DNA from: Christiangramia sp. OXR-203
Lineage (GTDB): Bacteria > Bacteroidota > Bacteroidia > Flavobacteriales > Flavobacteriaceae
Direction of reading: 5' to 3'
DNA length: 64,000 nucleotides
NCBI RefSeq assembly: GCF_034372165.1
Contig: NZ_CP139698.1
Location: 2,356,001-2,420,000 of the forward strand
Every line of letters begins with the position of its first letter. Position 1 is the stretch's first letter. The translations under genes were made by a program, and so were the position numbers. The notes beneath the pieces were generated by a model that was not told where the DNA came from, made no database searches, and saw nothing but the letters and a program-made list of their open reading frames with translations. Shown here one piece after another: positions 1-64,000 of the stretch.

Positions 1-195
1 AATTTATTTTCTTCCGAAGAAAATGAGCAAATAACAAAGGGTTTAGCCCTAAACGTTAGTAGTTCAACATATTATCGCACAGAATGTTTGCTATTATTCG
101 CTATACACTGCTAATAGTGCTGAAGTGTGGAGGTCGATTATATTTGGATATCAAACGGGAATTTCTAAATTTGACAAACATCAAAAATTACATCA

Positions 196-1494
196 ATGCA
201 TCACAAATTTTACCTGTCGCTGCTACTGGCAGTTACAGTTCTATTTTCTTCCTGCACGGCAGATGATAGCACACCATCAATCGATTATTCCATCAAATCT
301 GACGATCATCTAAAAATTCTGAGTCAGTACGACAATGGCTGGATCAAAGAAGCAAAACATATATACTCAGAAGATCAACCTATACATGAGGTTACATATC
401 ATGAAAACGGATTCATCAAATCGGCTAAAGTATATAACTTCTATCATGATCGGGAATTATATATGGAGGTGAGAAGAGATGAGCAAAACCGACCTCTATG
501 GTCTAAGTACTATACTCCTGAGGGCGATGTTTGGTTCGAAACGGAGTATGAGAATGGTTTAGTTTCAGAAAAAATCGTCTACAGCGAACTAGGAACTTCG
601 ATACACACTTACACAAATGGAGAAATAAATTCCATTGAATTTATAAGTTCAAACGGCCGGGATAAAAGCATGACCACTTATGATCTGGAAACAGCTGTAA
701 AAACCGTTAAGATCACCGAAAATTCTGAAATGATTCTGGAACAGCAATTTAATGGTCAGGATGATTTTGGTTCGGGTATTCTAACCAGCAACCATGCTCC
801 TAAGGCTAATCCTTTTGATGAACCTCAAAACGGCTACTTAACAATAGGAACTTCTTTTATGCATAGTCCTATCTGGCAATTCAATGCAAATCCTAAAGAT
901 GATGTGATCGCTTACAGAAAGTATGCAGGTTTGCACCCACCAGCTTCAAAATTTGCAGTGCAGCACGCAGTTAATTTTGAGATGTATCAATCTATTATTG
1001 AACAATATCCTTATACTGAAGACCAGGTTTTAATCCTTGGTTATAAAGAAAATGAAGGAAATGCCGCAATAATTGACGTTAGCAGAGACGAAAGGTTAGC
1101 TATTGATGCAGAACGGCTTGAAGATCCCGACTTATTTGCTCTTAAATATGGAGATCAGTACGTAAATAAAATTCATTACGGGAAAAATCTTATAGTCGTT
1201 GGCGCATTGCGCAATATGCCAACGCATGTAACAGCGATTGAGCAAGTGAACAAGGTCGCACAAAAACGTATGAACGACATTTTAAACGGTACTAATTTAG
1301 TGAGTGAGAATGAAATGGAGATCCTAAATAAAGTATGGTTCGAAGTCAAATTATTTTCCACCTTCAAGAACCAGAGAAATGGGATATTACTCGAGGACAC
1401 TGAAGATTATCAGGCAGCTTTGGAAGAGTTTACAGCAGCTGAACCCGAGATCATTCAGTATGAATATAAGAAATTCGAACACCTGGTTCAATAA
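196..1494 (+). CDS. MORN-repeat lipoprotein with possible MACPF/CDC-like C-terminus
   Basis: This 432-residue protein starts with a lipoprotein signal peptide whose lipobox ends in FSSC, placing the acylated Cys at about residue 20. Residues roughly 45-160 contain repeated YHENG / YYTPEGD / YENG units like the YwqK/MORN-type repeats of Bacteroidota surface proteins. Around residues 310-330 the run KYGDQYV..IHYGK resembles the MACPF signature (YGTHY followed by YGG) and the VxYGR segment of cholesterol-dependent cytolysins. The MACPF reading rests on this motif alone and is tentative. The gene is monocistronic, followed by a hairpin terminator at 1517-1552. A conservative name would be hypothetical lipoprotein. 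Confidence 0.75.
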   Translation: MHHKFYLSLLLAVTVLFSSCTADDSTPSIDYSIKSDDHLKILSQYDNGWIKEAKHIYSEDQPIHEVTYHENGFIKSAKVYNFYHDRELYMEVRRDEQNRPLWSKYYTPEGDVWFETEYENGLVSEKIVYSELGTSIHTYTNGEINSIEFISSNGRDKSMTTYDLETAVKTVKITENSEMILEQQFNGQDDFGSGILTSNHAPKANPFDEPQNGYLTIGTSFMHSPIWQFNANPKDDVIAYRKYAGLHPPASKFAVQHAVNFEMYQSIIEQYPYTEDQVLILGYKENEGNAAIIDVSRDERLAIDAERLEDPDLFALKYGDQYVNKIHYGKNLIVVGALRNMPTHVTAIEQVNKVAQKRMNDILNGTNLVSENEMEILNKVWFEVKLFSTFKNQRNGILLEDTEDYQAALEEFTAAEPEIIQYEYKKFEHLVQ

Positions 1495-1516
1495 CATTTT
1501 TAACAGTTCGATACGA

Positions 1517-1552
1517 AAGCCATCCATTTCCGGGTGGCTTTTTCTTTTCTGA
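1517..1552 (+). terminator. Rho-independent terminator
   Basis: A 9-bp stem (AAGCCATCC with GGGTGGCTT, one G-T pair) and a 6-nt loop is followed by a T-rich tract, 22 nt after the stop of the upstream lipoprotein gene. Confidence 0.75.
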
Positions 1553-1592
1553 ATTTTAATTATTTTATATTAGAGCGTTATTACGATTATAT

Positions 1593-2618
1593 ATGGTCAA
1601 ATTTCTCTTTCGAAGTAGATTCTTAAATATTATTTGTGTTCTATTGCTAATGATCGGCGGAACGGTCCATTCCCAGAATAAGATCTCTGGAACCGTTCTT
1701 AGTGCAGAAGATTCAACCGCGATCATTGGTGCTTCCATATACTTTGATGGAACCAGTATTGGGGTTTCTTCAAACCAGGATGGAGATTTTGACATCTCTT
1801 TCATGGATAATAATTCCGCACTTATAATTACTTCTCTAGGTTACGAAACTCTTGTATTAGATGCTTCAGAAATATTGAAAAGTCCTCTAGATTCAAAATA
1901 TTACTTACCCATTAAACGTGAGGAACTGGAGACAGTTTACCTTGAAACAGACCCATGGAGCAGATCCCGAAAACTTCAGCATTTCAGAAAAGAATTCCTG
2001 GGAAGGAACTACGCAATGTATGACTGTAAGATCGTAAACGAGGACGCGATTAAGCTTAGATATTCCCCATCAGAAAAAACATTGATCGCTACCGCAAATG
2101 AGCCTCTAATCATACATAATAAATATTTGGGTTACGCAATTAGATACCAGCTTGCCGACTTTGAACTAGGATTCCAAATGAACGGCGGTCTACTACTACC
2201 CTATTCTACCTATTTCGCCGGTTCAGCCTACTTTCAGCCATTACAGAAGAAAACCGGTAGAAAGGCATTGAGAAACAGAGATCGTAGTTACTATGGCTCG
2301 TCATTGCATTTTATGCGATCACTTTACAAACAAAAACTGGAAGAAAACAACTTCGCGATCTTTCATAAACGTTTCCAGGTGCCTACCTATAAATTTTTCA
2401 AAATTAGCGAGGAAGGAAATAATAGGAAGATCGAGTTACTGGCAGATGAATTGAGCATTCTCTATGATAAGACAGATCAATCTGCGATTGTTTCCAAAAG
2501 TGCATTTACTATAGATCAATTTGGAAATCCCTCACCACCAGAAGCCGTCCTTTTAAAAGGGATAATGTCTGAAAAACGAATTTCAGAACTTCTTCCTCTG
2601 GACTATAAAATGAACTAG
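1593..2618 (+). CDS. Secreted carboxypeptidase-regulatory-like domain protein
   Basis: This 341-residue protein has an N-terminal signal peptide ending near VHSQ. Residues about 29-100 match the CarboxypepD_reg-like beta-sandwich found at the N-terminus of TonB-dependent transporters (ISGTV, IIGASIYF, GVSSNQDGDF). No barrel or plug follows; the remaining 240 residues are unrecognised. Such stand-alone proteins are common in Flavobacteriia and are thought to be periplasmic or outer-membrane associated. The ATG at 1593 directly precedes the basic N-region of the signal peptide. The function is unknown. Confidence 0.7.
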   Translation: MVKFLFRSRFLNIICVLLLMIGGTVHSQNKISGTVLSAEDSTAIIGASIYFDGTSIGVSSNQDGDFDISFMDNNSALIITSLGYETLVLDASEILKSPLDSKYYLPIKREELETVYLETDPWSRSRKLQHFRKEFLGRNYAMYDCKIVNEDAIKLRYSPSEKTLIATANEPLIIHNKYLGYAIRYQLADFELGFQMNGGLLLPYSTYFAGSAYFQPLQKKTGRKALRNRDRSYYGSSLHFMRSLYKQKLEENNFAIFHKRFQVPTYKFFKISEEGNNRKIELLADELSILYDKTDQSAIVSKSAFTIDQFGNPSPPEAVLLKGIMSEKRISELLPLDYKMN

Positions 2619-2717
2619 AAAAGAGTTAGTAATAGTTTAGAATTAAATTCAAAGATCAATTAGAATATAGTGTTACTTAATGATCTACCTTACTTCACTA
2701 AATAAACTAAATACAAT

Positions 2718-2948
2718 ATGCTTCTTTTCTGGATATCAACTAGTATCGCTTTTGTCATCATTGCATACATAATACATAAATTTTTCTTTAAAGATGTTCG
2801 AGGGAACCCATCTGAGGACAAAAGGCTTTGGAAATTCTGGGGTATAAGAACGTTTTACTGGCAGGGAGTTTTTGTTATAGCCCTGGGAGTGCTTGCACTA
2901 CTTCTGGCTATCATTAAATGGAGCGGCGTCTGGCCTTTACTTAATTAG
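2718..2948 (+). CDS. Small two-helix membrane protein
   Basis: This 76-residue protein has hydrophobic segments at about residues 2-19 and 50-67, separated by a charged loop (KDVRGNPSEDKRLWK). No family is recognised. It stands alone between a CarboxypepD-like gene and a DUF6624 gene. Coding status is supported by the plausible membrane topology and the ATG start, but not by any motif. The 281 nt downstream, up to 3229, show nothing recognisable. Confidence 0.55.
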   Translation: MLLFWISTSIAFVIIAYIIHKFFFKDVRGNPSEDKRLWKFWGIRTFYWQGVFVIALGVLALLLAIIKWSGVWPLLN

Positions 2949-3229
2949 ACTTCGAATTTCTACAGAAATGTTTATTTATAATGATGAAAGATTCAAAAAT
3001 GTAACGTGAAGGCTAGATGACATAGTTCTAACCGTTATGACATCTTATTTACGGAAGCTAATTCAAATTATAGCTTTTCTAAGTTTTCCTTTTGGAAGGT
3101 ATGCATTTACAGCTATTTGATTACAAGCACTTTATCTGAAGGACTTAGATCAAAATTATATTTTCGAAAAAAGCTGTAACAAAATTACGTCTAACTCGTT
3201 TTACTAGTACACCATCAAAAATATAATTC

Positions 3230-3883
3230 ATGATCAAGATTATTGTAAGCCTCGCTATGCTATTAGCAAGTAGTATTGCCACATCACAAAATCAACCACA
3301 AAGCATTCAGACTCAACTGGACTCGATCTGGAAGACCGATCAGGAAATTAGATTTAAACTCATAAAACTTCAGCAGGAAGGAAAGATGAATTCAGATGAA
3401 ATGAAAGATCTGGTTCAGCAAATGAATAAACAGGATTCAATTAACCTCGATCAGGTAGAAAACGTACTTAAGAACGGATGGCCGGATGACCTCAGCATGC
3501 AAGGGAATCAAACCATTTTCCTGGTTATTCAGCACACCGACCTGCAAACTCAAAAAGAATATCTTCCAGTAATTGAAAAAGCTGTTCAGGAAAACAAAAC
3601 ATTCCCAGCGAACCTCGCTCTTTTAAAAGATCGAATTGCTCTACGTGAAGGAAAGAAACAAATTTATGGCAGTCAGATTTTTATCGATTCTAATACCGGT
3701 AAGAAATATGTGCAGCCTATTCAAAATCCTGAAGAAGTTGATAAACTACGTGCTGAAGTTAGTTTACCATCCATGGAAACTTATTTGCAACAATCATTTC
3801 AAATGGACTGGAACCTTGTAGAGTATTATAAGAATCTGCCAGAGATCGAGAAACTGCTGGAAGAAAGAAAGGCGACAAAATAA
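3230..3883 (+). CDS. DUF6624-like secreted protein
   Basis: This 217-residue protein has a signal peptide ending near ATSQ. The body resembles the DUF6624 family: an N-terminal helix region (LDSIWKTDQEIR), a central FLVIQHTDLQTQKEYLP segment, and the conserved run ALLKDRIALREGKKQIYGSQ. The family has no known biochemical function. The gene is monocistronic. The family assignment is from memory of the motif pattern; the start is supported by the signal peptide. Confidence 0.65.
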   Translation: MIKIIVSLAMLLASSIATSQNQPQSIQTQLDSIWKTDQEIRFKLIKLQQEGKMNSDEMKDLVQQMNKQDSINLDQVENVLKNGWPDDLSMQGNQTIFLVIQHTDLQTQKEYLPVIEKAVQENKTFPANLALLKDRIALREGKKQIYGSQIFIDSNTGKKYVQPIQNPEEVDKLRAEVSLPSMETYLQQSFQMDWNLVEYYKNLPEIEKLLEERKATK

Positions 3884-3999
3884 AGTTATAAATACTAATA
3901 TGTTACTATCAGTTGGGAAACTGCATTATGCTTCGGTAATCCCTAAAAGTTCGATTTAAGTTATATTTGAAAGAACTCTGATAGATAACGATACACCAG

Positions 4000-5034
4000 A
4001 TGCCTGCTACAAAAAGTAAGATTGTTATTCGAACCATACTTCTGGCTGGAACTGTAATATCGCTATATTTCGTTCCATGGATACTCATCTGGGCATGGAT
4101 ACTACCATTGCCGGACACGGTGCAGGAACAATTAAACGAAGGTATCGAGCATGGTTTTGATGGCACTATAGTATATATTCAGCAGGGAGATCGCCCAGCA
4201 GAATTATATGCAGCAGGATGGCATGACCGGGACCGGATGATAAGAGCTTATCCCGAAGCTTATTTTAAAATTGCGAGTATTGGTAAACTGTATGATGCGG
4301 TCGCAATTACCAAACTGGTAGCTGAAGATCTTATATCTCTGGATAAAAGTATCCTCTACTATTTTCCTGAGTTTGCTGGAAGAATCGAGCATGCTGAGAA
4401 TATCACCGTTCGAATGCTGGTCCAGCATCGTAGTGGAATCCCAAATTTTACAGATGTACCTGATTTCTGGATGAATCCCCCGGAAAATAAAGAACAAACA
4501 CTGAAACTGTTCCTTGACAAACCAGCCAGTTTCTCACCGGGAACAGATTATGCCTATTCAAATTCTAATTATTTCCTTTTAGGTTTGCTAATGGAGAAGG
4601 TGACCAATAACTCCAAAGAACAGGTGATACAGCAAGAAATCCTAGAGTCCTTAAAGCTTGAAAATACTTTCTTCAGCCTAAATGATATAGATCAGGATAA
4701 ATTAATGAGCGGTTATTATGTTGGAGTCGAAGAAGATATCAAGTCTACTAATTACCAGTCAATGATCGCTACTGCACAAGATGTGGGAGTCTTTATCAAA
4801 GCTTTAAATACTGGTAATTTACTTACCAAAGAAGAGGAAGAAATCTATTCTACCATCTATGTTTACGATCATACCGGACTGATTCCAGGTTACCAGAGTA
4901 TTGCAGAATATCATGAAAATATCGATATGGTTGTGATACAGTTCGTTAATACCGCAAATTTTGAAGGTTACACCTGGAGTATTTCTGAAATTGTTTATAA
5001 CCGAATTATTAAAATCTTAGAGAAGCGGGACTAA
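4000..5034 (+). CDS. Beta-lactamase-fold serine hydrolase (class C / PBP4* type)
   Basis: This 344-residue protein has an N-terminal membrane anchor (about residues 10-36). It contains the three motifs of the serine beta-lactamase/DD-peptidase superfamily: SxxK as S93-I-G-K96, YxN in YAYSNSNY near residue 185, and HTG in DHTGLIPG near residue 290. The LVQHRSGIPN segment is typical of family S12-like esterases. It probably acts in the periplasm, anchored in the inner membrane, as an esterase or peptidase; the substrate cannot be deduced. It converges on nudK with a 3-nt gap between the stops. Confidence 0.85.
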   Translation: MPATKSKIVIRTILLAGTVISLYFVPWILIWAWILPLPDTVQEQLNEGIEHGFDGTIVYIQQGDRPAELYAAGWHDRDRMIRAYPEAYFKIASIGKLYDAVAITKLVAEDLISLDKSILYYFPEFAGRIEHAENITVRMLVQHRSGIPNFTDVPDFWMNPPENKEQTLKLFLDKPASFSPGTDYAYSNSNYFLLGLLMEKVTNNSKEQVIQQEILESLKLENTFFSLNDIDQDKLMSGYYVGVEEDIKSTNYQSMIATAQDVGVFIKALNTGNLLTKEEEEIYSTIYVYDHTGLIPGYQSIAEYHENIDMVVIQFVNTANFEGYTWSISEIVYNRIIKILEKRD

Positions 5035-5037
5035 GAT

Positions 5038-5628
5038 TTATGAATCTGCCAGTATTAATTTCAATTGTAAATGCTGTAATAGCATGATCGTTTTACCATC
5101 TTTTATTTTACCATCTTTCATCATTATTAGTGCTTCAGAAAACTTAAGTTCCAGAACTTCAATATCTTCCTGTTCTTCAGCTACACCTCCACCCTCGCCT
5201 ATTTTCATGTCTTCGTGATATTCGGCTATAAAGAAATGTACGATCTCGGTCACCGAACCAGGAGACATATAAGCTTCAAAAATCTTTTCGACATTGGAGA
5301 TCTCATAGCCGGTTTCCTCCTGCGTTTCTTTTCGGATACAATCTTCAGCATTATCCTTTTCCAGTAATCCCGCACAGACTTCGATCATCATCCCTGAAGT
5401 GTTACCGTTTAAAAAAGTAGGCATCCGGAATTGCTTCGTAAGAATTACAGTTTCCTTTTCTAAATTGTACAGCAGAATTGCCGCTCCATTCCCACGATCA
5501 TAAGCCTCTCTACTTTGCCGCTCCCAGTTACCGTCATTTTTTCTGAAGTCAAAGTTTACTTTTTTAAGCGTGTACCAGTTATCAGATAAAATTTCAATTT
5601 CTAAATTATCAACTCTTTCTTGTTTCAT
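5038..5628 (-). CDS. nudK: GDP-mannose pyrophosphatase (Nudix hydrolase)
   Basis: The 196-residue product aligns along its length with E. coli NudK (191 aa), which hydrolyses GDP-mannose to mannose-1-phosphate and GMP. The matching segments are [35 protein letters not shown], the Nudix box ([15 protein letters not shown] followed by TQEETGYE), [19 protein letters not shown] and the C-terminal [12 protein letters not shown] placed the start at the ATG at 5628 because its N-terminus lines up with E. coli NudK; an upstream TTG at 5655 would add nine unsupported residues. Together with the manC-like gene at 23.8 kb it suggests GDP-mannose metabolism. Confidence 0.9.
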
Positions 5629-5757
5629 GTCTTCGGAAAAGTTTAAAGTTCGCAAGATAATGAGCAGTTTTCACTCGGAACTCTTAAAACCAGATATAGT
5701 GCAAAAACTTCAGCTCACAGAATTATAAATAATTTACTAACTTGAAGTACTTTGAAA

Positions 5758-6111
5758 ATGAATGTATTACAAAAACCACCAGGCATGTCTGTAGAGCGAG
5801 GTCCCAAAAGTTTACACGAGCACAATAAATCATTACTGTATTCACAAAAACCTAAGTTCAAGGAAGATCTTCGGGACCCGATCAATAGTGATCGTATACG
5901 TTTGGATGGTGTAAAATTCAGAAATTATTCTTCAGAAGAACTGGAGCAGGTACTTGCTGAAATAAAGTTTAATGCTGCCAGGGATCTACGCCAACAATAT
6001 AAATTGATGGTCGTCTCCATGATCATTTCAGTTTTGATCATGCTCTTTCTCAAATATAAATTAGATCAAAGATTCAGCATCGTAGAATCTGCAGCTACCA
6101 ATCTGTTATAA
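5758..6111 (+). CDS. Hypothetical single-pass membrane protein
   Basis: This 117-residue protein has a polar, Pro/Lys-rich N-terminal half, a short amphipathic segment (SSEELEQVLAEIKFNAARDLRQQY) and one transmembrane helix near residues 82-100. No family is recognised. The ATG at 5758 is chosen over an in-frame TTG six bases upstream. The helix position suggests a cytoplasmic N-terminal domain tethered to the inner membrane. Confidence 0.55.
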   Translation: MNVLQKPPGMSVERGPKSLHEHNKSLLYSQKPKFKEDLRDPINSDRIRLDGVKFRNYSSEELEQVLAEIKFNAARDLRQQYKLMVVSMIISVLIMLFLKYKLDQRFSIVESAATNLL

Positions 6112-6211
6112 AAAATGTATTCCTTCAGGTTTCAGAAATTTAGAATTCATACCAGGAAGTTATCTGCATCATAAATCATATATTTCAGCTATAAAAATTT
6201 AGAGAAATCTA

Positions 6212-6739
6212 ATGAAGAAAATCTTAGCAAGCCTATTATTACTGCTTTCACTTAGCGTAAGTGCACAGGAAATTTCAGAAAAAGAAAACCAGGATAATTA
6301 CTTACATGAACTTATCGCAGATCTGGTTCAAAAAGAAGAGATTACCAGCGATCCTGTCATCATTTTAAATGAACAACTTCTTACAACAGAGGCTCTGGAT
6401 ACACTTAGCATTTCAAAATTTGAAATAACCTCTTACGCTATTCTTAAAAAAGAACAAAAGGATGTAGAGAATAAGTTCGGAAAACAAGGATTGAATGGAG
6501 TGCTTATGGTAAAAACCAACTCTTTTCAAGAGACCGTAAGCGATGAGGATTATCTGGCGAAAGAGGATGTTTTGTACTTAATTGATGGAAAAGCCACACA
6601 TAGCTCGATGCTAAAACATATGGATCCGGAAACCATTGCAAAAATCGATGTTTTGAAAGACCATGATTCTATCGCAAAGTATACAGATGAAAAAGTCAAT
6701 GGAATCATAAAGATCCAGCTAAAAAAAGGGAGTAAATAG
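6212..6739 (+). CDS. Secreted protein with TonB-plug-like segments
   Basis: This 175-residue protein has a signal peptide ending near SVSAQ. Two segments, GLNGVLMVKT and LYLIDGKATHSSMLKHMDPETIAKIDVLKD followed by NGIIKIQLKKG, resemble the plug domain of TonB-dependent receptors, in which LYVIDG and IxxIEVLKD are conserved. No barrel follows, so it may be a stand-alone plug-like protein or a diverged duplicate. Its function is unknown. Confidence 0.6.
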   Translation: MKKILASLLLLLSLSVSAQEISEKENQDNYLHELIADLVQKEEITSDPVIILNEQLLTTEALDTLSISKFEITSYAILKKEQKDVENKFGKQGLNGVLMVKTNSFQETVSDEDYLAKEDVLYLIDGKATHSSMLKHMDPETIAKIDVLKDHDSIAKYTDEKVNGIIKIQLKKGSK

Positions 6740-6813
6740 CGGTTTCATGCAAACCTACTAAGTACTTCACATTTTTTACTAAATTGAAGGAAGTTTAATA
6801 AAAGTATTGAATC

Positions 6814-7548
6814 ATGAGTAAACCAGACTTCAGTAATTTGCGCTGTATCTATATTAATTGTACACTGAAAAGATCCCCGGAGGAGAGCCATACTTCAAAA
6901 TTAATAGAACTTTCCGCAGAGATCATGCGGCGGGAAAACGTAGATGTGGAAGAAATAAGGTTTATCGATCATGACGTAGCAACTGGTGTTTATCCCGATA
7001 TGACCGATCATGGATGGGATAAGGACGAATGGCCGGCTATTTATGATAAGATCATGGCTGCAGATATCTTCGTTCTTGGAACACCTATCTGGCTTGGCGA
7101 GAAATCTTCCATGGCCCAGAAACTTATCGAAAGATTATATGCCATGAGTGGTGTTCAAAACGATAAAGGCCAGTACGTATTCTACGGTAAGGTTGGAGGT
7201 ACGCTTATCACCGGGAATGAGGATGGGATTAAACATTGTGCTATGGGAATTCTTTATTCACTGCAACACGTTGGTTTTAGCATTCCCCCACAGGCAGATG
7301 CAGGCTGGATTGGTGAAGTTGGACCTGGCCCTAGTTACGGTGATACCGAATGGAAGGACGAAAAGCTTGATCCTCCTGCTGGTTTTGGAAGCAATTTTAC
7401 CAATAAGAATACTACTTTCATGACCTATAACCTAATGCATTTAGCCTCCAGTCTTAAAAAACAGGGCGGTTATCCAGCTTATGGAAATTCAGCGGAAGGC
7501 TGGGGAAATGGGAAGCGCTGGAATTTTGAAAATCCGGAATACAGGTAA
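6814..7548 (+). CDS. Flavodoxin-fold NAD(P)H-dependent FMN reductase family protein
   Basis: This 244-residue protein has the flavodoxin-like layout: an initial beta strand with the FMN phosphate loop (INCTLKRSPEESHTSKL), the GTPIWLGEKSSMAQKLIER segment around residues 88-108, and a glycine-rich GGTLITGNEDG loop near residue 130. It matches the NADPH-dependent FMN reductase / multimeric flavodoxin WrbA-like superfamily. The expected role is flavin-dependent reduction of quinones or other small molecules in the cytoplasm; the substrate is unknown. Confidence 0.8.
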   Translation: MSKPDFSNLRCIYINCTLKRSPEESHTSKLIELSAEIMRRENVDVEEIRFIDHDVATGVYPDMTDHGWDKDEWPAIYDKIMAADIFVLGTPIWLGEKSSMAQKLIERLYAMSGVQNDKGQYVFYGKVGGTLITGNEDGIKHCAMGILYSLQHVGFSIPPQADAGWIGEVGPGPSYGDTEWKDEKLDPPAGFGSNFTNKNTTFMTYNLMHLASSLKKQGGYPAYGNSAEGWGNGKRWNFENPEYR

Positions 7549-7570
7549 ATCCATATTCACAATATAATTA

Positions 7571-7846
7571 ATGAGGATCTTTTTAAATTTATTGGTTTTT
7601 CAGAGGAATATTATTCTTACAGCCTTGCCTATCTCTTTACTGATAGCCGCTCTAACTTCTGAATTTTCAAATTTTGGATTCTTCTATTTTCTTAGCAGTC
7701 TTTTGATCCATCTTAGTGTTTATAGCATCAAGCCTCCTAAAGAACTATATTTTTATCTAAATAACGGAATCTCCAGAGTTCATCTTTTCTTAAGCACAAT
7801 TTTCATTTCGGTCTTAATGATTCTAATATCACGGTTATTTGAGTAA
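7571..7846 (+). CDS. Small membrane protein paired with an ABC ATPase
   Basis: This 91-residue protein has about three hydrophobic segments (residues 4-22, 27-47, 72-88) and no recognised family. It starts 22 nt after the flavodoxin-like gene and its stop lies inside the next gene: the TTG start of the ABC ATPase at 7839 overlaps its last eight bases, suggesting translational coupling. It is the only membrane protein adjacent to that ATPase, so it may be a minimal permease-like or anchoring partner. That role is inference. Confidence 0.6.
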   Translation: MRIFLNLLVFQRNIILTALPISLLIAALTSEFSNFGFFYFLSSLLIHLSVYSIKPPKELYFYLNNGISRVHLFLSTIFISVLMILISRLFE

Positions 7847-8489
7847 ACTTCAACTGGATAGTGTACAAAAGACTTATGATAGTCAAAAGATCCTGAACGA
7901 TGTTTACCTACAGTGTTCAACTGGGGAAGTAGTTGGTTTGCTGGGAAGAAATGGAAGTGGGAAATCGACGCTACTTAAGATCATGTTTGGATCATTGACG
8001 GCAGACAGTCGGTTTCTAAGAATAGACGAAAATGTTTACCCGAGCTCAAAAACGATTAATGATATTAAGTATTTACCGCAGGATAGTTTTTTAATTAAAA
8101 GTATTAATGTTAAGAGTACTATTAAACTGTTTCTTAGTCGGCAGTATAGCAGAATTGTTCTGGAATTACCTTTAGTAAAACCTTTACTGGCAGAACGAGT
8201 AGGCCATTTAAGTTTAGGACAAAGAAGAACCCTGGAAGTTCTGCTATTGCTTTATTCTGAATCCAGATTTCTATTAATGGATGAACCTTTTAACGGACTC
8301 AGTCCTACCAGCAGAGAAATAATTTCGCAGCTTATCCAGGAAAGAAAAGAACATAAAGGCATTATTATCACAGATCATGATTACCGCAACGTAATTTCTC
8401 TATCAGATCGAATAATGCTAATGGACAATGGTAATCTTCGTGAAGTCGATGATCTGGATCGCTTGACTCAGTACGGTTATCTCACTTAA
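7839..8489 (+). CDS. ABC transporter ATP-binding protein
   Basis: This 216-residue ATPase has all the core motifs: Walker A GRNGSGKST (residues 36-44), Q-loop LPQDS, signature LSLGQRR, Walker B RFLLMDEP and H-loop ITDHD. It is compact, with little beyond the nucleotide-binding fold. The start appears to be TTG at 7839, overlapping the upstream membrane gene; no in-frame ATG lies before Walker A. It probably energises a process with the 91-residue membrane protein upstream. The transported substrate, if any, is unknown. Confidence 0.85.
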   Translation: MSKLQLDSVQKTYDSQKILNDVYLQCSTGEVVGLLGRNGSGKSTLLKIMFGSLTADSRFLRIDENVYPSSKTINDIKYLPQDSFLIKSINVKSTIKLFLSRQYSRIVLELPLVKPLLAERVGHLSLGQRRTLEVLLLLYSESRFLLMDEPFNGLSPTSREIISQLIQERKEHKGIIITDHDYRNVISLSDRIMLMDNGNLREVDDLDRLTQYGYLT

Positions 8490-8566
8490 AGATTCTGCAA
8501 TTTTAAACGCTGTCGTACTGAAGTTTCAGAAAAAGCATTAAATCGTAACTTTAGGAAAAAGATGCT

Positions 8567-9292
8567 ATGAAAAATCATTACAATTTGTTGCTACTAATAC
8601 TGCTTGCGTTAAGTATGACCGCATGCGGACAAACAAATAGGAATAGTAAAAGCGAAGAAACCTATACTTTCCAAAAAGGCGACCCAAACGGAATCGGAAA
8701 ATGGTATATGGGTAGAGAGATCGCGCACGTCATGGGGTACCAGGGAATAAACTGGCTGGAAAGATCTGATCGCGAAAAAGAGGAAAATACGAGTCAGTTG
8801 TTAATGAACATGAATATTCAGCCGGATGATACGATCGCTGATATAGGTGCCGGCAGTGGTTATCATACTTTTAAAATGGCCAAATTGACTTCGGAAGGTT
8901 TTGTTTATGCGGTCGATATACAACCGGAGATGCTTCAGGCGATTTCAACAAAGCAGTCAGAACAACAGGTGAATAATATTCAAACCATTCAGGGTTCAGA
9001 AAAAAGTATAAATCTAGATGAGAATTCAGTATCAAAGATATTGCTAGTGGATGTCTATCATGAATTTAATTTTCCGAAGGAAATGATCGAATCCATGCAC
9101 AAATCTCTGACTTCTGATGGTAAAATTTATTTGATCGAATATAAAGCAGAAGATGAAAGTATTCCGATCAAAGAAATTCATAAAATGAGTGAAAAACAGG
9201 CAGTGAAAGAATTTAAAGCTTCCGGTTTTAAACTAGAGCAGAATATTGAGAATTTACCCTGGCAGCATTGCCTGATCTTTGTAAAAGAATGA
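8567..9292 (+). CDS. Lipoprotein with class I SAM-methyltransferase domain
   Basis: This 241-residue protein begins with a lipoprotein signal peptide (lipobox SMTAC, Cys about residue 20). It is followed by a class I methyltransferase fold: motif I ADIGAGSGYHTF near residues 90-101, VYAVDIQPEML as the acidic loop, and LLVDVYHEF after strand 4. The domain resembles UbiE/Methyltransf_11 types. An exported methyltransferase is odd because S-adenosylmethionine is cytoplasmic, so the domain may have another role or the lipidated protein may face an unusual compartment. The gene is monocistronic. Confidence 0.8.
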   Translation: MKNHYNLLLLILLALSMTACGQTNRNSKSEETYTFQKGDPNGIGKWYMGREIAHVMGYQGINWLERSDREKEENTSQLLMNMNIQPDDTIADIGAGSGYHTFKMAKLTSEGFVYAVDIQPEMLQAISTKQSEQQVNNIQTIQGSEKSINLDENSVSKILLVDVYHEFNFPKEMIESMHKSLTSDGKIYLIEYKAEDESIPIKEIHKMSEKQAVKEFKASGFKLEQNIENLPWQHCLIFVKE

Positions 9293-9359
9293 ATTGATTC
9301 TGCCGAAACACTCTAAATAACTTATAAATTTTTGAATTCTAAATCCAGATCAATATTAG

Positions 9360-9563
9360 AAAGTTCTTAAACCTATATCGTGGAAGTACCTGTCTCTAAG
9401 TTTCCTTGTGAGTTTTATGTTCTATACACCCAACTCAAATGCGCAACTCCCGGATATCGAGATCATGCATGAGCGCAGAGATGATAAATGCAACGAGTTT
9501 AATTACCGGAAGAATAAACCGGGCACTTACTATCTAAAGTTGGAGTTTCCATATTTTCTTTGA
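9360..9563 (+). pseudogene. Remnant of a secreted protein gene
   Basis: The 460-nt gap 9293-9752 holds an open stretch without a convincing start codon. It encodes a hydrophobic signal-like segment (SFLVSFMFY) followed by NAQLPDIEIMHERRDDKCNE and NKPGTYYLKLEF before a TGA at 9561. The phrasing looks like the N-terminus of a Bacteroidota secreted domain, but I cannot name the family with confidence. No long frame continues it, so it reads as a truncated remnant. A short peptide from the ATG at 9417 is possible but less likely. Nothing else is recognisable in the gap. Confidence 0.4.
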
Positions 9564-9752
9564 ACCCGCTTTCAAGCCAAGACATTAGTATATAAAGTTT
9601 ACATTTTTCTGAAAATTTAGCCTGGTTTATAATTGCTGCTATGGCTTCAATTTTCTTCGGAAGGAATCAATTCTTTATATTGAGATCAAATTTGATGTAG
9701 TATGATAGTTTTCTGAAACATTTTCCTATTTTCGTCGGAAGGTGAAGCCCCT

Positions 9753-10322
9753 ATGAATAAACAGAAATCAAGAGTAAAACAGGCCCGTATCTTAAGAATT
9801 TTCAGAAAGATCCATCGTACTATGGGCGCCTTTTTATTCGTTTTCTTTTTTATCGTATCCATCTCAGGAATCCTCTTGGGAGCCAAGAAAAATACTGGCA
9901 GCTTTATTCTTCCAGAAACCCAAAGCGGGCAAACTTCAAATTTTGAAGAATGGAAATCTATTGCTGTTCTCGAGCAAATTGCACAACAAACATTGAAGGA
10001 TTCAGTTTCATCTTTCTTATCCAGTGATATCGACAGGATGGATATTCGAAAGGAAAAAGGTATTGTAAAGTTCCTTTTCGAAAATCACATTCACGAGATA
10101 CAACTTGATGGAGCTACAGGTGAAGTGCTAAGTATTGGCCAGAGAAGATCAGATGTTATCGAGAATATACATGATGGATCCATTGTGGATGATTACCTGG
10201 GCACCGGTGGCTACTTTAATTTGATCTATTCTGTTAGTATGGGAATTGCATTACTAGTATTTACTATTACCGGGTTCTGGCTTTGGTATGGTCCCAAGAA
10301 ATTGCGTAAGACCGGCAGATGA
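9753..10322 (+). CDS. PepSY-associated transmembrane protein
   Basis: This 189-residue protein has the PepSY_TM layout: a conserved N-terminal amphipathic segment and helix (RIFRKIHRTMGAFLFVFFFIVSISG), a periplasmic PepSY-like region (about residues 60-150, with IHEIQLDGATGEVLS and DVIENIHDGS), and a C-terminal helix (LIYSVSMGIALLVFTITGFWLW). Such proteins sit in the inner membrane and are often linked to iron or redox functions. Its stop is one base from the stop of the converging GT2 gene. Confidence 0.8.
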   Translation: MNKQKSRVKQARILRIFRKIHRTMGAFLFVFFFIVSISGILLGAKKNTGSFILPETQSGQTSNFEEWKSIAVLEQIAQQTLKDSVSSFLSSDIDRMDIRKEKGIVKFLFENHIHEIQLDGATGEVLSIGQRRSDVIENIHDGSIVDDYLGTGGYFNLIYSVSMGIALLVFTITGFWLWYGPKKLRKTGR

Positions 10323-10323
10323 T

Positions 10324-11040
10324 CTATTTCAAATACTTCTCTCCTACTTCGTAATGTATATAGTTTCGCTTCATCCATAAATAACCAAAGCAATCTATCA
10401 AAGGTTTGATCAACCTGTTTCGCAGTCCAAATTTTGCGGTTCCGGCTACTCTTGGGTAATGGCGAATTGGGATCTGAATCACTTTACCTCCCTGTAGCAT
10501 GATCATTGCCGGTAGAAACCTGTGCAGTCCCTTAAAAAACGGAATGCGCTTAGCGTAGTCTGTATGCATGATCTTTAGGGGACAACCCGTATCATACATC
10601 CCATCATTCGTGAAAAAGTTCCTTACGTTATTGGCCACCGTTGAAGAAAGATTCTTTTTAAAAGAATCTTTACGCTGATTCCTGTAGCCATTTACTAATT
10701 GATAGCTATTGATTTCTTTAAGCAGAACTTCAAAATCTTCAGGATCTGTTTGCAGATCAGAATCTATATATCCGGTAAGACTGGTGTTTACGTGATCGAT
10801 CCCGGCCTTGATTGCCGCACTTAAACCAGCATTTTTCGTAAAAGATATGTAACTAAAATGTTCAGATCTTTCACAGATCTCCCTGACCATTTCCAAACTA
10901 TTATCTGTAGACCCATCATTTACCAGTAATATCTGAGTGGGAATACTGGAATTTTCTGCATACTCTCCAAGTTTCTGCTCAACGCGGAGCAGGTTCTCTT
11001 CTTCGTTAAATAAAGGAACTATAACAGTTAATTGATACAT
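10324..11040 (-). CDS. Glycosyltransferase family 2 (DPM1-like)
   Basis: This 238-residue GT-A enzyme starts with VIVPLFNEEENL and has the nucleotide-sugar motifs VNDGSTDNS and IDSDLQTDP (DxD-type). The arrangement resembles polyprenyl-phosphate sugar transferases such as dolichyl-phosphate mannose synthase. It lacks the C-terminal membrane helices of ArnC/GtrB types, so the acceptor is uncertain. It lies directly downstream of tRNA-Pro(GGG) in the same orientation, separated by the tRNA terminator. Confidence 0.8.
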   Translation of the reverse strand: MYQLTVIVPLFNEEENLLRVEQKLGEYAENSSIPTQILLVNDGSTDNSLEMVREICERSEHFSYISFTKNAGLSAAIKAGIDHVNTSLTGYIDSDLQTDPEDFEVLLKEINSYQLVNGYRNQRKDSFKKNLSSTVANNVRNFFTNDGMYDTGCPLKIMHTDYAKRIPFFKGLHRFLPAMIMLQGGKVIQIPIRHYPRVAGTAKFGLRNRLIKPLIDCFGYLWMKRNYIHYEVGEKYLK

Positions 11041-11134
11041 TCAGAAATATTAGTCAGATGATGTATAAAAATCTTAAACTGCCGCAAATATATAAATATT
11101 GCTCAATAGTAATTTCCACGTAATTCCGAAGCAT

Positions 11135-11162
11135 AAAAAACCGACAACAGAATTGTTGCCGG
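11135..11162 (-). terminator. Terminator of tRNA-Pro(GGG)
   Basis: On the minus strand a 9-bp stem (CCGGCAACA with TGTTGTCGG, one G-T pair) with a 4-nt loop is followed by six T residues, 10 nt after the tRNA 3' end. Confidence 0.85.
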
Positions 11163-11171
11163 TTCGTTTCG

Positions 11172-11245
11172 TCGAGATGACAGGATTTGAACCTGCGACC
11201 CCACGCCCCCCAGGCGTATACGCTACCAGACTGCGCCACATCTCG
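11172..11245 (-). tRNA. tRNA-Pro(GGG)
   Basis: The minus strand folds as a complete cloverleaf. The acceptor stem is CGAGATG with CATCTCG and an A discriminator base; C1-G72 is typical of proline tRNAs. The D arm contains CAGTCTGGTA, the anticodon loop is CTGGGGG (anticodon GGG), and the T loop is TTCAAAT. CCA is not encoded. A promoter-like TATTTTTG lies 10 nt upstream and a hairpin terminator follows. Confidence 0.95.
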
Positions 11246-11254
11246 ATTGCTTTG

Positions 11255-11285
11255 CAAAAATAAGCTGGTTTTATAGAGAATTCAA
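11255..11285 (-). promoter_or_regulatory. Bacteroidota-type promoter for tRNA-Pro(GGG)
   Basis: On the minus strand TATTTTTG (11255-11262) matches the TAnnTTTG -7 consensus. A TTG at 11283-11285 lies 20 nt further upstream, close to the usual 17-19 nt spacing for the -33 element. Confidence 0.65.
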
Positions 11286-11313
11286 AAAAAGTTTTAGGCA
11301 AATAACAGGTTAT

Positions 11314-12162
11314 TTAAAGGTCCATTTCTTCCATAAAAGTATCTGGGTGAGCTCCAGTCCGCGTATTATCTTCCAGATCATCGATCTTAGCAACCTCATC
11401 GTCTGTGAGTTCAAAGTCGAAGACATCGGCATTTTCCTGAATTCGTTGCTTATGTACACTCTTCGGAATAGTCGCAACCCCTTTTTGCAGATCCCAGCGA
11501 ATTACTATTTGTGCTTCAGACTTTCCATATTTTTCAGCAATAGTTCCAATAAGCTCGTTCTTTAATATTTCTCCTCGCATAAGTGGTGACCAGGCCTGAT
11601 ACTGGATCCTATTCTTCTTGCAGTAGTCAAGAATATCCTGCTGAATAAGTTTAGGATGAAATTCATTTTGCAAAACCATTGGCTGTACACCTCCGAGTTC
11701 TTTAATACTCTCCAGCTGATGGATCATGCAATTACAAACTCCTATAGCTTTAATTTTTCCTTCCTCGTAAAGCTCCTGCAAAACTTTCCAGGATTCCAGA
11801 TATTTACCAGGCTTTGGCCAGTGAATAAGGTAAAGATCCAGGTAATTCAGTTCCATTCTTTCCAAAGTCTCTTCAAAAGCTTTACGCGTGGTTTCAATTC
11901 CCTGGTCTTCTATCCACAGCTTAGACGTAATAAAGATCTCTTTTCTAGGAATACCGCTTTTTCTAATCGCTTCCCCTACTCCCTTTTCATTTCCGTAAAA
12001 AGTTGCGGTATCTATCAATCTGTAACCAGTTTCAAGAGCCGCTGCAATTGCATTATTTATCTCTTCTCCGTTATCGGCTTTATATACCCCAAGTCCTAAA
12101 CCCGGCATTTTATAACCGTTATGCAATTCTATTTTACTACTAATATTATCTAAGATCTTCAT
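11314..12162 (-). CDS. Aldo/keto reductase
   Basis: This 282-residue AKR has the catalytic tetrad in order: Asp in RLIDTATFYGNE, Tyr in the same segment, Lys in FITSKLW and His in LYLIHWPKPG. The C-terminal cofactor region (SPLMRGE, then IPKSVHKQRIQENADVFDFELTDDE) is typical of the 2,5-diketo-D-gluconate reductase group. It reduces carbonyl compounds with NADPH; the substrate is unknown. The ATG at 12162 is used because the TTG nine bases upstream adds only three residues. No operon partners are evident. Confidence 0.9.
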   Translation of the reverse strand: MKILDNISSKIELHNGYKMPGLGLGVYKADNGEEINNAIAAALETGYRLIDTATFYGNEKGVGEAIRKSGIPRKEIFITSKLWIEDQGIETTRKAFEETLERMELNYLDLYLIHWPKPGKYLESWKVLQELYEEGKIKAIGVCNCMIHQLESIKELGGVQPMVLQNEFHPKLIQQDILDYCKKNRIQYQAWSPLMRGEILKNELIGTIAEKYGKSEAQIVIRWDLQKGVATIPKSVHKQRIQENADVFDFELTDDEVAKIDDLEDNTRTGAHPDTFMEEMDL

Positions 12163-12205
12163 CTTTTTCAAGAAAGTTAAGAGTAAAAGAAGAACATCTG
12201 AGTCT

Positions 12206-13105
12206 CTAATTCGACTTTAAAAATTCTTTAACCTCTTTAAGATAAATTTCGGGTCTCTCAAGCCAACCATAATGTCCGCAGTCTTCCATTAAAATCAGTC
12301 TTGAATCTGGAAGAACACTATCTGCATAGATCGCAATATCCTTATGAACGATCTCATCTACTCCATTCAGGATTAAAACAGGTTTATTAAAATTTTTCAT
12401 CTCTTCGGAAACATCAAAATTAATAAGGTTCATATTCGCCCACACCTGAGAATTAATTGTACGGTTTGTAGTCATAAGCCTTTCTGCTACTTCTGAAGCT
12501 CTGGTGGAATCATTCAAATAAGCGCTTGCCATAAGTTTCGCCCGCTGGTAACGAGTCTCCCACAGCGTATCACCAAAACTTATTTTCATAACCAATTGAT
12601 TCAATTCATCTAACTGGGATCTGCTTAATCTATCACGAAGATCCGGGTAATCTCTCAATCTCAGATCCATGCCACCTGAGTGCGACTGTATCATCGCGCA
12701 TACTCTTTCAGGGTACTTCGCCGCATAGGCATATGCGAGCATTCCTCCAAAGGAATGACCAAGTACGATCCAGTTCTCATATCCCAGGTGTTTCCGTAAC
12801 ACTTCAATATCCTCCACCATAAAATCGATAGTATAGTCTTTATCCTTATTAGAAAGAATCTTAGACCCTCCAGTACCTCTCTGGTCGTAGATTATAGTTC
12901 GATTGTCTTCTGAAAGCAATTGAGCCAGTTCTCCAAAACCATCACTACTAATCCCAGGACCACCGTTTATGATGAGAACAGGATCTCCTACGCCAAAAGT
13001 ACTGTAGTGCAGTTTACCATCTTTATATTCGATTGTTTCTTCAGACTGAGCCTGAAAATTATGAGTGATAAGAAATAGAAAAGTTAGATGGAGAAGTAGT
13101 TTCAT
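12206..13105 (-). CDS. Secreted alpha/beta hydrolase (S33 aminopeptidase-like)
   Basis: With its start at the ATG at 13105 the protein is 299 residues and has a signal peptide (LLLHLTFLFLITHNFQAQ). The fold features are LIINGGPGISSDGF (HGGPG-like oxyanion region with Asn replacing His), the nucleophile elbow GHSFGG, an acidic residue in LNGVDEIVH, and the catalytic His in DCGHYGWLE. The HGGPG-type motif and DQRGTGGS favour the prolyl aminopeptidase branch of S33, but an esterase is possible. The TTG at 13171 would place 22 charged residues before the signal peptide, so I reject it. Confidence 0.8.
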   Translation of the reverse strand: MKLLLHLTFLFLITHNFQAQSEETIEYKDGKLHYSTFGVGDPVLIINGGPGISSDGFGELAQLLSEDNRTIIYDQRGTGGSKILSNKDKDYTIDFMVEDIEVLRKHLGYENWIVLGHSFGGMLAYAYAAKYPERVCAMIQSHSGGMDLRLRDYPDLRDRLSRSQLDELNQLVMKISFGDTLWETRYQRAKLMASAYLNDSTRASEVAERLMTTNRTINSQVWANMNLINFDVSEEMKNFNKPVLILNGVDEIVHKDIAIYADSVLPDSRLILMEDCGHYGWLERPEIYLKEVKEFLKSN

Positions 13106-13242
13106 AAGCCTGGTTTTGATTAAAAATACGTTTTTAATGCGCTTGTCTCCTTTAAAACGCAGCATGGACAATTTTAGTTCAGGTTTGCAGCAAATCGCCT
13201 AATATGCTTATCTTCACCCCGGTTTTGCCCAAATCAACCTCT

Positions 13243-14487
13243 ATGAATAGATCACTTTTACTCTGCCTGTTCTTCTTCGCTTTTGTTAAGTTGAACGCAC
13301 AGCAAATCACTGAAAAGAACACTGATAGTCTTTATTTCCAGGGACTCGAACTCTACCAAAATAAACAATATCAAGAGTCCTTACAATACACTAACCGGGG
13401 ATTACAACTTGCTTCAGAATATCATGATATCAGAATATTAAGAGTTCGGAATTTATGGGCACTAGATAGTATTGATAAGGCTACTACAGATCTTGAATTC
13501 CTAATGCAGAATGCCCAGGATTACCCGGGTGTTAGAGAACTCACCGTTCGCCATACCAAATTATTAAAGGATCCTGAAGAGGCTCTGGCTTACCTTGAAC
13601 AACTGGAAAAAACACAGAGTTTAAGTGCGAATATGCTTATTCTTAAATCTGAACTTTTACTTCAGAATAAGGATAAAAAAGCCTCCAGAGAGATCGCTTT
13701 AGACCTTTTCAATAATCGTGAACTGGATCAAAACAAGCGATATGTCCTTCAGAATATATTAAAGAGAACGATTAGGGATGAGATTGGGGTAAATTACCAG
13801 TACATCTATTTTAGCGATGAATATAATCGTGAGAACTGGCAAACCATTAGTCCGGAATTTCAGCATTATTTCAACAGCAGTGCAGTGATCGCCCGGGTCA
13901 ATTATACAGATCGTGGTTATGACCAAAGTACTTTATATGAGCTGGAATCTTACCCTGTTTTCAGCAATAAAGTTTATGCATTTTTAAACCTGGGAATTTC
14001 AGATGGAACTCTATTTCCAGACCTGAGAACCAGTGCCTCTCTATTTGTCAATATCTTCTCGATCTTTGAATTAGAAACCGGGGCGAGATTACTACATTTC
14101 TCAGATGAGGATTATTACTCCGGAATTCTGGGGCTTACTATGTACAAAGGTAAATTCTATATCAACTCAAGAGTTTTCCTTGGACCGGAGATAAATGATC
14201 AGTTAACCCAGAACTACCAGTTAAACGTACGTTACTATCTTAATAATGCAGATAATTTCTTCTTCTTAAGACTTGGTACGGGTATTTCGCCAGATGAAAC
14301 TACAATCTTTACGCAAGTTCAGGAAAATCCTTCTCTGGAAGCATATTATTCAAATCTCGGCTTGAATTTCACCATTGGACCTCATCATATTTTCCAGGTT
14401 GGTGGTGGTTACCTGTTCGAAGATATCACTTCAAACAGGCAAGGTGATCAATTTATTGGCAATGTTGGGTATCGCTATAGATTCTAG
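13243..14487 (+). CDS. TPR plus YaiO-type outer-membrane beta-barrel protein
   Basis: From the ATG at 13243 the protein has 414 residues with a signal peptide ending LNAQQ. Residues about 25-170 are TPR-like helices; the rest consists of alternating beta strands ending in an aromatic C-terminal residue (VGYRYRF), as expected for an outer-membrane barrel. This matches the YaiO family. In E. coli yaiO neighbours the GT2 gene yaiP; here the gene converges on a processive GT2, overlapping it by four bases, which supports a polysaccharide secretion role. That role is inference from context. Confidence 0.8.
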   Translation: MNRSLLLCLFFFAFVKLNAQQITEKNTDSLYFQGLELYQNKQYQESLQYTNRGLQLASEYHDIRILRVRNLWALDSIDKATTDLEFLMQNAQDYPGVRELTVRHTKLLKDPEEALAYLEQLEKTQSLSANMLILKSELLLQNKDKKASREIALDLFNNRELDQNKRYVLQNILKRTIRDEIGVNYQYIYFSDEYNRENWQTISPEFQHYFNSSAVIARVNYTDRGYDQSTLYELESYPVFSNKVYAFLNLGISDGTLFPDLRTSASLFVNIFSIFELETGARLLHFSDEDYYSGILGLTMYKGKFYINSRVFLGPEINDQLTQNYQLNVRYYLNNADNFFFLRLGTGISPDETTIFTQVQENPSLEAYYSNLGLNFTIGPHHIFQVGGGYLFEDITSNRQGDQFIGNVGYRYRF

Positions 14488-15935
14488 GTGTCTGAAACCT
14501 TAAATCCTTTTCTGGTCATGGTACCCCAGCCAGATTTAATACGGAAGATCTTCTTATAATAACCCTTCATTTGGCCATATACCAGTATTGGATGATACAG
14601 GAAAGGTTCGAGATATGCAGCAAGAAGAAGTTCTACAACCTGCTTTGGTTTGTTATAATGATTAAAGTTCTTGACATACATAAAAATGGCTGCCGTGGAA
14701 AAGATACATCCTACAATGTAAGCTGCTGTAAATAATAACACTGCCATTGTCCAGTTAATCATTCCGAAGAAAGCAAAAGCGATGATACAAATGATTCCCA
14801 GAAATTCAATAATAGGCGCTCCAAACTCGAAAAACAACCAGTAAGGATAATAGAGAATTCCCATGTAGCGATACTTAGGATTGAAGAATAATTTCCTATG
14901 GATCTTCAAAGTTTCCCAAAGTCCCCGCGCCCAGCGATCACGCTGCTTAATTAAAATATCATAATCTGGCGGCCCTTCTGTCCAGCATAAGGTTTCCGGT
15001 AAATAAACCACTTTATAAGGTAATTCCTTTTCTTCCATCAAACGTCTTAAGCGAATACATAGCTCAAGATCTTCTCCAACTGTTTTTGCATCAAATCCAC
15101 TTACCTCGATCACCCTCTTCCTAGGATACATACCAAAAGCTCCAGATACGAGCATGAGTCCGTTTATTTCGCTCCAGGCCATTCGACCTAACAGAAATGC
15201 CCGAATATATTCCACGACCTGCACCATAGGCACCAAGTTGTTAGGCAAACGCAGTTCTTTCATCACCCCGTTCTTTACGACCGAATCATTTGCAATTCCA
15301 ATACCACCGCCACAGGCGATAATTTCGCTGTTATATTCTTCTAGGTAAGGTCGTACCATTTTTAGTAGGGCATCCTGCTCGATGATACAATCCGCATCTG
15401 TACAAACTACCAGTTCTGATGTTGCAAAATTGATCCCGGCATTCAGGGCATCTGCACGGCCACCGTTGTTTTTATCCAGAACAGTAAGATGGGTATATTT
15501 TGAAAGTGTACTTTTATAAACATATTTTACGGTCGCCGTAGGAATAGGCTGTGTGATAAAGGTCGCATCCCTTCTCTCCAGTTTGAATTCCTTGATGAGC
15601 TTTTCCAGTGAATCATCTTTACTTCCATCATTTACCAGGATTAGTTCATAATATGGATATTGTATGGATAATAAGCTTTTTACGTTCTCAATAATGGTAA
15701 GACCTTCATTATAAGCAGGAGCAATAAGCGAAACCGAAGGAATATCTGTAGCACTAACAATATCATTTACCTGCAGGAATCGCGATTTCTTCTTATTTCG
15801 GCGTATGGCACGGCTGGCCAGGATCACACCTGCGAAATACATGCTCATCAGGGCGATCCCGTACGCAAAGAAAAAATAGTTTGCAGCAAGAAATACATAT
15901 TCCCCGCTAAAAAACCTTTCTATATCATTCAACAT
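14484..15935 (-). CDS. Processive membrane glycosyltransferase family 2
   Basis: This 483-residue protein has an N-terminal helix (about 15-38), a GT-A catalytic domain and three to four C-terminal helices. It carries the motifs of processive synthases such as PgaC and cellulose synthase: VNDGSKDDS, CTDADC, GEDLELCIRLRR and QRDRWARG (the QxxRW motif). It probably polymerises a sugar at the inner membrane while extruding it. It is the last gene of a three-gene operon with a HEAT protein (11-nt overlap) and a degenerate receiver, and faces the YaiO-like barrel. Confidence 0.88.
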   Translation of the reverse strand: MLNDIERFFSGEYVFLAANYFFFAYGIALMSMYFAGVILASRAIRRNKKKSRFLQVNDIVSATDIPSVSLIAPAYNEGLTIIENVKSLLSIQYPYYELILVNDGSKDDSLEKLIKEFKLERRDATFITQPIPTATVKYVYKSTLSKYTHLTVLDKNNGGRADALNAGINFATSELVVCTDADCIIEQDALLKMVRPYLEEYNSEIIACGGGIGIANDSVVKNGVMKELRLPNNLVPMVQVVEYIRAFLLGRMAWSEINGLMLVSGAFGMYPRKRVIEVSGFDAKTVGEDLELCIRLRRLMEEKELPYKVVYLPETLCWTEGPPDYDILIKQRDRWARGLWETLKIHRKLFFNPKYRYMGILYYPYWLFFEFGAPIIEFLGIICIIAFAFFGMINWTMAVLLFTAAYIVGCIFSTAAIFMYVKNFNHYNKPKQVVELLLAAYLEPFLYHPILVYGQMKGYYKKIFRIKSGWGTMTRKGFKVSDT

Positions 15936-16977
15936 TTAAATTTGAATTTTCAGGGTATTGCTGGTAATAGAATTCCTGGACCTTTTCTTTGTATCCATTG
16001 TTCCATAGAATTTCAGCAACATTCAGTTTTAGTTCTTCATTATTTCCATGAAGCTGTCTTAGGTAGAAGTCCACGTCAATATCAGAATTATCATAAATAT
16101 AATTTAATAGTTGCGCCTGCTGGACTGGGTTTGCTACTCTTTCGTAGACATCCTTGATATAATCCATTCTTTCCGTAGACAATGCAAAGGTTTGAATACA
16201 GTAAATAGCAGTTTCACGTACCTCATAATCCGGATGCTCTAGATGCTCCATGATAAAAGGAATTTCAGTATGCAATTCAAATTTTCTAATAATTCTCATG
16301 ACCAGTTTCTTACCAAAAAGCTTATCGGTCTTATAGGCCCTTTTTAACCATTTCATTTCTGGTTTTGGATACAGATCATAGAGCTTTTCAACGATCTTAA
16401 TTTGTTGCCACAAGGTGATATTTCGTTTAAGGTATGGAAGAAACCTGAGTGATTCCCATCCCATAAAAACAACCATTGCGATCTGTGCTTCTCTTCGCAC
16501 GAATACGTTCTTATGATTCTGAAACTTAAAGACCTCATTCATATGCTGAGACTGATTCATCTCATAAATTTCCCTAATTCCACGAGCTTTGGAATACCAC
16601 CCCCACTTGGAGATTTTGGTGAATGAAGCATTGTACGGCGGGATCTGCCCATATAGCTTCTTAAGCTTGAAGTAATTCTCCCCAAGAATAGTTCGCTGAG
16701 TACGTATCATCAATCGAATAAGATACTGCACGTTATTTCTGTTTCCTTTACGGATACCAACGGCTTTTAAGCGATCATTGATCTCACTAATGAGCAAGGG
16801 ATCATCTTCGTTATTATAGAGATAACGGCTTACAATATCAGCGAAAGTATATTCAATACGCTCCAGGGCACGCATACGATTCTTTCTATAGATCATGGTG
16901 ACCGCTATGGAAATCCAGTAAATAAACAGGATCGCCAGCACGCATTTAATAAAAAGTAATACTCCCGCTTCGGTCAT
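15925..16977 (-). CDS. Membrane-anchored HEAT-repeat protein
   Basis: This 350-residue protein has one N-terminal transmembrane helix (about residues 6-27) followed by an all-helical cytoplasmic region. That region includes HEAT-like repeats near residues 155-345 (FVRREAQIAMV, DYEVRETAIYCI, LKLNVAEILWNNG). It probably acts as a scaffold. It overlaps the receiver gene through an ATGA junction and the GT2 gene by 11 nt, so the three are translationally coupled and likely work together. No catalytic motif is seen. Confidence 0.75.
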   Translation of the reverse strand: MTEAGVLLFIKCVLAILFIYWISIAVTMIYRKNRMRALERIEYTFADIVSRYLYNNEDDPLLISEINDRLKAVGIRKGNRNNVQYLIRLMIRTQRTILGENYFKLKKLYGQIPPYNASFTKISKWGWYSKARGIREIYEMNQSQHMNEVFKFQNHKNVFVRREAQIAMVVFMGWESLRFLPYLKRNITLWQQIKIVEKLYDLYPKPEMKWLKRAYKTDKLFGKKLVMRIIRKFELHTEIPFIMEHLEHPDYEVRETAIYCIQTFALSTERMDYIKDVYERVANPVQQAQLLNYIYDNSDIDVDFYLRQLHGNNEELKLNVAEILWNNGYKEKVQEFYYQQYPENSNLNVE

Positions 16978-17330
16978 GAATATGCCTGAATTGTTGATTC
17001 GATTTCGTCCAGATCTATGGGCACTGCGTAAAAGCCAGTAATATCTTTCAATGCGAAGATCTCCTTCTTTATTTTATCCTGTCCCATGTTCGTAACCACC
17101 AATAAATTCTTATGCGGAATAATTTCCTGCACCTGGGCCACAAATTCCAGTGGTGCAATTCCTTCAAAAAGAATGTCTGTGATAATAAATTCAAAATCAC
17201 TTTGTTGATCCTCTATCGTAAGCGCATCCAGCGATCTTATGGCTTTACAATCAAAATGGTTTATGGTTACAAGCCTTTCCAGAATCTTTAAAATAATTAT
17301 ATCTTCCTGAATGACCAGAACTTTTCGCAT
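16974..17330 (-). CDS. Degenerate response-regulator receiver protein
   Basis: This 118-residue single-domain receiver keeps a phosphoacceptor-like Asp at residue 52 (IITDILFEG) and a Thr at 80 (VVTNMG). The acidic pair is QED rather than DD. The conserved Lys of the KP motif is replaced (YAVPIDL, Val103). Phosphorylation switching is therefore doubtful, and it may act as a constitutive binding module. The ATG at 17330 is preferred to a TTG six bases upstream. It is first in the operon with the HEAT and GT2 genes. Confidence 0.75.
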   Translation of the reverse strand: MRKVLVIQEDIIILKILERLVTINHFDCKAIRSLDALTIEDQQSDFEFIITDILFEGIAPLEFVAQVQEIIPHKNLLVVTNMGQDKIKKEIFALKDITGFYAVPIDLDEIESTIQAYS

Positions 17331-17739
17331 GCTCAAGATTTAGGTGGAAATATACGTAATAGGTCGTTAAACAGTAAAAAATAATACATTTCGGTTGATA
17401 TAATATACAATTTTGAAAAATGAGTAAGAAACATCTTTCGATATTATGCTCGTTTTAACTAAGTACGCAAGAATCCTAAAACTGAAAACGTATATTTCAA
17501 ATTTAGAATCTGTTACTTTCTAGAAGGTTGATCATTATAGAATAGATTATTAAAATAAGCTTGGGTACGGTCAACCAATTAAAAAATTTAGAAATGTAAG
17601 CTTATAAACCAACCTACTTTTGTCCTAAGTCTATTTATCTACACTAAGTTGTAACTGACCGAATGTAATGCTTGCTTAATCGAATTAATAGCTTTAAAAT
17701 CGATTGTTATAGCATCTTTGATTGACTAATCCTATTCCT
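17331..17739 (+). other. Divergent intergenic region
   Basis: These 409 nt separate the exopolysaccharide-like operon (minus) from the H-NOX operon (plus) and should hold both promoters. On the minus strand TATATTTC near 17350 differs from TAnnTTTG at one base. On the plus strand TAGCTTTA near 17690 is a similarly weak match. I see no gene, repeat or convincing operator. Confidence 0.4.
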
Positions 17740-18153
17740 ATGAAACGTAAGTTAAATATCCTTTTTATCGAAGATGATGAAATTGAGGTAATGAAACTAA
17801 ATCGTACGCTAAATTCAGTAGAATTAAAGCATATGGTTCAGAATGCAAGAGATGGTGAAGAGGCATTAGAATTTTTGCAACATAAGGATCGTTTACCAGA
17901 AATAATATTATTGGATTTAAATATGCCTAAAATGAATGGTATCGAATTTCTTAGTATTTTAAAACAGGATGAAACGCTAAAGTATATTCCTACTATTATC
18001 CTTACAACATCAAGTAATCGGAAAGATTTATTAGATTGTTTTAATATTGGTATCGCTGGTTATATCATAAAACCTCTCAAATATGATGATTATGTCTATA
18101 AACTAAAAAGTGTACTGGATTACTGGAGCATTAACGAACTGATTAAAGTATAA
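17740..18153 (+). CDS. CheY-like response regulator (H-NOX operon)
   Basis: This 137-residue receiver of the Rcp1/CheY type has the acidic pair EDD near the N-terminus, phosphoacceptor Asp59 in ILLDLNMP, Thr in ILTTSSN, and Lys in YIIKPL. There is no output domain. It sits one base upstream of the H-NOX gene and in the same operon as the PAS kinase at 18696, its likely phosphodonor. The ATG at 17740 is chosen over a TTG six codons upstream. Confidence 0.9.
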   Translation: MKRKLNILFIEDDEIEVMKLNRTLNSVELKHMVQNARDGEEALEFLQHKDRLPEIILLDLNMPKMNGIEFLSILKQDETLKYIPTIILTTSSNRKDLLDCFNIGIAGYIIKPLKYDDYVYKLKSVLDYWSINELIKV

Positions 18154-18154
18154 T

Positions 18155-18709
18155 ATGAAAGGAATTGTTTTTACTGAGTTTCTGGAGATGGTCGAACAGG
18201 AGTTTGGTCTGGAAGTTCTGGATCAAATCATCAATGAATCTGATTTGAGTTCAGGAGGTGTATATACTGCGGTTGGAACCTATGACTTCATAGAAATGCA
18301 GAGGCTCATTGTAAAACTTTCAGAAAAAACAGGTTTGAGTGCAAATGATCTTCTGTATGCATACGGAAAAACATTTTTTGCAGTTCTTGAAAAGAATCAT
18401 GCAAATATTTTCAGCCTATATGATGGACCACTGGAAATGCTAGCTTCCATCGAAAATCACATCCATGTAGAAGTTAGAAAATTATATCCAGGAGCTGAGC
18501 TACCTACCTTTCGTGTTATTCAGCAAGACGACAATTTTCTTGAGATGATGTATTATTCAGACAGGTCTATGTACATGTTTGCAAAAGCGCTCATGGTACA
18601 AACCTTTGACCATTTTCTTGAAAATTCAAGGATAGAACTGGAAAAAGTTCAGGACGATGGAACACAGGTGAGGTTTAGAATTTACAAAGAGCCACATGCA
18701 GTTAACTAA
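18155..18709 (+). CDS. H-NOX (haem NO/O2-binding) sensor protein
   Basis: This 184-residue stand-alone H-NOX domain begins with the family N-terminus (MKGIVFTEFLEMVE) and contains SSGGVYTAVGTYD. The proximal haem ligand is probably His104 (HIHVEVRKLYPGAELP). The YxSxR propionate-binding motif is Tyr133-x-Ser135-x-Arg137. Bacterial H-NOX proteins of this size bind NO and regulate a partner histidine kinase in trans. Here the kinase start overlaps the H-NOX stop by 14 nt and a CheY-like regulator lies one base upstream, a classic H-NOX two-component arrangement. Confidence 0.95.
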   Translation: MKGIVFTEFLEMVEQEFGLEVLDQIINESDLSSGGVYTAVGTYDFIEMQRLIVKLSEKTGLSANDLLYAYGKTFFAVLEKNHANIFSLYDGPLEMLASIENHIHVEVRKLYPGAELPTFRVIQQDDNFLEMMYYSDRSMYMFAKALMVQTFDHFLENSRIELEKVQDDGTQVRFRIYKEPHAVN

Positions 18710-21071
18710 GAACGTTGAAATTTTAGAGCGTGCACTTATGCGTGAGAAAGCTGCCCGAAAGGCGGCTGAAGCAATATTGGAACAAAAATCACTGGAGCTA
18801 TATAATGTCTCTGAAGAATTACGCCAAACTAATTCGCGGCTTGAGGAAACCCTTGATAGAAAAACTTCTGAACTTGAAGGCGTATTTGAAACATTGATTG
18901 ATGCTTTCATTGTCATGGAACTATCTGGTGATGTAATTAGTATGAACCAGGCAGCCAAGGATTTGCTTGGTTTCGACCCAGAAGAAGAATCTGTTAATTT
19001 AAACCAACTTGTAAAGGACAAGTACAAGGAATATACTTTTGAAGCTTTTAAGGAGCTTACCATCCACGGAAAGTTTAACAATTATCGCGCGGTGATTATT
19101 ACCAGGAATGGTGAGGAAAAGATCGTTCAGATAAATGCCAGTATCATTTATAACATTAAAGGTGAACCGATCGCTGCCCAGGGTATTGCGCGGGATATTA
19201 CGCAGGAAACCGCGATGAAGCGGCAATTGCAGTACCAGAAAAGACAGCTTGATATTATCTTCGGAAATTCACCTATTGGTGTGTCCCTCGCAAGATCGAT
19301 GGATGGTGGTCTTCTTATGGTAAACAACGCCATGACCAAGATGTTTGGCTACACGCCTGAAGAATTTGAAAAGGTTGATGTGAACAAGATCACACATCCT
19401 GACCATCGCAAAGAAACAATGAAATTGAGGGAGAAGCTTTTTGCAGGAGACATAGAAACCTACCAGATGGAAAAGCGGTATTTCAGAAAAGATGGAACTC
19501 TACTTTGGGCTAACACCAGTGTTACTGCCGTTCCCGATGACAACGGTGTTACTGAATATCTAGTAGCCACTGTTGAAGACATCACAGAGCGAAAAGAAGC
19601 AAGTAATAAACTTAAACAGTCAGAAAACAGAATGTCCACTCTTATTAAGAACATGCAGAGTGCGGTATTGCTGGAAGATGAAAATAGAACAGTTAGCCTT
19701 ACGAACCAGAGATTCTGTGATCTCTTCGAGATCCCTGCTCCCCCAGAGGCTTTAACAGGTACCGACTGCTCCAGTGCTGCGGAACAATCTAAAGTTCTTT
19801 TTTCTGAACCGGAACAGTTCGTTAGTAAGGTCGAAAATCTTATTAAAAATCGTACCACAGTCATTGGAGAAGAGATTGAAATGGCAGATGGCAGATTCCT
19901 TGAGCGTAGTTATATCCCTATTTTTAGTGATGGAGTTTACAAGGGTCATCTGTGGAGCTATGATGATATCACTATTAGAAAACGCTACAAAGAATTTTTA
20001 CAAGCCCAGAAAAATAAATATAGTAGCATCATAGCTAATATGAATTTAGGTTTACTGGAAGTAGATGCCGATTTAAGAATTTTAATGGCCAATCAAAGCT
20101 TTGAAGAGATTAGTGGATATTCTAAGGCTGAACTAATTGGCAAACATCCAGGTGAACTACTATTAACGAAAAGATCAAGAGAAATTTTTGAGAATGAAAT
20201 TGGAAAAGAAAACACAGATCAAATCAGGAATCATGAATTGGACGTTATTAATAAGAACGGAGAATTAAGAACCTTGTTAGTAAGTGGAACTCCAAACCTG
20301 AACATGAAGGGCGAAAATATAGGTTCTATCTTTATTCATCTTGATATTACAGATCGGAAAAATCTCGAAAACAAACAGGTTGAACTTCTGGAAGATCTTG
20401 AAGTTCAAAATCAGGAGTTGAGTGATTACGCACATATCGTTTCCCATGATCTAAAATCTCCTCTTCGTAATATTTCGGCACTATTGAGCTGGACCAGGGA
20501 AGATTTTAAGAATCAGTTGAGTGATGACAGCCTTATTAATATCGATCTTATGCAAAATAAGGTGGAAAAGATGGATCATCTTATTGAGAACATTCTCAAG
20601 TACTCCAGCATAGATCGCAGCTCGGCAAGCAGTGAAAAAGTTGATGTTCAGTCACTGGTGGAAGATATCATAGCCATGATCTATATTCCTGATCATATAG
20701 AGATTAGGATCAAAAATAAATTACCAGTGATCCAGGCTGACACCACCAGAATTCAACAATTATTTCAAAATATCTTGTCGAACGCTGTAAATTATATTGA
20801 AAAGGAACAGGGAACCATTGAAGTAGACGTTGAAGAAAAAGCACAGGATTATATATTCTCCGTTAAAGATAATGGTATTGGAATTCCAGTAGACCAGCAT
20901 GACCGAATTTTCCAGATCTTTAATACGGCATCAGACCGTAAAAAATCTAACGGAATAGGACTGAGTATTGTTAGAAAGATCATTGATCTCTATCACGGAA
21001 AAATATGGCTGGAAAGCACACCTCATGTTGGCACTACATTCCATTTCAGCATTAAAAAATCTCAGGTATAA
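18696..21071 (+). CDS. H-NOX-associated multi-PAS sensor histidine kinase
   Basis: This 791-residue cytoplasmic kinase has an N-terminal coiled coil (about 1-60) and four PAS domains (about 61-170, 185-300, 310-425, 440-555). Then come HisKA with the phosphoacceptor His near residue 585 (HIVSHDLKSPLRN) and a HATPase_c domain with N box QNILSNAVNY, G1 DNGIGIP and G2 SNGIGLSI. No transmembrane helix is seen, fitting partnership with a soluble haem sensor. It overlaps the H-NOX gene by 14 nt. Likely targets are the receiver at 17740 and perhaps the Hpt/LytTR pair downstream. Confidence 0.92.
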   Translation: MQLTKNVEILERALMREKAARKAAEAILEQKSLELYNVSEELRQTNSRLEETLDRKTSELEGVFETLIDAFIVMELSGDVISMNQAAKDLLGFDPEEESVNLNQLVKDKYKEYTFEAFKELTIHGKFNNYRAVIITRNGEEKIVQINASIIYNIKGEPIAAQGIARDITQETAMKRQLQYQKRQLDIIFGNSPIGVSLARSMDGGLLMVNNAMTKMFGYTPEEFEKVDVNKITHPDHRKETMKLREKLFAGDIETYQMEKRYFRKDGTLLWANTSVTAVPDDNGVTEYLVATVEDITERKEASNKLKQSENRMSTLIKNMQSAVLLEDENRTVSLTNQRFCDLFEIPAPPEALTGTDCSSAAEQSKVLFSEPEQFVSKVENLIKNRTTVIGEEIEMADGRFLERSYIPIFSDGVYKGHLWSYDDITIRKRYKEFLQAQKNKYSSIIANMNLGLLEVDADLRILMANQSFEEISGYSKAELIGKHPGELLLTKRSREIFENEIGKENTDQIRNHELDVINKNGELRTLLVSGTPNLNMKGENIGSIFIHLDITDRKNLENKQVELLEDLEVQNQELSDYAHIVSHDLKSPLRNISALLSWTREDFKNQLSDDSLINIDLMQNKVEKMDHLIENILKYSSIDRSSASSEKVDVQSLVEDIIAMIYIPDHIEIRIKNKLPVIQADTTRIQQLFQNILSNAVNYIEKEQGTIEVDVEEKAQDYIFSVKDNGIGIPVDQHDRIFQIFNTASDRKKSNGIGLSIVRKIIDLYHGKIWLESTPHVGTTFHFSIKKSQV

Positions 21072-21163
21072 GCGAAAATGGAGCTATAGTCATTCTGATC
21101 ACTCTTGAAAAATCTCATTCGATATCAACTCAGCAATTATTCGTTAATATAGATGGAATTAGA

Positions 21164-21990
21164 ATGAGCAAAGAATTGTTCAGGAAAATGGATTATCAAG
21201 ACACGAATATAATTTTGTAATTTCATCAGGAAATTTACACTGTATATCTTGCTGAAGAGGTGGCGTTAGCCAAGGTACTGAAAACCCACTTGTTGTTTGT
21301 AAATGTTGCTGAAGAAGGAAAAGTTGTGAGCATTGATTTCTATGGCGATGATCTTAAAATTTCCTTCGGAAATTGGTTGGTGGATCCTATTTGGTCCTGA
21401 AAGTATTATCACTGAATCTGAAAATTTTGTATTGTTTTAACTCGATGGATAACCAGCACTAAATCTGTACTCAAAATATCTGGGAACAAAATCTGTCGAG
21501 CTACCGCAGTCTTAGTTCTTCTACACTCTTTACTTAAAAAAAAGTCCACAAACATCCGTTGATACGTACAATTCTAAATATTAACTGGGAAAACAATTCA
21601 TTAGTCCCTGGCGTGAGATATCACTTTGGGTTCAAGATAATAGCTTCTGCAACGCACTTTAAAAAGGTACTCAGGATTCAGCAACTCTGGCCAACCAGAA
21701 TGGAAAGAAATGACCTGAACTAGCACTTCTGGTAAGTTGTATTGGCCGCCGACTCGTCCTAAGTCAATGAGCAGAAGAAGAGATCGATGAAGTGATCAAA
21801 GTGATTGCAAAAGCTTTGGAAGAATTGAATTTAAAAGATTTTTCAACCTTTTCAATGAATCTTATAGCAATAGTGAAGAACAGTTGAACATGCAACAGTG
21901 TGGATCTCGCGTTATCTGAGATGGACTTTATAATGCCGAACAGAAACTGCGTAAAGTTGTAATGTATCAAAATTCTATATCACTTCTGCG
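21164..21990 (+). pseudogene. Decayed FIST-domain gene
   Basis: Conceptual translation across several frames recovers pieces of a FIST-domain sensor protein. YSKYLGTKSVELP resembles the FIST_C start. QDSATLANQNGK, LALLVSCIGRRLVLSQ and AEEEIDEVIKVIAKALEEL follow, interrupted by in-frame stops and frameshifts; SCxGRRLVL is highly characteristic of FIST_C. The tail (AEQKLRKVVMYQNSISLL) lies near 21930-21985. FIST proteins are ligand-binding signalling modules often encoded beside histidine kinases. Boundaries are approximate because no frame is intact. Confidence 0.75.
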
Positions 21991-22089
21991 ATCCAGGCAG
22001 GCCTTAAACTCTAAAGAATTTAATAAAGAGAACTGAAAATTCCAGAACAATGAGCTTTCAGAACATTTTCATTAGAAATATTAATAATT

Positions 22090-22582
22090 TCAAAAATTTT
22101 AAATATAATTTTGAAGCTGAAAAGAATTGAATGTCATGATTGAAGGAATTCCTAAATATTCTATTATTGAAATGGCAGATCATGGCCCGTACCAGATATC
22201 TAGTTCATGAGATTGTAGAACTGTTGGTTATTTCCGATGGTAACAAAGTGGAAATTTCAGAAGAGCTTCCGCCTGTTGAAGTAGATAAATTTAGAATTCC
22301 GTAACTATTCGAAAATATTATTTACAATATGGTAAAAAGTGTTGAATAAGAGACAAAATAGAGAACATTGTTGCCAATAACTTTGGAAATGAAATATTAA
22401 AGAATCTGGCACAGGAGCTACTGTAAGGCATTATTATAAGATCATTGAAAAGATCCACGCCAACAAGAACTCTAACAGAATCAGGTTCTATATTATCATA
22501 AAGATGGTAGATTTCTATAGAGGTTAGATTAGTTGGGGAGTCATGAATACGTAGGAATCAATTTTTATTTTACTTTACCAAA
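22090..22582 (+). pseudogene. Decayed histidine kinase (HisKA end and HATPase)
   Basis: Translation in shifting frames yields MIEGIPKYSIIEMAD (compare LIENILKYSSID in the intact kinase upstream), LVHEIVELLVISD, KFRIPxLFENIIYNMVKSVE (N-box region), and IKMVDFYRG followed by INFYFTLPK (C-terminus). Many stops interrupt it and the phosphoacceptor His region is lost. It ends exactly where the intact Hpt gene begins. It was probably a paralogue of the kinase at 18696, once co-transcribed with the FIST gene. Confidence 0.75.
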
Positions 22583-22903
22583 ATGAAAGAAAACCCAAAT
22601 TTAAACTACCTGTATAGGCTATCTGGCGGAGATAAAGAGTTCGAAAACAAACTCTTAGATATTGTCAAAAAAGAATTCCCGGAGGAAGAAGCGGTTTACC
22701 AAGAAAATATAAAGCAGAGTAATTTTCTAGATGCTGCCTCCAATGTTCATAAACTTAAGCACAAAATTAGTATTTTAGGCCTTGAAGAAGGTTATCGCTT
22801 TGCGGAAATCTATGAAGAAGAACTCCGTAAGAATGATCCTAAAAAGCATAATAGTTTTACAGAGATCCTTCAGACCATGGGCGATTACATTGAAAAGTTT
22901 TAA
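22583..22903 (+). CDS. Hpt phosphotransfer protein
   Basis: This 106-residue all-helical protein has the Hpt motif HKLKHKISILGLE, with His56 as the likely phosphoacceptor. It is followed six bases later by a LytTR response regulator. Its original kinase was probably the decayed one immediately upstream; the intact H-NOX-associated kinase at 18696 is now the nearest candidate donor. The frame is open and well formed, so it does not share the decay of the upstream sequence. Confidence 0.85.
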   Translation: MKENPNLNYLYRLSGGDKEFENKLLDIVKKEFPEEEAVYQENIKQSNFLDAASNVHKLKHKISILGLEEGYRFAEIYEEELRKNDPKKHNSFTEILQTMGDYIEKF

Positions 22904-22914
22904 ATTAATTGTTC

Positions 22915-23634
22915 ATGAAATGTTTAGTAATTGACGATGAGGCTACGGCCAGAATGATTATAAGTCAGCTTATAGATACTCATAAGGAACTCAACCTTGT
23001 TGGTGAGTTCTCCAATGCTATGCAGGCGATCAAATATTTAAACCAAAATCCGGTAGATCTTATATTTCTGGATATCCATATGCCAGACTTTACTGGATTC
23101 GACTTTATTCAAACTTTGATAAATCCTCCAAATGTAATTCTTACGACTTCAGACAGGAGCTTTGCAATAGAAGCTTTTGAATATGACTGTATTGTAGATT
23201 ATATGGTGAAACCAATAACTCCGGAACGTTTTAAGAAGGCTGTTCAAAAAGCTAAAAATGCTAAACCTGCCAGACAGTCTATTCCAGAGCCAACAGAAAT
23301 TAATTCAGATGTTAACAAAACTGACAATGATCTGTATGTGAATATTGACCGTAGGCTAATCAAAATCGATATTCCAAGTATATACCTGGTGGAAGCCAAA
23401 GGTGATTATATACAAATTAAAACATTCGAAAAGAACTACACTGTTCATTCTACCCTGAAAAAGATCGAAAACAAGTTGCCTGAAGATCTCTTCCTGAAAG
23501 TGCACAGATCTTTTGTGATTAATACCAAGCACATTATTGATATTGAAGACAATAGCGTTCTAATAGAAAAAGATGTTGTTCCGGTTAGCCGTAGCAATCG
23601 CCCGGAACTTATAAAAAGATTGAACCTGCTTTAG
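22915..23634 (+). CDS. LytTR-family response regulator
   Basis: This 239-residue regulator has an N-terminal receiver (acidic pair DDE near residue 7, phosphoacceptor Asp53 in FLDIHMP, Lys in MVKPI). Its C-terminal LytTR DNA-binding domain (about 140-238) contains IYLVEAKGDYIQIKT and HRSFVINTKHI. It probably regulates transcription. The ATG at 22915 is favoured over a TTG six bases upstream. It sits just after the Hpt gene, which likely passes phosphate to it or drains it. Confidence 0.92.
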   Translation: MKCLVIDDEATARMIISQLIDTHKELNLVGEFSNAMQAIKYLNQNPVDLIFLDIHMPDFTGFDFIQTLINPPNVILTTSDRSFAIEAFEYDCIVDYMVKPITPERFKKAVQKAKNAKPARQSIPEPTEINSDVNKTDNDLYVNIDRRLIKIDIPSIYLVEAKGDYIQIKTFEKNYTVHSTLKKIENKLPEDLFLKVHRSFVINTKHIIDIEDNSVLIEKDVVPVSRSNRPELIKRLNLL

Positions 23635-23761
23635 CAACTTAACTCCATATAATTCCTGTTCGTCGCTCTTAGATTCTGCTTAGACGAATATTCCCACACA
23701 CCTCGCATTGTGCCGGTATCTTTACATCAAATAAGTACCTAAACGTCAAAATAGTAAAGCG

Positions 23762-24841
23762 ATGAAAATTCATAACTACGCAATAATCATGGCTGGTGGG
23801 GTTGGAAGTCAATCCTGGCCCGCATCCAAACAATGCTGTCCTAAACAATTTCAGGATATTCTTGGAAGTGGTAAAACGCTTATTCAAAACACTTTTGATC
23901 GTTTGAAGAGTTTTATTCCGGCTGAAAATATTCTTGTACTTACTAATACAATTTACAAGGAAATCGTAATGGAGCAGTTGCCGGAAATTTCAGGTTCGCA
24001 GGTAGTACTTGAACCAATTATGAGAAACACTGCTCCAGCTATCTTACTTGCAGCTATGAAGATACATAATCGTGACCCCGAGGCCAGGATGTTGGTGGCT
24101 CCATGTGATCACTGGATCCAGGAAGAAAGTTTGTTTGAACAGGACATGTGCATGGCTTTTGAAGAAGCTGAAAAAGGAAAAAGACTGATAACTTTTGGTA
24201 TCAAGCCCCACTTTCCTAATACCAGGTATGGCTACATACAATATGATGATAAGGGAAATGAGCAGATATACCACGTTCAAAGATTTACAGAAAAACCAGA
24301 TTTCCAAACTGCCCAGAATTTTATGAACCAGGGAAATTATCTATGGAATAGTGGGATATTCGTTTGGAAAGCACAAACCATCCTGAACAAATTTGAGATA
24401 CTACTTCCGGATATGTTCAGATTATTCAAAGTTGGTGAGGGCTTTTATAACAAACCACACGAGACAAATTTTCTGAGAAGTCATTATCAATACGCTGAAA
24501 ATATCAGTGTCGAATACGCAATCATTGAACATTCAGAAGAAGTGATGGTTATTCCCTTATCTTTCTCCTGGAACGATCTTGGAGCATGGGGTTCTTCAGA
24601 GAACGAATTTCGCGGTTATGGCAAATCTAAGACGGTGGTAAACACGAAATTCATACCCGTTGAAGCCTCAGGTAAAATTATTAGAACTGAAGGTAATAAG
24701 ATGGTTTTAGTCGATGGATTGCAGGACTACATGATCCTAGAAAACGATGAAGTGCTACTTATTGTTCCGAAGGAAAAGGAACAACGGCATAAACATATCA
24801 GGAACGAGGTTATAGAACGCTACGGTGTTCAATTTATCTAA
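23762..24841 (+). CDS. Mannose-1-phosphate guanylyltransferase-like protein
   Basis: This 359-residue nucleotidyltransferase matches ManC/CpsB, which makes GDP-mannose from mannose-1-phosphate and GTP. It shows EPIMRNTAPAILLAA, VAPCDHWI, FGIKPHFPNTRYGYI, RFTEKPD and WNSGIFVWK in order. The N-terminal NTP-binding loop reads GGVGSQSWPASKQCCPKQF, where most relatives have GGxGSRFWPxSR; the usual Arg is Gln here. Activity may be altered. Length is normal for the Bacteroidota single-domain type without a mannose-6-phosphate isomerase domain. Confidence 0.85.
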   Translation: MKIHNYAIIMAGGVGSQSWPASKQCCPKQFQDILGSGKTLIQNTFDRLKSFIPAENILVLTNTIYKEIVMEQLPEISGSQVVLEPIMRNTAPAILLAAMKIHNRDPEARMLVAPCDHWIQEESLFEQDMCMAFEEAEKGKRLITFGIKPHFPNTRYGYIQYDDKGNEQIYHVQRFTEKPDFQTAQNFMNQGNYLWNSGIFVWKAQTILNKFEILLPDMFRLFKVGEGFYNKPHETNFLRSHYQYAENISVEYAIIEHSEEVMVIPLSFSWNDLGAWGSSENEFRGYGKSKTVVNTKFIPVEASGKIIRTEGNKMVLVDGLQDYMILENDEVLLIVPKEKEQRHKHIRNEVIERYGVQFI

Positions 24842-24940
24842 CCATTCACCGACACTAAATACTTTTTTATCGTCTGGTCACCTACAACCAACGAATAATT
24901 CCATGAAAAGCAGATTCAAACTTTAATTTTAGTCAAAGTT

Positions 24941-25849
24941 ATGGGAAAACTACTACAATTTTTTTATCTCATTTTATTACAACATCTTCCGGCTCAGGAG
25001 TTTACCTATCTTGGTAATTACAATGAGCCAGAAGTAGCAGATCATCTGGAACTGGTTGACGATTTCATGACTTATGCAAATATGCTGAGGACCGAGCCCG
25101 CCCTACCGGAAAGTTATCTTTTTCCAGACTACAATCCGCAGTGCATCTCTGCCGGTTATGATAAAAGTTTCGAACTGGCAGAGGTTGCGGCGGTTGGTGA
25201 AATTGAATTTGATCATTTGATTCATTATAGCTATAACCGTAATGTTATCATGTTTATTGTTTACCAAATTGAGGATACGACTCCAAACTTTGAGCTAATC
25301 GGCGTTAAAATGATAGCCCATAAGGCACATAACTCTGAACCTGTTAATGTTAGAATTATAGATGAGGTGAAAACCAGTATAGCAGTTGATTATCGGCATT
25401 ATCCCTTTGCGACAAGGCATAAAATTATAGGGGACATAGAAAGCTTTTTTCCAACTGAAGAAATTTTTAATCAAATTATGCCCACTTCATATGTGATAAG
25501 CAACAATTCTCACTTAAATACCCATTGCAAATTGTTACTCAATCAGGTATTATATGGTATTCATTTTCAGTCTTCAATTCCAGAAACTAAAAAAGATATA
25601 GCAACAAAGAAAAGCAGGCTTCTAACTGAAACCCTAAATAAACCGTTGAGTAGAGTAGCTTTTCAAGTTACAGAAAAAATTAACGCCGTCCAGAGATGGA
25701 AAAGCGATAAGATGGTCGGCATGTACCCTACTTTCTTTGTGAAACGAAAGTTTTATGAAGATAGCCGGCTTTGTCTTATCGTGAAGACCAAGGAGTGCGA
25801 ATCCGGCTTCACGATAAATAATAAAAAAGGGGTGTGGAATATAGTGTAG
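24941..25849 (+). CDS. Hypothetical secreted protein
   Basis: This 302-residue protein has a short hydrophobic N-terminus (LLQFFYLILLQHLPAQE) resembling a signal peptide. No motif or family is recognised in the rest, which is mixed alpha/beta in appearance with several Cys residues. It lies 99 nt after the manC-like gene and may be co-transcribed with it. The next 1.2 kb is largely non-coding. Confidence 0.5.
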   Translation: MGKLLQFFYLILLQHLPAQEFTYLGNYNEPEVADHLELVDDFMTYANMLRTEPALPESYLFPDYNPQCISAGYDKSFELAEVAAVGEIEFDHLIHYSYNRNVIMFIVYQIEDTTPNFELIGVKMIAHKAHNSEPVNVRIIDEVKTSIAVDYRHYPFATRHKIIGDIESFFPTEEIFNQIMPTSYVISNNSHLNTHCKLLLNQVLYGIHFQSSIPETKKDIATKKSRLLTETLNKPLSRVAFQVTEKINAVQRWKSDKMVGMYPTFFVKRKFYEDSRLCLIVKTKECESGFTINNKKGVWNIV

Positions 25850-26180
25850 TTTTTTAATAACACTAAAGACCTGGAAAAAGATCCACTTAAAAGGAAATGG
25901 AAAAACAACACCCATTCATAAGAATACTGTAATTTCAAAAGGAGATGGAAATTTAGTATGTAAAAATACTATGACCTTTCAAATGTTTCATCATATGAAC
26001 AAGGTTTTCAGTTTTTAAATTGCGTTACTACAATGTAGAGTGCTATGGTTTGCAAAAGATCATTTTTTTACGGGAAATTTACTAATTGTAGCTAGTAATA
26101 TTGCCCAAATCTAGTAAAATATCAGGAAAGATTTACACTTAGTTTGTTGGTTACTTACTAAGTATTTAGGTGGTTAGGTG

Positions 26181-26210
26181 AATAAGCCGGGGAGTGGTCT
26201 CCGGCTTATT
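26181..26210 (+). terminator. Terminator-like hairpin
   Basis: AATAAGCCGG pairs perfectly with CCGGCTTATT across a 10-nt loop. The following tract (ATTTATC) is only weakly T-rich, so it may be a terminator left over from a lost gene or act on either strand. No gene ends nearby. Confidence 0.45.
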
Positions 26211-26319
26211 ATTTATCTAGTCTATAGTAAATTTAACCATAGACGTGTGCTTACGAATTTTTTAAAATATCAAAGTGTTTTGAATTAATATCATATTTAT
26301 GCTATACATCCAAATAAAA

Positions 26320-26526
26320 AAATACTATTAACAGGATCTCCGTAGCCTCTTAATTCTTTCTGACTGGCTGGTAAAATATCTTTTTGACCAATATATTTTT
26401 TCTACTTTCCGAAACTCCGGTGATCGCAGTATAAACTTCTAATGGGATTTCGACATCTATATTCTTCAGTTTGTTCTTCTTTGCCCCCAGTACCTTGATG
26501 TAATTCTTAGAAGTTCTTCTCTTTTT
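26320..26526 (-). pseudogene. uvrA: uvrA fragment (second ATP-binding domain)
   Basis: The minus-strand frame reads YIKVLGAKKNKLKNIDVEIP, then YTAITGVSESRKNILVKKI. This matches the start of the second ABC domain of UvrA (GAxxNNLKNIDVxIP, GVSGSGKSTLV) but with the Walker A loop destroyed (GVSESRKN). After the stop at 26350 the similarity continues in another frame as RGYGD. UvrA is about 900 residues, so this is a short decayed piece. It has no functional expectation. Confidence 0.75.
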
Positions 26527-27014
26527 CTGGCGCATCAATATTTTTCTTTATAAAACTGCTTCTCTCTATTATTAGTTTTACTATAATGAAGGGTGAAAAT
26601 GTATGTTTCGTATTCTGTGTAAATTATTTATTTGAAAAATAATTGCGGCAAAACTGATAGTGTCCCATTCTAAAAAGGTGTTCGCAGGTAGTGATCAATT
26701 ACAAAACTGTAGAAGATATATTTTTGAAAAGATAAGGGATTGGAGTTCGAGCTATTAGTATTTATTAATAGGTAGGTATTCATTCCATTATTAAAGTTAA
26801 TTTAGATTTGGCAAGCTACTCAGTTACAGCTGTAAACTACATCTAAGAAAAGGATTAAGAATTACTACTCGTCCATTAAACTGATCTTATCGACGAAATG
26901 AATCCCCTCTAAATCCGGTATATTCATCTACAGTACGATGTCATTCATCGAATAGTATCATACTTTCCTAGCCTTAAAAACGATCTTAAAGCTCATAAAC
27001 TTTAAATTAACATT

Positions 27015-27371
27015 ATGACCCTAAATATTTATGAGATCGAAGGAGTTTTTGAACTACAAGGTGATGTTACAACCTACAATGCTCAACAAGTCGAAATGTA
27101 CTTTGAAGTTATGTTGAGGTTAAAACCTCAAGTAATTATCAACTTGTCCAGACTTGAAAGTATGGATGTTGCAGGTGTTTATGCTTTCTGTAATCTATTG
27201 AATCAAGCATCAAAAGAAGGAAAGTTCTTGCGTTTTGTTGGAGCAAACAATTTCAAGCTTCAAAATGCATTTCTTAACTCAGGATGCAATTTATTTGACT
27301 TCAATTATTTCGATTCAAGTGCAAAAAAACATTTTAAAAACTTCACTATACTTTCGAAAAAAGAACTTTAA
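27015..27371 (+). CDS. STAS-domain protein lacking the phospho-Ser
   Basis: This 118-residue protein has the STAS fold pattern of anti-sigma-factor antagonists: an N-terminal strand with VFELQGDVTTYNAQQVE, then INLSRLESMDVAGVYAFCNLL. In canonical antagonists the second motif is DSSG; here it is D51-V-A-G54, so the phosphorylatable Ser is absent. It may be a structural or constitutively active STAS protein. It lies in a gene-poor region about 1.7 kb from the RsbQ-like module, but no direct link is shown. Confidence 0.75.
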   Translation: MTLNIYEIEGVFELQGDVTTYNAQQVEMYFEVMLRLKPQVIINLSRLESMDVAGVYAFCNLLNQASKEGKFLRFVGANNFKLQNAFLNSGCNLFDFNYFDSSAKKHFKNFTILSKKEL

Positions 27372-27844
27372 ATGGGATCGTAAATAAAGTAGCTCACGCT
27401 ATTTTATATGATTGAATAGTGTTTGTAAAAAACATACATCTCTATTCCCTAGATGAAGGTATTAATATTTTTAATGTACCAGTATTACGGAGCCAATAGA
27501 AATCTCTTTAAAACACATAAACCTTAATCAAAATTTTTTGAAATGCAATTACACTAATTCTGTAGTTGAGAATATCTGAATTGGGTACACTGGTATTATG
27601 ACCTGCAAAGTCATTATTAAATATTGTTTTCGAAAATAATTTCATCACTTCTTGTTTTGAACACAATATATTCACCTTCAGGTAACAAGACCTTCTCAAT
27701 TTGGCTTCAGAATAACTAAAGTTGTAGTTATTTTACCAGACGTAGTCAAGAATTCATCGAAACCAATCTTCTACCTATCGAAAATATTCCTGCTAATAAT
27801 ATAATAATGAGATCTTCACAGAGAAAAATACTAGAACAAATACT
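27372..27844 (+). other. Intergenic region without recognisable features
   Basis: These 473 nt separate the STAS gene from the GT4 gene. Only short interrupted frames are present on both strands. I see no hairpin, tRNA or clear promoter, and nothing that translates into a family I recognise. Confidence 0.5.
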
Positions 27845-29038
27845 TTGAAACTTGCTTTCATTAGTGCTCACCCTTACAGCATAGCTACCTTGAATAAATA
27901 TGGTTTACGGCTTGCTAAACAATTGGCTCAAAAAGCCGAAGTTGATGAACTGGTATTGATCTCAGACCAGCGTGACCCTATACAGCTGGACAATAAAATT
28001 GGAAAATGTAAGATAAGTATTGAACAATCCAGGAATTCCAATAGTTCTAACAATATATTCAACATTTATAGAAATATTGTTAAACATCAGCCTGATGCAA
28101 TTCTTTTTAATTTTCAATTCAATAAAACTGGATACAAAAAACTTTCCGTCGTCTTAGGTTTTTTATTAGCCTTAGTTTTTAGATTAAAAGGAATCCCAAC
28201 GATCGTAATCCTTCATAAAGATCTTGAGGATACGGCTTCCATTAATGATAATTTATTGCATGAAAGATTTCTCTATAACATCGATTCCTTGATGAGAACC
28301 GGACTAACTAAAGTTTTACTGCAAGCAGATACTATCGCTCTTACTTCAGAAAAGTATATGAATATTGTAAGAGAAAAATATAATGCTCAAAATTTAATCC
28401 AAATTCCTCAAGAATCATTTAAAGCAATCCCTGAACCAAATTTTGACTTACCAAATGGACCTAAGAAGATTCTTACATTTGGGAAATTTGGAAAACATAA
28501 GAAAGTGGAAGCCTTTATTGAAGCAATTATAAAATTAAGAGCAAGTACCAATCAGGAACTTGAAATAGTAATTGCCGGAACAGATCATCCTACTACTCCA
28601 GGTTATCTAGCTGGAATAATGAAACAATATGATCATATTAAAAATCTTACGTTTACGGGATTTGTAGATGAGGAAAATGTTGCAAAGAATTTCAAAGAAA
28701 GTACGTTGGTCGTCTTGCCTTATACTTCCGAAAGAGTGAGCTCAGGAATGCTACTTAAGGCTGCTTTTTATGGAAAAGCTGTCGTGATCCCAAACTTCAA
28801 AGATCTTGCTCTAAACATAAAAAAACAAGGATTTGCCGTGGATGTATATGAACCTGGCGATGTAGATTCACTCGCAAATTCCTTAAAATGCATTATAGTT
28901 AACGATTCATATAGAAGAACTATTGGCGAAATGAACTATAAGGCTTCATGTAGTTTGCCTATGGAGAAAATTGCTCAGTTATATCTTGATGAATTTCAAA
29001 AGCTATTTCGCGCTAAGATGAATTTAAATTTTGTTTGA
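27845..29038 (+). CDS. Glycosyltransferase family 4
   Basis: This 397-residue GT-B enzyme begins MKLAFISAHPYS. Its C-terminal donor-binding half contains ILTFGKFGKHKKVEAFIEA, VIAGTDHP, TFTGFVDEENV, VLPYTSERVSSGMLLKA and YGKAVVIPNF. It transfers a sugar from a nucleotide-sugar, probably in glycan or glycolipid synthesis; the specificity is not visible. The start appears to be a TTG codon at 27845, since MKLAFISAHP is the natural N-terminus. A terminator follows at 29062-29092. No other sugar gene is adjacent. Confidence 0.82.
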   Translation: MKLAFISAHPYSIATLNKYGLRLAKQLAQKAEVDELVLISDQRDPIQLDNKIGKCKISIEQSRNSNSSNNIFNIYRNIVKHQPDAILFNFQFNKTGYKKLSVVLGFLLALVFRLKGIPTIVILHKDLEDTASINDNLLHERFLYNIDSLMRTGLTKVLLQADTIALTSEKYMNIVREKYNAQNLIQIPQESFKAIPEPNFDLPNGPKKILTFGKFGKHKKVEAFIEAIIKLRASTNQELEIVIAGTDHPTTPGYLAGIMKQYDHIKNLTFTGFVDEENVAKNFKESTLVVLPYTSERVSSGMLLKAAFYGKAVVIPNFKDLALNIKKQGFAVDVYEPGDVDSLANSLKCIIVNDSYRRTIGEMNYKASCSLPMEKIAQLYLDEFQKLFRAKMNLNFV

Positions 29039-29061
29039 ATAGGTTGATTATTGTTTAGATG

Positions 29062-29092
29062 AAAAGGGTAAGAAGAAATTCTTATCCTTTTT
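29062..29092 (+). terminator. Rho-independent terminator
   Basis: A 13-bp stem (AAAAGGGTAAGAA with TTCTTATCCTTTT, one G-T pair), a GAAA loop and a T tract lie 24 nt after the GT4 stop. The A-rich left arm means it could also serve the converging kinase gene. Confidence 0.8.
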
Positions 29093-29113
29093 GGTTTTCT
29101 GTTCAGCCCACAT

Positions 29114-31105
29114 TTAATTCATTAAACTTTTCACATCTATATTCTTCAAGGAGATAATTACCTGGTGGAATTCTGCAGTGGCATTTTTAATGACAGCTTC
29201 TATTTCTTCAGAACTTGCGTTCTTATCTTCAAAACAACTCTGGCAGTCTCTTAGTAATTTCACCAGTTTATTAGACTGAATGTAGTATACCGACATGGTG
29301 CTTTTATGAATAAGCTCTGAGATTTGATTAGCATCCCGCAAATCTGCAGCTTTCTGAAAATCTTCTAAATAGTCTTGAAAAGCTGTCAGGGTATTGTTTA
29401 TAAACTTCCGTAGAAATTCGGGCTTATTATTCGCCATTTTTACGAATCGTCTTAAATCAATAGAATTCTCAGAGGCTATTTTATTTTCTTCCGAAGAAAT
29501 CACACCGAGTTTGTCCTTTTCCAATTCGCTAGTCTTTATACGGTCTGAAGCAGTAACTATATAATTTGAAATAAGTTTATGCAAGTCCTCCGGTCCAAAT
29601 GGCTTGGAAATAAAATCATCTATTCCTGCACGATTGAGCTCAGCTTCTATTGCCTCCCTGCTCGTGGCCGATAATGCCAGGATCACAGGTTGTTTTTCAA
29701 GATAAAGGTTCCTAATGGTAGATGATGCTTCAAAACCGTTAATAACAGGCATATGAAGATCCATAAGAATTACATCGTAATTCTTTTTCTTCGCGGCTTC
29801 GATGGCTTTTTTACCATTTTTGGCGGTATCAAAATTGATCTTCCATTCCTTAAGATACTCTGAAATAACAAAAATATTGACAGGATTATCTTCAACGATC
29901 AGTAATTTTGCTAAATCCAATTTTTTTCTTTGAATGCTGTCATGGGCATCCATTTCATTTACTGAATTGCTGTACTTCTCATAAGTGATATCGAAGCTAA
30001 ATTCAGAGCCTTCTCCCAGTACACTCGCTACTTTGATTTCACTTCCATGAAGCTTCAATAATTGCTGGGAAATTGTTAGGCCCAGACCTGTACCACCATA
30101 TTCCAGATTCACTTCATAACTAGCCTGTGAAAATTCTTCAAAAATACTTTGCAACTTATCTTCTGGAATTCCAGTACCGGTATCAATTACACTGAAGTTA
30201 AGATCTAGTTTTTCTGAAGTTGATGCAGTAAGTTTTACGATTAATTTTACATGACCTTCGCAGGTAAATTTTATTGCGTTTCCCAGTAAATTTGTAAGTA
30301 CCTGGCTAAGCTTTATGGGATCTCCTGAAATGTAATTGGGTATATTCTCATCTATTTCAGCAAGGAGCTCAATACCTTTTTCATTGCATTTCAATTTAAA
30401 GGTATGGATCAGGCTATTGACTAGAGTGCGAATGGCGAAAGCCTTTTTTTCCAACTGAAGCGCTTTAGCTTCCAATTTACTAAGATCAAGAATGTTGTTT
30501 ACCAAGCCTAGCAGATTCTCAGAAGATAACCTGAGAATATCAGTATATTCCTTCTGTTTCTGGTCTAAGGACGTTTTAGTTAATAGATCGCCAATTCCAA
30601 CAATGGCGTTCAACGGCGTTCTTATTTCATGACTAATGGTTGCAAGAAATTCTGCTTTTATCTGGGCAAGTTTTTCTGCCTTTAGTTTTGCATTCATCAA
30701 TTCCTGTTCGTACTTCTTTCTATCAGAAATATCATAAACTGAAGCTCTGTAGCGATTCTCACGAACAGTAGGACCTTTTAATTCCTTGACATTAATGAGT
30801 GCGGGAAAAGTGGATCCATCATTTTTTCGAATTTCGAAATTGATTTCATTTGCAAAACCCTGGATCCTTATTAATGGAAAAAAATGAGTTTCGAAATACA
30901 TTCTTCCACCCATTTTAAAAAGCTCATAGATCTTTTTCTCTCCCAGAATTTCATTTCTGTCGAATTCCAGCCATCCCAGTAAGGTCTTATTTATATTATA
31001 TATCGTACCATCATTTCTGAATGAAACATATCCGCATGGTGCGTCATGATACAAATCTTCAGCAGATTCAAATATTTCAGGATTTTTTTGGGTTTCCTCT
31101 TGCAT
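29114..31105 (-). CDS. PAS hybrid histidine kinase with receiver and Hpt domains
   Basis: This 663-residue cytoplasmic protein has a PAS domain (about 14-130), HisKA with His159 (TISHEIRTPLNA), HATPase_c (N box NLLGNAIKF; G1 DTGTGIP; G2 GGTGLGL) and a receiver with Asp449 (ILMDLHMP). A C-terminal Hpt-like domain carries His600 (LIHKSTMS). It could run an intramolecular His-Asp-His relay. Its ATG directly abuts the stop of the RsbQ-like gene upstream. That pairing suggests the PAS domain receives a signal from the hydrolase. Confidence 0.9.
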   Translation of the reverse strand: MQEETQKNPEIFESAEDLYHDAPCGYVSFRNDGTIYNINKTLLGWLEFDRNEILGEKKIYELFKMGGRMYFETHFFPLIRIQGFANEINFEIRKNDGSTFPALINVKELKGPTVRENRYRASVYDISDRKKYEQELMNAKLKAEKLAQIKAEFLATISHEIRTPLNAIVGIGDLLTKTSLDQKQKEYTDILRLSSENLLGLVNNILDLSKLEAKALQLEKKAFAIRTLVNSLIHTFKLKCNEKGIELLAEIDENIPNYISGDPIKLSQVLTNLLGNAIKFTCEGHVKLIVKLTASTSEKLDLNFSVIDTGTGIPEDKLQSIFEEFSQASYEVNLEYGGTGLGLTISQQLLKLHGSEIKVASVLGEGSEFSFDITYEKYSNSVNEMDAHDSIQRKKLDLAKLLIVEDNPVNIFVISEYLKEWKINFDTAKNGKKAIEAAKKKNYDVILMDLHMPVINGFEASSTIRNLYLEKQPVILALSATSREAIEAELNRAGIDDFISKPFGPEDLHKLISNYIVTASDRIKTSELEKDKLGVISSEENKIASENSIDLRRFVKMANNKPEFLRKFINNTLTAFQDYLEDFQKAADLRDANQISELIHKSTMSVYYIQSNKLVKLLRDCQSCFEDKNASSEEIEAVIKNATAEFHQVIISLKNIDVKSLMN

Positions 31106-31924
31106 TTAGTCCTTCTTTTCCAGGTAATGTTTTATCGCAGAAATCGTTTCTTCCGGAGCACTTAAGTTTGGACAGTGTCCGGTTGCATCGATCAATTTTA
31201 AGGTACTGCTCGTAATTTTGTCGCTAACATATTCAGCAACTGTGAGTGGTGCGATAGCATCTTCTTCGCATTGAATGATCAAAGTAGGTATTTTAAGATC
31301 ATTTAGATCTTCACGATTGTCTGAAAGGAAAGTAACTTTCGCAAAATGCTTTGCTATCTCCGGGTTTGTTCTACAAAAACTATTGGTTAATTCTTCCCCT
31401 AATTCTGGTGTCTCTGGATTTCCCATAATAACCGGCGCCATTGCAGATGCCCAGCCAAGGTAATTGCTTTCCAGGGTTTCCAATAATTCATCGATATCCT
31501 GCTGACTAAATCCACCTTTATACCCTCCTTTATCTATATAGCATGGAGAAGGTCCAATCATGATGATATTAGAAAATAATGTTGGCTCCTTATTAGCTGC
31601 CAGCAATGAGATCATTGAACTAACGGAGTGACCAACGAGGATAACATTTTCCAGGTCCAATGCATGGCAGATTTCCAGAATATCGTCTGCATAACCTTGC
31701 AGGCTATTGTATTTCTGTATATCATAATAGGCTTCATCAGAGTTTCCAGACCCTACATGATCGAATAAAATGACTTTATAATCATCTAGAAAGGCAGGAT
31801 AAACGAATCTCCACATATAGTGATCACAACCATAACCATGCGCAAAAACAATAGGCTGCCGACCATTTCCCCTAATAGTAACATTATTACGTTTTAATAC
31901 GTCACTTTGATCGATCATAGCCAT
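31106..31924 (-). CDS. rsbQ: RsbQ-like alpha/beta hydrolase
   Basis: The 272-residue product aligns throughout with Bacillus subtilis RsbQ: VLKRNNVTIRGNG, FAHGYGCDHYMW, ILFDHVGSGNSD, VGHSVSSM, GPSPCYI, REDLNDLKIPTLIIQCEEDAIAP and ATGHCPNLS. The catalytic triad would be Ser100, Asp222 and His250, close to RsbQ Ser96, Asp219 and His247. RsbQ acts with the PAS domain of RsbP in energy-stress sensing. Here the partner encoded immediately downstream is a PAS hybrid kinase instead of a phosphatase. The ligand or substrate is unknown. Confidence 0.92.
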   Translation of the reverse strand: MAMIDQSDVLKRNNVTIRGNGRQPIVFAHGYGCDHYMWRFVYPAFLDDYKVILFDHVGSGNSDEAYYDIQKYNSLQGYADDILEICHALDLENVILVGHSVSSMISLLAANKEPTLFSNIIMIGPSPCYIDKGGYKGGFSQQDIDELLETLESNYLGWASAMAPVIMGNPETPELGEELTNSFCRTNPEIAKHFAKVTFLSDNREDLNDLKIPTLIIQCEEDAIAPLTVAEYVSDKITSSTLKLIDATGHCPNLSAPEETISAIKHYLEKKD

Positions 31925-32153
31925 AGAGATTAGCTTGCTAAATTATGATATAATTTTAAGAATTGTGGAATTAGGCTTTGAGTTTCGAAATTAAAAAATA
32001 AAAAAATACTATGGAGCTATTGATTTCGTCCCTGAATATTCACAATGCCATTAATTTATTCTAATTCAAGGTATTGTGATTTTGCAGTAAATAGAAAGAC
32101 TTTCATCCTTAAATAACAAAAGTGGATACAGACATTTCAAGAAACCTGGACAT

Positions 32154-32195
32154 AAAAAAAGGTAACAACATGATCTTCATGAAATTACCTTTTAA
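32154..32195 (-). terminator. Hairpin terminator, probable original terminator of tRNA-Pro(TGG)
   Basis: On the minus strand AAAAGGTAA pairs with TTACCTTTT, enclosing an inner CATGA-AGA-TCATG stem, followed by a T tract. It lies just outside the left repeat of the integrated element. If the element were removed, it would fall about 15-50 nt beyond the 3' end of tRNA-Pro(TGG), in the right orientation. Confidence 0.65.
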
Positions 32196-32208
32196 TCTTC
32201 TTTAATAA

Positions 32209-32224
32209 GTCGGGGTGGCAGGAT
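32209..32224. repeat. Left attachment-site repeat
   Basis: GTCGGGGTGGCAGGAT, an exact copy of the 3' end of tRNA-Pro(TGG) (read on the minus strand) without the rest of the tRNA. It marks the tRNA-distal end of the element. Confidence 0.85.
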
Positions 32225-32283
32225 AATTTATTTTTGCATAAACGCCCTGTCCACAATACTTTCACTGCTAATTATTTAGATGC

Positions 32284-32302
32284 TTCACCGAATGATTCAC
32301 CA
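32284..32302. repeat. Inner 19-bp repeat, left copy
   Basis: TTCACCGAATGATTCACCA, identical to 37269-37287 near the other end of the element and in the same orientation. It contains two near-copies of the unit ATTCACC, as expected for a recombinase or excisionase arm site. Confidence 0.7.
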
Positions 32303-32499
32303 AACTTCATAAAACAAAGAAGATTAATATTATTTGCTCGTCTTTGTATTATAAAGATATAATTTTCTTTAAAAACAAGCTTGCCCAAAAGCCAATTTTC
32401 AGAGTTTTTACTACTAATCAAAAAAAGTAAATTTTTGCGATAGATTACCTTGTCAAACTTACAAGGGGTATTTCTCATTTATTTTTGAAAAAAAATGAA

Positions 32500-32553
32500 G
32501 GGGGAATAGCAAGAGGGTAACGGGCAGAGCCACGTTACGACATCCAATTCCCC
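32500..32553. repeat. Nested inverted repeats (origin-like dyad)
   Basis: GGGGGAAT (32500-32507) is complementary to ATTCCCC (32547-32553). Inside it GTAAC (32517-32521) pairs with GTTAC (32534-32538), and inside that GGC pairs with GCC around AGA. The structure could be a transfer or replication origin or a structured RNA. Confidence 0.45.
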
Positions 32554-32600
32554 TAAATATTCAATGAGTTTATCGCTTTGTGATTTAAAAATACATTCTA

Positions 32601-32657
32601 TTTTTCACGCAAAAACCTTTGAAACGCTTGAAAACAAGCAGATTTTTCACGCAAAAA
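32601..32657. repeat. Two 15-bp direct repeats
   Basis: TTTTTCACGCAAAAA occurs at 32601-32615 and 32643-32657, start-to-start spacing 42 nt. A degenerate third copy (TTTTTTACGAAAAAA) lies near 32729. Possible protein-binding iterons. Confidence 0.55.
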
Positions 32658-33459
32658 TCTAATTTGTACAATGTTATCCAGCCCGTCGAAATAACCCAAA
32701 AGATTCATTTTGAATTTGAATTTAAAAATGTTTTTTACGAAAAAACCTTCGCAGCCCAGTAAAATTGGCAAGGATTTTAGTAAAAAATATCTATTTTAGA
32801 ATACAATTCTTACAGAAGTGATAGAGTAAAATATCTCCAAAATTACTACAGTAGAATTAGATTTCTGGAAGAAACAAAGAGCCTTCACCACATTTCCTTT
32901 CTCTTCGCAAAAGCTTCGTTTCAGGAAAAGCGGCTTAATTAAAAGGTCTTGGACACGAGCCAAAAAGCTATGAGTAAGTTGGATGTGGATGATAAACATG
33001 CAAAACCTTTTTGACTCAAGTCCGCCAGATTGGTTTTCATGACCTTATTCTACAAAACGATCCAGATCTACCTTTCAATCCTCATCTGCTATTCTTGCAT
33101 CGCCTTACCATTTAATGCTGAAATAACAGGATTTAAAATTAGCGGACTGCATAAAGCCGCTTTGCTTTTTATAAGTCCTTATTAATTTCAAATCCTGAAT
33201 TATATATTGACATCAAAAGGTAATGCAAACAGCTCTGAAAGAAGTAAATTAGAAAAGCTGAAATCTTTTCATTTAATCTTACTGGGATCCATTCAATCAA
33301 AACAAAAGGAAAATGCTCCAGGTAAAAAAAGTAAATTTTTATATTAGAGAGTGATGTTATTTTTTATTAGGTTTTAAGGATTTTATTTAAGGGGTTTTTA
33401 AGAAAATTGGCTTAAAGACGGACAACTAGATCACTTCACGAATTAAGAAAAAAGAAGAC

Positions 33460-33496
33460 AAAGCAAGATGTGTCATTGTCATGACAATCTTGCTTT
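33460..33496. repeat. Long imperfect hairpin
   Basis: AAAGCAAGATGTGTCAT pairs with ATGACAATCTTGCTTT across a TGTC loop with one bulge. It could be a terminator on the plus strand only weakly, since no T tract follows; its role is unknown. Confidence 0.5.
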
Positions 33497-33654
33497 GCGC
33501 CCGGAGGTTGCAAAGAATACGGAATTTCAGCATTGAATATAAAACCGTATATTTAAAGATATCTTAAAAAGCCAATATTTTAACGCAACCATTTAATATG
33601 TTTTGCATCTATTCAATACACACTACTATATCCTAAATCTAAATTCACTTACCC

Positions 33655-34086
33655 ATGAAAAATAAAATATTAATATTTTGTCTTCTTCTTGTCTCGCTTA
33701 TCGCCTGTTCTAGTGATGATAATAAGAATAAAAATGAATTGCAAGAAGAATTGGATATCACGGTAGAAAATATCAAGGGAACTTGGTTGGCAGTCGAATA
33801 TAGTGATCATTCAGGCAGTGACTTCCAACCTTACCAGTCTATAGAGAAAGATGATCAATATACTTTTACATTTAAAAGTGACCTTTCTTTTTTAAATACC
33901 TCTAACTCACAATGCAACGGATTCTATGAGGTAAATCAAGAAGATAGGAAGCTTATTTTATATTTTGAGAGTGGTTGCAGTTCAGAAACAAGCGTTTCCA
34001 CTGTTGCAGAAATTACAAATGATTTAATGATTTTAATTAGATCAGCTGGTGATGAGGCAGTAAAAATTAAATATAGAAAGCAATAA
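33655..34086 (+). CDS. Lipocalin-like lipoprotein (element cargo)
   Basis: This 143-residue lipoprotein has a lipobox ending LIAC (Cys about residue 18). The mature part starts with an Asn/Lys-rich linker, then VENIKGTWLAVEYSD, typical of lipocalin-like lipoproteins in Flavobacteriia, plus two Cys residues that could form a disulphide. It ends 10 nt before the metalloprotease gene, so the two probably form an operon. It might be a periplasmic inhibitor or immunity partner, but nothing in the sequence shows this. Confidence 0.7.
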   Translation: MKNKILIFCLLLVSLIACSSDDNKNKNELQEELDITVENIKGTWLAVEYSDHSGSDFQPYQSIEKDDQYTFTFKSDLSFLNTSNSQCNGFYEVNQEDRKLILYFESGCSSETSVSTVAEITNDLMILIRSAGDEAVKIKYRKQ

Positions 34087-34096
34087 CCTAACTAAT

Positions 34097-35779
34097 ATGC
34101 CTAAAAAACTACTTGTACTTTTAATGATATTCTTTCTATTTCCAATAATTTCTATCGCTCAAAATGATATATGTGGAACTCCTGACAATCCTTTAACTCA
34201 AAAAACAAAGGATTTAATAAATCAGTCAAAAATGATGCAAGTAGAACTTTGTGTAAATATACGGTTTCATATTTTACAGAATTCCTCAGGAGATAGTGCA
34301 GTTCCAGATTCGCATATTAATTTAATCTTAAATGATTTAAACTTGGCTTTTAACCAACATCAAATCTTTTTTAACAACGTCGGGATAAATCATATTCAAA
34401 ACGATACATATTACAACATTGATGATAATGGGGATGATGAGGGTGTAACAGAATTTAATGGATTGATAAGTCTGAATGATAATGATCCCAATGCAATTAA
34501 CCTATATATCGTTAACGATGCCGAAAGCTTTGGAGGAAGAGCCCAGCGTCCAGGGAATTCTACTGTAATCGCTTCGAGTTCAGTTCTATCAACAACTAAT
34601 GCTCATGAGATTGGCCATAATTTTGGTTTACTACACACGCATTCTACTGCTTCTGGCACAGAGAATATAGAACGTTCTGGCTCTAATGCTAACTGTAACC
34701 AAGCCGGAGATGGCTTTTGTTCTACACCTGCAGATCCCAATTTATTAAATCAAATTGTCGATCCTCCAGTATATAAAGTTGATACTAGCTGTAATTATAC
34801 AGCTGCTGAAACCAGAAATGGTTTGCCTTATGATCCTGACACAAGTAACTTTATGTCCTATTCCAGACGCTACTGTCGGGATAGTTTTACCCAAGAGCAA
34901 GGTGATTTCATGAATGTAATGATACAGACAGAATCAGTATTGCAACAAACTGTTAGCTCTATTTGTACAATCCCAGAAATTGTAGGTAGTGATTTCATCT
35001 GTATTGGATCCAACTACACATATATATTACAGAATCCACCTTCTACTTATAATTGGTCAATTAGCAATAATATGGATATAGTTACTTTTACAAGTTCTTC
35101 TATTACTGTGAAAGCTAAATACTCAACAAGTCAAGGGAATGGTTTTATTACGGCAACCTATAATAATGGAGCTGAAGCTACAAAAGAAGTCTATGTGGGA
35201 AAACCTTATGCTAACCTACCGCAGGCACCAAACCTTTGCACAAACAGTTTTTCAGACCCATATACTCTCCCAGCTTCTGACGGTGCAACTTCCTATAGAC
35301 TAGAATCAGGTTCGCCAAATTTACAAATTAATGGTCAGAGTGAAGTTACCTTTACAAACGCTCCAGTGCCATTAATTTATTTTTCTTCCAGCAGCCCTGG
35401 TACTTATTTAGTGCAACTATTTACATCGAATCCTTGTGGAGGAGAAAGTAGAGGTGCAATGTATGTTACCTCAGAAACCTGCGGTTTGGGAGGTCCGGGA
35501 GGATTTAATGTATATCCGAATCCGGCATCTAGCGAAGTCACTATAGAGGCTAATCCAGAAAAATCAAACAGCACTTATGAAACGCAAAGTTTAGTAATCG
35601 CACAACCTACTCAACTCGCGAAATTATATGATTTTAACGGATCCTTTGTCAAAGATATAGAGCTTGATCCATACGGAACTACCAAACTGGATGTCTCTAA
35701 CTTAAAGGAAGGCATGTATTTTCTAAAAATACAAGTTAAGGAGGAAGAGGAAACTTATAAGATAATTGTTAGACGATAG
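34097..35779 (+). CDS. Secreted M43-type zinc metalloprotease with T9SS sorting domain
   Basis: This 560-residue protein has a signal peptide ending SIAQ. A catalytic domain follows with HExxHxxGxxH as H170-E171-IGH174-NFGLLH180 and a Met-turn NFMSYS near residue 251, matching the pappalysin/cytophagalysin group (M43). Residues about 290-455 look like PKD/Ig-type beta modules. The C-terminus (FNVYPNPASSEVTIE, then LYDFNG, LKEGMYFLKIQ) is a type IX secretion sorting domain, so the enzyme is exported to the surface or medium. It lies within the tRNA-Pro element. Confidence 0.9.
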   Translation: MPKKLLVLLMIFFLFPIISIAQNDICGTPDNPLTQKTKDLINQSKMMQVELCVNIRFHILQNSSGDSAVPDSHINLILNDLNLAFNQHQIFFNNVGINHIQNDTYYNIDDNGDDEGVTEFNGLISLNDNDPNAINLYIVNDAESFGGRAQRPGNSTVIASSSVLSTTNAHEIGHNFGLLHTHSTASGTENIERSGSNANCNQAGDGFCSTPADPNLLNQIVDPPVYKVDTSCNYTAAETRNGLPYDPDTSNFMSYSRRYCRDSFTQEQGDFMNVMIQTESVLQQTVSSICTIPEIVGSDFICIGSNYTYILQNPPSTYNWSISNNMDIVTFTSSSITVKAKYSTSQGNGFITATYNNGAEATKEVYVGKPYANLPQAPNLCTNSFSDPYTLPASDGATSYRLESGSPNLQINGQSEVTFTNAPVPLIYFSSSSPGTYLVQLFTSNPCGGESRGAMYVTSETCGLGGPGGFNVYPNPASSEVTIEANPEKSNSTYETQSLVIAQPTQLAKLYDFNGSFVKDIELDPYGTTKLDVSNLKEGMYFLKIQVKEEEETYKIIVRR

Positions 35780-35798
35780 ATTATATAACCTTTAATAT

Positions 35799-35839
35799 AA
35801 AAAGGGATTCTATTTTCTAATAAATAGAATCCCTTTTTT
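35799..35839 (+). terminator. Strong rho-independent terminator
   Basis: A stem of about 16 bp (AAAAGGGATTCTATTT with AAATAGAATCCCTTTT), with a 5-6 nt loop and a T run, begins about 20 nt after the metalloprotease stop. Confidence 0.9.
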
Positions 35840-35949
35840 GAATAATTTTGGTAAACTTAAGTTTCTAATTTTTTCCCCGAAAAATCTATTTTTTATTGCA
35901 ACCATCGGTGGTAATAAAGATTTTGCCGACAGGCACACATCTTACACTC

Positions 35950-37173
35950 CTAAACATATGAACTAAGTTTGTCTTTCAATGCCAGCATATCTTCACTCAA
36001 TTTATTTTCCAAAACTCTTGCATAAATTTGTGTAGTTGATAATTTCGTATGGCCCAATAGCTTAGAAACTGTTTCAATAGGCACTCCATTAGATAAAGTT
36101 ATTGTAGTGGCAAAAGTATGCCTGGCAGAATGAAAAGTGAGGTTCTTTTTTATTTTCAATTGCAACATAATCTCCTTTAGATATTTATTGACCTTTTGAT
36201 TAGAACATACCGGAAACAAATAATCATTTGAAGTAATTTGGTGCCTGTATTTATCTAATAGAAATTGCGCCTGGGGAAGTAATGGCACTTTTACGGTTTC
36301 ATCAGTTTTTTCCCGTTTGGTAAAGATCCAGTTACTCCCATCAATTCCTTTTACAATCTGATGAATAGTTAATTCTTTAATATCAACATAAGAAAGCCCA
36401 GTATAACAGGAAAAAATAAAAATATCTTTTACTTTCTCTAAGCTACTTCTAGTAAATTCGGTAGACTCTACTATTTGAAGCTCTCGCTTACTTAGGTATT
36501 GCCGCTCATTCTTTTCAAACCGGAATTTAAAGTTATTAAAAGGATTTTTAACTAACCACTCTAGTTTAATTGCCAGATTGAGCATCTTTTTAAAGCGCTC
36601 CAAGTGTTTCATCGTGCCGTTATTGCCACAAGTCTTTCTGGAAACCTTTGCAGAATACTTGCGCAAAAACTGTTCAAAGTCGGTTACAAACCGGTAATTG
36701 ATTTGCTTAAGGATGATGTCATTGCAGGTCATTTTCTTCTTTAAAAACTCCTTTAAATAAGTTTCAGTGGTATAATAATTTTTGAGCGTTCCGGGTTTTA
36801 GCACATTTCTCATATGAGAATTATGATAATCCATGAGTTCCAATAAGGTTTTCTTATGATCATCACTCCCGTAGAAACGAGCTTTGATACTTTGGGCGGA
36901 GATTATTTTATTCTCTGAAGATAGTTGTTTGTGGCAGTCAAGCAACTTATTGTAAACCTGGTCCAAATACTGGTTCAGGATTCGTGATTTTGTAGCTGTT
37001 CCCCTGGCGCGTCCTTTTGAGGCGTCCCAATGATTCACCGGAATTGATCTTTTTAGACTGATTTCGGAGCGTCTTCCATTGACAGTAATTCGGGTGTAAA
37101 TAAATAATTTCTTCGTCTCATCATGATGTTTGCGAACAAAGAATAATACGGAAAAGGTAGTGTAATTAGGCAT
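35950..37173 (-). CDS. IntDOT-like tyrosine recombinase
   Basis: This 407-residue integrase has an N-terminal arm-binding domain (FVRKHH..KLFIYTRITVNGRRSEIS), a SAM-like core-binding domain (about 108-205) and a catalytic domain. It shows Lys287, His348-x-x-Arg351 (FHSARHTF), His375 (LGHTKLSTTQ) and Tyr384. At the position of the first catalytic Arg it has Ser261 (TGLSYVD), the same kind of substitution known in IntDOT of CTnDOT. It lies next to tRNA-Pro(TGG) and is the likely integrase of the 32209-37404 element. Confidence 0.93.
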   Translation of the reverse strand: MPNYTTFSVLFFVRKHHDETKKLFIYTRITVNGRRSEISLKRSIPVNHWDASKGRARGTATKSRILNQYLDQVYNKLLDCHKQLSSENKIISAQSIKARFYGSDDHKKTLLELMDYHNSHMRNVLKPGTLKNYYTTETYLKEFLKKKMTCNDIILKQINYRFVTDFEQFLRKYSAKVSRKTCGNNGTMKHLERFKKMLNLAIKLEWLVKNPFNNFKFRFEKNERQYLSKRELQIVESTEFTRSSLEKVKDIFIFSCYTGLSYVDIKELTIHQIVKGIDGSNWIFTKREKTDETVKVPLLPQAQFLLDKYRHQITSNDYLFPVCSNQKVNKYLKEIMLQLKIKKNLTFHSARHTFATTITLSNGVPIETVSKLLGHTKLSTTQIYARVLENKLSEDMLALKDKLSSYV

Positions 37174-37268
37174 TTCAAGCGTCTTTAATGAAACAATCAG
37201 TTAGCAAAGACGAAAGTCAAATCAACTAAAATGCCTTATGAAGTTAAGCAATTATTTGTAATAAATGA

Positions 37269-37287
37269 TTCACCGAATGATTCACCA
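37269..37287. repeat. Inner 19-bp repeat, right copy
   Basis: TTCACCGAATGATTCACCA, identical to 32284-32302. It lies between the integrase gene and the tRNA-side attachment repeat. Directly before it the sequence reads ATGA, so two 12-nt units ATGATTCACCGA and ATGATTCACCAG stand in tandem. Confidence 0.7.
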
Positions 37288-37328
37288 GACTTATGCTTTT
37301 AAATGATATTATTTGATATCCCTAAAAA

Positions 37329-37367
37329 CAAAAAAACACTGAAAATCAAGAGATTAACAGTGTTTTG
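37329..37367 (-). terminator. Terminator serving tRNA-Pro(TGG) from inside the element
   Basis: On the minus strand AAAACACTG pairs with CAGTGTTTT around a loop, followed by a T tract. It lies about 25-60 nt beyond the tRNA 3' end and belongs to the element. Confidence 0.7.
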
Positions 37368-37388
37368 TATCCACTTATTAGGTGGTTC

Positions 37389-37404
37389 GTCGGGGTGGCA
37401 GGAT
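37389..37404. repeat. Right attachment-site repeat (tRNA 3' end)
   Basis: GTCGGGGTGGCAGGAT covers the 3' acceptor strand and part of the T arm of tRNA-Pro(TGG). It is identical to 32209-32224. Confidence 0.85.
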
Positions 37405-37464
37405 TCGAACCTGCGGCCTCCTGCTCCCAAAGCAGGCGCGATAACCGGGCTACGCTACACCCCG
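37390..37464 (-). tRNA. tRNA-Pro(TGG)
   Basis: The minus strand gives a full cloverleaf: acceptor CGGGGTG with CACCCCG, anticodon stem CCTGC/GCAGG, loop TTTGGGA with anticodon TGG, and T loop TTCGAAT. CCA is not encoded. Its 3' end is the integration target of the adjacent element and remains intact. A TAnnTTTG promoter element lies upstream at 37495-37502. Confidence 0.95.
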
Positions 37465-37494
37465 AAAATGCTTTATTTAGCATTAATTGGGCGG

Positions 37495-37502
37495 CAAATA
37501 TA
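37495..37502 (-). promoter_or_regulatory. Bacteroidota-type -7 element for tRNA-Pro(TGG)
   Basis: TATATTTG on the minus strand matches TAnnTTTG exactly, 30 nt before the tRNA 5' end. No clear TTG -33 element is seen. Confidence 0.55.
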
Positions 37503-37582
37503 AGAATAAATCATATCCTACCATGGAAAGTTTCATTTTTTTATATCTTAGTTCAAACATTGCTGTAAAAAAGAAAAGAAAT

Positions 37583-38773
37583 ATGAAAAATTATATTGCA
37601 TCCATAGGTATTCTACTTTCAGTTTATGCCTGTGGTGATTCTAAGTCTGAAAGCGATCTTTCAGAAAATACAAATGACCCTGTTGCCGAGCCCGGAGATA
37701 CTTCTGAAGAAGGTCAACAGGTACCAGCCCCTATCGAAGCTGGAGTTTCAGATGCTTATGGATTTGAAATGGTTGTTGAAGGGCTGAATATCCCATGGGG
37801 TTTTACATTTATGCCGGATAAGAGCATACTTATTACTGAAAAAAACGGTGATATCATTCATTTTAAAAATGGTGAAAAGATCCAGATTTCCGGTGGTCCT
37901 GAGGTTTATGATCGCGGTCAGGGAGGTTTACTTGATGTGGTGCTTCACCCAGAATACGAATCTAATGGCTGGATCTATTTCTCCTATGCTTCCCCGGAAG
38001 GTAATGCAGATGGTGGGAATACTGCCATTATGCGTGCAAAACTTGAAGGCAACAAACTAACTTCAAAAGAGGTGCTTTACAAAGCTTCTCCAAATACAAC
38101 CAAAGGTCAGCATTTTGGCTCCAGGATAGCTTTTGATAAAAACGGTTACCTGTTCTTTAGTGCTGGTGAAAGAGGTGAGCGCGATGTAAACCCACAGGAT
38201 ATCTCTCGTGACAACGGAAAAGTTTACAGGTTAAATGATGATGGTTCTATTCCATCAGACAATCCTTTCGTTGGTGAAGAGAATGCCGTTGAAGCGATCT
38301 ATTCCTACGGACATAGAAATCCGCAGGGAATGATTCTTAATCCTGAAACCGGAGAGATCTGGGTACATGAGCATGGACCAAAAGGTGGAGATGAGATCAA
38401 TGTTGTAGAGAAAGGCGCTAATTATGGTTGGCCTGTAGTGACTTATGGTGAAAATTACAGCGGGACGCCTATTACCGACGAACGCAGCAAACCAGGAATG
38501 AAAGATCCTATTTTCTACTGGCTACCTTCTATTGCTCCTAGCGGATTCGCTTATGTAACTTCAGAAAAATTTCCAGAATTGAAAGGCAACCTTTTAGTAG
38601 GATCTCTAAAATTTCAATATCTTGAACTCCTTGAATTGGATGGTAAAAAGATCACTAAAAGAACCAAACTTATTGATGGTGCAGGACGTATGCGCGACGT
38701 AAGACAGGGACCAGATGGAGATATTTATGTTGCCATTGAAGGAAAAGGAATTGCAAAATTAACCAACAAATAA
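37583..38773 (+). CDS. PQQ-dependent sugar dehydrogenase lipoprotein
   Basis: From the ATG at 37583 the protein has 396 residues and a lipobox ending VYAC. An acidic linker precedes a six-bladed propeller of the soluble aldose sugar dehydrogenase (YliI/GdhB) type. Recognisable pieces are LNIPWGFTFMPD, HPEYESNGWIYFSY, YGHRNPQGMI, HEHGPKGGDEINVV and GANYGWPVVTYG. It oxidises sugars with PQQ in the periplasm or at the outer membrane. The next gene, four bases downstream, is a cytochrome c that could accept its electrons. The longer TTG-type start at 37487 lacks support. Confidence 0.9.
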   Translation: MKNYIASIGILLSVYACGDSKSESDLSENTNDPVAEPGDTSEEGQQVPAPIEAGVSDAYGFEMVVEGLNIPWGFTFMPDKSILITEKNGDIIHFKNGEKIQISGGPEVYDRGQGGLLDVVLHPEYESNGWIYFSYASPEGNADGGNTAIMRAKLEGNKLTSKEVLYKASPNTTKGQHFGSRIAFDKNGYLFFSAGERGERDVNPQDISRDNGKVYRLNDDGSIPSDNPFVGEENAVEAIYSYGHRNPQGMILNPETGEIWVHEHGPKGGDEINVVEKGANYGWPVVTYGENYSGTPITDERSKPGMKDPIFYWLPSIAPSGFAYVTSEKFPELKGNLLVGSLKFQYLELLELDGKKITKRTKLIDGAGRMRDVRQGPDGDIYVAIEGKGIAKLTNK

Positions 38774-38777
38774 TCAC

Positions 38778-39245
38778 ATGAAGAAACTACTTTTCGTATT
38801 TGGATTAGCCGCGATGGTGGCTTGTAAATCTGATAAAAAAGAAAATGAAACCGAAGATGAATCTTACGTAATTCCTTCTTCGGAAAAGTCCAGCGAACAA
38901 ACGCCGCTAACTGCAAGTATTAAGAGAGGAAAAGGTATTTATTCAGATCTTTGTGTGACCTGTCACTTACCAAACGGGAAAGGGATTGCAGGAACCTATC
39001 CTCCACTCGATGGTTCAAACTGGCTTACAGAAAAGCGTGAAGAAAGCATTCGCGGTGTTAAATATGGAATGAAAGGTCCTATTGAAGTGAACGGTGAGAA
39101 ATATGACAACGTAATGACTCCAATGGGCTTGAGTGACCAGGAAGTTGCAGATGCAATGAACTACGTCATGAACTCCTGGAGCAACAATATAGACGATATG
39201 GTGACGGTTGAAGAAGTAGCTGCTGTCAAGGAAAGCGCTGAGTAA
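38778..39245 (+). CDS. Cytochrome c lipoprotein
   Basis: This 155-residue lipoprotein has a lipobox ending MVAC (Cys16) and a class I cytochrome c domain with Cys59-V-T-Cys62-His63. The probable axial Met is in NVMTPMGLSDQE near residue 115. It starts four bases after the PQQ sugar dehydrogenase gene and is the likely electron acceptor of that enzyme. A terminator follows at 39264-39293. Confidence 0.9.
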   Translation: MKKLLFVFGLAAMVACKSDKKENETEDESYVIPSSEKSSEQTPLTASIKRGKGIYSDLCVTCHLPNGKGIAGTYPPLDGSNWLTEKREESIRGVKYGMKGPIEVNGEKYDNVMTPMGLSDQEVADAMNYVMNSWSNNIDDMVTVEEVAAVKESAE

Positions 39246-39263
39246 GAAACCATCAACAATTTC

Positions 39264-39293
39264 AAAACCGACTTTTACAAGTCGGTTTTTTTT
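39264..39293 (+). terminator. Rho-independent terminator
   Basis: AAAACCGACT pairs with AAGTCGGTTTT around a short loop, followed by a run of T, ending the sugar dehydrogenase/cytochrome operon. Confidence 0.9.
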
Positions 39294-39341
39294 ATTTCGA
39301 AAGGCGTGCTCCACTTTCCGAAGATTTTTAAAAAGTAATAT

Positions 39342-39349
39342 TACCTTTG
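39342..39349 (+). promoter_or_regulatory. Bacteroidota-type -7 element for the udk operon
   Basis: TACCTTTG matches TAnnTTTG exactly and lies 16 nt before the udk start codon, which would give a very short leader. A -33 TTG is not evident. Confidence 0.6.
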
Positions 39350-39365
39350 CAAAAATTCTAGAAAC

Positions 39366-39974
39366 ATGCTAATTATTGGGATCGCCGGTGGTACCGGGAG
39401 TGGTAAGACTACGGTTGTAAATCAAATCATCGATGAACTAAAACATGAAGAGGTAGATGTAATCTCCCAGGATTCTTACTACCAGGACACCTCTCATCTT
39501 ACTTTTGAAGAGCGTAAAAAGATAAATTTTGACCATCCCAAATCAATAGATTTCGATCTTCTGGCTGAACATTTAAGACAGTTACGCGCTGGTCATAACA
39601 TTCAGCAACCGGTTTATTCTTTTAAGGAACACAATAGAACCGGAGAGTTTGTAGAGATACATCCTCGAAAAGTAGTGATCGTTGAAGGGATCCTTATCCT
39701 CACCCATCCTGAAATTCGCGATCTTTTTGACATCAAGATCTACGTTCATGCAGACAGTGATGAGCGATTGATTCGGCGTTTAAAACGTGATATTGCAGAT
39801 CGCGGTCGTGATCTTGAAGAAGTGCTCTGGAGATACCAGACGACTTTAAAACCAATGCATCAGCAGTTTATAGAACCTACCAAAGAATTTGCTGATATCA
39901 TCATTCCTACCAATCGCTACAATACGGTGGCTGTTGACATCGTTCAGACTATTATCAAAGATCGCTTAAGCTAA
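39366..39974 (+). CDS. udk: Uridine kinase
   Basis: This 202-residue P-loop kinase phosphorylates uridine and cytidine in pyrimidine salvage. It shows Walker A GGTGSGKTT (about residues 8-16), ISQDSYYQD, FDHPKSIDFDLL, PVYSFKEHNRTGE and VIVEGIL, then the LID-like DERLIRRLKRDIADRGRD. Length is standard. It heads an operon with divIC and the methylmalonyl-CoA mutase genes, 19 nt upstream of divIC. Confidence 0.95.
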   Translation: MLIIGIAGGTGSGKTTVVNQIIDELKHEEVDVISQDSYYQDTSHLTFEERKKINFDHPKSIDFDLLAEHLRQLRAGHNIQQPVYSFKEHNRTGEFVEIHPRKVVIVEGILILTHPEIRDLFDIKIYVHADSDERLIRRLKRDIADRGRDLEEVLWRYQTTLKPMHQQFIEPTKEFADIIIPTNRYNTVAVDIVQTIIKDRLS

Positions 39975-39993
39975 TTTTGTATCTTTAAAAACT

Positions 39994-40308
39994 ATGAAAT
40001 TAAAAGACCTGCGTAAAAAACGATGGTTCCGGTTTATCAGCAACAAATATGTACTGATAAGCATTATTTTCATAGGCTGGATGTTCTTTCTGGATACTAA
40101 TTCCTGGTTTATACATCATGAACTGGATTTGGAAATAGAAGAACTTCAGCGAAATAAAAGCTATTATCAGGAAGAGATCGCGAAAGACAAGGCTATCATC
40201 GAAGATCTTCAGGATTCGGTGCAACTCGAACGTTTTGCCCGCCAGAAGTACTATATGAAAAGACCCAATGAAGATATTTATATTATCGAGTACGATACTA
40301 TAGATTGA
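39994..40308 (+). CDS. FtsB/DivIC-family septum formation protein
   Basis: This 104-residue protein has one transmembrane helix (about 20-37) followed by a coiled coil (LDLEIEELQRNKSYYQEEIAKD) and the DivIC-like C-terminal segment ERFARQKYYMKRPNEDIYIIE. It is a bitopic component of the divisome core. The gene lies between udk and mutA, a neighbourhood common in flavobacteria. The topology and family length fit well. Confidence 0.88.
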   Translation: MKLKDLRKKRWFRFISNKYVLISIIFIGWMFFLDTNSWFIHHELDLEIEELQRNKSYYQEEIAKDKAIIEDLQDSVQLERFARQKYYMKRPNEDIYIIEYDTID

Positions 40309-40333
40309 TCTCGCCCGCCAAAAAACTAAAATC

Positions 40334-41734
40334 ATGAAGCAATTGTTATTTCAGGAATTTGAAAATGTTTCTGCAAAGCAATGGAAACAAAAGATCCAGG
40401 CAGATCTTAAAGGTGCCGATTATAACGAGAAACTGGTTACCAAAACTCTCCACGGCATTGATATAAAACCCTTCTATTCTTCGGAAGATATTTCAGAAAG
40501 TCTTTCGATCCCCAATCCGGCTCACTGGAACATCTGTGAAAAGATCTATATCACTTCTGAAGCTTCCGCAGTGAATAAAGCCAAGGAGAAACTACAGAAG
40601 GGAACTGAATCTTTATGGTTCATTTTAGCTTCTGAAGAAATCGATTTCGTAGAAATTCTGAAGTCGATATCTGAAGAAGTTCCGGTTTACCTGCAATGTG
40701 AATTCCTGAATTCAGAATTTATTCTGAAGCTGGATAAGGAAATTAGTAAGACTAATCGAAAGGTTTACTTGCGCAATGATATTATAGGCAACCTGGCCCG
40801 ATCTGGAAACTGGTTCGAAAACCTGAAATCTGATCATTCAGAATTAGAAAATATTATACAGAAAAGCTCAGGTTTTGCTTCAGTATTAAGCATTGACCTG
40901 GGTTTATATCAAAATGCGGGGGCAAATATTCCGCAGCAACTGGCATATTCACTTGCCCAGGTTTCAGAATATCTACATTATTTTGAAGGACTGGAATCAG
41001 AAAAGAAGGCGAGTATTAAAATTCAATTTTACGTTTCGGTAGGATCAGATTATTTTTTCGAAATTTCAAAAATAAGAGCATTACGCTGGCTATTTGCTAC
41101 CATTGCACCAGAATTCGGGTTCCATAAAGATTGTCATATTGTTGCTGAACCAACAAAACGAACTAAAACCTTATACGACTTCAATGTTAACCTGCTTAGA
41201 ACCACCACAGAAAGTATGAGTGCGATCCTTGGAGGTGCAGACAGCATTTGCAATTTGCCTTACGATGCGATCTACCATAAAAATAACGAGTTTGGTGACC
41301 GCATTGCCCGCAATCAATTGCTGGTGATGAGACACGAAAGCTATTTTGGAAAAGTAGGAAATGTTGCTGAAGGCACTTATTATATAGAAAGCATCACACG
41401 CCAAATTGCTGAAAAAGCTTTACAGATATTCAAGGATATCGAAAAAGGTGGCGGTTTTTTAAAGGAGCTTAAAGAAGGAATTATTCAGAAAAAGATCAAA
41501 CAAAGCGCGAAAGAAGAACAACTTAAATTTGATTCGGGAGAATTGATCCTTATTGGAACTAACAAATTTGAAAATCCTGAAGACAGGATGAAAGATGATC
41601 TTGAGTTATTCCCTTTTTTAAAGCAGAACCCAAGAAAAACGCTTTTACAGCCAATCCTGGAAAGAAGATTAAGTGAAGCGATGGAGCAAAAACGACTGGA
41701 AAAGGAAACTTCTGCAGAAACCTCTCAAAATTAA
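40334..41734 (+). CDS. mutA: Methylmalonyl-CoA mutase small subunit
   Basis: This 466-residue protein is the non-catalytic partner of the B12-dependent mutase. It shows the TIM-barrel start ([19 protein letters not shown]), a barrel region with [17 protein letters not shown] and [16 protein letters not shown], and no cobalamin-binding domain. The gene ends five bases before the large subunit. The heterodimer interconverts methylmalonyl-CoA and succinyl-CoA. The subunit is shorter than its partner, as expected. Confidence 0.92.
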
Positions 41735-41739
41735 GAAAG

Positions 41740-43869
41740 ATGTCACGTAAAGACCTTCAACATATAAGCTTAAACGATAAAGATCTATCTTCAGCAAAGA
41801 AAATAAGTGCGGAGACCTTTGAGACTCCCGAAGAGATAGAGATCAAAACATCTTACTCGAAAGAAGACCTTTCAGAAGCAGAACATCTTGAATTCGCCGC
41901 CGGAATCCCTCCCTATTTACGTGGACCATACAGTACGATGTACGTGAGCAGACCATGGACGATAAGACAATATGCAGGCTTTTCCACCGCCGAAGAAAGT
42001 AATGCTTTTTACAGACGAAATTTAGCTGCAGGACAAAAAGGACTATCTGTAGCCTTCGACTTGCCCACCCATCGAGGATATGACAGCGATCATGAACGTG
42101 TAGTTGGAGATGTTGGTAAAGCCGGGGTTGCGATAGATTCGGTAGAGGACATGAAGATCCTTTTCGACCAGATTCCGCTGGATAAAATGTCGGTTTCCAT
42201 GACTATGAATGGAGCAGTTCTGCCCATTATGGCGTTCTACATCGTTGCTGCGGAAGAACAGGGCGTAAAACCAGAATTATTGTCAGGTACGATCCAGAAT
42301 GATATATTAAAGGAGTTTATGGTAAGGAATACTTATATCTACCCTCCTACTCCTTCCATGAAGATCATTTCAGACATATTTGAGTATTCATCTCAAAAAA
42401 TGCCGAAATTTAATAGCATTAGTATTTCCGGTTATCATATGCAGGAAGCCGGTGCTACCTGCGATATTGAGCTTGCGTATACGCTGGCTGATGGACTGGA
42501 ATATATTCGTAAAGGACTAGATGCAGGAATGAAAATAGACAGTTTCGCGCCAAGACTCTCGTTTTTCTGGGCGATTGGAATGAACCATTTTATGGAGATC
42601 GCCAAAATGCGCGCAGGAAGAATGTTATGGGCAAAATTGGTAAAGCAATTTAATCCTACGAATCCTAAATCCCTAAGTCTTAGAACACACTCACAAACAA
42701 GTGGATGGAGCTTGACCGAGCAGGATCCGTTTAATAACGTGGCGAGAACCTGTATCGAGGCAGCGGCAGCTGCCTTTGGTGGAACCCAGAGTTTACATAC
42801 CAATGCTCTCGATGAAGCGATCGCACTGCCAACCGACTTTTCCGCCAGAATAGCTCGAAATACGCAACTTTATCTTCAACAGGAGACGAATATTACCAAG
42901 ACGGTGGATCCATGGGCTGGAAGCTATTATGTTGAAAAGCTTACCGAAGAGATCGCTGCCAAGGCCTGGAAGCTCATTGAAGAAGTTGAAGAACTTGGAG
43001 GGATGACCAAAGCTATTGAGGCCGGGATTCCAAAAATGAGGATCGAAGAAGCTGCTGCCAGAAAGCAGGCCAGGATAGACAGCGAAACAGATGTGATCAT
43101 AGGTGTGAACAAATATCGTCTGGATAAGGAAGATGATATGGTTACTCTGGAAGTAGACAATCAAACCGTGCGAAAACAACAGGTCGCCAGGCTAGAAAAA
43201 ATAAGATCGGAGAGAGATTCAGATAAGGTGAAAAATAGCCTTGAAAAACTGACCAGAGCTGCTAAAGAAGAAAATGCTAACTTACTGGAACTTGCCGTTG
43301 AAGCAGCACGTGATCGTGCTACATTAGGTGAAATTAGTGATGCACTCGAAAGCGTCTATGGTAGATATAAAGCTAAAATTCAGTCATTCAGCGGAGTATA
43401 TTCAAAAGAAATGAAAGACAACAGCTCATTTAAAAAGGCTCGAGAAATGGCCGACAAGTTCGCTGAAATGGAAGGTCGCCGACCCAGGATCATGGTTGCG
43501 AAAATGGGACAGGACGGTCACGATCGTGGAGCGAAAGTAGTAGCTACCGGATATGCCGATCTTGGTTTTGACGTAGATATTGGACCATTGTTCCAGACTC
43601 CTGCCGAGGCAGCACAACAGGCTGTAGAAAATGACGTTCATATTCTTGGGGTATCTTCACTGGCTGCTGGACACAAAACCCTTGTTCCCCAGGTTATTGA
43701 AGAACTTCAGAAGCTAGGACGTGATGATATCATGGTCATCGTTGGAGGTGTGATCCCATCTCAGGATTATCAGTTTCTTTTCGATTCTGGAGCCGTGGCT
43801 GTATTTGGCCCGGGAACCAAGATTAGTGATGCTGCGATACAATTACTAGAAATATTAATCGACGAATAA
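41740..43869 (+). CDS. mutB: Methylmalonyl-CoA mutase large subunit
   Basis: This 709-residue catalytic subunit has the substrate barrel ([20 protein letters not shown], then [21 protein letters not shown]) and a C-terminal cobalamin domain. That domain carries the DxHxxG motif DGHDRG near residue 593, [14 protein letters not shown] and GGVIP. It needs adenosylcobalamin for activity. It follows mutA by five bases and precedes a dienoyl-CoA-reductase-like SDR, pointing to propionyl-CoA or odd-chain fatty acid metabolism. No MeaB-type chaperone gene is seen nearby. Confidence 0.96.
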
Positions 43870-43888
43870 TCATATAACCAACCAAAAT

Positions 43889-44770
43889 ATGGATTTAAAG
43901 AAAAAAATGCTCCGTGATGATGCTTTAGCCGGAAAAACGATAGTTGTAACCGGCGGTGGTAGTGGTCTTGGAAAATCGATGACCACTTATTTCCTGGAAC
44001 TGGGAGCAAACGTTGCGATCACTTCCAGAAATATGGAAAAGCTGGAGAAAGTAGCAAAAGAACTGGAAGAACAAACCGGTGGAAGATGTCTTCCTTTGCA
44101 GTGTGATGTGAGACATTACGATCAGGTGGAAGCTATGCGCGAAAAAGCGGTAGCCGAATTTGGATCTGTAGACATTCTCCTGAACAACGCAGCTGGTAAT
44201 TTTATATCTCCAACAGAACGTTTGAGTGCCAATGCCTTTGACACTATTATAGATATCGTTTTAAAAGGTAGTAAAAACTGTACGCTTGCTTTCGGGAAAC
44301 ACTGGATCGACGAAAAGCAAGAAAACAAAAATATTCTTAATATCGTTACTACCTATGCCTGGACGGGATCTGCTTATGTAGTTCCAAGTGCTACCGCAAA
44401 AGCCGGTGTACTTGCCATGACCAGATCTCTTGCAGTAGAATGGGCGAAATACGGGATTAGATCTAATGCTATCGCCCCTGGACCTTTTCCTACTAAAGGC
44501 GCATGGGACAGATTACTACCAGGGGATCTAAAAGAAAAGTTCGATCTGGCTAAAAAAGTCCCCCTTAAGAGAGTTGGAGATCACCAGGAACTGGCAAATC
44601 TCGCGGCATATCTTGTTTCAGATTTCTCTGCATATGTAAATGGCGAAGTGATCACCATAGATGGTGGAGAATGGTTGAAAGGTGCCGGACAGTTTAATTT
44701 ACTGGAAGATGTTCCTGAAGAAATGTGGGACATGCTGGAACAAATGATCAAATCTAAAAGAGGAAAGTAG
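43889..44770 (+). CDS. SDR oxidoreductase, 2,4-dienoyl-CoA reductase-like
   Basis: This 293-residue SDR has the cofactor loop TGGGSGLGKSM (about residues 21-31), CDVRHYDQV, the NNAAGNF motif, and the dienoyl-CoA reductase-like segment APGPFPTKGAWDRLLPG. The usual YxxxK is replaced by a segment reading PSATAKAG; 2,4-dienoyl-CoA reductases likewise lack the canonical Tyr at that site. It would assist beta-oxidation of unsaturated fatty acids, consistent with its place behind the mutase genes. The operon ends at a terminator at 44789-44818. Confidence 0.85.
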   Translation: MDLKKKMLRDDALAGKTIVVTGGGSGLGKSMTTYFLELGANVAITSRNMEKLEKVAKELEEQTGGRCLPLQCDVRHYDQVEAMREKAVAEFGSVDILLNNAAGNFISPTERLSANAFDTIIDIVLKGSKNCTLAFGKHWIDEKQENKNILNIVTTYAWTGSAYVVPSATAKAGVLAMTRSLAVEWAKYGIRSNAIAPGPFPTKGAWDRLLPGDLKEKFDLAKKVPLKRVGDHQELANLAAYLVSDFSAYVNGEVITIDGGEWLKGAGQFNLLEDVPEEMWDMLEQMIKSKRGK

Positions 44771-44788
44771 TTGTACACTTCATAATTT

Positions 44789-44818
44789 AAACCGGGCCTC
44801 GTAGCCCGGTTTTTTTTA
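44789..44818 (+). terminator. Rho-independent terminator
   Basis: AAACCGGGC pairs with GCCCGGTTT, followed by a long T run, 19 nt after the SDR stop. Confidence 0.92.
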
Positions 44819-44923
44819 TGAAGCTCAATGTTATTTTTTAGACATTACCGTGTCAGTTTTATACATTAATTGATTTGAAATATTATCTTGTACGCAATTA
44901 ATTAACACCTATTTCAAATTATT

Positions 44924-47755
44924 ATGAAAAAAAACCTAACAGGCAACCTATGGATGCTGTTCCTGGTATTTACTGGTATTGGTTTCGCTCAAACTAGCGA
45001 TACCGATGAGATTCCAATGGATCCAAATGTGAAGATCGGGAAACTTGACAATGGTCTAACCTATTACATTCGCAACAATGGGAAGCCGGAAGACAAATTA
45101 GAATTACGTCTCGCGCTTAAAGCAGGCTCTATTCTGGAAAACGATGATCAGCAAGGTCTTGCTCATTTTATCGAACACATGAACTTTAACGGTACCAAGA
45201 ATTTTGAAAAAAATGAACTGGTAGATTACCTGCAAAGCATTGGAGTAAAATTTGGAGCAGATCTTAACGCTTACACCAGCTTTGATGAAACAGTGTATAT
45301 TCTGCCAATTCCAAGTGATGATCCTGAAAAACTTGAAAAAGGCTTCACCATTCTTGAAGACTGGGCGCATAATGCTCTTCTTACTGAAGAAGCTATCGAC
45401 GGCGAACGAGGAGTTGTGCTGGAAGAATACAGACTTGGACTTGGGCCAGATAAAAGAATGATGCAGGAATACCTTCCGAAGGTAATGTACAATTCAAGAT
45501 ATGCTGAAAGACTTCCAATAGGAAAGAAAGACGTGATCGAGAATGCAGATTACGAAACTATTCGTAACTACTATAAGGACTGGTACCGTCCAGGGCTTAT
45601 GGCGGTTATTGCCGTTGGTGATCTTGATGTGGAAACTATCGAAAAAAAGATCAAATCTCATTTCTCAAATCTTGAAGCCAGAGAAAACCCGGTAGAACGT
45701 AAAGAATATGGTGTACCTAACCATGATTCAACTTTTGTAGCTATCGCATCAGACCCTGAAGCTAATTTCAGCCAGGTTAGTATCTATTATAAGGATATGG
45801 AAGAAGCGGAAGATGTAGTGACTATAGCAGATTACAAAAAACAAGTGGAGAAAAACATGTTTTCCTCTATGATAAATAACAGGCTGCAGGAACTTGCTAA
45901 TTCCTCTACTCCTCCATTTACTTATGGTTTTTCTTATTACGGCGGAACATATTCCCCAAAGAAAAACGCATACCAGTCCTTTGCTATGACAGGAGAGAAT
46001 TCACAAATGGAAGCTCTAAAAGCACTGGTAACAGAAAATGAGCGAGTAAAAAGGTATGGTTTTAGCGAAGCTGAATTTGAAAGAGCCAAGAAAGAATATC
46101 TTGCCCGTCTTGAGAAAGCCTACAAGGACCGTGACAAGCAGGAAAGTAATAGAATTATTGGACAATACGTAAGTCATTTCCTGGAAGATTCACCAATACC
46201 TGGAACAGAATGGACCTATGAATTTGCTAAGAACAATCTTGATAACATTAAACTGGACAACATCAATGGATTGATAAACAACTTCCTGCATGATGAAAAT
46301 AGAGTGATCGTTTTCACCGGTCCAGAAAAAGAATCGGTTAAAAAGATTTCTGAAGAGCAAGTACTTGCCGTTCTTAATGAAGTTAAAAACTCAGAGATCG
46401 AGAAGTATGCAGATGAAGAAGTCCGCGAAAATCTGATTACTGAAATGCCCGAAAAGGGATCTGTAAAAGAATCAACTACCAATGAAGAATTGGGTATTAC
46501 GACAATGATTCTTAGCAACGGTGCTAAAATAATGCTGAAGAAAACTGATTTCAAAAATGATGAGATCCTGTTTTCAGCTTATAGTGAAGGAGGAAACTCT
46601 TTATACTCAGACGATGAATACATGTCCACAGTTTATGCCAATGCTGGTCTTAATGAAGCTGGTGTAGGAGGTTTAGATAAGAATGACATGAATAAAATGA
46701 TGAGTGGTAAGATCGTGAATGTGAATCCGCAGATATCTACTTATTCTGAAGGTTTAAATGGATCTTCTACTCCTAAGGATTTCGAGACCCTGGTGCAAAT
46801 GATCCATTTGTATTTTACAGATCTTAACAAAGATGAAGAGGCATACCAGTCTTTTGTGACTAAACAGAAGAATTTTCTAGGTAACCTGATGTCCAATCCA
46901 AACTTCTATTTTCAGAATGAGTTAAGTAAGTTCAGAAATGAAGGTAATACGAGATATGTAGGTTTCCCTACTCCAGAAAAGTATGACGAAATGGATTACG
47001 ATCTTGCTTACCAGAAATACCAGGAACGTTTTGCTGATGCTTCAGACTTTACATTTTTCTTTGTTGGAAATGTAGATGAAGCTCAATTAAAGGAATACGC
47101 CAGCACTTATATCGCAAGTCTTCCTGCTTCCAATTCTGATGAAGAGTACAAAGCGCCAGTATTTAGAGAGAAAACCGACGAGCAGCGTACTAAAACTGTC
47201 TATAAAGGTTCAGATCCTAAAAGCCAGGTAAGCATTATCTGGAATGGTGAAACTGAATACGACAAAGAAAATGATCTTGCATTTTCTGCACTTGGAGAAG
47301 TTCTTACCATTAAACTGGTAGAACAACTGCGTGAAGAAGAAGGCGGTGTTTACGGAGTTGGAGCTCGCGGAAACATGTCTAAAATTCCTTATAACAGCTA
47401 CAACTTTTCGATCTCCTTCCCTTGCGGCCCTGAGAACGTAGACAAGCTTACTAAAGCTGCTCTTGCTGAAGTTGAAAAGCTAAGAACTGAAGGTCCTACG
47501 GACGAAGATCTTGCAAAAGTGAAAGAGACCTTTAAGGTACAGCGCAAGGAACAGTTACAGGAAAACAGATTCTGGATGCAACAGCTTAGAAAAGCTGAAG
47601 AAGAAGGTTTCAAATTAAGCGAGATCAACAAATTCAATGAAATGGTTGATGATCTTGAAGCAGAAGAGCTTCAGGAACTAGCGGAAGAATTCTTAGGTTC
47701 AAATTATTTACTGGGAGTTCTAATGCCAGAAACTGAAGAAGCTTCAGCAGAATAA
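44924..47755 (+). CDS. M16 family zinc metallopeptidase
   Basis: This 943-residue protein has a signal peptide ending GFAQ and two M16 halves. The N-terminal half carries the inverted zinc motif HxxEH (His81-F-I-Glu84-His85) with a downstream Glu in GERGVVLEEYR. The C-terminal half lacks the motif but keeps the R/Y-type segment (GVYGVGARG). Insulinase-like periplasmic peptidases of this double-length form degrade peptides. It is monocistronic between two terminators. Confidence 0.93.
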   Translation: MKKNLTGNLWMLFLVFTGIGFAQTSDTDEIPMDPNVKIGKLDNGLTYYIRNNGKPEDKLELRLALKAGSILENDDQQGLAHFIEHMNFNGTKNFEKNELVDYLQSIGVKFGADLNAYTSFDETVYILPIPSDDPEKLEKGFTILEDWAHNALLTEEAIDGERGVVLEEYRLGLGPDKRMMQEYLPKVMYNSRYAERLPIGKKDVIENADYETIRNYYKDWYRPGLMAVIAVGDLDVETIEKKIKSHFSNLEARENPVERKEYGVPNHDSTFVAIASDPEANFSQVSIYYKDMEEAEDVVTIADYKKQVEKNMFSSMINNRLQELANSSTPPFTYGFSYYGGTYSPKKNAYQSFAMTGENSQMEALKALVTENERVKRYGFSEAEFERAKKEYLARLEKAYKDRDKQESNRIIGQYVSHFLEDSPIPGTEWTYEFAKNNLDNIKLDNINGLINNFLHDENRVIVFTGPEKESVKKISEEQVLAVLNEVKNSEIEKYADEEVRENLITEMPEKGSVKESTTNEELGITTMILSNGAKIMLKKTDFKNDEILFSAYSEGGNSLYSDDEYMSTVYANAGLNEAGVGGLDKNDMNKMMSGKIVNVNPQISTYSEGLNGSSTPKDFETLVQMIHLYFTDLNKDEEAYQSFVTKQKNFLGNLMSNPNFYFQNELSKFRNEGNTRYVGFPTPEKYDEMDYDLAYQKYQERFADASDFTFFFVGNVDEAQLKEYASTYIASLPASNSDEEYKAPVFREKTDEQRTKTVYKGSDPKSQVSIIWNGETEYDKENDLAFSALGEVLTIKLVEQLREEEGGVYGVGARGNMSKIPYNSYNFSISFPCGPENVDKLTKAALAEVEKLRTEGPTDEDLAKVKETFKVQRKEQLQENRFWMQQLRKAEEEGFKLSEINKFNEMVDDLEAEELQELAEEFLGSNYLLGVLMPETEEASAE

Positions 47756-47779
47756 ATAGAGAAAATTTTTGTTTAATTG

Positions 47780-47815
47780 ACCGCCGCCAGAATTAACCTG
47801 ACGGCGGTTTTTTAT
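47780..47815 (+). terminator. Rho-independent terminator
   Basis: ACCGCCGCCAG pairs with CTGACGGCGGT (one mismatch), followed by a T run, 24 nt after the M16 stop. Confidence 0.88.
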
Positions 47816-47904
47816 TTTAAGAATTCTTCAGAAGCTGTTAACAAATACATTTTCTAAACCTATAATAAATTGTATTTTTACCTTTCAAAAATCAGACTGA
47901 ATTA

Positions 47905-48669
47905 ATGGGTAAAATCATTGCTATTGCCAACCAAAAGGGAGGAGTGGGTAAAACCACAACATCTGTAAACCTTGCAGCTTCACTTGGGGTTTTAGAGAAA
48001 AAGATCTTATTGATTGATGCCGATCCACAGGCCAATGCCACATCGGGATTGGGGATAGATGTTGAGGAAGTGGAAAATGGAACTTATCAACTATTGGAGC
48101 ACTCGGTAAAAGCAGAAGACGCCATTCAAAAAACCAACTCTCCAAACCTGGATATTATCCCGGCACATATTGATCTTGTTGCCATAGAAATTGAATTAGT
48201 GGATCAGGAGAACAGGGAAAGCATGTTGAAACGGGCTATTACTCCTTTGAAGGAACTGTATGATTATATCCTGATAGATTGCGCTCCTTCTCTTGGGCTA
48301 CTTACGCTAAATGCACTTACTGCTTCAGATTCTGTGATCATACCTATTCAATGTGAATATTTTGCACTGGAAGGTCTGGGGAAATTACTCAACACCATTA
48401 AAAGCGTTCAAAAATTGCATAATAACAAGCTCGATATTGAAGGCTTGCTATTAACTATGTATGATTCAAGATTACGTTTGTCTAACCAGGTGGTAGATGA
48501 GGTTAAAAAACATTTTGATGAGATGGTTTTCGAAACAATCATTCAGCGAAATGTTCGTTTAAGTGAAGCACCAAGTTATGGAGAAAGTATCATAAACTAT
48601 GACGCTTCCAGTAAAGGAGCCAGCAATTACCTAAGCCTGGCACATGAAATTATTAAGAAAAACGAATAG
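47905..48669 (+). CDS. parA: Chromosome-partitioning ATPase ParA/Soj
   Basis: This 254-residue ATPase has the deviant Walker A KGGVGKTT at about residues 11-18, LIDADPQANATSGLG, and IDCAPSLGLLT. It works with ParB in chromosome segregation. It starts the conserved operon parA-parB-DUF5683-dapB-lepB-wbqC, with parB two bases downstream. A weak -7 element (TACCTTTC) lies about 20 nt before the ATG. Confidence 0.96.
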   Translation: MGKIIAIANQKGGVGKTTTSVNLAASLGVLEKKILLIDADPQANATSGLGIDVEEVENGTYQLLEHSVKAEDAIQKTNSPNLDIIPAHIDLVAIEIELVDQENRESMLKRAITPLKELYDYILIDCAPSLGLLTLNALTASDSVIIPIQCEYFALEGLGKLLNTIKSVQKLHNNKLDIEGLLLTMYDSRLRLSNQVVDEVKKHFDEMVFETIIQRNVRLSEAPSYGESIINYDASSKGASNYLSLAHEIIKKNE

Positions 48670-48671
48670 AA

Positions 48672-49577
48672 ATGGCTAAGGCTACCAGAAAACAGGCATT
48701 GGGGAGAGGACTTTCAGCCTTATTAAAAGATCCTGATAACGATATAAAATCTGCAGAAGATAAAAATGCCGATAAACTCGTTGGGCATATTGTTGAACTG
48801 GAACTATCTTCTATTGAAGTAAACCCATTTCAGCCAAGAACCAGTTTTAACGAAGATTCGCTTAAGGAACTTGCTACTTCTATCCGGGAACTCGGAGTTA
48901 TCCAGCCAATTACGGTAAGAAAACTTGATTTTGACAAATACCAGCTGGTATCTGGAGAAAGAAGATTTAGAGCATCAAAACTGGTAGGTCTAAAGACCAT
49001 CCCTTCCTATATTCGAATCGCAAACGACCAGGAATCGCTGGAAATGGCGCTTGTAGAGAATATTCAGAGACAGGATCTGGATCCTATAGAAATTGCTATT
49101 TCTTACCAGAGATTGATCGATGAGATCCAGTTAACCCAGGAACAATTAAGTGACAGGATTGGGAAAAACAGGTCTACAGTTGCCAATTACCTCAGGCTTT
49201 TGAAATTGGATCCTATCATCCAGACCGGAATGAGAGATGGTTTCCTTAGCATGGGACATGGCCGTGCGCTCATAAATATTGATGACACGCAGCAACAGCT
49301 TGACATTTACGAGAAGATCCTTCAAAAATCATTGTCGGTTCGAGAAACCGAGCAATTAGTTCGTGAGCTTAACGGCAAGGGTAAGACTTCAGCAAATACA
49401 ACTGCTAAGACCAGCGTACCAAAAACCTATAAAAAAGGAATCAAGGAATTTTCAGAATACCTGGGAACCAAGGTTGATGTAAAGGTGACCAAAAAAGGAA
49501 GTGGAAAACTAACTATTCCATTTTCTTCGGAAGAAGATTTTGAGCGTATCAAAAACCTGATCAAAAGTGAAGAATAG
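48672..49577 (+). CDS. parB: Chromosome-partitioning protein ParB
   Basis: This 301-residue DNA-binding CTPase has the ParB N-terminal domain: NPFQPRTSF, then SGERRFRASKLVG and VENIQRQDLDPIE. It also has the helix-turn-helix region (QLSDRIGKNRSTVANYLRLL) and a C-terminal dimerisation segment. It binds parS sites near the origin and partners ParA. I did not find a convincing parS site in the window. Its end overlaps the GTG start of the DUF5683 gene by 11 nt. Confidence 0.96.
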   Translation: MAKATRKQALGRGLSALLKDPDNDIKSAEDKNADKLVGHIVELELSSIEVNPFQPRTSFNEDSLKELATSIRELGVIQPITVRKLDFDKYQLVSGERRFRASKLVGLKTIPSYIRIANDQESLEMALVENIQRQDLDPIEIAISYQRLIDEIQLTQEQLSDRIGKNRSTVANYLRLLKLDPIIQTGMRDGFLSMGHGRALINIDDTQQQLDIYEKILQKSLSVRETEQLVRELNGKGKTSANTTAKTSVPKTYKKGIKEFSEYLGTKVDVKVTKKGSGKLTIPFSSEEDFERIKNLIKSEE

Positions 49578-50160
49578 ATCACTACTTTGTATATTTCTAG
49601 TTCTGATCACTTTTTCAGGAATACAGGCGCAAACCGACTCTTTGAGCATTCAGGTAAAAGAAGGTGTTGAAACCGAAGTTGTAGAGAAGGATTACGAACC
49701 CTATAACGCACTTGCCCCGGCAAAGGCTGCTTTCTACTCGGCAATACTTCCCGGTTTAGGACAGGCTTATAATGGCAGCTATTGGAAAATTCCTATCGCT
49801 TACGGCGGACTGGCTACTGGAATTTATTACTACCTCGATAATGACAAGCAATACTCAAAATACCGGGACGCCTATAAGAACAGGATCGCAGGTAGAGAAG
49901 ATCAATTTAACGGCAAGGACGAAAAGGTATTTGTTAGTACAGATGGTCTTATAAGAGCTCAGGAAGTATATCAAAAAAATAAAGAGATCTCATTGCTGGT
50001 GACGGTTGGTGTATATATTCTGAATATCATCGACGCCAATGTAGAGGCTCATTTACGACAGTTTAACGTAGATGAAGATCTAACGCTTCAACCTAATTTC
50101 GATTTCAATTCACTTACCGGAAAAACTAATTACGGACTTACTTTAAACTTTAATTTTTAA
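49567..50160 (+). CDS. DUF5683 secreted protein
   Basis: This 197-residue protein has a signal peptide ending GIQAQ and the DUF5683 core (PAKAAFYSAILPGLGQAYNGSYWKIPIAYGG), with later hydrophobic and beta-rich segments. Its start is a GTG at 49567 inside the parB end, suggesting translational coupling. The family is found in Bacteroidota between parB and dapB, but its function is unknown. It ends immediately before dapB. Confidence 0.85.
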   Translation: MKNRSLLCIFLVLITFSGIQAQTDSLSIQVKEGVETEVVEKDYEPYNALAPAKAAFYSAILPGLGQAYNGSYWKIPIAYGGLATGIYYYLDNDKQYSKYRDAYKNRIAGREDQFNGKDEKVFVSTDGLIRAQEVYQKNKEISLLVTVGVYILNIIDANVEAHLRQFNVDEDLTLQPNFDFNSLTGKTNYGLTLNFNF

Positions 50161-50874
50161 ATGAAAATTGCTCTTTTAGGCTACGGAAGAATGGGTAAAA
50201 CCATTGAAGAAATCGCGAAAAACAGAGGTCACGAGATTGTACTGAAAGTAAGCGATGGTATCGAAAAACATGATCTCACAAAGGCAGATGTCGCTATAGA
50301 TTTCAGTATACCCAATGCTGCATTTAAAAATATTACTACTTGTTTTAAAGCTGGAGTACCCGTTGTAAGCGGAACTACCGGATGGCTGGATGATTATGAA
50401 AAGGCAACGAAAATCTGTTCCGAAGAAAATTCAGCATTTATATACGCTTCAAATTTTAGTCTAGGGGTCAACGTATTTTTCGAATTGAACCGAAAACTAG
50501 CGGGGATGATGCAAGGTCTGGAAGATTATTCCGTAGAGATCGAGGAAATTCATCATACTAAAAAACTGGATGCCCCTAGTGGTACCGCAATTAGCCTTGC
50601 TGAACAGATCATTCATGAAAACAAGCAATTAAAGGGCTGGCAATTAGACTCGGCAGATGAGAATAAAATCCCGATCCATGCCAAGCGTATTGAAGATGTT
50701 CCAGGAACCCACGTGGTTAGCTACGATTCTGAAATCGATACTATAGAGATTAAACATACCGCTAAAAACAGGCAGGGATTCGCCCTTGGAGCTGTGGTCG
50801 CTGCAGAATATCTTCAAGACAAAACAGGTATTTATAGCATGAAAGATGTACTTGCAGATCTTTTTAAGAACTAA
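50161..50874 (+). CDS. dapB: 4-hydroxy-tetrahydrodipicolinate reductase
   Basis: This 237-residue enzyme of lysine/diaminopimelate synthesis has the NAD(P) loop GYGRMGKT (residues 7-14), the family segment VSGTTGW, NFSLGVNVFFELN, and EEIHHTKKLDAPSGTA, which contains the catalytic His pair and Lys. It makes tetrahydrodipicolinate. The ATG directly abuts the stop of the DUF5683 gene. Confidence 0.96.
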   Translation: MKIALLGYGRMGKTIEEIAKNRGHEIVLKVSDGIEKHDLTKADVAIDFSIPNAAFKNITTCFKAGVPVVSGTTGWLDDYEKATKICSEENSAFIYASNFSLGVNVFFELNRKLAGMMQGLEDYSVEIEEIHHTKKLDAPSGTAISLAEQIIHENKQLKGWQLDSADENKIPIHAKRIEDVPGTHVVSYDSEIDTIEIKHTAKNRQGFALGAVVAAEYLQDKTGIYSMKDVLADLFKN

Positions 50875-50923
50875 ATTGTAACAAATGCAGGCGTTTTCAG
50901 CCTAACCAGTAAAAGAAATCAAT

Positions 50924-52486
50924 ATGACATTTACCGAATGGTTCATTTTTTTCCTGATCATACAGGTGGTTCATTTTTTAGGGACCTGGAAACTTTATCA
51001 GCGTGCAGGTAGAAAGGCATGGGAAGCTGCGATTCCGGTTTACAATGCAGTAGTTCTAATGCAGATCATTAACCGACCAAAATGGTGGGTTGTACTTTTC
51101 ATTATTCCCATCGTAAACCTGATCATCATACCAGTTACCTGGGTGGAAACGATTCGAAGCTTCGGTAGAAATTCTACTGCCGAGACCTTTGCGGTAATTC
51201 TAACCTTAGGATTTTATATTTACTATGTAAATTATGCTACCAACGATTCATATATCGTAGATAGAGACCTTAAGCCGCGATCTGAAGTTGGTGAATGGGT
51301 TAGTTCCATCCTATTTGCGGTAATTGCAGCAACTATCGTGCATACTTACTTTATGCAGCCCTTTACCATTCCTACATCCTCTCTCGAAAAAACTTTGCTT
51401 GTAGGTGACTTTCTGTTGGTTAGCAAATTCCATTACGGTGCAAGAATACCGAAGACTGCAGTGGCCTTTCCAATGGTACACGATACAATTCCTGTAGTAA
51501 ATACAAAGTCATATCTTAATGATCCAAAGATCCCGTACCTTAGATTTCCCGGTTTTGAAGATATAGAACGTAACGATATTGTCGTATTCAACTGGCCAGT
51601 AGATACCGTAAATGCTTTTCAGCAATATGGAGATGGGAAGTATTACGAAAAACCCATCGATAAAAAATCCAATTATGTGAAGCGTGCGGTGGGAGTTCCG
51701 GGAGATTCATTATCAGTAAAGAATGGATTGGTATATATTAACGGAGAGCAACTACAATTACCGGAAAGAGCTAAACCACAGTTTACCTATACCGGTGTTA
51801 CTAAAGGGCAACCATTCAGTCCTCAAACGCTATACAAAGTTTATGATATTACAGATGGTTTTGGGTATAATCCAGCCACAAATGAATTTACTTTCGTTGC
51901 TATTACAGAAGAGACTTTTGAAAGACTTAAGAATCATCCCAATGTGGCCAGCATCAAAAGAGCGGCAGATACTTTATCTAAAAGCAGCAGGTTGTTTCCA
52001 AATGACCGCGCACGCTGGAACAATGATAATTTTGGTCCCATCTATATTCCGAAAAAAGGTGTTACTGTAGACATCACTCCTGAAAGTATGCCGTTTTACA
52101 AGGAGATTATCGAAACTTATGAAGGTTCTGAATATGGTTTGAATAATAAACTAAGCCTTAATGGAACCCAGGTATTGTTGAATGGAAGCCCGATCTCTGA
52201 ATACACGTTCCACCAGAATTATTACTGGATGATGGGAGATAACAGGAACAATTCTGAAGATAGCAGAACCTGGGGTTATGTCCCAGAAAATCATGTGGTA
52301 GGTAAACCTGTATTCATCTGGTTGAGCTGGGATTCCAATGCCAGCGGTTTTGATAAAATACGCTGGGAGCGTGTATTTACCACGGTTAAAGGCGATGGTG
52401 ATCCAACTTCGTTCTTACCATATTTCCTGATCGCCCTGGTTATTTTCTTTGGGTGGAAATTTTTCAAACAACGTAGAGAAGCATAG
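50924..52486 (+). CDS. lepB: Signal peptidase I
   Basis: This 520-residue enzyme has an N-terminal membrane region of the DUF5684 type (about residues 1-110) fused to the peptidase. The nucleophile Ser is in TIPTSSLEKTL and the catalytic Lys in NYVKRAVGVPGDS. Conserved box E reads MMGDNRNNSEDSRTWGYVP, and a C-terminal helix follows. The long insertion between the Lys box and the GDNRxxS box is usual in Bacteroidota. It cleaves signal peptides on the periplasmic face of the inner membrane. wbqC follows two bases later. Confidence 0.94.
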   Translation: MTFTEWFIFFLIIQVVHFLGTWKLYQRAGRKAWEAAIPVYNAVVLMQIINRPKWWVVLFIIPIVNLIIIPVTWVETIRSFGRNSTAETFAVILTLGFYIYYVNYATNDSYIVDRDLKPRSEVGEWVSSILFAVIAATIVHTYFMQPFTIPTSSLEKTLLVGDFLLVSKFHYGARIPKTAVAFPMVHDTIPVVNTKSYLNDPKIPYLRFPGFEDIERNDIVVFNWPVDTVNAFQQYGDGKYYEKPIDKKSNYVKRAVGVPGDSLSVKNGLVYINGEQLQLPERAKPQFTYTGVTKGQPFSPQTLYKVYDITDGFGYNPATNEFTFVAITEETFERLKNHPNVASIKRAADTLSKSSRLFPNDRARWNNDNFGPIYIPKKGVTVDITPESMPFYKEIIETYEGSEYGLNNKLSLNGTQVLLNGSPISEYTFHQNYYWMMGDNRNNSEDSRTWGYVPENHVVGKPVFIWLSWDSNASGFDKIRWERVFTTVKGDGDPTSFLPYFLIALVIFFGWKFFKQRREA

Positions 52487-52488
52487 AA

Positions 52489-53124
52489 ATGGATCCGGTT
52501 TTATTACATCCCTCCTATTTTGGACCTGTGAGCCAATGGGTTGCTTTTACCAAAGCTGAAGCAGTAGTATTTGAATCTGAAGATAATTACCAGAAACAAA
52601 CCTATCGCAATCGCATGTATATATATGACGCGAACGGAAAACTGACTCTGAATATTCCAATTAAACATAGTGCTGCCTTAGGGCTCCCAAAAAAAACCAG
52701 GCAAAAATATCGGGATATACAGATCGAGAATGAATTCCCTTGGCAGTTGCAACACTGGCGAGCGTTTAAAGCGTCGTACCAGACCTCTCCTTTCTTCGAG
52801 TTTTACGAAGATGAATTAAGACCACTTTACAAAAATAAGTTCAAATACCTACTGGATTTCAATTATCGCTGTATGGAATTTGTCGCCAATTCCTTGCAGA
52901 TAGAATGGACTTTTGATCAAACATCAGAATTTGAACTGAAGCCGGAGGGAACTGTTGATCGTAGAAACCTTATAAATGCCAAATTAGATTCTGGGTTTGA
53001 AAGCGAGAGGTATCACCAGGTTTTTGAAGAGAAGCAAGGTTTTTTAAACAACCTGTGTGTTCTCGACCTTATCTTTAATGAAGGGCCAGCATCACTGGCT
53101 TACCTAAAGGAACAAACTTTATAG
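52489..53124 (+). CDS. WbqC-like family protein
   Basis: This 211-residue protein matches the WbqC-like family: HPSYFGPVSQWVAFTKAEAV at the start, NRMYIYDANGKLTLNIPI, WRAFKASYQTSPFFEFYEDEL, and the C-terminal VLDLIFNEGP. The family is linked to surface polysaccharide loci in other bacteria, but the activity is unproven. It closes the parA operon and its stop overlaps the converging endonuclease gene by six bases. Confidence 0.88.
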   Translation: MDPVLLHPSYFGPVSQWVAFTKAEAVVFESEDNYQKQTYRNRMYIYDANGKLTLNIPIKHSAALGLPKKTRQKYRDIQIENEFPWQLQHWRAFKASYQTSPFFEFYEDELRPLYKNKFKYLLDFNYRCMEFVANSLQIEWTFDQTSEFELKPEGTVDRRNLINAKLDSGFESERYHQVFEEKQGFLNNLCVLDLIFNEGPASLAYLKEQTL

Positions 53125-54147
53125 TTTAATTGAAGTAGTTACTGGGAAATGATCTGAGAAGTCAACTTCAAATCTTTGAAATTCGAGTATTTCCATTTGC
53201 TTTTCTATCAATAAGAAATCGATACGAAGTGGAAAATAATTCAGTTTAAAGCTTTTTCCGAAGCCTGTACCAGCCGTTAAAAATGCATCGTTAAATCGAC
53301 CATCCTGACGCACCAGGTCATAAATATAAGAGAAGCTGGTATTATTAAAATCACCCATAATAATGGTCTTAAAAGGGGATCTGTCTACTTCTTTCATCAT
53401 CATTTCTGCCTGTTCCTGCTGTAGAGAGAAGCCATAACCAATTCTACCAAGTAATTTCTTTGAATCTTCGTTCTTAAGATCGGTGATCCCTGGTTTAATA
53501 TTTAATGACTGGAAATGCACATTAAAAATACGCAGCGTATCATTATTTACCAGAACATCCGCATATATTGCATTGTTATTCCCATCATGGGGGAAGTCTA
53601 CGGAATGCTCCTTTAAAATTGGATATTTAGAAAAGATCGCCGATCCAAATTCTGAATTCTTACCCTTCAGCTTAACGTACTTATATGGATAGATTTTCGA
53701 TAATTCGGCAGCACCAACATAATGTTCCTGCACACTAAGAATATCCGGATCCTTTTCTTTTACAAAAGCAGTGATCTTTTCAGGAATATCGGTCCTTTCG
53801 GTCCAGTTATAGGCGTTGAACATTCGAACGTTATAACTCATTAATGTAAGATCTGCTTCCAGTTCTTTATCGATATCATTTCCGAAGTTTACAAAGACAG
53901 AGATATAATTATAGCCTAGTAAAAGCACGATCAGGGAAAGCAATAATTGTCTTTTAAGTCTGATCAACCAGTAAACCAGAAAAAGTGTATTTAAAATAAT
54001 GAGTACCGGTACTCCCAGACTTAGTACAGAAAGTAGCGGAAAGGTCTTTGGAGGAACATGAGGTAATAAGTAGGAGAACAGTAAAGCCGCAGCTGCAAGC
54101 GAATTAAGTACAAAGACAAGCTTGTCGAAAAGATTTAGATTCTTCAT
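53119..54147 (-). CDS. Membrane-anchored endonuclease/exonuclease/phosphatase family protein
   Basis: This 342-residue protein has three N-terminal helices (about residues 8-85) and an EEP domain with LMSYNVRMFN, LSVQEHYV, IFNVHFQS, IMGDFNNTSFSY and the C-terminal SDHFPVTT. The metal-binding Asn, Glu, Asp and His of the family are all present. The active site is probably periplasmic; substrates could be nucleic acid or phosphoesters. It is the last gene of an operon with two rhomboids and mutL. Confidence 0.88.
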   Translation of the reverse strand: MKNLNLFDKLVFVLNSLAAAALLFSYLLPHVPPKTFPLLSVLSLGVPVLIILNTLFLVYWLIRLKRQLLLSLIVLLLGYNYISVFVNFGNDIDKELEADLTLMSYNVRMFNAYNWTERTDIPEKITAFVKEKDPDILSVQEHYVGAAELSKIYPYKYVKLKGKNSEFGSAIFSKYPILKEHSVDFPHDGNNNAIYADVLVNNDTLRIFNVHFQSLNIKPGITDLKNEDSKKLLGRIGYGFSLQQEQAEMMMKEVDRSPFKTIIMGDFNNTSFSYIYDLVRQDGRFNDAFLTAGTGFGKSFKLNYFPLRIDFLLIEKQMEILEFQRFEVDFSDHFPVTTSIKL

Positions 54148-55053
54148 CTAGTCTTCTTTACCGGCCTGGAATAAATAGTCTTTTTCAGCCTTGGACAAAC
54201 TTTCATATCCGCTTTTGCTGATCTTGTCAAGGATGTTATCTACTTTTTGTTGTTTCTCATTTTTACTTGAGGAAGTTTTCGTTTTTATATTGCGTGGTTT
54301 TGCAGCCTGAGTCTTGTTACGATGAACGGTTTTCATTTTTGGCTTGCGTTCGGCTGGTTTAAATAAAGCTGCAACACTATCCATAATATTCTCGAACCAT
54401 TTTCCAATATCATTTCCTTTCTGAAGCTGTTTAGTATAAATATACCCTAGAGCTGCACCTCCAAGATGCGCAAAATGACCCCCTGCGTTACCCATTGGAA
54501 TTTGTATGACATCAAGTGCAACCAGAAATGCGGCGATATACCAGAATTTCACACTGCCTATCAGCATTAATCTCACTCTCATGTTCGGGACGTGTGTGGC
54601 TATTCCTATAAGTACAGCCATCACTCCTGCGGAAGCTCCTATCAGATAAGATTTACCTGTACCCTGGAATGCTGGAAAAAGGTTATAGCTAAGCATATAG
54701 ACCAACGCTCCAATGATAATCCCCAGGAAATAGTAATTCAGTAGTCTTTTAGGTGAAAAATAATTCAGAAAATAGATTCCCGAAAAATATAGAATAAGCA
54801 TATTGGATACAATATGCCAGATGCCGCTATGTAGAAATGCATAGGTAATGATCGACCATGGCTTCATAATATATTCCAGCGGCTCCTTCGGAAAAACTAA
54901 CCATTCCAGTAAAAAATCTGAAGGTATATTGAATAAATAGGCAATGGTTCTGAATAGGTAGAAAACAAGGAACGCCAGTACGTTCACCGCAATAAGCTTC
55001 TCCACTACCGTAGCAGTTTGTAACTTAAATCTTATTTTGTCTGCTGCGCTCAT
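54148..55053 (-). CDS. Rhomboid-family intramembrane protease
   Basis: This 301-residue protein has six to seven helices, the catalytic Ser in GASAGVMAV (about residue 142) and the catalytic His in GHFAHLGGAALG. A Lys-rich cytoplasmic tail follows (KPAERKPKMKTVHRNKTQ). It cleaves membrane proteins within the bilayer. It overlaps the second rhomboid by one base. The tail is longer than in the neighbouring copy. Confidence 0.88.
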   Translation of the reverse strand: MSAADKIRFKLQTATVVEKLIAVNVLAFLVFYLFRTIAYLFNIPSDFLLEWLVFPKEPLEYIMKPWSIITYAFLHSGIWHIVSNMLILYFSGIYFLNYFSPKRLLNYYFLGIIIGALVYMLSYNLFPAFQGTGKSYLIGASAGVMAVLIGIATHVPNMRVRLMLIGSVKFWYIAAFLVALDVIQIPMGNAGGHFAHLGGAALGYIYTKQLQKGNDIGKWFENIMDSVAALFKPAERKPKMKTVHRNKTQAAKPRNIKTKTSSSKNEKQQKVDNILDKISKSGYESLSKAEKDYLFQAGKED

Positions 55054-55796
55054 TAGTACCAGCGATTGTCGTTAAACTGATTCTTTTTCCAGTAATACAT
55101 CATCAGGAACCCGAAAAGGGCGCCTCCAACGTGGGCAAAATGTGCTATAGACCCTCCAAATAATGAATAGCCAGTCACCCCTGAGAACAGGTCTAATAGA
55201 ATGATCGCAGGGATAAAATATTTAGCTTTAATTGGTACGGGCACGAATAACAGAAATAATTCTACATTAGGAAACATCATACCAAACGCTACCAGAATCC
55301 CATATATTGCTCCGGAAGCCCCAACAGCAGGTGTAGTGAAGGCTTCGTAGGCACTTTGTAAAGTATCCATGGGAACAGTGTCCAGAATAGCTTTTGGATA
55401 CTCCCCGCTTAAGAAGAAGTTATCCACCTGGGTCATATTCATCCCGGCATCCAGTAAATCCTGAACTCCCGACTGGTACCCATAAAAATTCACGAGGGTA
55501 TGTAGCAAAGCGGCTCCAATCCCGGCTGTGAAGTAAAAAAATAAAAATCTTTTCTGTCCCAGCATTTGCTCTATAGGTCCACCAAAAGCCCACAATGCAT
55601 ACATATTAAAAAGAATATGTGTAAAACCACCATGCATGAACATATGGGTTACAACCTGCCAAACCTGGAAGTTCGGATTCTTGACGAACCAGAGTGCGAA
55701 ATACTCGTAGGCTACATCACCTAATAACTGACTCCCAATGAAAAATATCACATTGATAATCAATAACGTCTTTACCGTATCCGTAATTCTTCCCAT
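55053..55796 (-). CDS. Rhomboid-family intramembrane protease
   Basis: This 247-residue rhomboid has MHGGFTHILFNMYALW (the conserved HxxxN region), the catalytic Ser in GASGAIYG, and the catalytic His in HFAHVGGALFGF. It overlaps mutL by one base upstream and the first rhomboid by one base downstream. The tandem pair next to mutL is a familiar flavobacterial arrangement. Confidence 0.9.
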   Translation of the reverse strand: MGRITDTVKTLLIINVIFFIGSQLLGDVAYEYFALWFVKNPNFQVWQVVTHMFMHGGFTHILFNMYALWAFGGPIEQMLGQKRFLFFYFTAGIGAALLHTLVNFYGYQSGVQDLLDAGMNMTQVDNFFLSGEYPKAILDTVPMDTLQSAYEAFTTPAVGASGAIYGILVAFGMMFPNVELFLLFVPVPIKAKYFIPAIILLDLFSGVTGYSLFGGSIAHFAHVGGALFGFLMMYYWKKNQFNDNRWY

Positions 55797-57649
55797 CAGG
55801 CAAATTTTTTGTCCAGTTCCTCTATAGATAGCGTAGTGAAAATGGTTCTATTTGAAGGACTTAGAGCCGGTTCTTTACAGGCAAAAAGTCGGTTAACAAT
55901 ATGTTGTTGCTCAGCTGAATTCAACATGGTTCCAGAACGTACTGCCATTGAATTTGCCAAGGATTTTGATAATAGATCGGTTTGAGAAAATCCATTATCA
56001 GGAACGTCTTTTTCAAAGTCGGCAATGAGCTGTTCCAGTAACATTTCTACTTCACTTTCTGAGATCAGCGTTGGAATCCCAGAGATCTCCACTTCATCCT
56101 TATCGAATGATGAAAAGATAAAACCGGTCTGTTCCAGCGATTCTTTGATCTCCTGCAGCATCTCCATTTCCTGATGATTGAACTGAAGTTTCAAAGGAAA
56201 TAATAATTGCTGACTAACTGCTGCAGAAACAGTAATATTCTTTAATAATTCCTCGTATAGGATGCGTGTATGAGCACGGTGTTGATCAATAACGAGTATA
56301 CCGCTCTTTAAGGTGGAAATAATATATTTTTTATGAAGCTGAAAGGTGGATTTCTCGATCTCATCCTCTTTTCCGGCAAAAAGATTACCGGTAACCTCTT
56401 CACTTTCAAATTCTATTTGCCGAACATCTACGTCTGCCGTTGACTCAGATTCCAATCCAGAGTACAGGCTCTCCCATTCGGCAGGCTTTTCTTTTCTATA
56501 TCCAGAATTTGTTGGGTTATATGAGCGTGCAGAGTTTTCAGATTGAAAAGGATTAAAATTTCTATCTACCTCGATCTGCGGCGCGCTCGCCTGTTTTGTC
56601 TGGTAATTATACGGTGTATCCAATTCAGAATCCCGATCAAAATCCAGAATAGGCGCTACATTGAACTGCCCGAGCGAATGCTTGATCGCACTTTTTAAGA
56701 TAGCGTACAAGGCATGCTCATCGTCAAACTTGATCTCAGTTTTAGTAGGATGAATGTTAATATCGATCGTTTTTGGATCTACATCCAGATAAAGAAAATA
56801 ACTCGGGTAGCTTTTATCTTTCAGCAGCCCTTCAAAAGATGCTACAACAGCATGATTTAAATACGGACTTTTAATAAAACGATTATTCACGAAGAAGAAC
56901 TGTTCTCCCCTGCTCTTTTTTGCGAATTCAGGTTTCCCCACGAATCCGGAAATTTTAACAATACCAGTATCCTCTTCAACCGGAACAAGTTTTTCGTTTG
57001 TTTTTCCACCGAGAATATTGGTGATTCGCTGGCGATGATTGGCCGCAGGTAATTGAAATAATTCGTTCCCGTTATGAGTAAGTGAAAAACTAATATCTGG
57101 ATGCGCCAGCGCCACACGTTGAAATTCATCAATGATATGCCGGGTTTCAACATTATCAGACTTTAAAAAATTCCTTCGGGCTGGTATGTTATAAAAAAGA
57201 TTCTTAACACTGATACAGGTTCCCTGTGGAGTTACGCAGGGATCCTGGGCAGAGATCTTACTCCCTTCGATCTTGATGCAGGTACCAACTTCGTCGTTCT
57301 CTGTCTTCGTCTTTAACTCCACATGCGCGATCGCAGCAATAGATGCGAGGGCTTCACCTCGGAAACCTTTGGTTCTCAAGGCAAAAAGATCATCGGCAAT
57401 TTTTATTTTAGAAGTTGCATGTCTTTCAAAACTCATGCGCGCATCTGTGATACTCATTCCAGCACCATCATCAATGACTTGAATCAAGGTCTTACCAGCG
57501 TCTTTAATGACTACCTGTATACGACCAGAATGAGCGTCTATGCTATTTTCGAGAAGTTCTTTGATTACTGAAGCCGGCCGTTGAACCACCTCACCCGCAG
57601 CGATCTGGTTTGCAACATGATCGGGCAACAGTTGAATAATGTTATTCAT
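55796..57649 (-). CDS. mutL: DNA mismatch repair protein MutL
   Basis: This 617-residue GHKL ATPase has ELLENSIDAHS, IDDGAGMS, and TKGFRGEALASIAAI at the N-terminus, then the transducer domain (FVNNRF, HPTKTEIKFDD) and a C-terminal dimerisation domain. In the C-terminal part the metal-site motif reads DQHRAHTRILYE, and the usual CPHGRP is not seen, so endonuclease activity is doubtful. It acts with MutS in mismatch repair. It abuts a small membrane-protein gene upstream. Confidence 0.95.
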   Translation of the reverse strand: MNNIIQLLPDHVANQIAAGEVVQRPASVIKELLENSIDAHSGRIQVVIKDAGKTLIQVIDDGAGMSITDARMSFERHATSKIKIADDLFALRTKGFRGEALASIAAIAHVELKTKTENDEVGTCIKIEGSKISAQDPCVTPQGTCISVKNLFYNIPARRNFLKSDNVETRHIIDEFQRVALAHPDISFSLTHNGNELFQLPAANHRQRITNILGGKTNEKLVPVEEDTGIVKISGFVGKPEFAKKSRGEQFFFVNNRFIKSPYLNHAVVASFEGLLKDKSYPSYFLYLDVDPKTIDINIHPTKTEIKFDDEHALYAILKSAIKHSLGQFNVAPILDFDRDSELDTPYNYQTKQASAPQIEVDRNFNPFQSENSARSYNPTNSGYRKEKPAEWESLYSGLESESTADVDVRQIEFESEEVTGNLFAGKEDEIEKSTFQLHKKYIISTLKSGILVIDQHRAHTRILYEELLKNITVSAAVSQQLLFPLKLQFNHQEMEMLQEIKESLEQTGFIFSSFDKDEVEISGIPTLISESEVEMLLEQLIADFEKDVPDNGFSQTDLLSKSLANSMAVRSGTMLNSAEQQHIVNRLFACKEPALSPSNRTIFTTLSIEELDKKFA

Positions 57650-57943
57650 CTAACGGGGATTCGAGAAAATGGACAAATCAAAATCTAATATCCACAGGCA
57701 AATAAAGACGAGTACTACTATAATATATACCACACGACGGTTTATACTTCTATTACCTCGCGTTCGACTGGATTCACGAGCCTCAGCCCAGTGAGAACCA
57801 AAATCGATCGCATTTGTAGCCTCTCTGTATTTGTTGAATTTTGAGTCAAAATCATAGACATTCCCGGTATCCTTCCCCTTATAATAACGAGGAGTGTAAT
57901 TATACCTGGTATTTTTCCTGATCTTGCCTAAATTAATTTTCAA
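57650..57943 (-). CDS. Small membrane protein near ribH
   Basis: This 97-residue protein has a basic, Tyr-rich N-terminus (about 1-60) and a single C-terminal helix (about residues 70-90). Homologues in flavobacteria have been labelled riboflavin synthase beta subunit, apparently because of their position near ribH. I see no similarity to any riboflavin enzyme, so I do not use that name. Its stop abuts mutL. The upstream TAAATTTG at 57966-57973 is its likely promoter. Confidence 0.7.
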   Translation of the reverse strand: MKINLGKIRKNTRYNYTPRYYKGKDTGNVYDFDSKFNKYREATNAIDFGSHWAEARESSRTRGNRSINRRVVYIIVVLVFICLWILDFDLSIFSNPR

Positions 57944-57965
57944 AACTGTAGATTGTTTGCTGTTC

Positions 57966-57973
57966 CAAATTTA
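57966..57973 (-). promoter_or_regulatory. Bacteroidota-type -7 element for the mutL operon
   Basis: TAAATTTG on the minus strand matches TAnnTTTG exactly, 22 nt upstream of the ATG of the small membrane protein. The -33 element is not clear. Confidence 0.5.
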
Positions 57974-58049
57974 CTCAAAATGCTTCAGAATTCCGAAGCC
58001 TTACTCGATTAATAAGAACACAAAGACAATGCCGTTTTGAAAATCCCGC

Positions 58050-58556
58050 TTATCCTTTGTAGAATTTTGCGTCCTTTCTAAGCTGAGCCATCTTTATTGC
58101 GGCAATTGCAGCTTCTGTTCCTTTATTCCCGTGTTCTCCACCACTTCTGGCTCGAGACTGTTCGATATTATTATCTGTAAGCACACAAAATATGACCGGG
58201 ATATCTGTTTGTACATTAAGGTCTTTAATACCCTGGGTTACACCATCACATACAAAATCGAAATGCTTAGTCTCTCCCTGTATTACATTTCCAACGGCAA
58301 CGATTGCATCCAGCATTTCAAAACTTTCCTGCATTTTCTTGCAGCCGTAAATAAGTTCAAAGCTTCCTGGAACGTTCCAGCGTACAATGTTCTCCTTTTG
58401 CACACCATTTTCGATCCACGCATCAAATGCACCCTGAAACAAACCTTGTGTTATTTCCTCATTCCATTCAGAAACAACAATCCCAAACCGAAAGTCTTTC
58501 GCGTTTGGGATCGTATTTTTATCGTACTCTGAAAGGTTATTACCTTTTGTAGCCAT
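58050..58556 (-). CDS. ribH: 6,7-dimethyl-8-ribityllumazine synthase
   Basis: This 168-residue enzyme condenses the ribityl-uracil intermediate with dihydroxybutanone phosphate in riboflavin synthesis. It shows SEWNEEITQGLFQGA, NVPGSFELIYG, and the catalytic-site segment GNVIQGETKHFDFV with the conserved His. GVLTDxNIEQ appears as CVLTDNNIEQSRARSG. Length is normal. The gene is three bases downstream of the TPR gene, so it is co-transcribed. Confidence 0.95.
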   Translation of the reverse strand: MATKGNNLSEYDKNTIPNAKDFRFGIVVSEWNEEITQGLFQGAFDAWIENGVQKENIVRWNVPGSFELIYGCKKMQESFEMLDAIVAVGNVIQGETKHFDFVCDGVTQGIKDLNVQTDIPVIFCVLTDNNIEQSRARSGGEHGNKGTEAAIAAIKMAQLRKDAKFYKG

Positions 58557-58559
58557 ATA

Positions 58560-59333
58560 TTATTTTTTCATAGCGCGAGCCTGTCCAAGATAGACCGCCA
58601 CCTTATCTGCTTCAGGAGAATCTGCATACTCCTCTTCGATCTTCATTAAATATTCTTCCGCAGCATCAGCATCACCAGTATTAATTGCAGTGATCGCAGC
58701 TTTTAGAAGAAATCTTGGGGTGGTGAATGAATTTGTACGCATTTCTGCGGCCTTCTCGTAATAACCTAAAGCTTCTTCCGGCTGGTCTAGCTGCAGAAAA
58801 GCATCTCCAATTCCACCAGTTGCTAGTGCAGAGAAAATCTCATCATCACTACTAAATCCTTCCAGTTGCTCGATAGCTTCCTGATACTTTCCAGTTCTTA
58901 GATAAGCGAAACCGGCATTATACTTTGCAAGATTCGCAGCATCGGTACCACTATAATTCTCTATAATATCAAGGAATCCGTATTTACCTTCCCCACCATT
59001 TAGTGCAAGATTGTAAAGGGAATCACTCTGTGCTCCATTTGCTCTAAGAGCTGAAGCCATGTAGTTCTGTGCCATTGCCATCTCATTGGCAGCTTCGTTC
59101 TGTTTTGGTTCATGGATAAAACGATTATATCCAAGGTATCCAAGTACAGCAACGATAGCAACTCCCACAATAATGTAGATATACTTTTGATTATCGGCGA
59201 CCCAGGTTTCGGTTCTACTTGCCCCTTCATCTAAACTGTTAAAAACTTCAGCAGTTGTTGATTCCTGTTCTTCGATTTGTTCCTTCTCAGATTTCCCGGA
59301 AGGCTTGTATCCTCTTTTCTTATAAGATGCCAT
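58560..59333 (-). CDS. Membrane-anchored TPR protein (YfgM-like)
   Basis: This 257-residue protein has a Lys/Glu-rich cytoplasmic N-terminus, one transmembrane helix (about 50-67, IYIIVGVAIVAVLGY), and a periplasmic region of TPR helices (residues 80-250, e.g. YLRTGKYQEAIEQLEGF, QPEEALGYYEKA). The topology resembles YfgM, a partner of the SecYEG translocon. Functional equivalence is inferred. The operon continues into ribH. Confidence 0.82.
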   Translation of the reverse strand: MASYKKRGYKPSGKSEKEQIEEQESTTAEVFNSLDEGASRTETWVADNQKYIYIIVGVAIVAVLGYLGYNRFIHEPKQNEAANEMAMAQNYMASALRANGAQSDSLYNLALNGGEGKYGFLDIIENYSGTDAANLAKYNAGFAYLRTGKYQEAIEQLEGFSSDDEIFSALATGGIGDAFLQLDQPEEALGYYEKAAEMRTNSFTTPRFLLKAAITAINTGDADAAEEYLMKIEEEYADSPEADKVAVYLGQARAMKK

Positions 59334-59353
59334 AAAAAATTTTTAATGCGTGG

Positions 59354-59361
59354 CAAAAATA
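59354..59361 (-). promoter_or_regulatory. Bacteroidota-type -7 element for the TPR-ribH operon
   Basis: TATTTTTG on the minus strand matches TAnnTTTG exactly, 20 nt before the TPR start codon. No clear TTG lies 17-20 nt further upstream. Confidence 0.55.
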
Positions 59362-59480
59362 TAATATTTTGTGAAAATTAAAAGAGAAAATATTTGTATT
59401 TTTTGAATAATTTGAAGTCCTTTTGCAGCTTTCAAAATACCTCTTCATTTCTCATATTTCTAGCTGAAAAACAGCCATTT

Positions 59481-60560
59481 ATGCATCTAAAAAATCTTAG
59501 TCTTCTCAATTACAAGAATCTAAAGACGGCTGAATTTACTTTTGACAATAAGATCAATTGCCTGGTTGGTAATAACGGCGTTGGAAAAACTAACGTTCTG
59601 GATAGTATTTACCATCTCTCCTTCGGAAAAAGCTATTTTAATCCGATCACTTCTCAGAATATCAATCATGATGCTGAATTCTTCGTCGTGGATGGAGAAT
59701 TCGAAAAGAATGAGAAAGCTGAAAAGATCCTGGTTAGCGCTAAGAAAGGACAAAAAAAGGTGATCAAAAGAAATAATAAAACCTACGATAAAGTGAGTGA
59801 TCATATAGGTTTTATTCCTACCGTGATCATTTCTCCTGCAGATCGTGATCTTATTATTGAAGGTTCAGAAACAAGGAGAAAGTTTATGGACGGCGTTATT
59901 TCTCAAAGTGATCAATCCTATCTCCAATCATTACTGAATTATACGAAACAGATCTCACAGCGAAATTCATTATTGAAGTATTTCGCTGCCAATTCTACTT
60001 TCGATCGTGATACCCTGGAAGTTTACAACCATCAAATTAGTAAGCTTGGACAGGATCTATTCGAAAAACGAAAAAGCTTTCTCAAGGAGTTCATACCGAT
60101 CTTCAATAAACGTTATGCCGATATTACTAATAATAAAGAGATCGTAGATATTAATTATAGGAGTCAGTTATCTGAAAAGTCTTTATTATCACTGCTTGAA
60201 GAAAATCTTCAGAAGGATATGGCTTTACAATACACCTCTGTGGGAACCCATAAAGATGACCTTAGTTTTGAAATCGAGGGTCACCCTATTAAAAAGTTCG
60301 GCTCCCAGGGACAGCAAAAGAGCTTTTTGATCGCATTAAAACTGGCACAGTTCGATTTTATAAAAAAAATTAGCCAGGTGAACCCTATTCTCCTTCTGGA
60401 TGATATCTTTGACAAACTTGATGAAAACAGGGTTGCTCATATAGTAGCATTAGTGGCTACCAATGAACTTGGACAGATCTTTCTTAGTGATACTCACGCA
60501 GATAGAACCGAGAAGGTTGTAAAAGGAAGTAATCAATCTTATAAAATTTTTAAACTGTGA
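59481..60560 (+). CDS. recF: DNA replication and repair protein RecF
   Basis: From the ATG at 59481 the protein has 359 residues, standard for RecF. It starts [14 protein letters not shown], has Walker A GNNGVGKT (about residues 30-37), [17 protein letters not shown], the signature GSQGQQKSF and Walker [17 protein letters not shown]. It promotes recombinational gap repair with RecO and RecR. The longer reading from 59394 adds a hydrophobic stretch not found in the family. Its stop overlaps the GTG of the next gene. Confidence 0.94.
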
Positions 60561-61000
60561 AAAAAGCTTTCTACTTATTATTAGTTGCTATAGTTCTAAC
60601 TTCCTGTACGAACACAGACCCCAATCAACAATTGCAAAATCTCACCGGGTACTGGACGATCGAGAAAGTGGAAGTTGAGAATGACTCTGTAGTAGAATAT
60701 AGTTTGAGCCAATACATTGATTATATAGAGATCAAGGATAGTGTTGGTTTTCGAAAGAAACTTCAGCCAAAGATCGATGGTGGTTATATAAAAGCTTCAA
60801 ATGATTCAGAAAAAATTACCGCGAAGATCGAAGATGATGTTTTGAACCTATATTATAGTACAGCTTTCGATGAATGGCAGGAAACGGTTCTAATAGCTAC
60901 GGAAGATGAACTGGTCATCAAAAATCGCGATGATAAAAAATATTATTATAAAAAATACGAACCTTTAATTAGCACAAATGAAGAAGAGACGAAAGAATGA
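60557..61000 (+). CDS. Lipocalin-like lipoprotein
   Basis: This 147-residue lipoprotein starts with GTG at 60557, overlapping the recF stop by four bases. The lipobox is VLTSC (Cys about residue 17). The mature domain begins [15 protein letters not shown], a pattern seen in lipocalin-like lipoproteins. The position between recF and the DciA-like gene is probably one of translational coupling; no functional link to DNA replication is visible. Confidence 0.75.
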
Positions 61001-61280
61001 GGAAATGGTCCTCGGTGATCTGCTGAAAAGTTTTGTAGGCGAGAACAAGTTGGATACGAAAGGATTGAATCAGGTACAGATACGGGAAGTATGGAATAAC
61101 CAAATGGGGCCTGCGATTGCAAAATACACTACCGGACTTAAACTGAAGCATGACACGCTGTTCGTGCAATTGAGTTCTTCTGTACTAAGAGAGGAATTAA
61201 GTTATGGAAAGGAAAAGATCATTAAAAACCTTAACGAGGAAATGAACCAGGAATTGGTCAAAAAGCTGGTTTTACGTTAA
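60978..61280 (+). CDS. DUF721 (DciA-like) protein
   Basis: This 100-residue protein matches DUF721: LGDLLKSFVGENKL, IREVWNNQMGPAIAKYT, LFVQLSSSVLREEL and KEKIIKNLNEEM. DUF721 proteins include DciA, the replicative helicase partner in bacteria lacking DnaC. The gene overlaps the lipoprotein gene by 23 nt and lies just downstream of recF. The helicase-loader role is inferred from the family. Confidence 0.88.
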   Translation: MKKRRKNEEMVLGDLLKSFVGENKLDTKGLNQVQIREVWNNQMGPAIAKYTTGLKLKHDTLFVQLSSSVLREELSYGKEKIIKNLNEEMNQELVKKLVLR

Positions 61281-61289
61281 TTTGGCAGT

Positions 61290-61514
61290 ATGAATAAGAG
61301 ACTGAAATATTTTCTAGCCTTTTTGCTGGTTTTCACCGGACTTATGATGGCGATCAGTGAATTTCTAAGATATTTCTTTGAGCTGGACGGCATATCAAAT
61401 ACTTTAATTACAGCACTTATTACGGTATGTATTTCTCCACGGCTACAGCCCGCAAAGGAAGGCGATAGCTACATTTTTAAATGGTCCTGGTTTACCAAAC
61501 CAATTGAGATTTAG
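61290..61514 (+). CDS. Small two-helix membrane protein
   Basis: This 74-residue protein has two hydrophobic segments (about residues 6-24 and 34-50) and a short polar C-terminus (AKEGDSYIFKWSW). No family is recognised. It starts 10 nt after the DUF721 gene and probably closes the recF operon, before a bidirectional hairpin at 61524-61558. Confidence 0.6.
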   Translation: MNKRLKYFLAFLLVFTGLMMAISEFLRYFFELDGISNTLITALITVCISPRLQPAKEGDSYIFKWSWFTKPIEI

Positions 61515-61523
61515 AAATTTGAT

Positions 61524-61558
61524 AAAAAAAACCCGGACTTTTCAGTCCGGTTTTTTTG
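61524..61558. terminator. Bidirectional rho-independent terminator
   Basis: AAACCCGGAC pairs with GTCCGGTTT with a 6-nt loop, flanked by an A run on the left and a T run on the right. It lies between the converging small membrane gene and ndk. Confidence 0.9.
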
Positions 61559-61575
61559 TTTTGGATGAGTTCTAT

Positions 61576-61995
61576 TTAGAACATCTCTCTACCTGCAAAA
61601 TGGAAAGCACCTTCAATTTGTGCATTCTCGTCGCTATCACTTCCGTGAACAGCGTTCTCACCAATACTGGTAGCATATTTTTTTCTGATAGTTCCTTCAG
61701 CAGCATCTTCTGGGTTTGTAGCACCAATCAATGTTCTGAAATCTTCAACAGCATTGTCTTTCTCAAGGATCGCAGCAACAATAGGTCCGCGAGTCATGAA
61801 TTCAACTAATTCCCCGAAAAATGGACGTTCATTATGCACAGCATAAAAAGTTTCAGCATCTCTCTTGGTCATTTGAGTAAGTTTCATCGCTACGATTCTA
61901 AATCCTGAAGCGGTGATTTGATCTAATATTCCACCAATATGCCCGTTTTCAACTGCATCTGGCTTAATCATGGTGAATGTTCTATTATCTGCCAT
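61576..61995 (-). CDS. ndk: Nucleoside-diphosphate kinase
   Basis: This 139-residue enzyme balances nucleoside triphosphates. It shows [15 protein letters not shown] at the start, [41 protein letters not shown] and the active-site His segment [12 protein letters not shown]. Length is standard. It is monocistronic, with a well-formed promoter at 62018-62047. Confidence 0.97.
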
Positions 61996-62017
61996 TATCT
62001 GGTTTTTAAATTTGGTG

Positions 62018-62047
62018 CAAAAATAAATTATTTATGGGCATAAACAA
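62018..62047 (-). promoter_or_regulatory. Bacteroidota-type promoter for ndk
   Basis: On the minus strand TTG (62045-62047), a 19-nt spacer and TATTTTTG (62018-62025) match the -33/-7 consensus. The -7 box ends 22 nt before the ATG. This is the best promoter match in the window. Confidence 0.8.
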
Positions 62048-62070
62048 GTGCTTTCTTCCAATATGTTGAC

Positions 62071-63087
62071 TTACTGGAATTCAACGATATAATCCTGCTG
62101 TTTACGGTTATTAAGTCCGCGCATTTCCAAGCTTACTCTAGAATTCTCAAAGTCGAATTTCAATAACCCAAAACTCTTTTTGCTCACTACCTCTCCTACT
62201 CTGTGCTCATTGGGCTCACCATCAAAAGCTTCATAAGTATGGGTGAGTCCGCTACTTGTAAAATCTACCAGAGGATAGCTAAGACCCTTGATTCTTTCTT
62301 CGGAAAATTCAGAAATATGGCGGTCTCCACTTAACAGGATGACATTTTTTGCTTCCGAAGCAACAATAAGATCTTTTAATTTTTTTGCTTCCGAAGGGAA
62401 ATTACCCCAGGTTTCAAATCCGTGCTCGTCTGAAAGTATCTGGATACTGGAAAGAATAATATTGAACTGCGCATTCGAAGTTTCTAGTTCATTTCGCAAC
62501 CAGCTCCACTGCTGTTCGCCAAGAATAGTTCCGCTGGAAGGCTCATAGCGCCTGTTAGCATCACTGGTCCTAAGCAGATCATCTCTAAAGTAACGCGTAT
62601 CCAGCATGATCACTTTTATGGAACCTTTGGGTGTCTCCAGAATCTCTGAACTATAGATACCCTCCCGTTCTCTTCTTGGATCATTTTGCGCAACACCCAT
62701 AAAATCCAGGAAATATTGCTGACTTTCTTCTTTAATTTCATATTCCTTACCTCCATCGTTCTGGCCGTAGTCGTGATCGTCCCAAACTCCATAAACTGGC
62801 ACGGTGTTGAGTAAGTTTTGATATCCTTCATTACTTTTTTGAACGGAATACGCCTCTCCTATTACCGTAGCAACATCTGTATCTGCATATACATTGTCAC
62901 CTCCCCATAAGAAAACATCAGGTTCATTTTTGAGAATTTCACTCCATAAAGGCTGGGGTGCATCTTCCCGGTTACAGCTTCCAAAAGCAATGATATAATC
63001 CGGTTCTTTCTCCAGCTTAATATCTTCGGTAGACCCGCAGGACACGAGGATGGATATAAAAAGGAATACCAGTAATCTTTGTTTCAT
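62071..63087 (-). CDS. PhoD-like alkaline phosphatase lipoprotein
   Basis: This 338-residue lipoprotein has a lipobox ending LVSC (Cys about 17). Its PhoD-like metallophosphoesterase motifs are AFGSCNRED, WGGDNVYAD, VWDDHDYGQND, IMLDTRYFRDD and LLSGDRHISE. It probably hydrolyses phosphodiesters or monoesters at the cell surface or in the periplasm. It is monocistronic and divergent from the nrnA-like gene. The motif set and length match single-domain PhoD relatives. Confidence 0.88.
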   Translation of the reverse strand: MKQRLLVFLFISILVSCGSTEDIKLEKEPDYIIAFGSCNREDAPQPLWSEILKNEPDVFLWGGDNVYADTDVATVIGEAYSVQKSNEGYQNLLNTVPVYGVWDDHDYGQNDGGKEYEIKEESQQYFLDFMGVAQNDPRREREGIYSSEILETPKGSIKVIMLDTRYFRDDLLRTSDANRRYEPSSGTILGEQQWSWLRNELETSNAQFNIILSSIQILSDEHGFETWGNFPSEAKKLKDLIVASEAKNVILLSGDRHISEFSEERIKGLSYPLVDFTSSGLTHTYEAFDGEPNEHRVGEVVSKKSFGLLKFDFENSRVSLEMRGLNNRKQQDYIVEFQ

Positions 63088-63105
63088 AGTTGTAATTTAC
63101 AAGCT

Positions 63106-63113
63106 CAAATTTA
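63106..63113 (-). promoter_or_regulatory. Bacteroidota-type -7 element for the PhoD-like gene
   Basis: TAAATTTG on the minus strand matches TAnnTTTG exactly, 18 nt before the ATG. Confidence 0.5.
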
Positions 63114-63164
63114 AGGCTTCCACTGTTTCTATAGTGTTATTATATTGTATATTTAACCTCGATT

Positions 63165-64000
63165 ATGATAGACACAAGAATACTCGAAATCACGGCAGAA
63201 CTGGCAAAGGCAGATAATATCGTGATCGTCCCGCACAAAGGACCTGATGGTGATGCGATGGGCTCTACTCTTGGATTAATGCATTTTTTAAGAGATAAAG
63301 GTCATAAAGCGAATGTTATTGCTCCTAACGATTATCCACATTTTTTAAAGTGGCTTCCAGGTAGTGAGGAAGTTTATATATATGAGCAGCAAAAAGAAGT
63401 TTCAGATCAATTGATCGCTGAAGCTCAGATCGTTTTTACACTGGATTTTAATGACCTATCCCGATGCGGTGGAATGGTGGAATCCCTTAAAGCTTCTGAT
63501 GCTGTTTTTGTGATGATAGATCACCACCAGGAACCTTCAGATTATGCTCATTATACTTATAGTGATTCCACGATGAGTTCGACCTGCGAGATGGTACACA
63601 AATTCATAGAAAAGTTACGTGCTGGCAAACAGATCACTCCTGAGATTGCCACCTGTTTATACACCGGAATCATGACAGATACAGGAAGCTTCAGATTTAG
63701 CTCTACTTCCAGTGATACGCATCGTGTTATCGCAGACCTGATGGACAAGGGAGCGAAAAATTCTGAGATTCATAATTATATCTACGACACCAATTCTGGA
63801 AATAAACTGCAGTTGCTTGGAACCGCACTTCAGAACTTAAAAGTGATTTCAGAATTTAATACCGCTTACATCAGCCTTACTCAGGAAGAGTTGGACCGTC
63901 ATAATTTCAAGAAAGGTGACACTGAAGGCTTTGTAAATTACGGTTTAAGTCTGGATGGAATTAAATTTGCAGTCATTTTTATTGAAAATGAGAGTGAGAA
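63165..64000 (+). CDS. DHH-family phosphoesterase, NrnA-like (cut by window end)
   Basis: An open frame of 278 codons runs from the ATG at 63165 to the window end. It begins MIDTRILEIT and carries HKGPDGDAMGS (metal-binding Asp residues), FTLDFNDLSR, and the DHH motif IDHHQEPSDY. TGIMTDTGSFRFSSTS follows, typical of bifunctional oligoribonuclease / pAp phosphatase NrnA. It degrades short RNAs or 3',5'-pAp. About 60-70 residues at the C-terminus (the DHHA1 region) are probably missing from the window. Confidence 0.9.
   Translation, partial: MIDTRILEITAELAKADNIVIVPHKGPDGDAMGSTLGLMHFLRDKGHKANVIAPNDYPHFLKWLPGSEEVYIYEQQKEVSDQLIAEAQIVFTLDFNDLSRCGGMVESLKASDAVFVMIDHHQEPSDYAHYTYSDSTMSSTCEMVHKFIEKLRAGKQITPEIATCLYTGIMTDTGSFRFSSTSSDTHRVIADLMDKGAKNSEIHNYIYDTNSGNKLQLLGTALQNLKVISEFNTAYISLTQEELDRHNFKKGDTEGFVNYGLSLDGIKFAVIFIENESE

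Follow-up and report, generated by a model that had tools for sequence, protein, structure and literature searches.

The window, the whole 64,000-nucleotide stretch of Christiangramia sp. OXR-203 DNA that was analysed, carries a tightly packed set of signalling genes (Table 1). A stand-alone receiver, an H-NOX haem sensor and a four-PAS kinase (HK1) follow one another with a 1-nt gap (18154) and a 14-nt overlap (18696-18709), exactly where the original prediction had placed them, and all three identities hold in Pfam (Response_reg; HNOB; four PAS_4 stretches with HisKA and HATPase_c). However, the prediction regarded these three genes as a complete operon. The conserved unit runs on to 23634 and includes an Hpt protein and a LytTR regulator, and the FIST and HK2 genes of the unit are decayed here.

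Table 1. Coordinates of the features in and around the operon
Feature	Position	Strand	Basis
Operator-like direct repeat; half-site TTTATCTACACTAAG at 17634, degenerate second half-site at 17655	17634..17668	+	
Stand-alone Rcp1-like receiver, phospho-Asp residue 59	17740..18153	+	Pfam Response_reg 5.7e-22
H-NOX haem sensor, 184 aa, haem His104	18155..18709	+	Pfam HNOB, PDB 6bde, key residues
HK1 soluble kinase: N-terminal coiled coil, four PAS, HisKA (His584), HATPase_c	18696..21071	+	Pfam, hydropathy
Decayed FIST (NosP-like) gene: in-frame stops, frame change	21068..21812	+	tblastn with L032 FIST
Relic of the HK2 kinase gene, with stops and several frame changes	21803..22583	+	tblastn with L032 HK2
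Hpt phosphotransfer protein, 106 aa, His56	22583..22903	+	Pfam (below cut-off), orthologues, model, invariant His
LytTR DNA-binding response regulator, phospho-Asp 55	22909..23634	+	Pfam Response_reg and LytTR
ManC-like mannose-1-phosphate guanylyltransferase	23762..24841	+	TIGR01479 5e-80, below its cut-off (NCBIfam)
Scrambled remains of a secreted protein of 822 aa	24941..25849	+	residues 1-110 and 446-505 alone align
STAS protein of polysaccharide cluster	27015..27371	+	67% to G315 copy
Glycosyltransferase (group 1) of polysaccharide cluster	27845..29038	+	62% to G315 copy; Pfam PF00534

Proteins of the operon

The H-NOX protein matches HNOB at 6.2e-38 (130.7 bits against a cut-off of 25.5), and its best solved relative is PDB 6bde (1.6e-59). 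We take 6bdd and 6bde to be the H-NOX of Kordia algicida, the closest solved structure, comparable with the present unit at the sensor alone; the one paper listed for both entries is a simulation study. The predicted haem His and YxSxR motif are both present: His104 is H in 113 of 114 aligned H-NOX sequences, and residues 133-137 carry the motif (Y and S in 114/114, R in 106/114), while Pro117 is kept in all 114. With distal-pocket positions assigned by an assumed Thermoanaerobacter numbering anchored on YxSxR, the pocket has F9, F74 and F142 and no Tyr, position 142 being F or L in 112 of the 114 sequences. A distal-pocket Tyr is linked with O2 binding in H-NOX proteins. Because the sensor is stand-alone, adjoins a soluble kinase and has a Tyr-less pocket, its features fit selective sensing of NO and control of the kinase in trans, as had been proposed. 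The window H-NOX sequence contains no Cys.

HK1 combines HATPase_c with a HisKA domain whose phospho-His is invariant (113/113 aligned), as in HisKA sensor kinases. Its predicted solubility is borne out by a 19-residue Kyte-Doolittle maximum of 1.43, with no stretch resembling a transmembrane segment. The idea that the four PAS domains could accommodate further ligands is weakened by the length of the kinase frame after H-NOX, which across 106 loci spans 268-1157 codons with a median of 664, whereas the N-terminal coiled coil is conserved across these loci. Kinase length does not track the FIST cassette (p = 0.35).

The receiver (137 aa) indeed has no output domain, and its phospho-Asp is invariant in 109/109 aligned sequences. 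An unnamed response regulator is its closest solved relative, followed by RcpB in second and RcpA in fourth place, with Rcp1 further down; Rcp-type relatives and the missing output domain class it as an Rcp1-like single-domain regulator. The Hpt protein scores under the Pfam cut-off (E 0.0011, 19.5 vs 24.6 bits), and its best PDB profile matches are to Hpt domains but weak (E 0.07-0.36). Among its orthologues, 28 of 37 match Pfam Hpt at E <= 0.01 (best 1.5e-07); the predicted model is all helical with five helices (pLDDT 91.4), and the His is invariant (104/104). The LytTR regulator lies above both Pfam cut-offs (Response_reg 1.3e-18, 67.6 bits; LytTR 7.3e-19, 68.2 bits), with an invariant phospho-Asp (101/101) and, in the window sequence, a DNA-binding domain free of Cys. 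The five retained genes are under purifying selection in comparison with G315 (dN/dS 0.03-0.09, Hpt 0.27). No GGDEF, EAL or HD-GYP Pfam match was found in the ten window proteins scanned from 14484 to 25849.

A conserved unit with an optional cassette

The unit conserved in Flavobacteriaceae is receiver - H-NOX - HK1 - (FIST protein - HK2) - Hpt - LytTR. We examined 107 of 109 places, the other two being one half match (G112) and one piece below threshold (G076); the sequence of 4 of the 107 is truncated, and the count of 103 used below leaves out ten out-of-family loci and other loci outside the family or the sample. All five core genes occur together in 91/103 H-NOX loci. A receiver lies upstream of H-NOX in 98/103 and a kinase directly downstream in 103/103, so the arrangement is not due to chance. 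The exceptions vary: the kinase bears its own receiver in two loci with none directly upstream (L112, L222), the receiver stands between HK1 and Hpt in L141, whereas in L218 an extra HK1-type kinase separates it from the operon on the upstream side, and the H-NOX of L123 is accompanied by no receiver, Hpt or LytTR. Outside the 103, hybrid kinases in L229, L230, L232 and L233 have no receiver of ~140 aa directly upstream, larger receiver proteins preceding them in L229 and L230. Receiver, HK1, Hpt and LytTR form the core, since they are kept together in three genomes (G313, G319, G320) in which both H-NOX and FIST are absent. In three sampled loci (L150, L156, L171) Hpt is kept without LytTR and adjoins a TPR protein and a flippase-like gene. 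The divergent receiver-HEAT-GT2 set at 14484-17336 was rejected as a member of the unit: in 111 loci it occurs only in L032 and the window's own copy (L001), a count that does not include G315 and in which the sequence before the receiver extends only ~1 kb for 30 loci (L002-L031).

The FIST-HK2 cassette is whole in 55/103 loci, absent in 45 and represented by one gene alone in 3. The joint occurrence of the two genes holds by 10 to 0 in 11 independent pairs (p = 0.002), on a tree of 97 loci from which L112, L123, L141, L151 and L222 were omitted, along with any locus missing one of receiver, H-NOX, Hpt and LytTR. The kinase core most similar to that of HK1 in G315 belongs to HK2 (48%, vs <= 34% for other matches). 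The FIST proteins of relatives have FIST and FIST_C domains; three of them align with the NosP family model (NCBIfam NF041558) over most of their length and likewise precede a kinase, but they reach 49-54 bits against a cut-off of 450 and are not members by that measure. One locus (L112) has an intact FIST gene upstream.

In the window, 21072-22582 is not plain intergenic DNA, as it aligns with FIST and HK2. The L032 FIST gives tblastn 1e-42 and the L032 HK2 4e-32 on the local stretch, E-values that refer to a 1.8-kb target with composition correction off; on a larger set the FIST value is 2e-35. The H-box stretch was not found in the HK2 relic (21803..22583), and no FIST match occurs anywhere in the strain's own genome. 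These remains indicate that a second sensor, together with the kinase paired with it, has recently disappeared from the unit in this strain. Relics are not a general feature of cassette-less loci; the window had them, but none of the 51 other loci in which no FIST follows downstream did. Its branch in the tree is also long (0.14 vs 0.041 for L135). A sensor cassette that is present or absent as a block, and is here caught visibly decaying, makes the repeated change of one sensor arm a natural experiment on adding and removing sensors of a relay.

Direct repeat and polysaccharide neighbourhood

A repeat with 21-bp spacing precedes the receiver in 85/97 loci with LytTR and 2/7 without (pair score >= 21 of 30; Fisher's p = 0.001, which overstates the significance as the loci are related by descent), and the association persists across cut-offs 20 to 23 (p 0.0004 to 0.03). 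Shuffled sequences reach the score in 8/2160 cases. The two loci that keep the repeat without LytTR (L124, L151) have broken or shortened operons, and 12/97 LytTR loci, the window among them, have no good pair. The degenerate second half-site gives the window a score of 19/30, yet the TTTATCTACACTAAG-type repeat is the sole match in its whole genome with 3 mismatches allowed. Since the repeat tracks the presence of LytTR, it suggests that LytTR may autoregulate the operon.

A looser pattern matches before the operon in 31/42 genomes; 8 have no match, and those in G175, G320 and G121 are not before the operon. This pattern gives 57 matches vs 9 for its reversed form, so some of the three-mismatch sites must be chance. 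A strict search of 16 genomes yielded just three additional sites, and its control gave no match; 13 of the 16 had been picked for a strong repeat, so presence there is uninformative, and G000 (the strain's own genome), G315 and G311 have no repeat under the strict pattern. One set of repeat sites counts some of them twice, because their loci are represented more than once.

The ManC-like gene opens a polysaccharide cluster in relatives and holds the same place in G315, G311, G302 and G312, while other genes follow LytTR in G303 and G300. The secreted protein is intact in G315 (822 aa, DUF4114 and a weak Por_Secre_tail). Most of the cluster is gone beside the operon in the window, where the search for the flippase, cellulase-like, 389-aa and receiver-GT2 genes covered 23500-34200; the 1030-aa cluster protein is absent from the whole genome. 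A second repeat site precedes a receiver-GT2 fusion in 7/10 regions, all chosen for holding second sites. These neighbours and few extra sites hint that polysaccharide genes might be the LytTR output.

A candidate phosphorelay and competing readings

Transfer from one His to another needs an intermediate Asp station, and the stand-alone receiver would supply it between the HK1 and Hpt His residues. In the most likely reading, phosphate enters a relay at the Asp of the receiver and continues to Hpt and LytTR, which narrows the target that the original prediction had left open. We consider an NO-gated, unfused His-Asp-His-Asp phosphorelay the best explanation of the locus and a fairly probable one; gene content, conservation, decay, co-loss and the repeat are observed, whereas its ligand, direction of control, phosphotransfer route and DNA binding are what we infer. 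H-NOX would bind NO and alter HK1 autokinase activity in trans, probably via the conserved coiled coil, and phosphate would pass from HK1 through the receiver and Hpt to LytTR. LytTR would then bind the repeat before the operon and, in some relatives, before polysaccharide or secreted-protein genes. FIST and HK2 would form a second input to the same relay in about half of the relatives; the window lineage has lost this arm and most of the polysaccharide cluster, with the genes of the H-NOX arm intact. Bacillus Spo0F-Spo0B-Spo0A likewise relays phosphate in four steps between unfused proteins, among them a single-domain receiver and a separate phosphotransferase; the likeness is one of principle only, its inputs and output domain being unrelated.

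A broader view is tentative, falling somewhat short of an even chance: two kinds of haem sensor, H-NOX and NosP-like FIST, each with a sister kinase, would be plug-in inputs to one unfused NO phosphorelay with LytTR output across the Flavobacteriaceae. Without recourse to c-di-GMP, this relay would control genes for surface polysaccharide as well as its own operon, and it may phosphorylate a receiver-glycosyltransferase fusion directly where LytTR is absent.

It is unlikely, though worth serious consideration, that the locus is dying in the window lineage and the H-NOX arm has no output, a situation that could hold beside the phosphorelay. The relics at 21068-22583 and 24941-25849, the absent 1030-aa protein, the degenerate half-site and the long branch all point this way. 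So does metagenome-derived G309, which has an open receiver gene, an H-NOX broken across two frames and an HK1 that stops after ~60 codons; no Hpt or LytTR orthologue was found there, and the contig leads directly into the hybrid kinase and hydrolase found at window 29114-31924; however, G309 may be an assembly error. Purifying selection on the five retained genes, which partly predates the losses, and their intact active sites argue against decay of the arm.

Rather less likely is a simple pair in which HK1 phosphorylates a receiver that acts by protein contact, like CheY or Rcp1, and Hpt and LytTR serve hybrid kinases. The similarity to Rcp1-type regulators would suit this, and at least one hybrid kinase that could use Hpt is encoded elsewhere in the window (29114-31105, kinase and receiver by sequence, BarA/TorS-like). 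Yet Hpt and LytTR accompany receiver, H-NOX and kinase in those 91 loci and stay with receiver and HK1 when H-NOX is absent, and the two hybrid-kinase loci of the family sample have no separate receiver. Sink receivers occur in other systems, but it is improbable that the receiver is such a phosphate sink, with HK1 signalling directly to LytTR and Hpt as a buffer, given that Hpt persists without LytTR in three loci and its His is invariant. Least probable of all is that H-NOX senses redox or O2, or that NO modifies LytTR cysteines directly, as neither H-NOX nor the LytTR DNA-binding domain has a Cys and the pocket, by the assumed numbering, lacks the Tyr linked with O2 binding. Precedents described in the excerpted sources are redox sensing by V. 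cholerae H-NOX via a zinc-Cys site (PMC8738867) and S-nitrosylation of the LytTR-family regulator AgrA (PMC6769237).

In the compared systems, as far as the excerpts describe them, H-NOX/NosP signalling belongs to Proteobacteria and has mostly c-di-GMP or quorum-sensing outputs. The conserved unit of this large marine group appears to be new in offering a DNA-binding output in place of c-di-GMP, with a predicted operator and optional H-NOX and FIST inputs. In Shewanella oneidensis HnoX-HnoK-HnoB, a stand-alone H-NOX likewise controls a kinase, but the output is a c-di-GMP phosphodiesterase (excerpts of PMC8846402), an enzyme with no counterpart in the window unit. H-NOX-HqsK-LuxU of Vibrio harveyi/parahaemolyticus (PMC6769237) and NosP-VpsS-LuxU of V. 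cholerae (PMC8738867) resemble the unit in that the sensor gates a soluble kinase feeding an Hpt. They differ in using hybrid kinases, an Hpt shared with quorum sensing and LuxO as output, and the excerpts describe no FIST and H-NOX cassette within one operon. Vibrio fischeri HnoX-HahK signals to SypF Hpt or LuxU and on to SypG: according to the excerpts of PMC12369376, H-NOX adjoins the kinase and the signal travels via an Hpt to a DNA-binding regulator, with a polysaccharide cluster as output. There, HahK has its own receiver (D506) and the Hpt lies within SypF or LuxU, whereas the unit in the window has a gene of its own for each of receiver, Hpt and LytTR.

Extent of the conserved unit and decay of the FIST–HK2 cassette

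The receiver, H-NOX and kinase genes of the original prediction are present exactly as described in the window's genome, which consists of one contig of 3.4 Mb. Their designation as a complete operon did not survive comparison: the conserved unit is longer than was noted, and the window copy is without an intact FIST gene and the second kinase, HK2. The locus is best read as H-NOX two-component signalling in which the relay is unfused, the output is LytTR and the FIST arm is detachable; the window strain has lost this arm. By its H-NOX gene, the closest named relatives of the window belong to Christiangramia, Flavobacteriaceae; the best solved relative of the sensor is PDB 6bde/6bdd, which we take to be from Kordia algicida.

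We found 109 H-NOX places in 299 family genomes and fetched the surroundings of 106, which with the window makes 107 examined; gene content was counted in the 103 loci with at least 6.5 kb downstream. H-NOX is directly followed by a kinase (HK1) in all 103 and has the receiver ahead of it in 98; 96 loci contain Hpt, 93 LytTR and 91 all five genes. The FIST gene and HK2 lie together between HK1 and Hpt in 55 of the 103 loci and are both missing from 45, FIST standing alone in two and HK2 in one; the three FIST proteins of relatives that were scanned all carry FIST and FIST_C domains. Of the 41 cassette-free loci having both HK1 and Hpt, 39 show these genes abutting (-132 to +31 nt, stop-to-stop frames), the exceptions being L141, with the receiver in between, and the window, with 1476 nt. 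One H-NOX locus, L123, lacks receiver, Hpt and LytTR; the same genome (G160) holds a second, complete unit, L139. Single loci also showed two FIST–kinase pairs in tandem (L082), two Hpt–LytTR pairs (L193) or an additional HK1-type kinase ahead of H-NOX (L218).

The 1.5-kb stretch that separates HK1 from Hpt in the window aligns with FIST and HK2 of a close relative, interrupted by in-frame stops and frame changes; the kinase H-box stretch was not found in its alignment with the relative's HK2. Each of its three forward frames contains 30–38 stops, the longest open stretch is 61 codons, and the whole window genome gave no FIST match. The cassette is intact in G315, the nearest relative on the tree. 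H-NOX is present in 8 of 24 genus genomes, five of which have FIST next to it; the window has the relic, and G312 is cleanly without FIST. The eighth, the metagenome-derived G309, has its locus on an 8.3-kb contig: the receiver is open, H-NOX is split over two frames, and HK1 is cut after ~60 codons and followed directly by a hybrid kinase and a hydrolase. No Hpt or LytTR orthologue was found in G309. Either decay has gone a step further here, deleting the remaining genes of the unit, or the contig is misassembled.

A tree of 97 loci, which does not give the direction (loss or gain), holds at least 11 cassette changes on well-supported branches; the best tree has 21. In 10 of 11 independent pairs FIST and HK2 changed jointly, and no pair showed changes in opposite directions. 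Between the window and G315, dN/dS is 0.03–0.09 for the five retained genes except Hpt (0.27, with low dS), part of this record being older than the cassette loss.

Coordinates of features in the window and in two fetched loci
Sequence	Position	Strand	Feature
Window	13204-17336		Divergent set beside the unit
Window	17634-17668		Looser-pattern repeat match
Window	17740-18153		Receiver
Window	18155-18709		H-NOX
Window	18696-21071		HK1
Window	21068-22583		FIST/HK2 relic
Window	22583-22903		Hpt
Window	22909-23634		LytTR
Window	26353-26538	-	UvrA fragment
Window	29114-31105	-	Hybrid kinase
Window	29114-31924		Hybrid kinase and hydrolase, as after the HK1 stump of G309
L138 (G309)	410-6652		Disrupted H-NOX locus
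L249 (G303)	8250-10250		Receiver-glycosyltransferase frame, second Hpt, ManC

Proposed relay from H-NOX to LytTR

The window H-NOX retains the haem His and has a pocket without Tyr, as would be expected of an NO sensor. NO would act through H-NOX on HK1, which would pass phosphate to the stand-alone receiver as Asp station, then to Hpt and LytTR. HK1 has no receiver domain of its own, so that an Asp station would be needed to reach Hpt, and the stand-alone, Rcp1-like receiver could supply one; this is the likely phosphate route. We count as support for the relay the invariant phospho-sites of its proteins, the absence of the separate receiver from two loci whose kinase carries its own, the gene order of L141, and the retention of receiver, HK1, Hpt and LytTR without the H-NOX or FIST gene in G313, G319 and G320. 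Locus L123, the different genes after LytTR in G303 and G300, and the LytTR loci without a good repeat pair count against the overall reading.

Kinase length, and hence room for PAS domains, varies widely among loci, and the N-terminal coiled coil of HK1 is constant, scoring 66, 40 and 40 bits in three relatives that lack H-NOX versus a median of 74. This constancy, together with those scores, makes the coiled coil a candidate docking site for H-NOX. In G315, no other kinase core comes nearly as close to HK1 as that of HK2 (48%, versus 34% or less for others), which suggests that both kinases feed one receiver. The Hpt assignment, as judged from sequence and a structural model, rests on Pfam Hpt matches in 28 of 37 orthologues, the invariant His and a model of the window protein that is confident and helical throughout; the window copy alone scores below the Pfam cut-off. 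The relatives' FIST proteins score below the curated cut-off for NosP, and NO binding by them would be a guess.

A review places FIST genes among the neighbours of one H-NOX group (PMC8738867). In Vibrio, Hpt proteins are known to be fed by kinases under H-NOX or NosP (PMC6769237, PMC12369376); c-di-GMP outputs are known elsewhere (PMC8846402), and NosP has been described as an auxiliary regulator of kinases (PMC12570481). A search of the open-access literature found no paper on an H-NOX to LytTR relay; of the papers naming both, one mentions LytTR only for AgrA nitrosylation and the other lists the two domains apart.

Operator-like repeat and polysaccharide neighbourhood

A direct repeat with the consensus TTCRTCKACACTTAA, 21 bp start to start, was first spotted ahead of the receiver gene in nine genus and near-genus loci. 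A half-site (at least 12/15) precedes the receiver in 85 of 106 loci, versus ~2 in shuffles, and the median distance from the repeat to the start codon is 101 bp. Among loci with LytTR, 85 of 97 have the repeat pair (at least 21/30), versus 2 of 7 among those without (p = 0.001; p = 0.0004 to 0.03 at cut-offs 20 to 23), and the two LytTR-less loci that have it are broken or shortened operons. Twelve of the 97, including the window, whose second half-site is poor, have no good pair. A strict pattern, scanned over 16 genomes of which 13 had been picked for a strong repeat, matched this operon in the 13 picked genomes and three further sites, with zero control matches. A looser pattern gave 57 matches in 42 genomes, versus 9 with the pattern reversed, and lay ahead of this operon in 31; the window genome has exactly one match. 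Extra sites precede a receiver-glycosyltransferase fusion in 7 of 10 second-site regions fetched (six 20–24 kb downstream of H-NOX, one on another contig) and, in eight loci, a large secreted protein of a related kind encoded close to the operon.

In G315, G311, G302 and G312, LytTR is followed by a polysaccharide cluster of ManC, a flippase, a glycosyltransferase and a cellulase-like protein (Pfam run on the G312 copies), and the fetched stretch of G312 includes a receiver-GT2 fusion; G303 and G300 have other genes there. The window retains ManC, STAS and one glycosyltransferase, with the secreted protein scrambled; a search of 23500-34200 turned up no further cluster genes, and the genome does not contain the cluster's 1030-aa membrane protein. 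Three loci (L150, L156, L171) miss LytTR and have no upstream repeat, and after their Hpt come a TPR protein and a flippase-like gene similar to that of the cluster; this Hpt may act on a receiver-glycosyltransferase.

In G303, a receiver-glycosyltransferase frame is directly followed by a second Hpt and ManC, apart from the H-NOX unit. A stray UvrA fragment, a 62-aa open piece (NCBIfam, 1.6e-12), lies in the window between the relic of the secreted protein and STAS. The place that the remaining cluster genes occupy in relatives is taken in the window by a hybrid kinase, which by its sequence has kinase and receiver parts and a C-terminal stretch that is only weakly Hpt-like (E 0.56). The divergent set encodes a YaiO-type outer-membrane protein, a PgaC-like glycosyltransferase, a HEAT-repeat protein and a receiver, and is 92–98% alike in L032. 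At other places in the genus (L250, L252-L254), a hybrid kinase with two receivers is clustered with LytTR and a glycosyltransferase-like pair.
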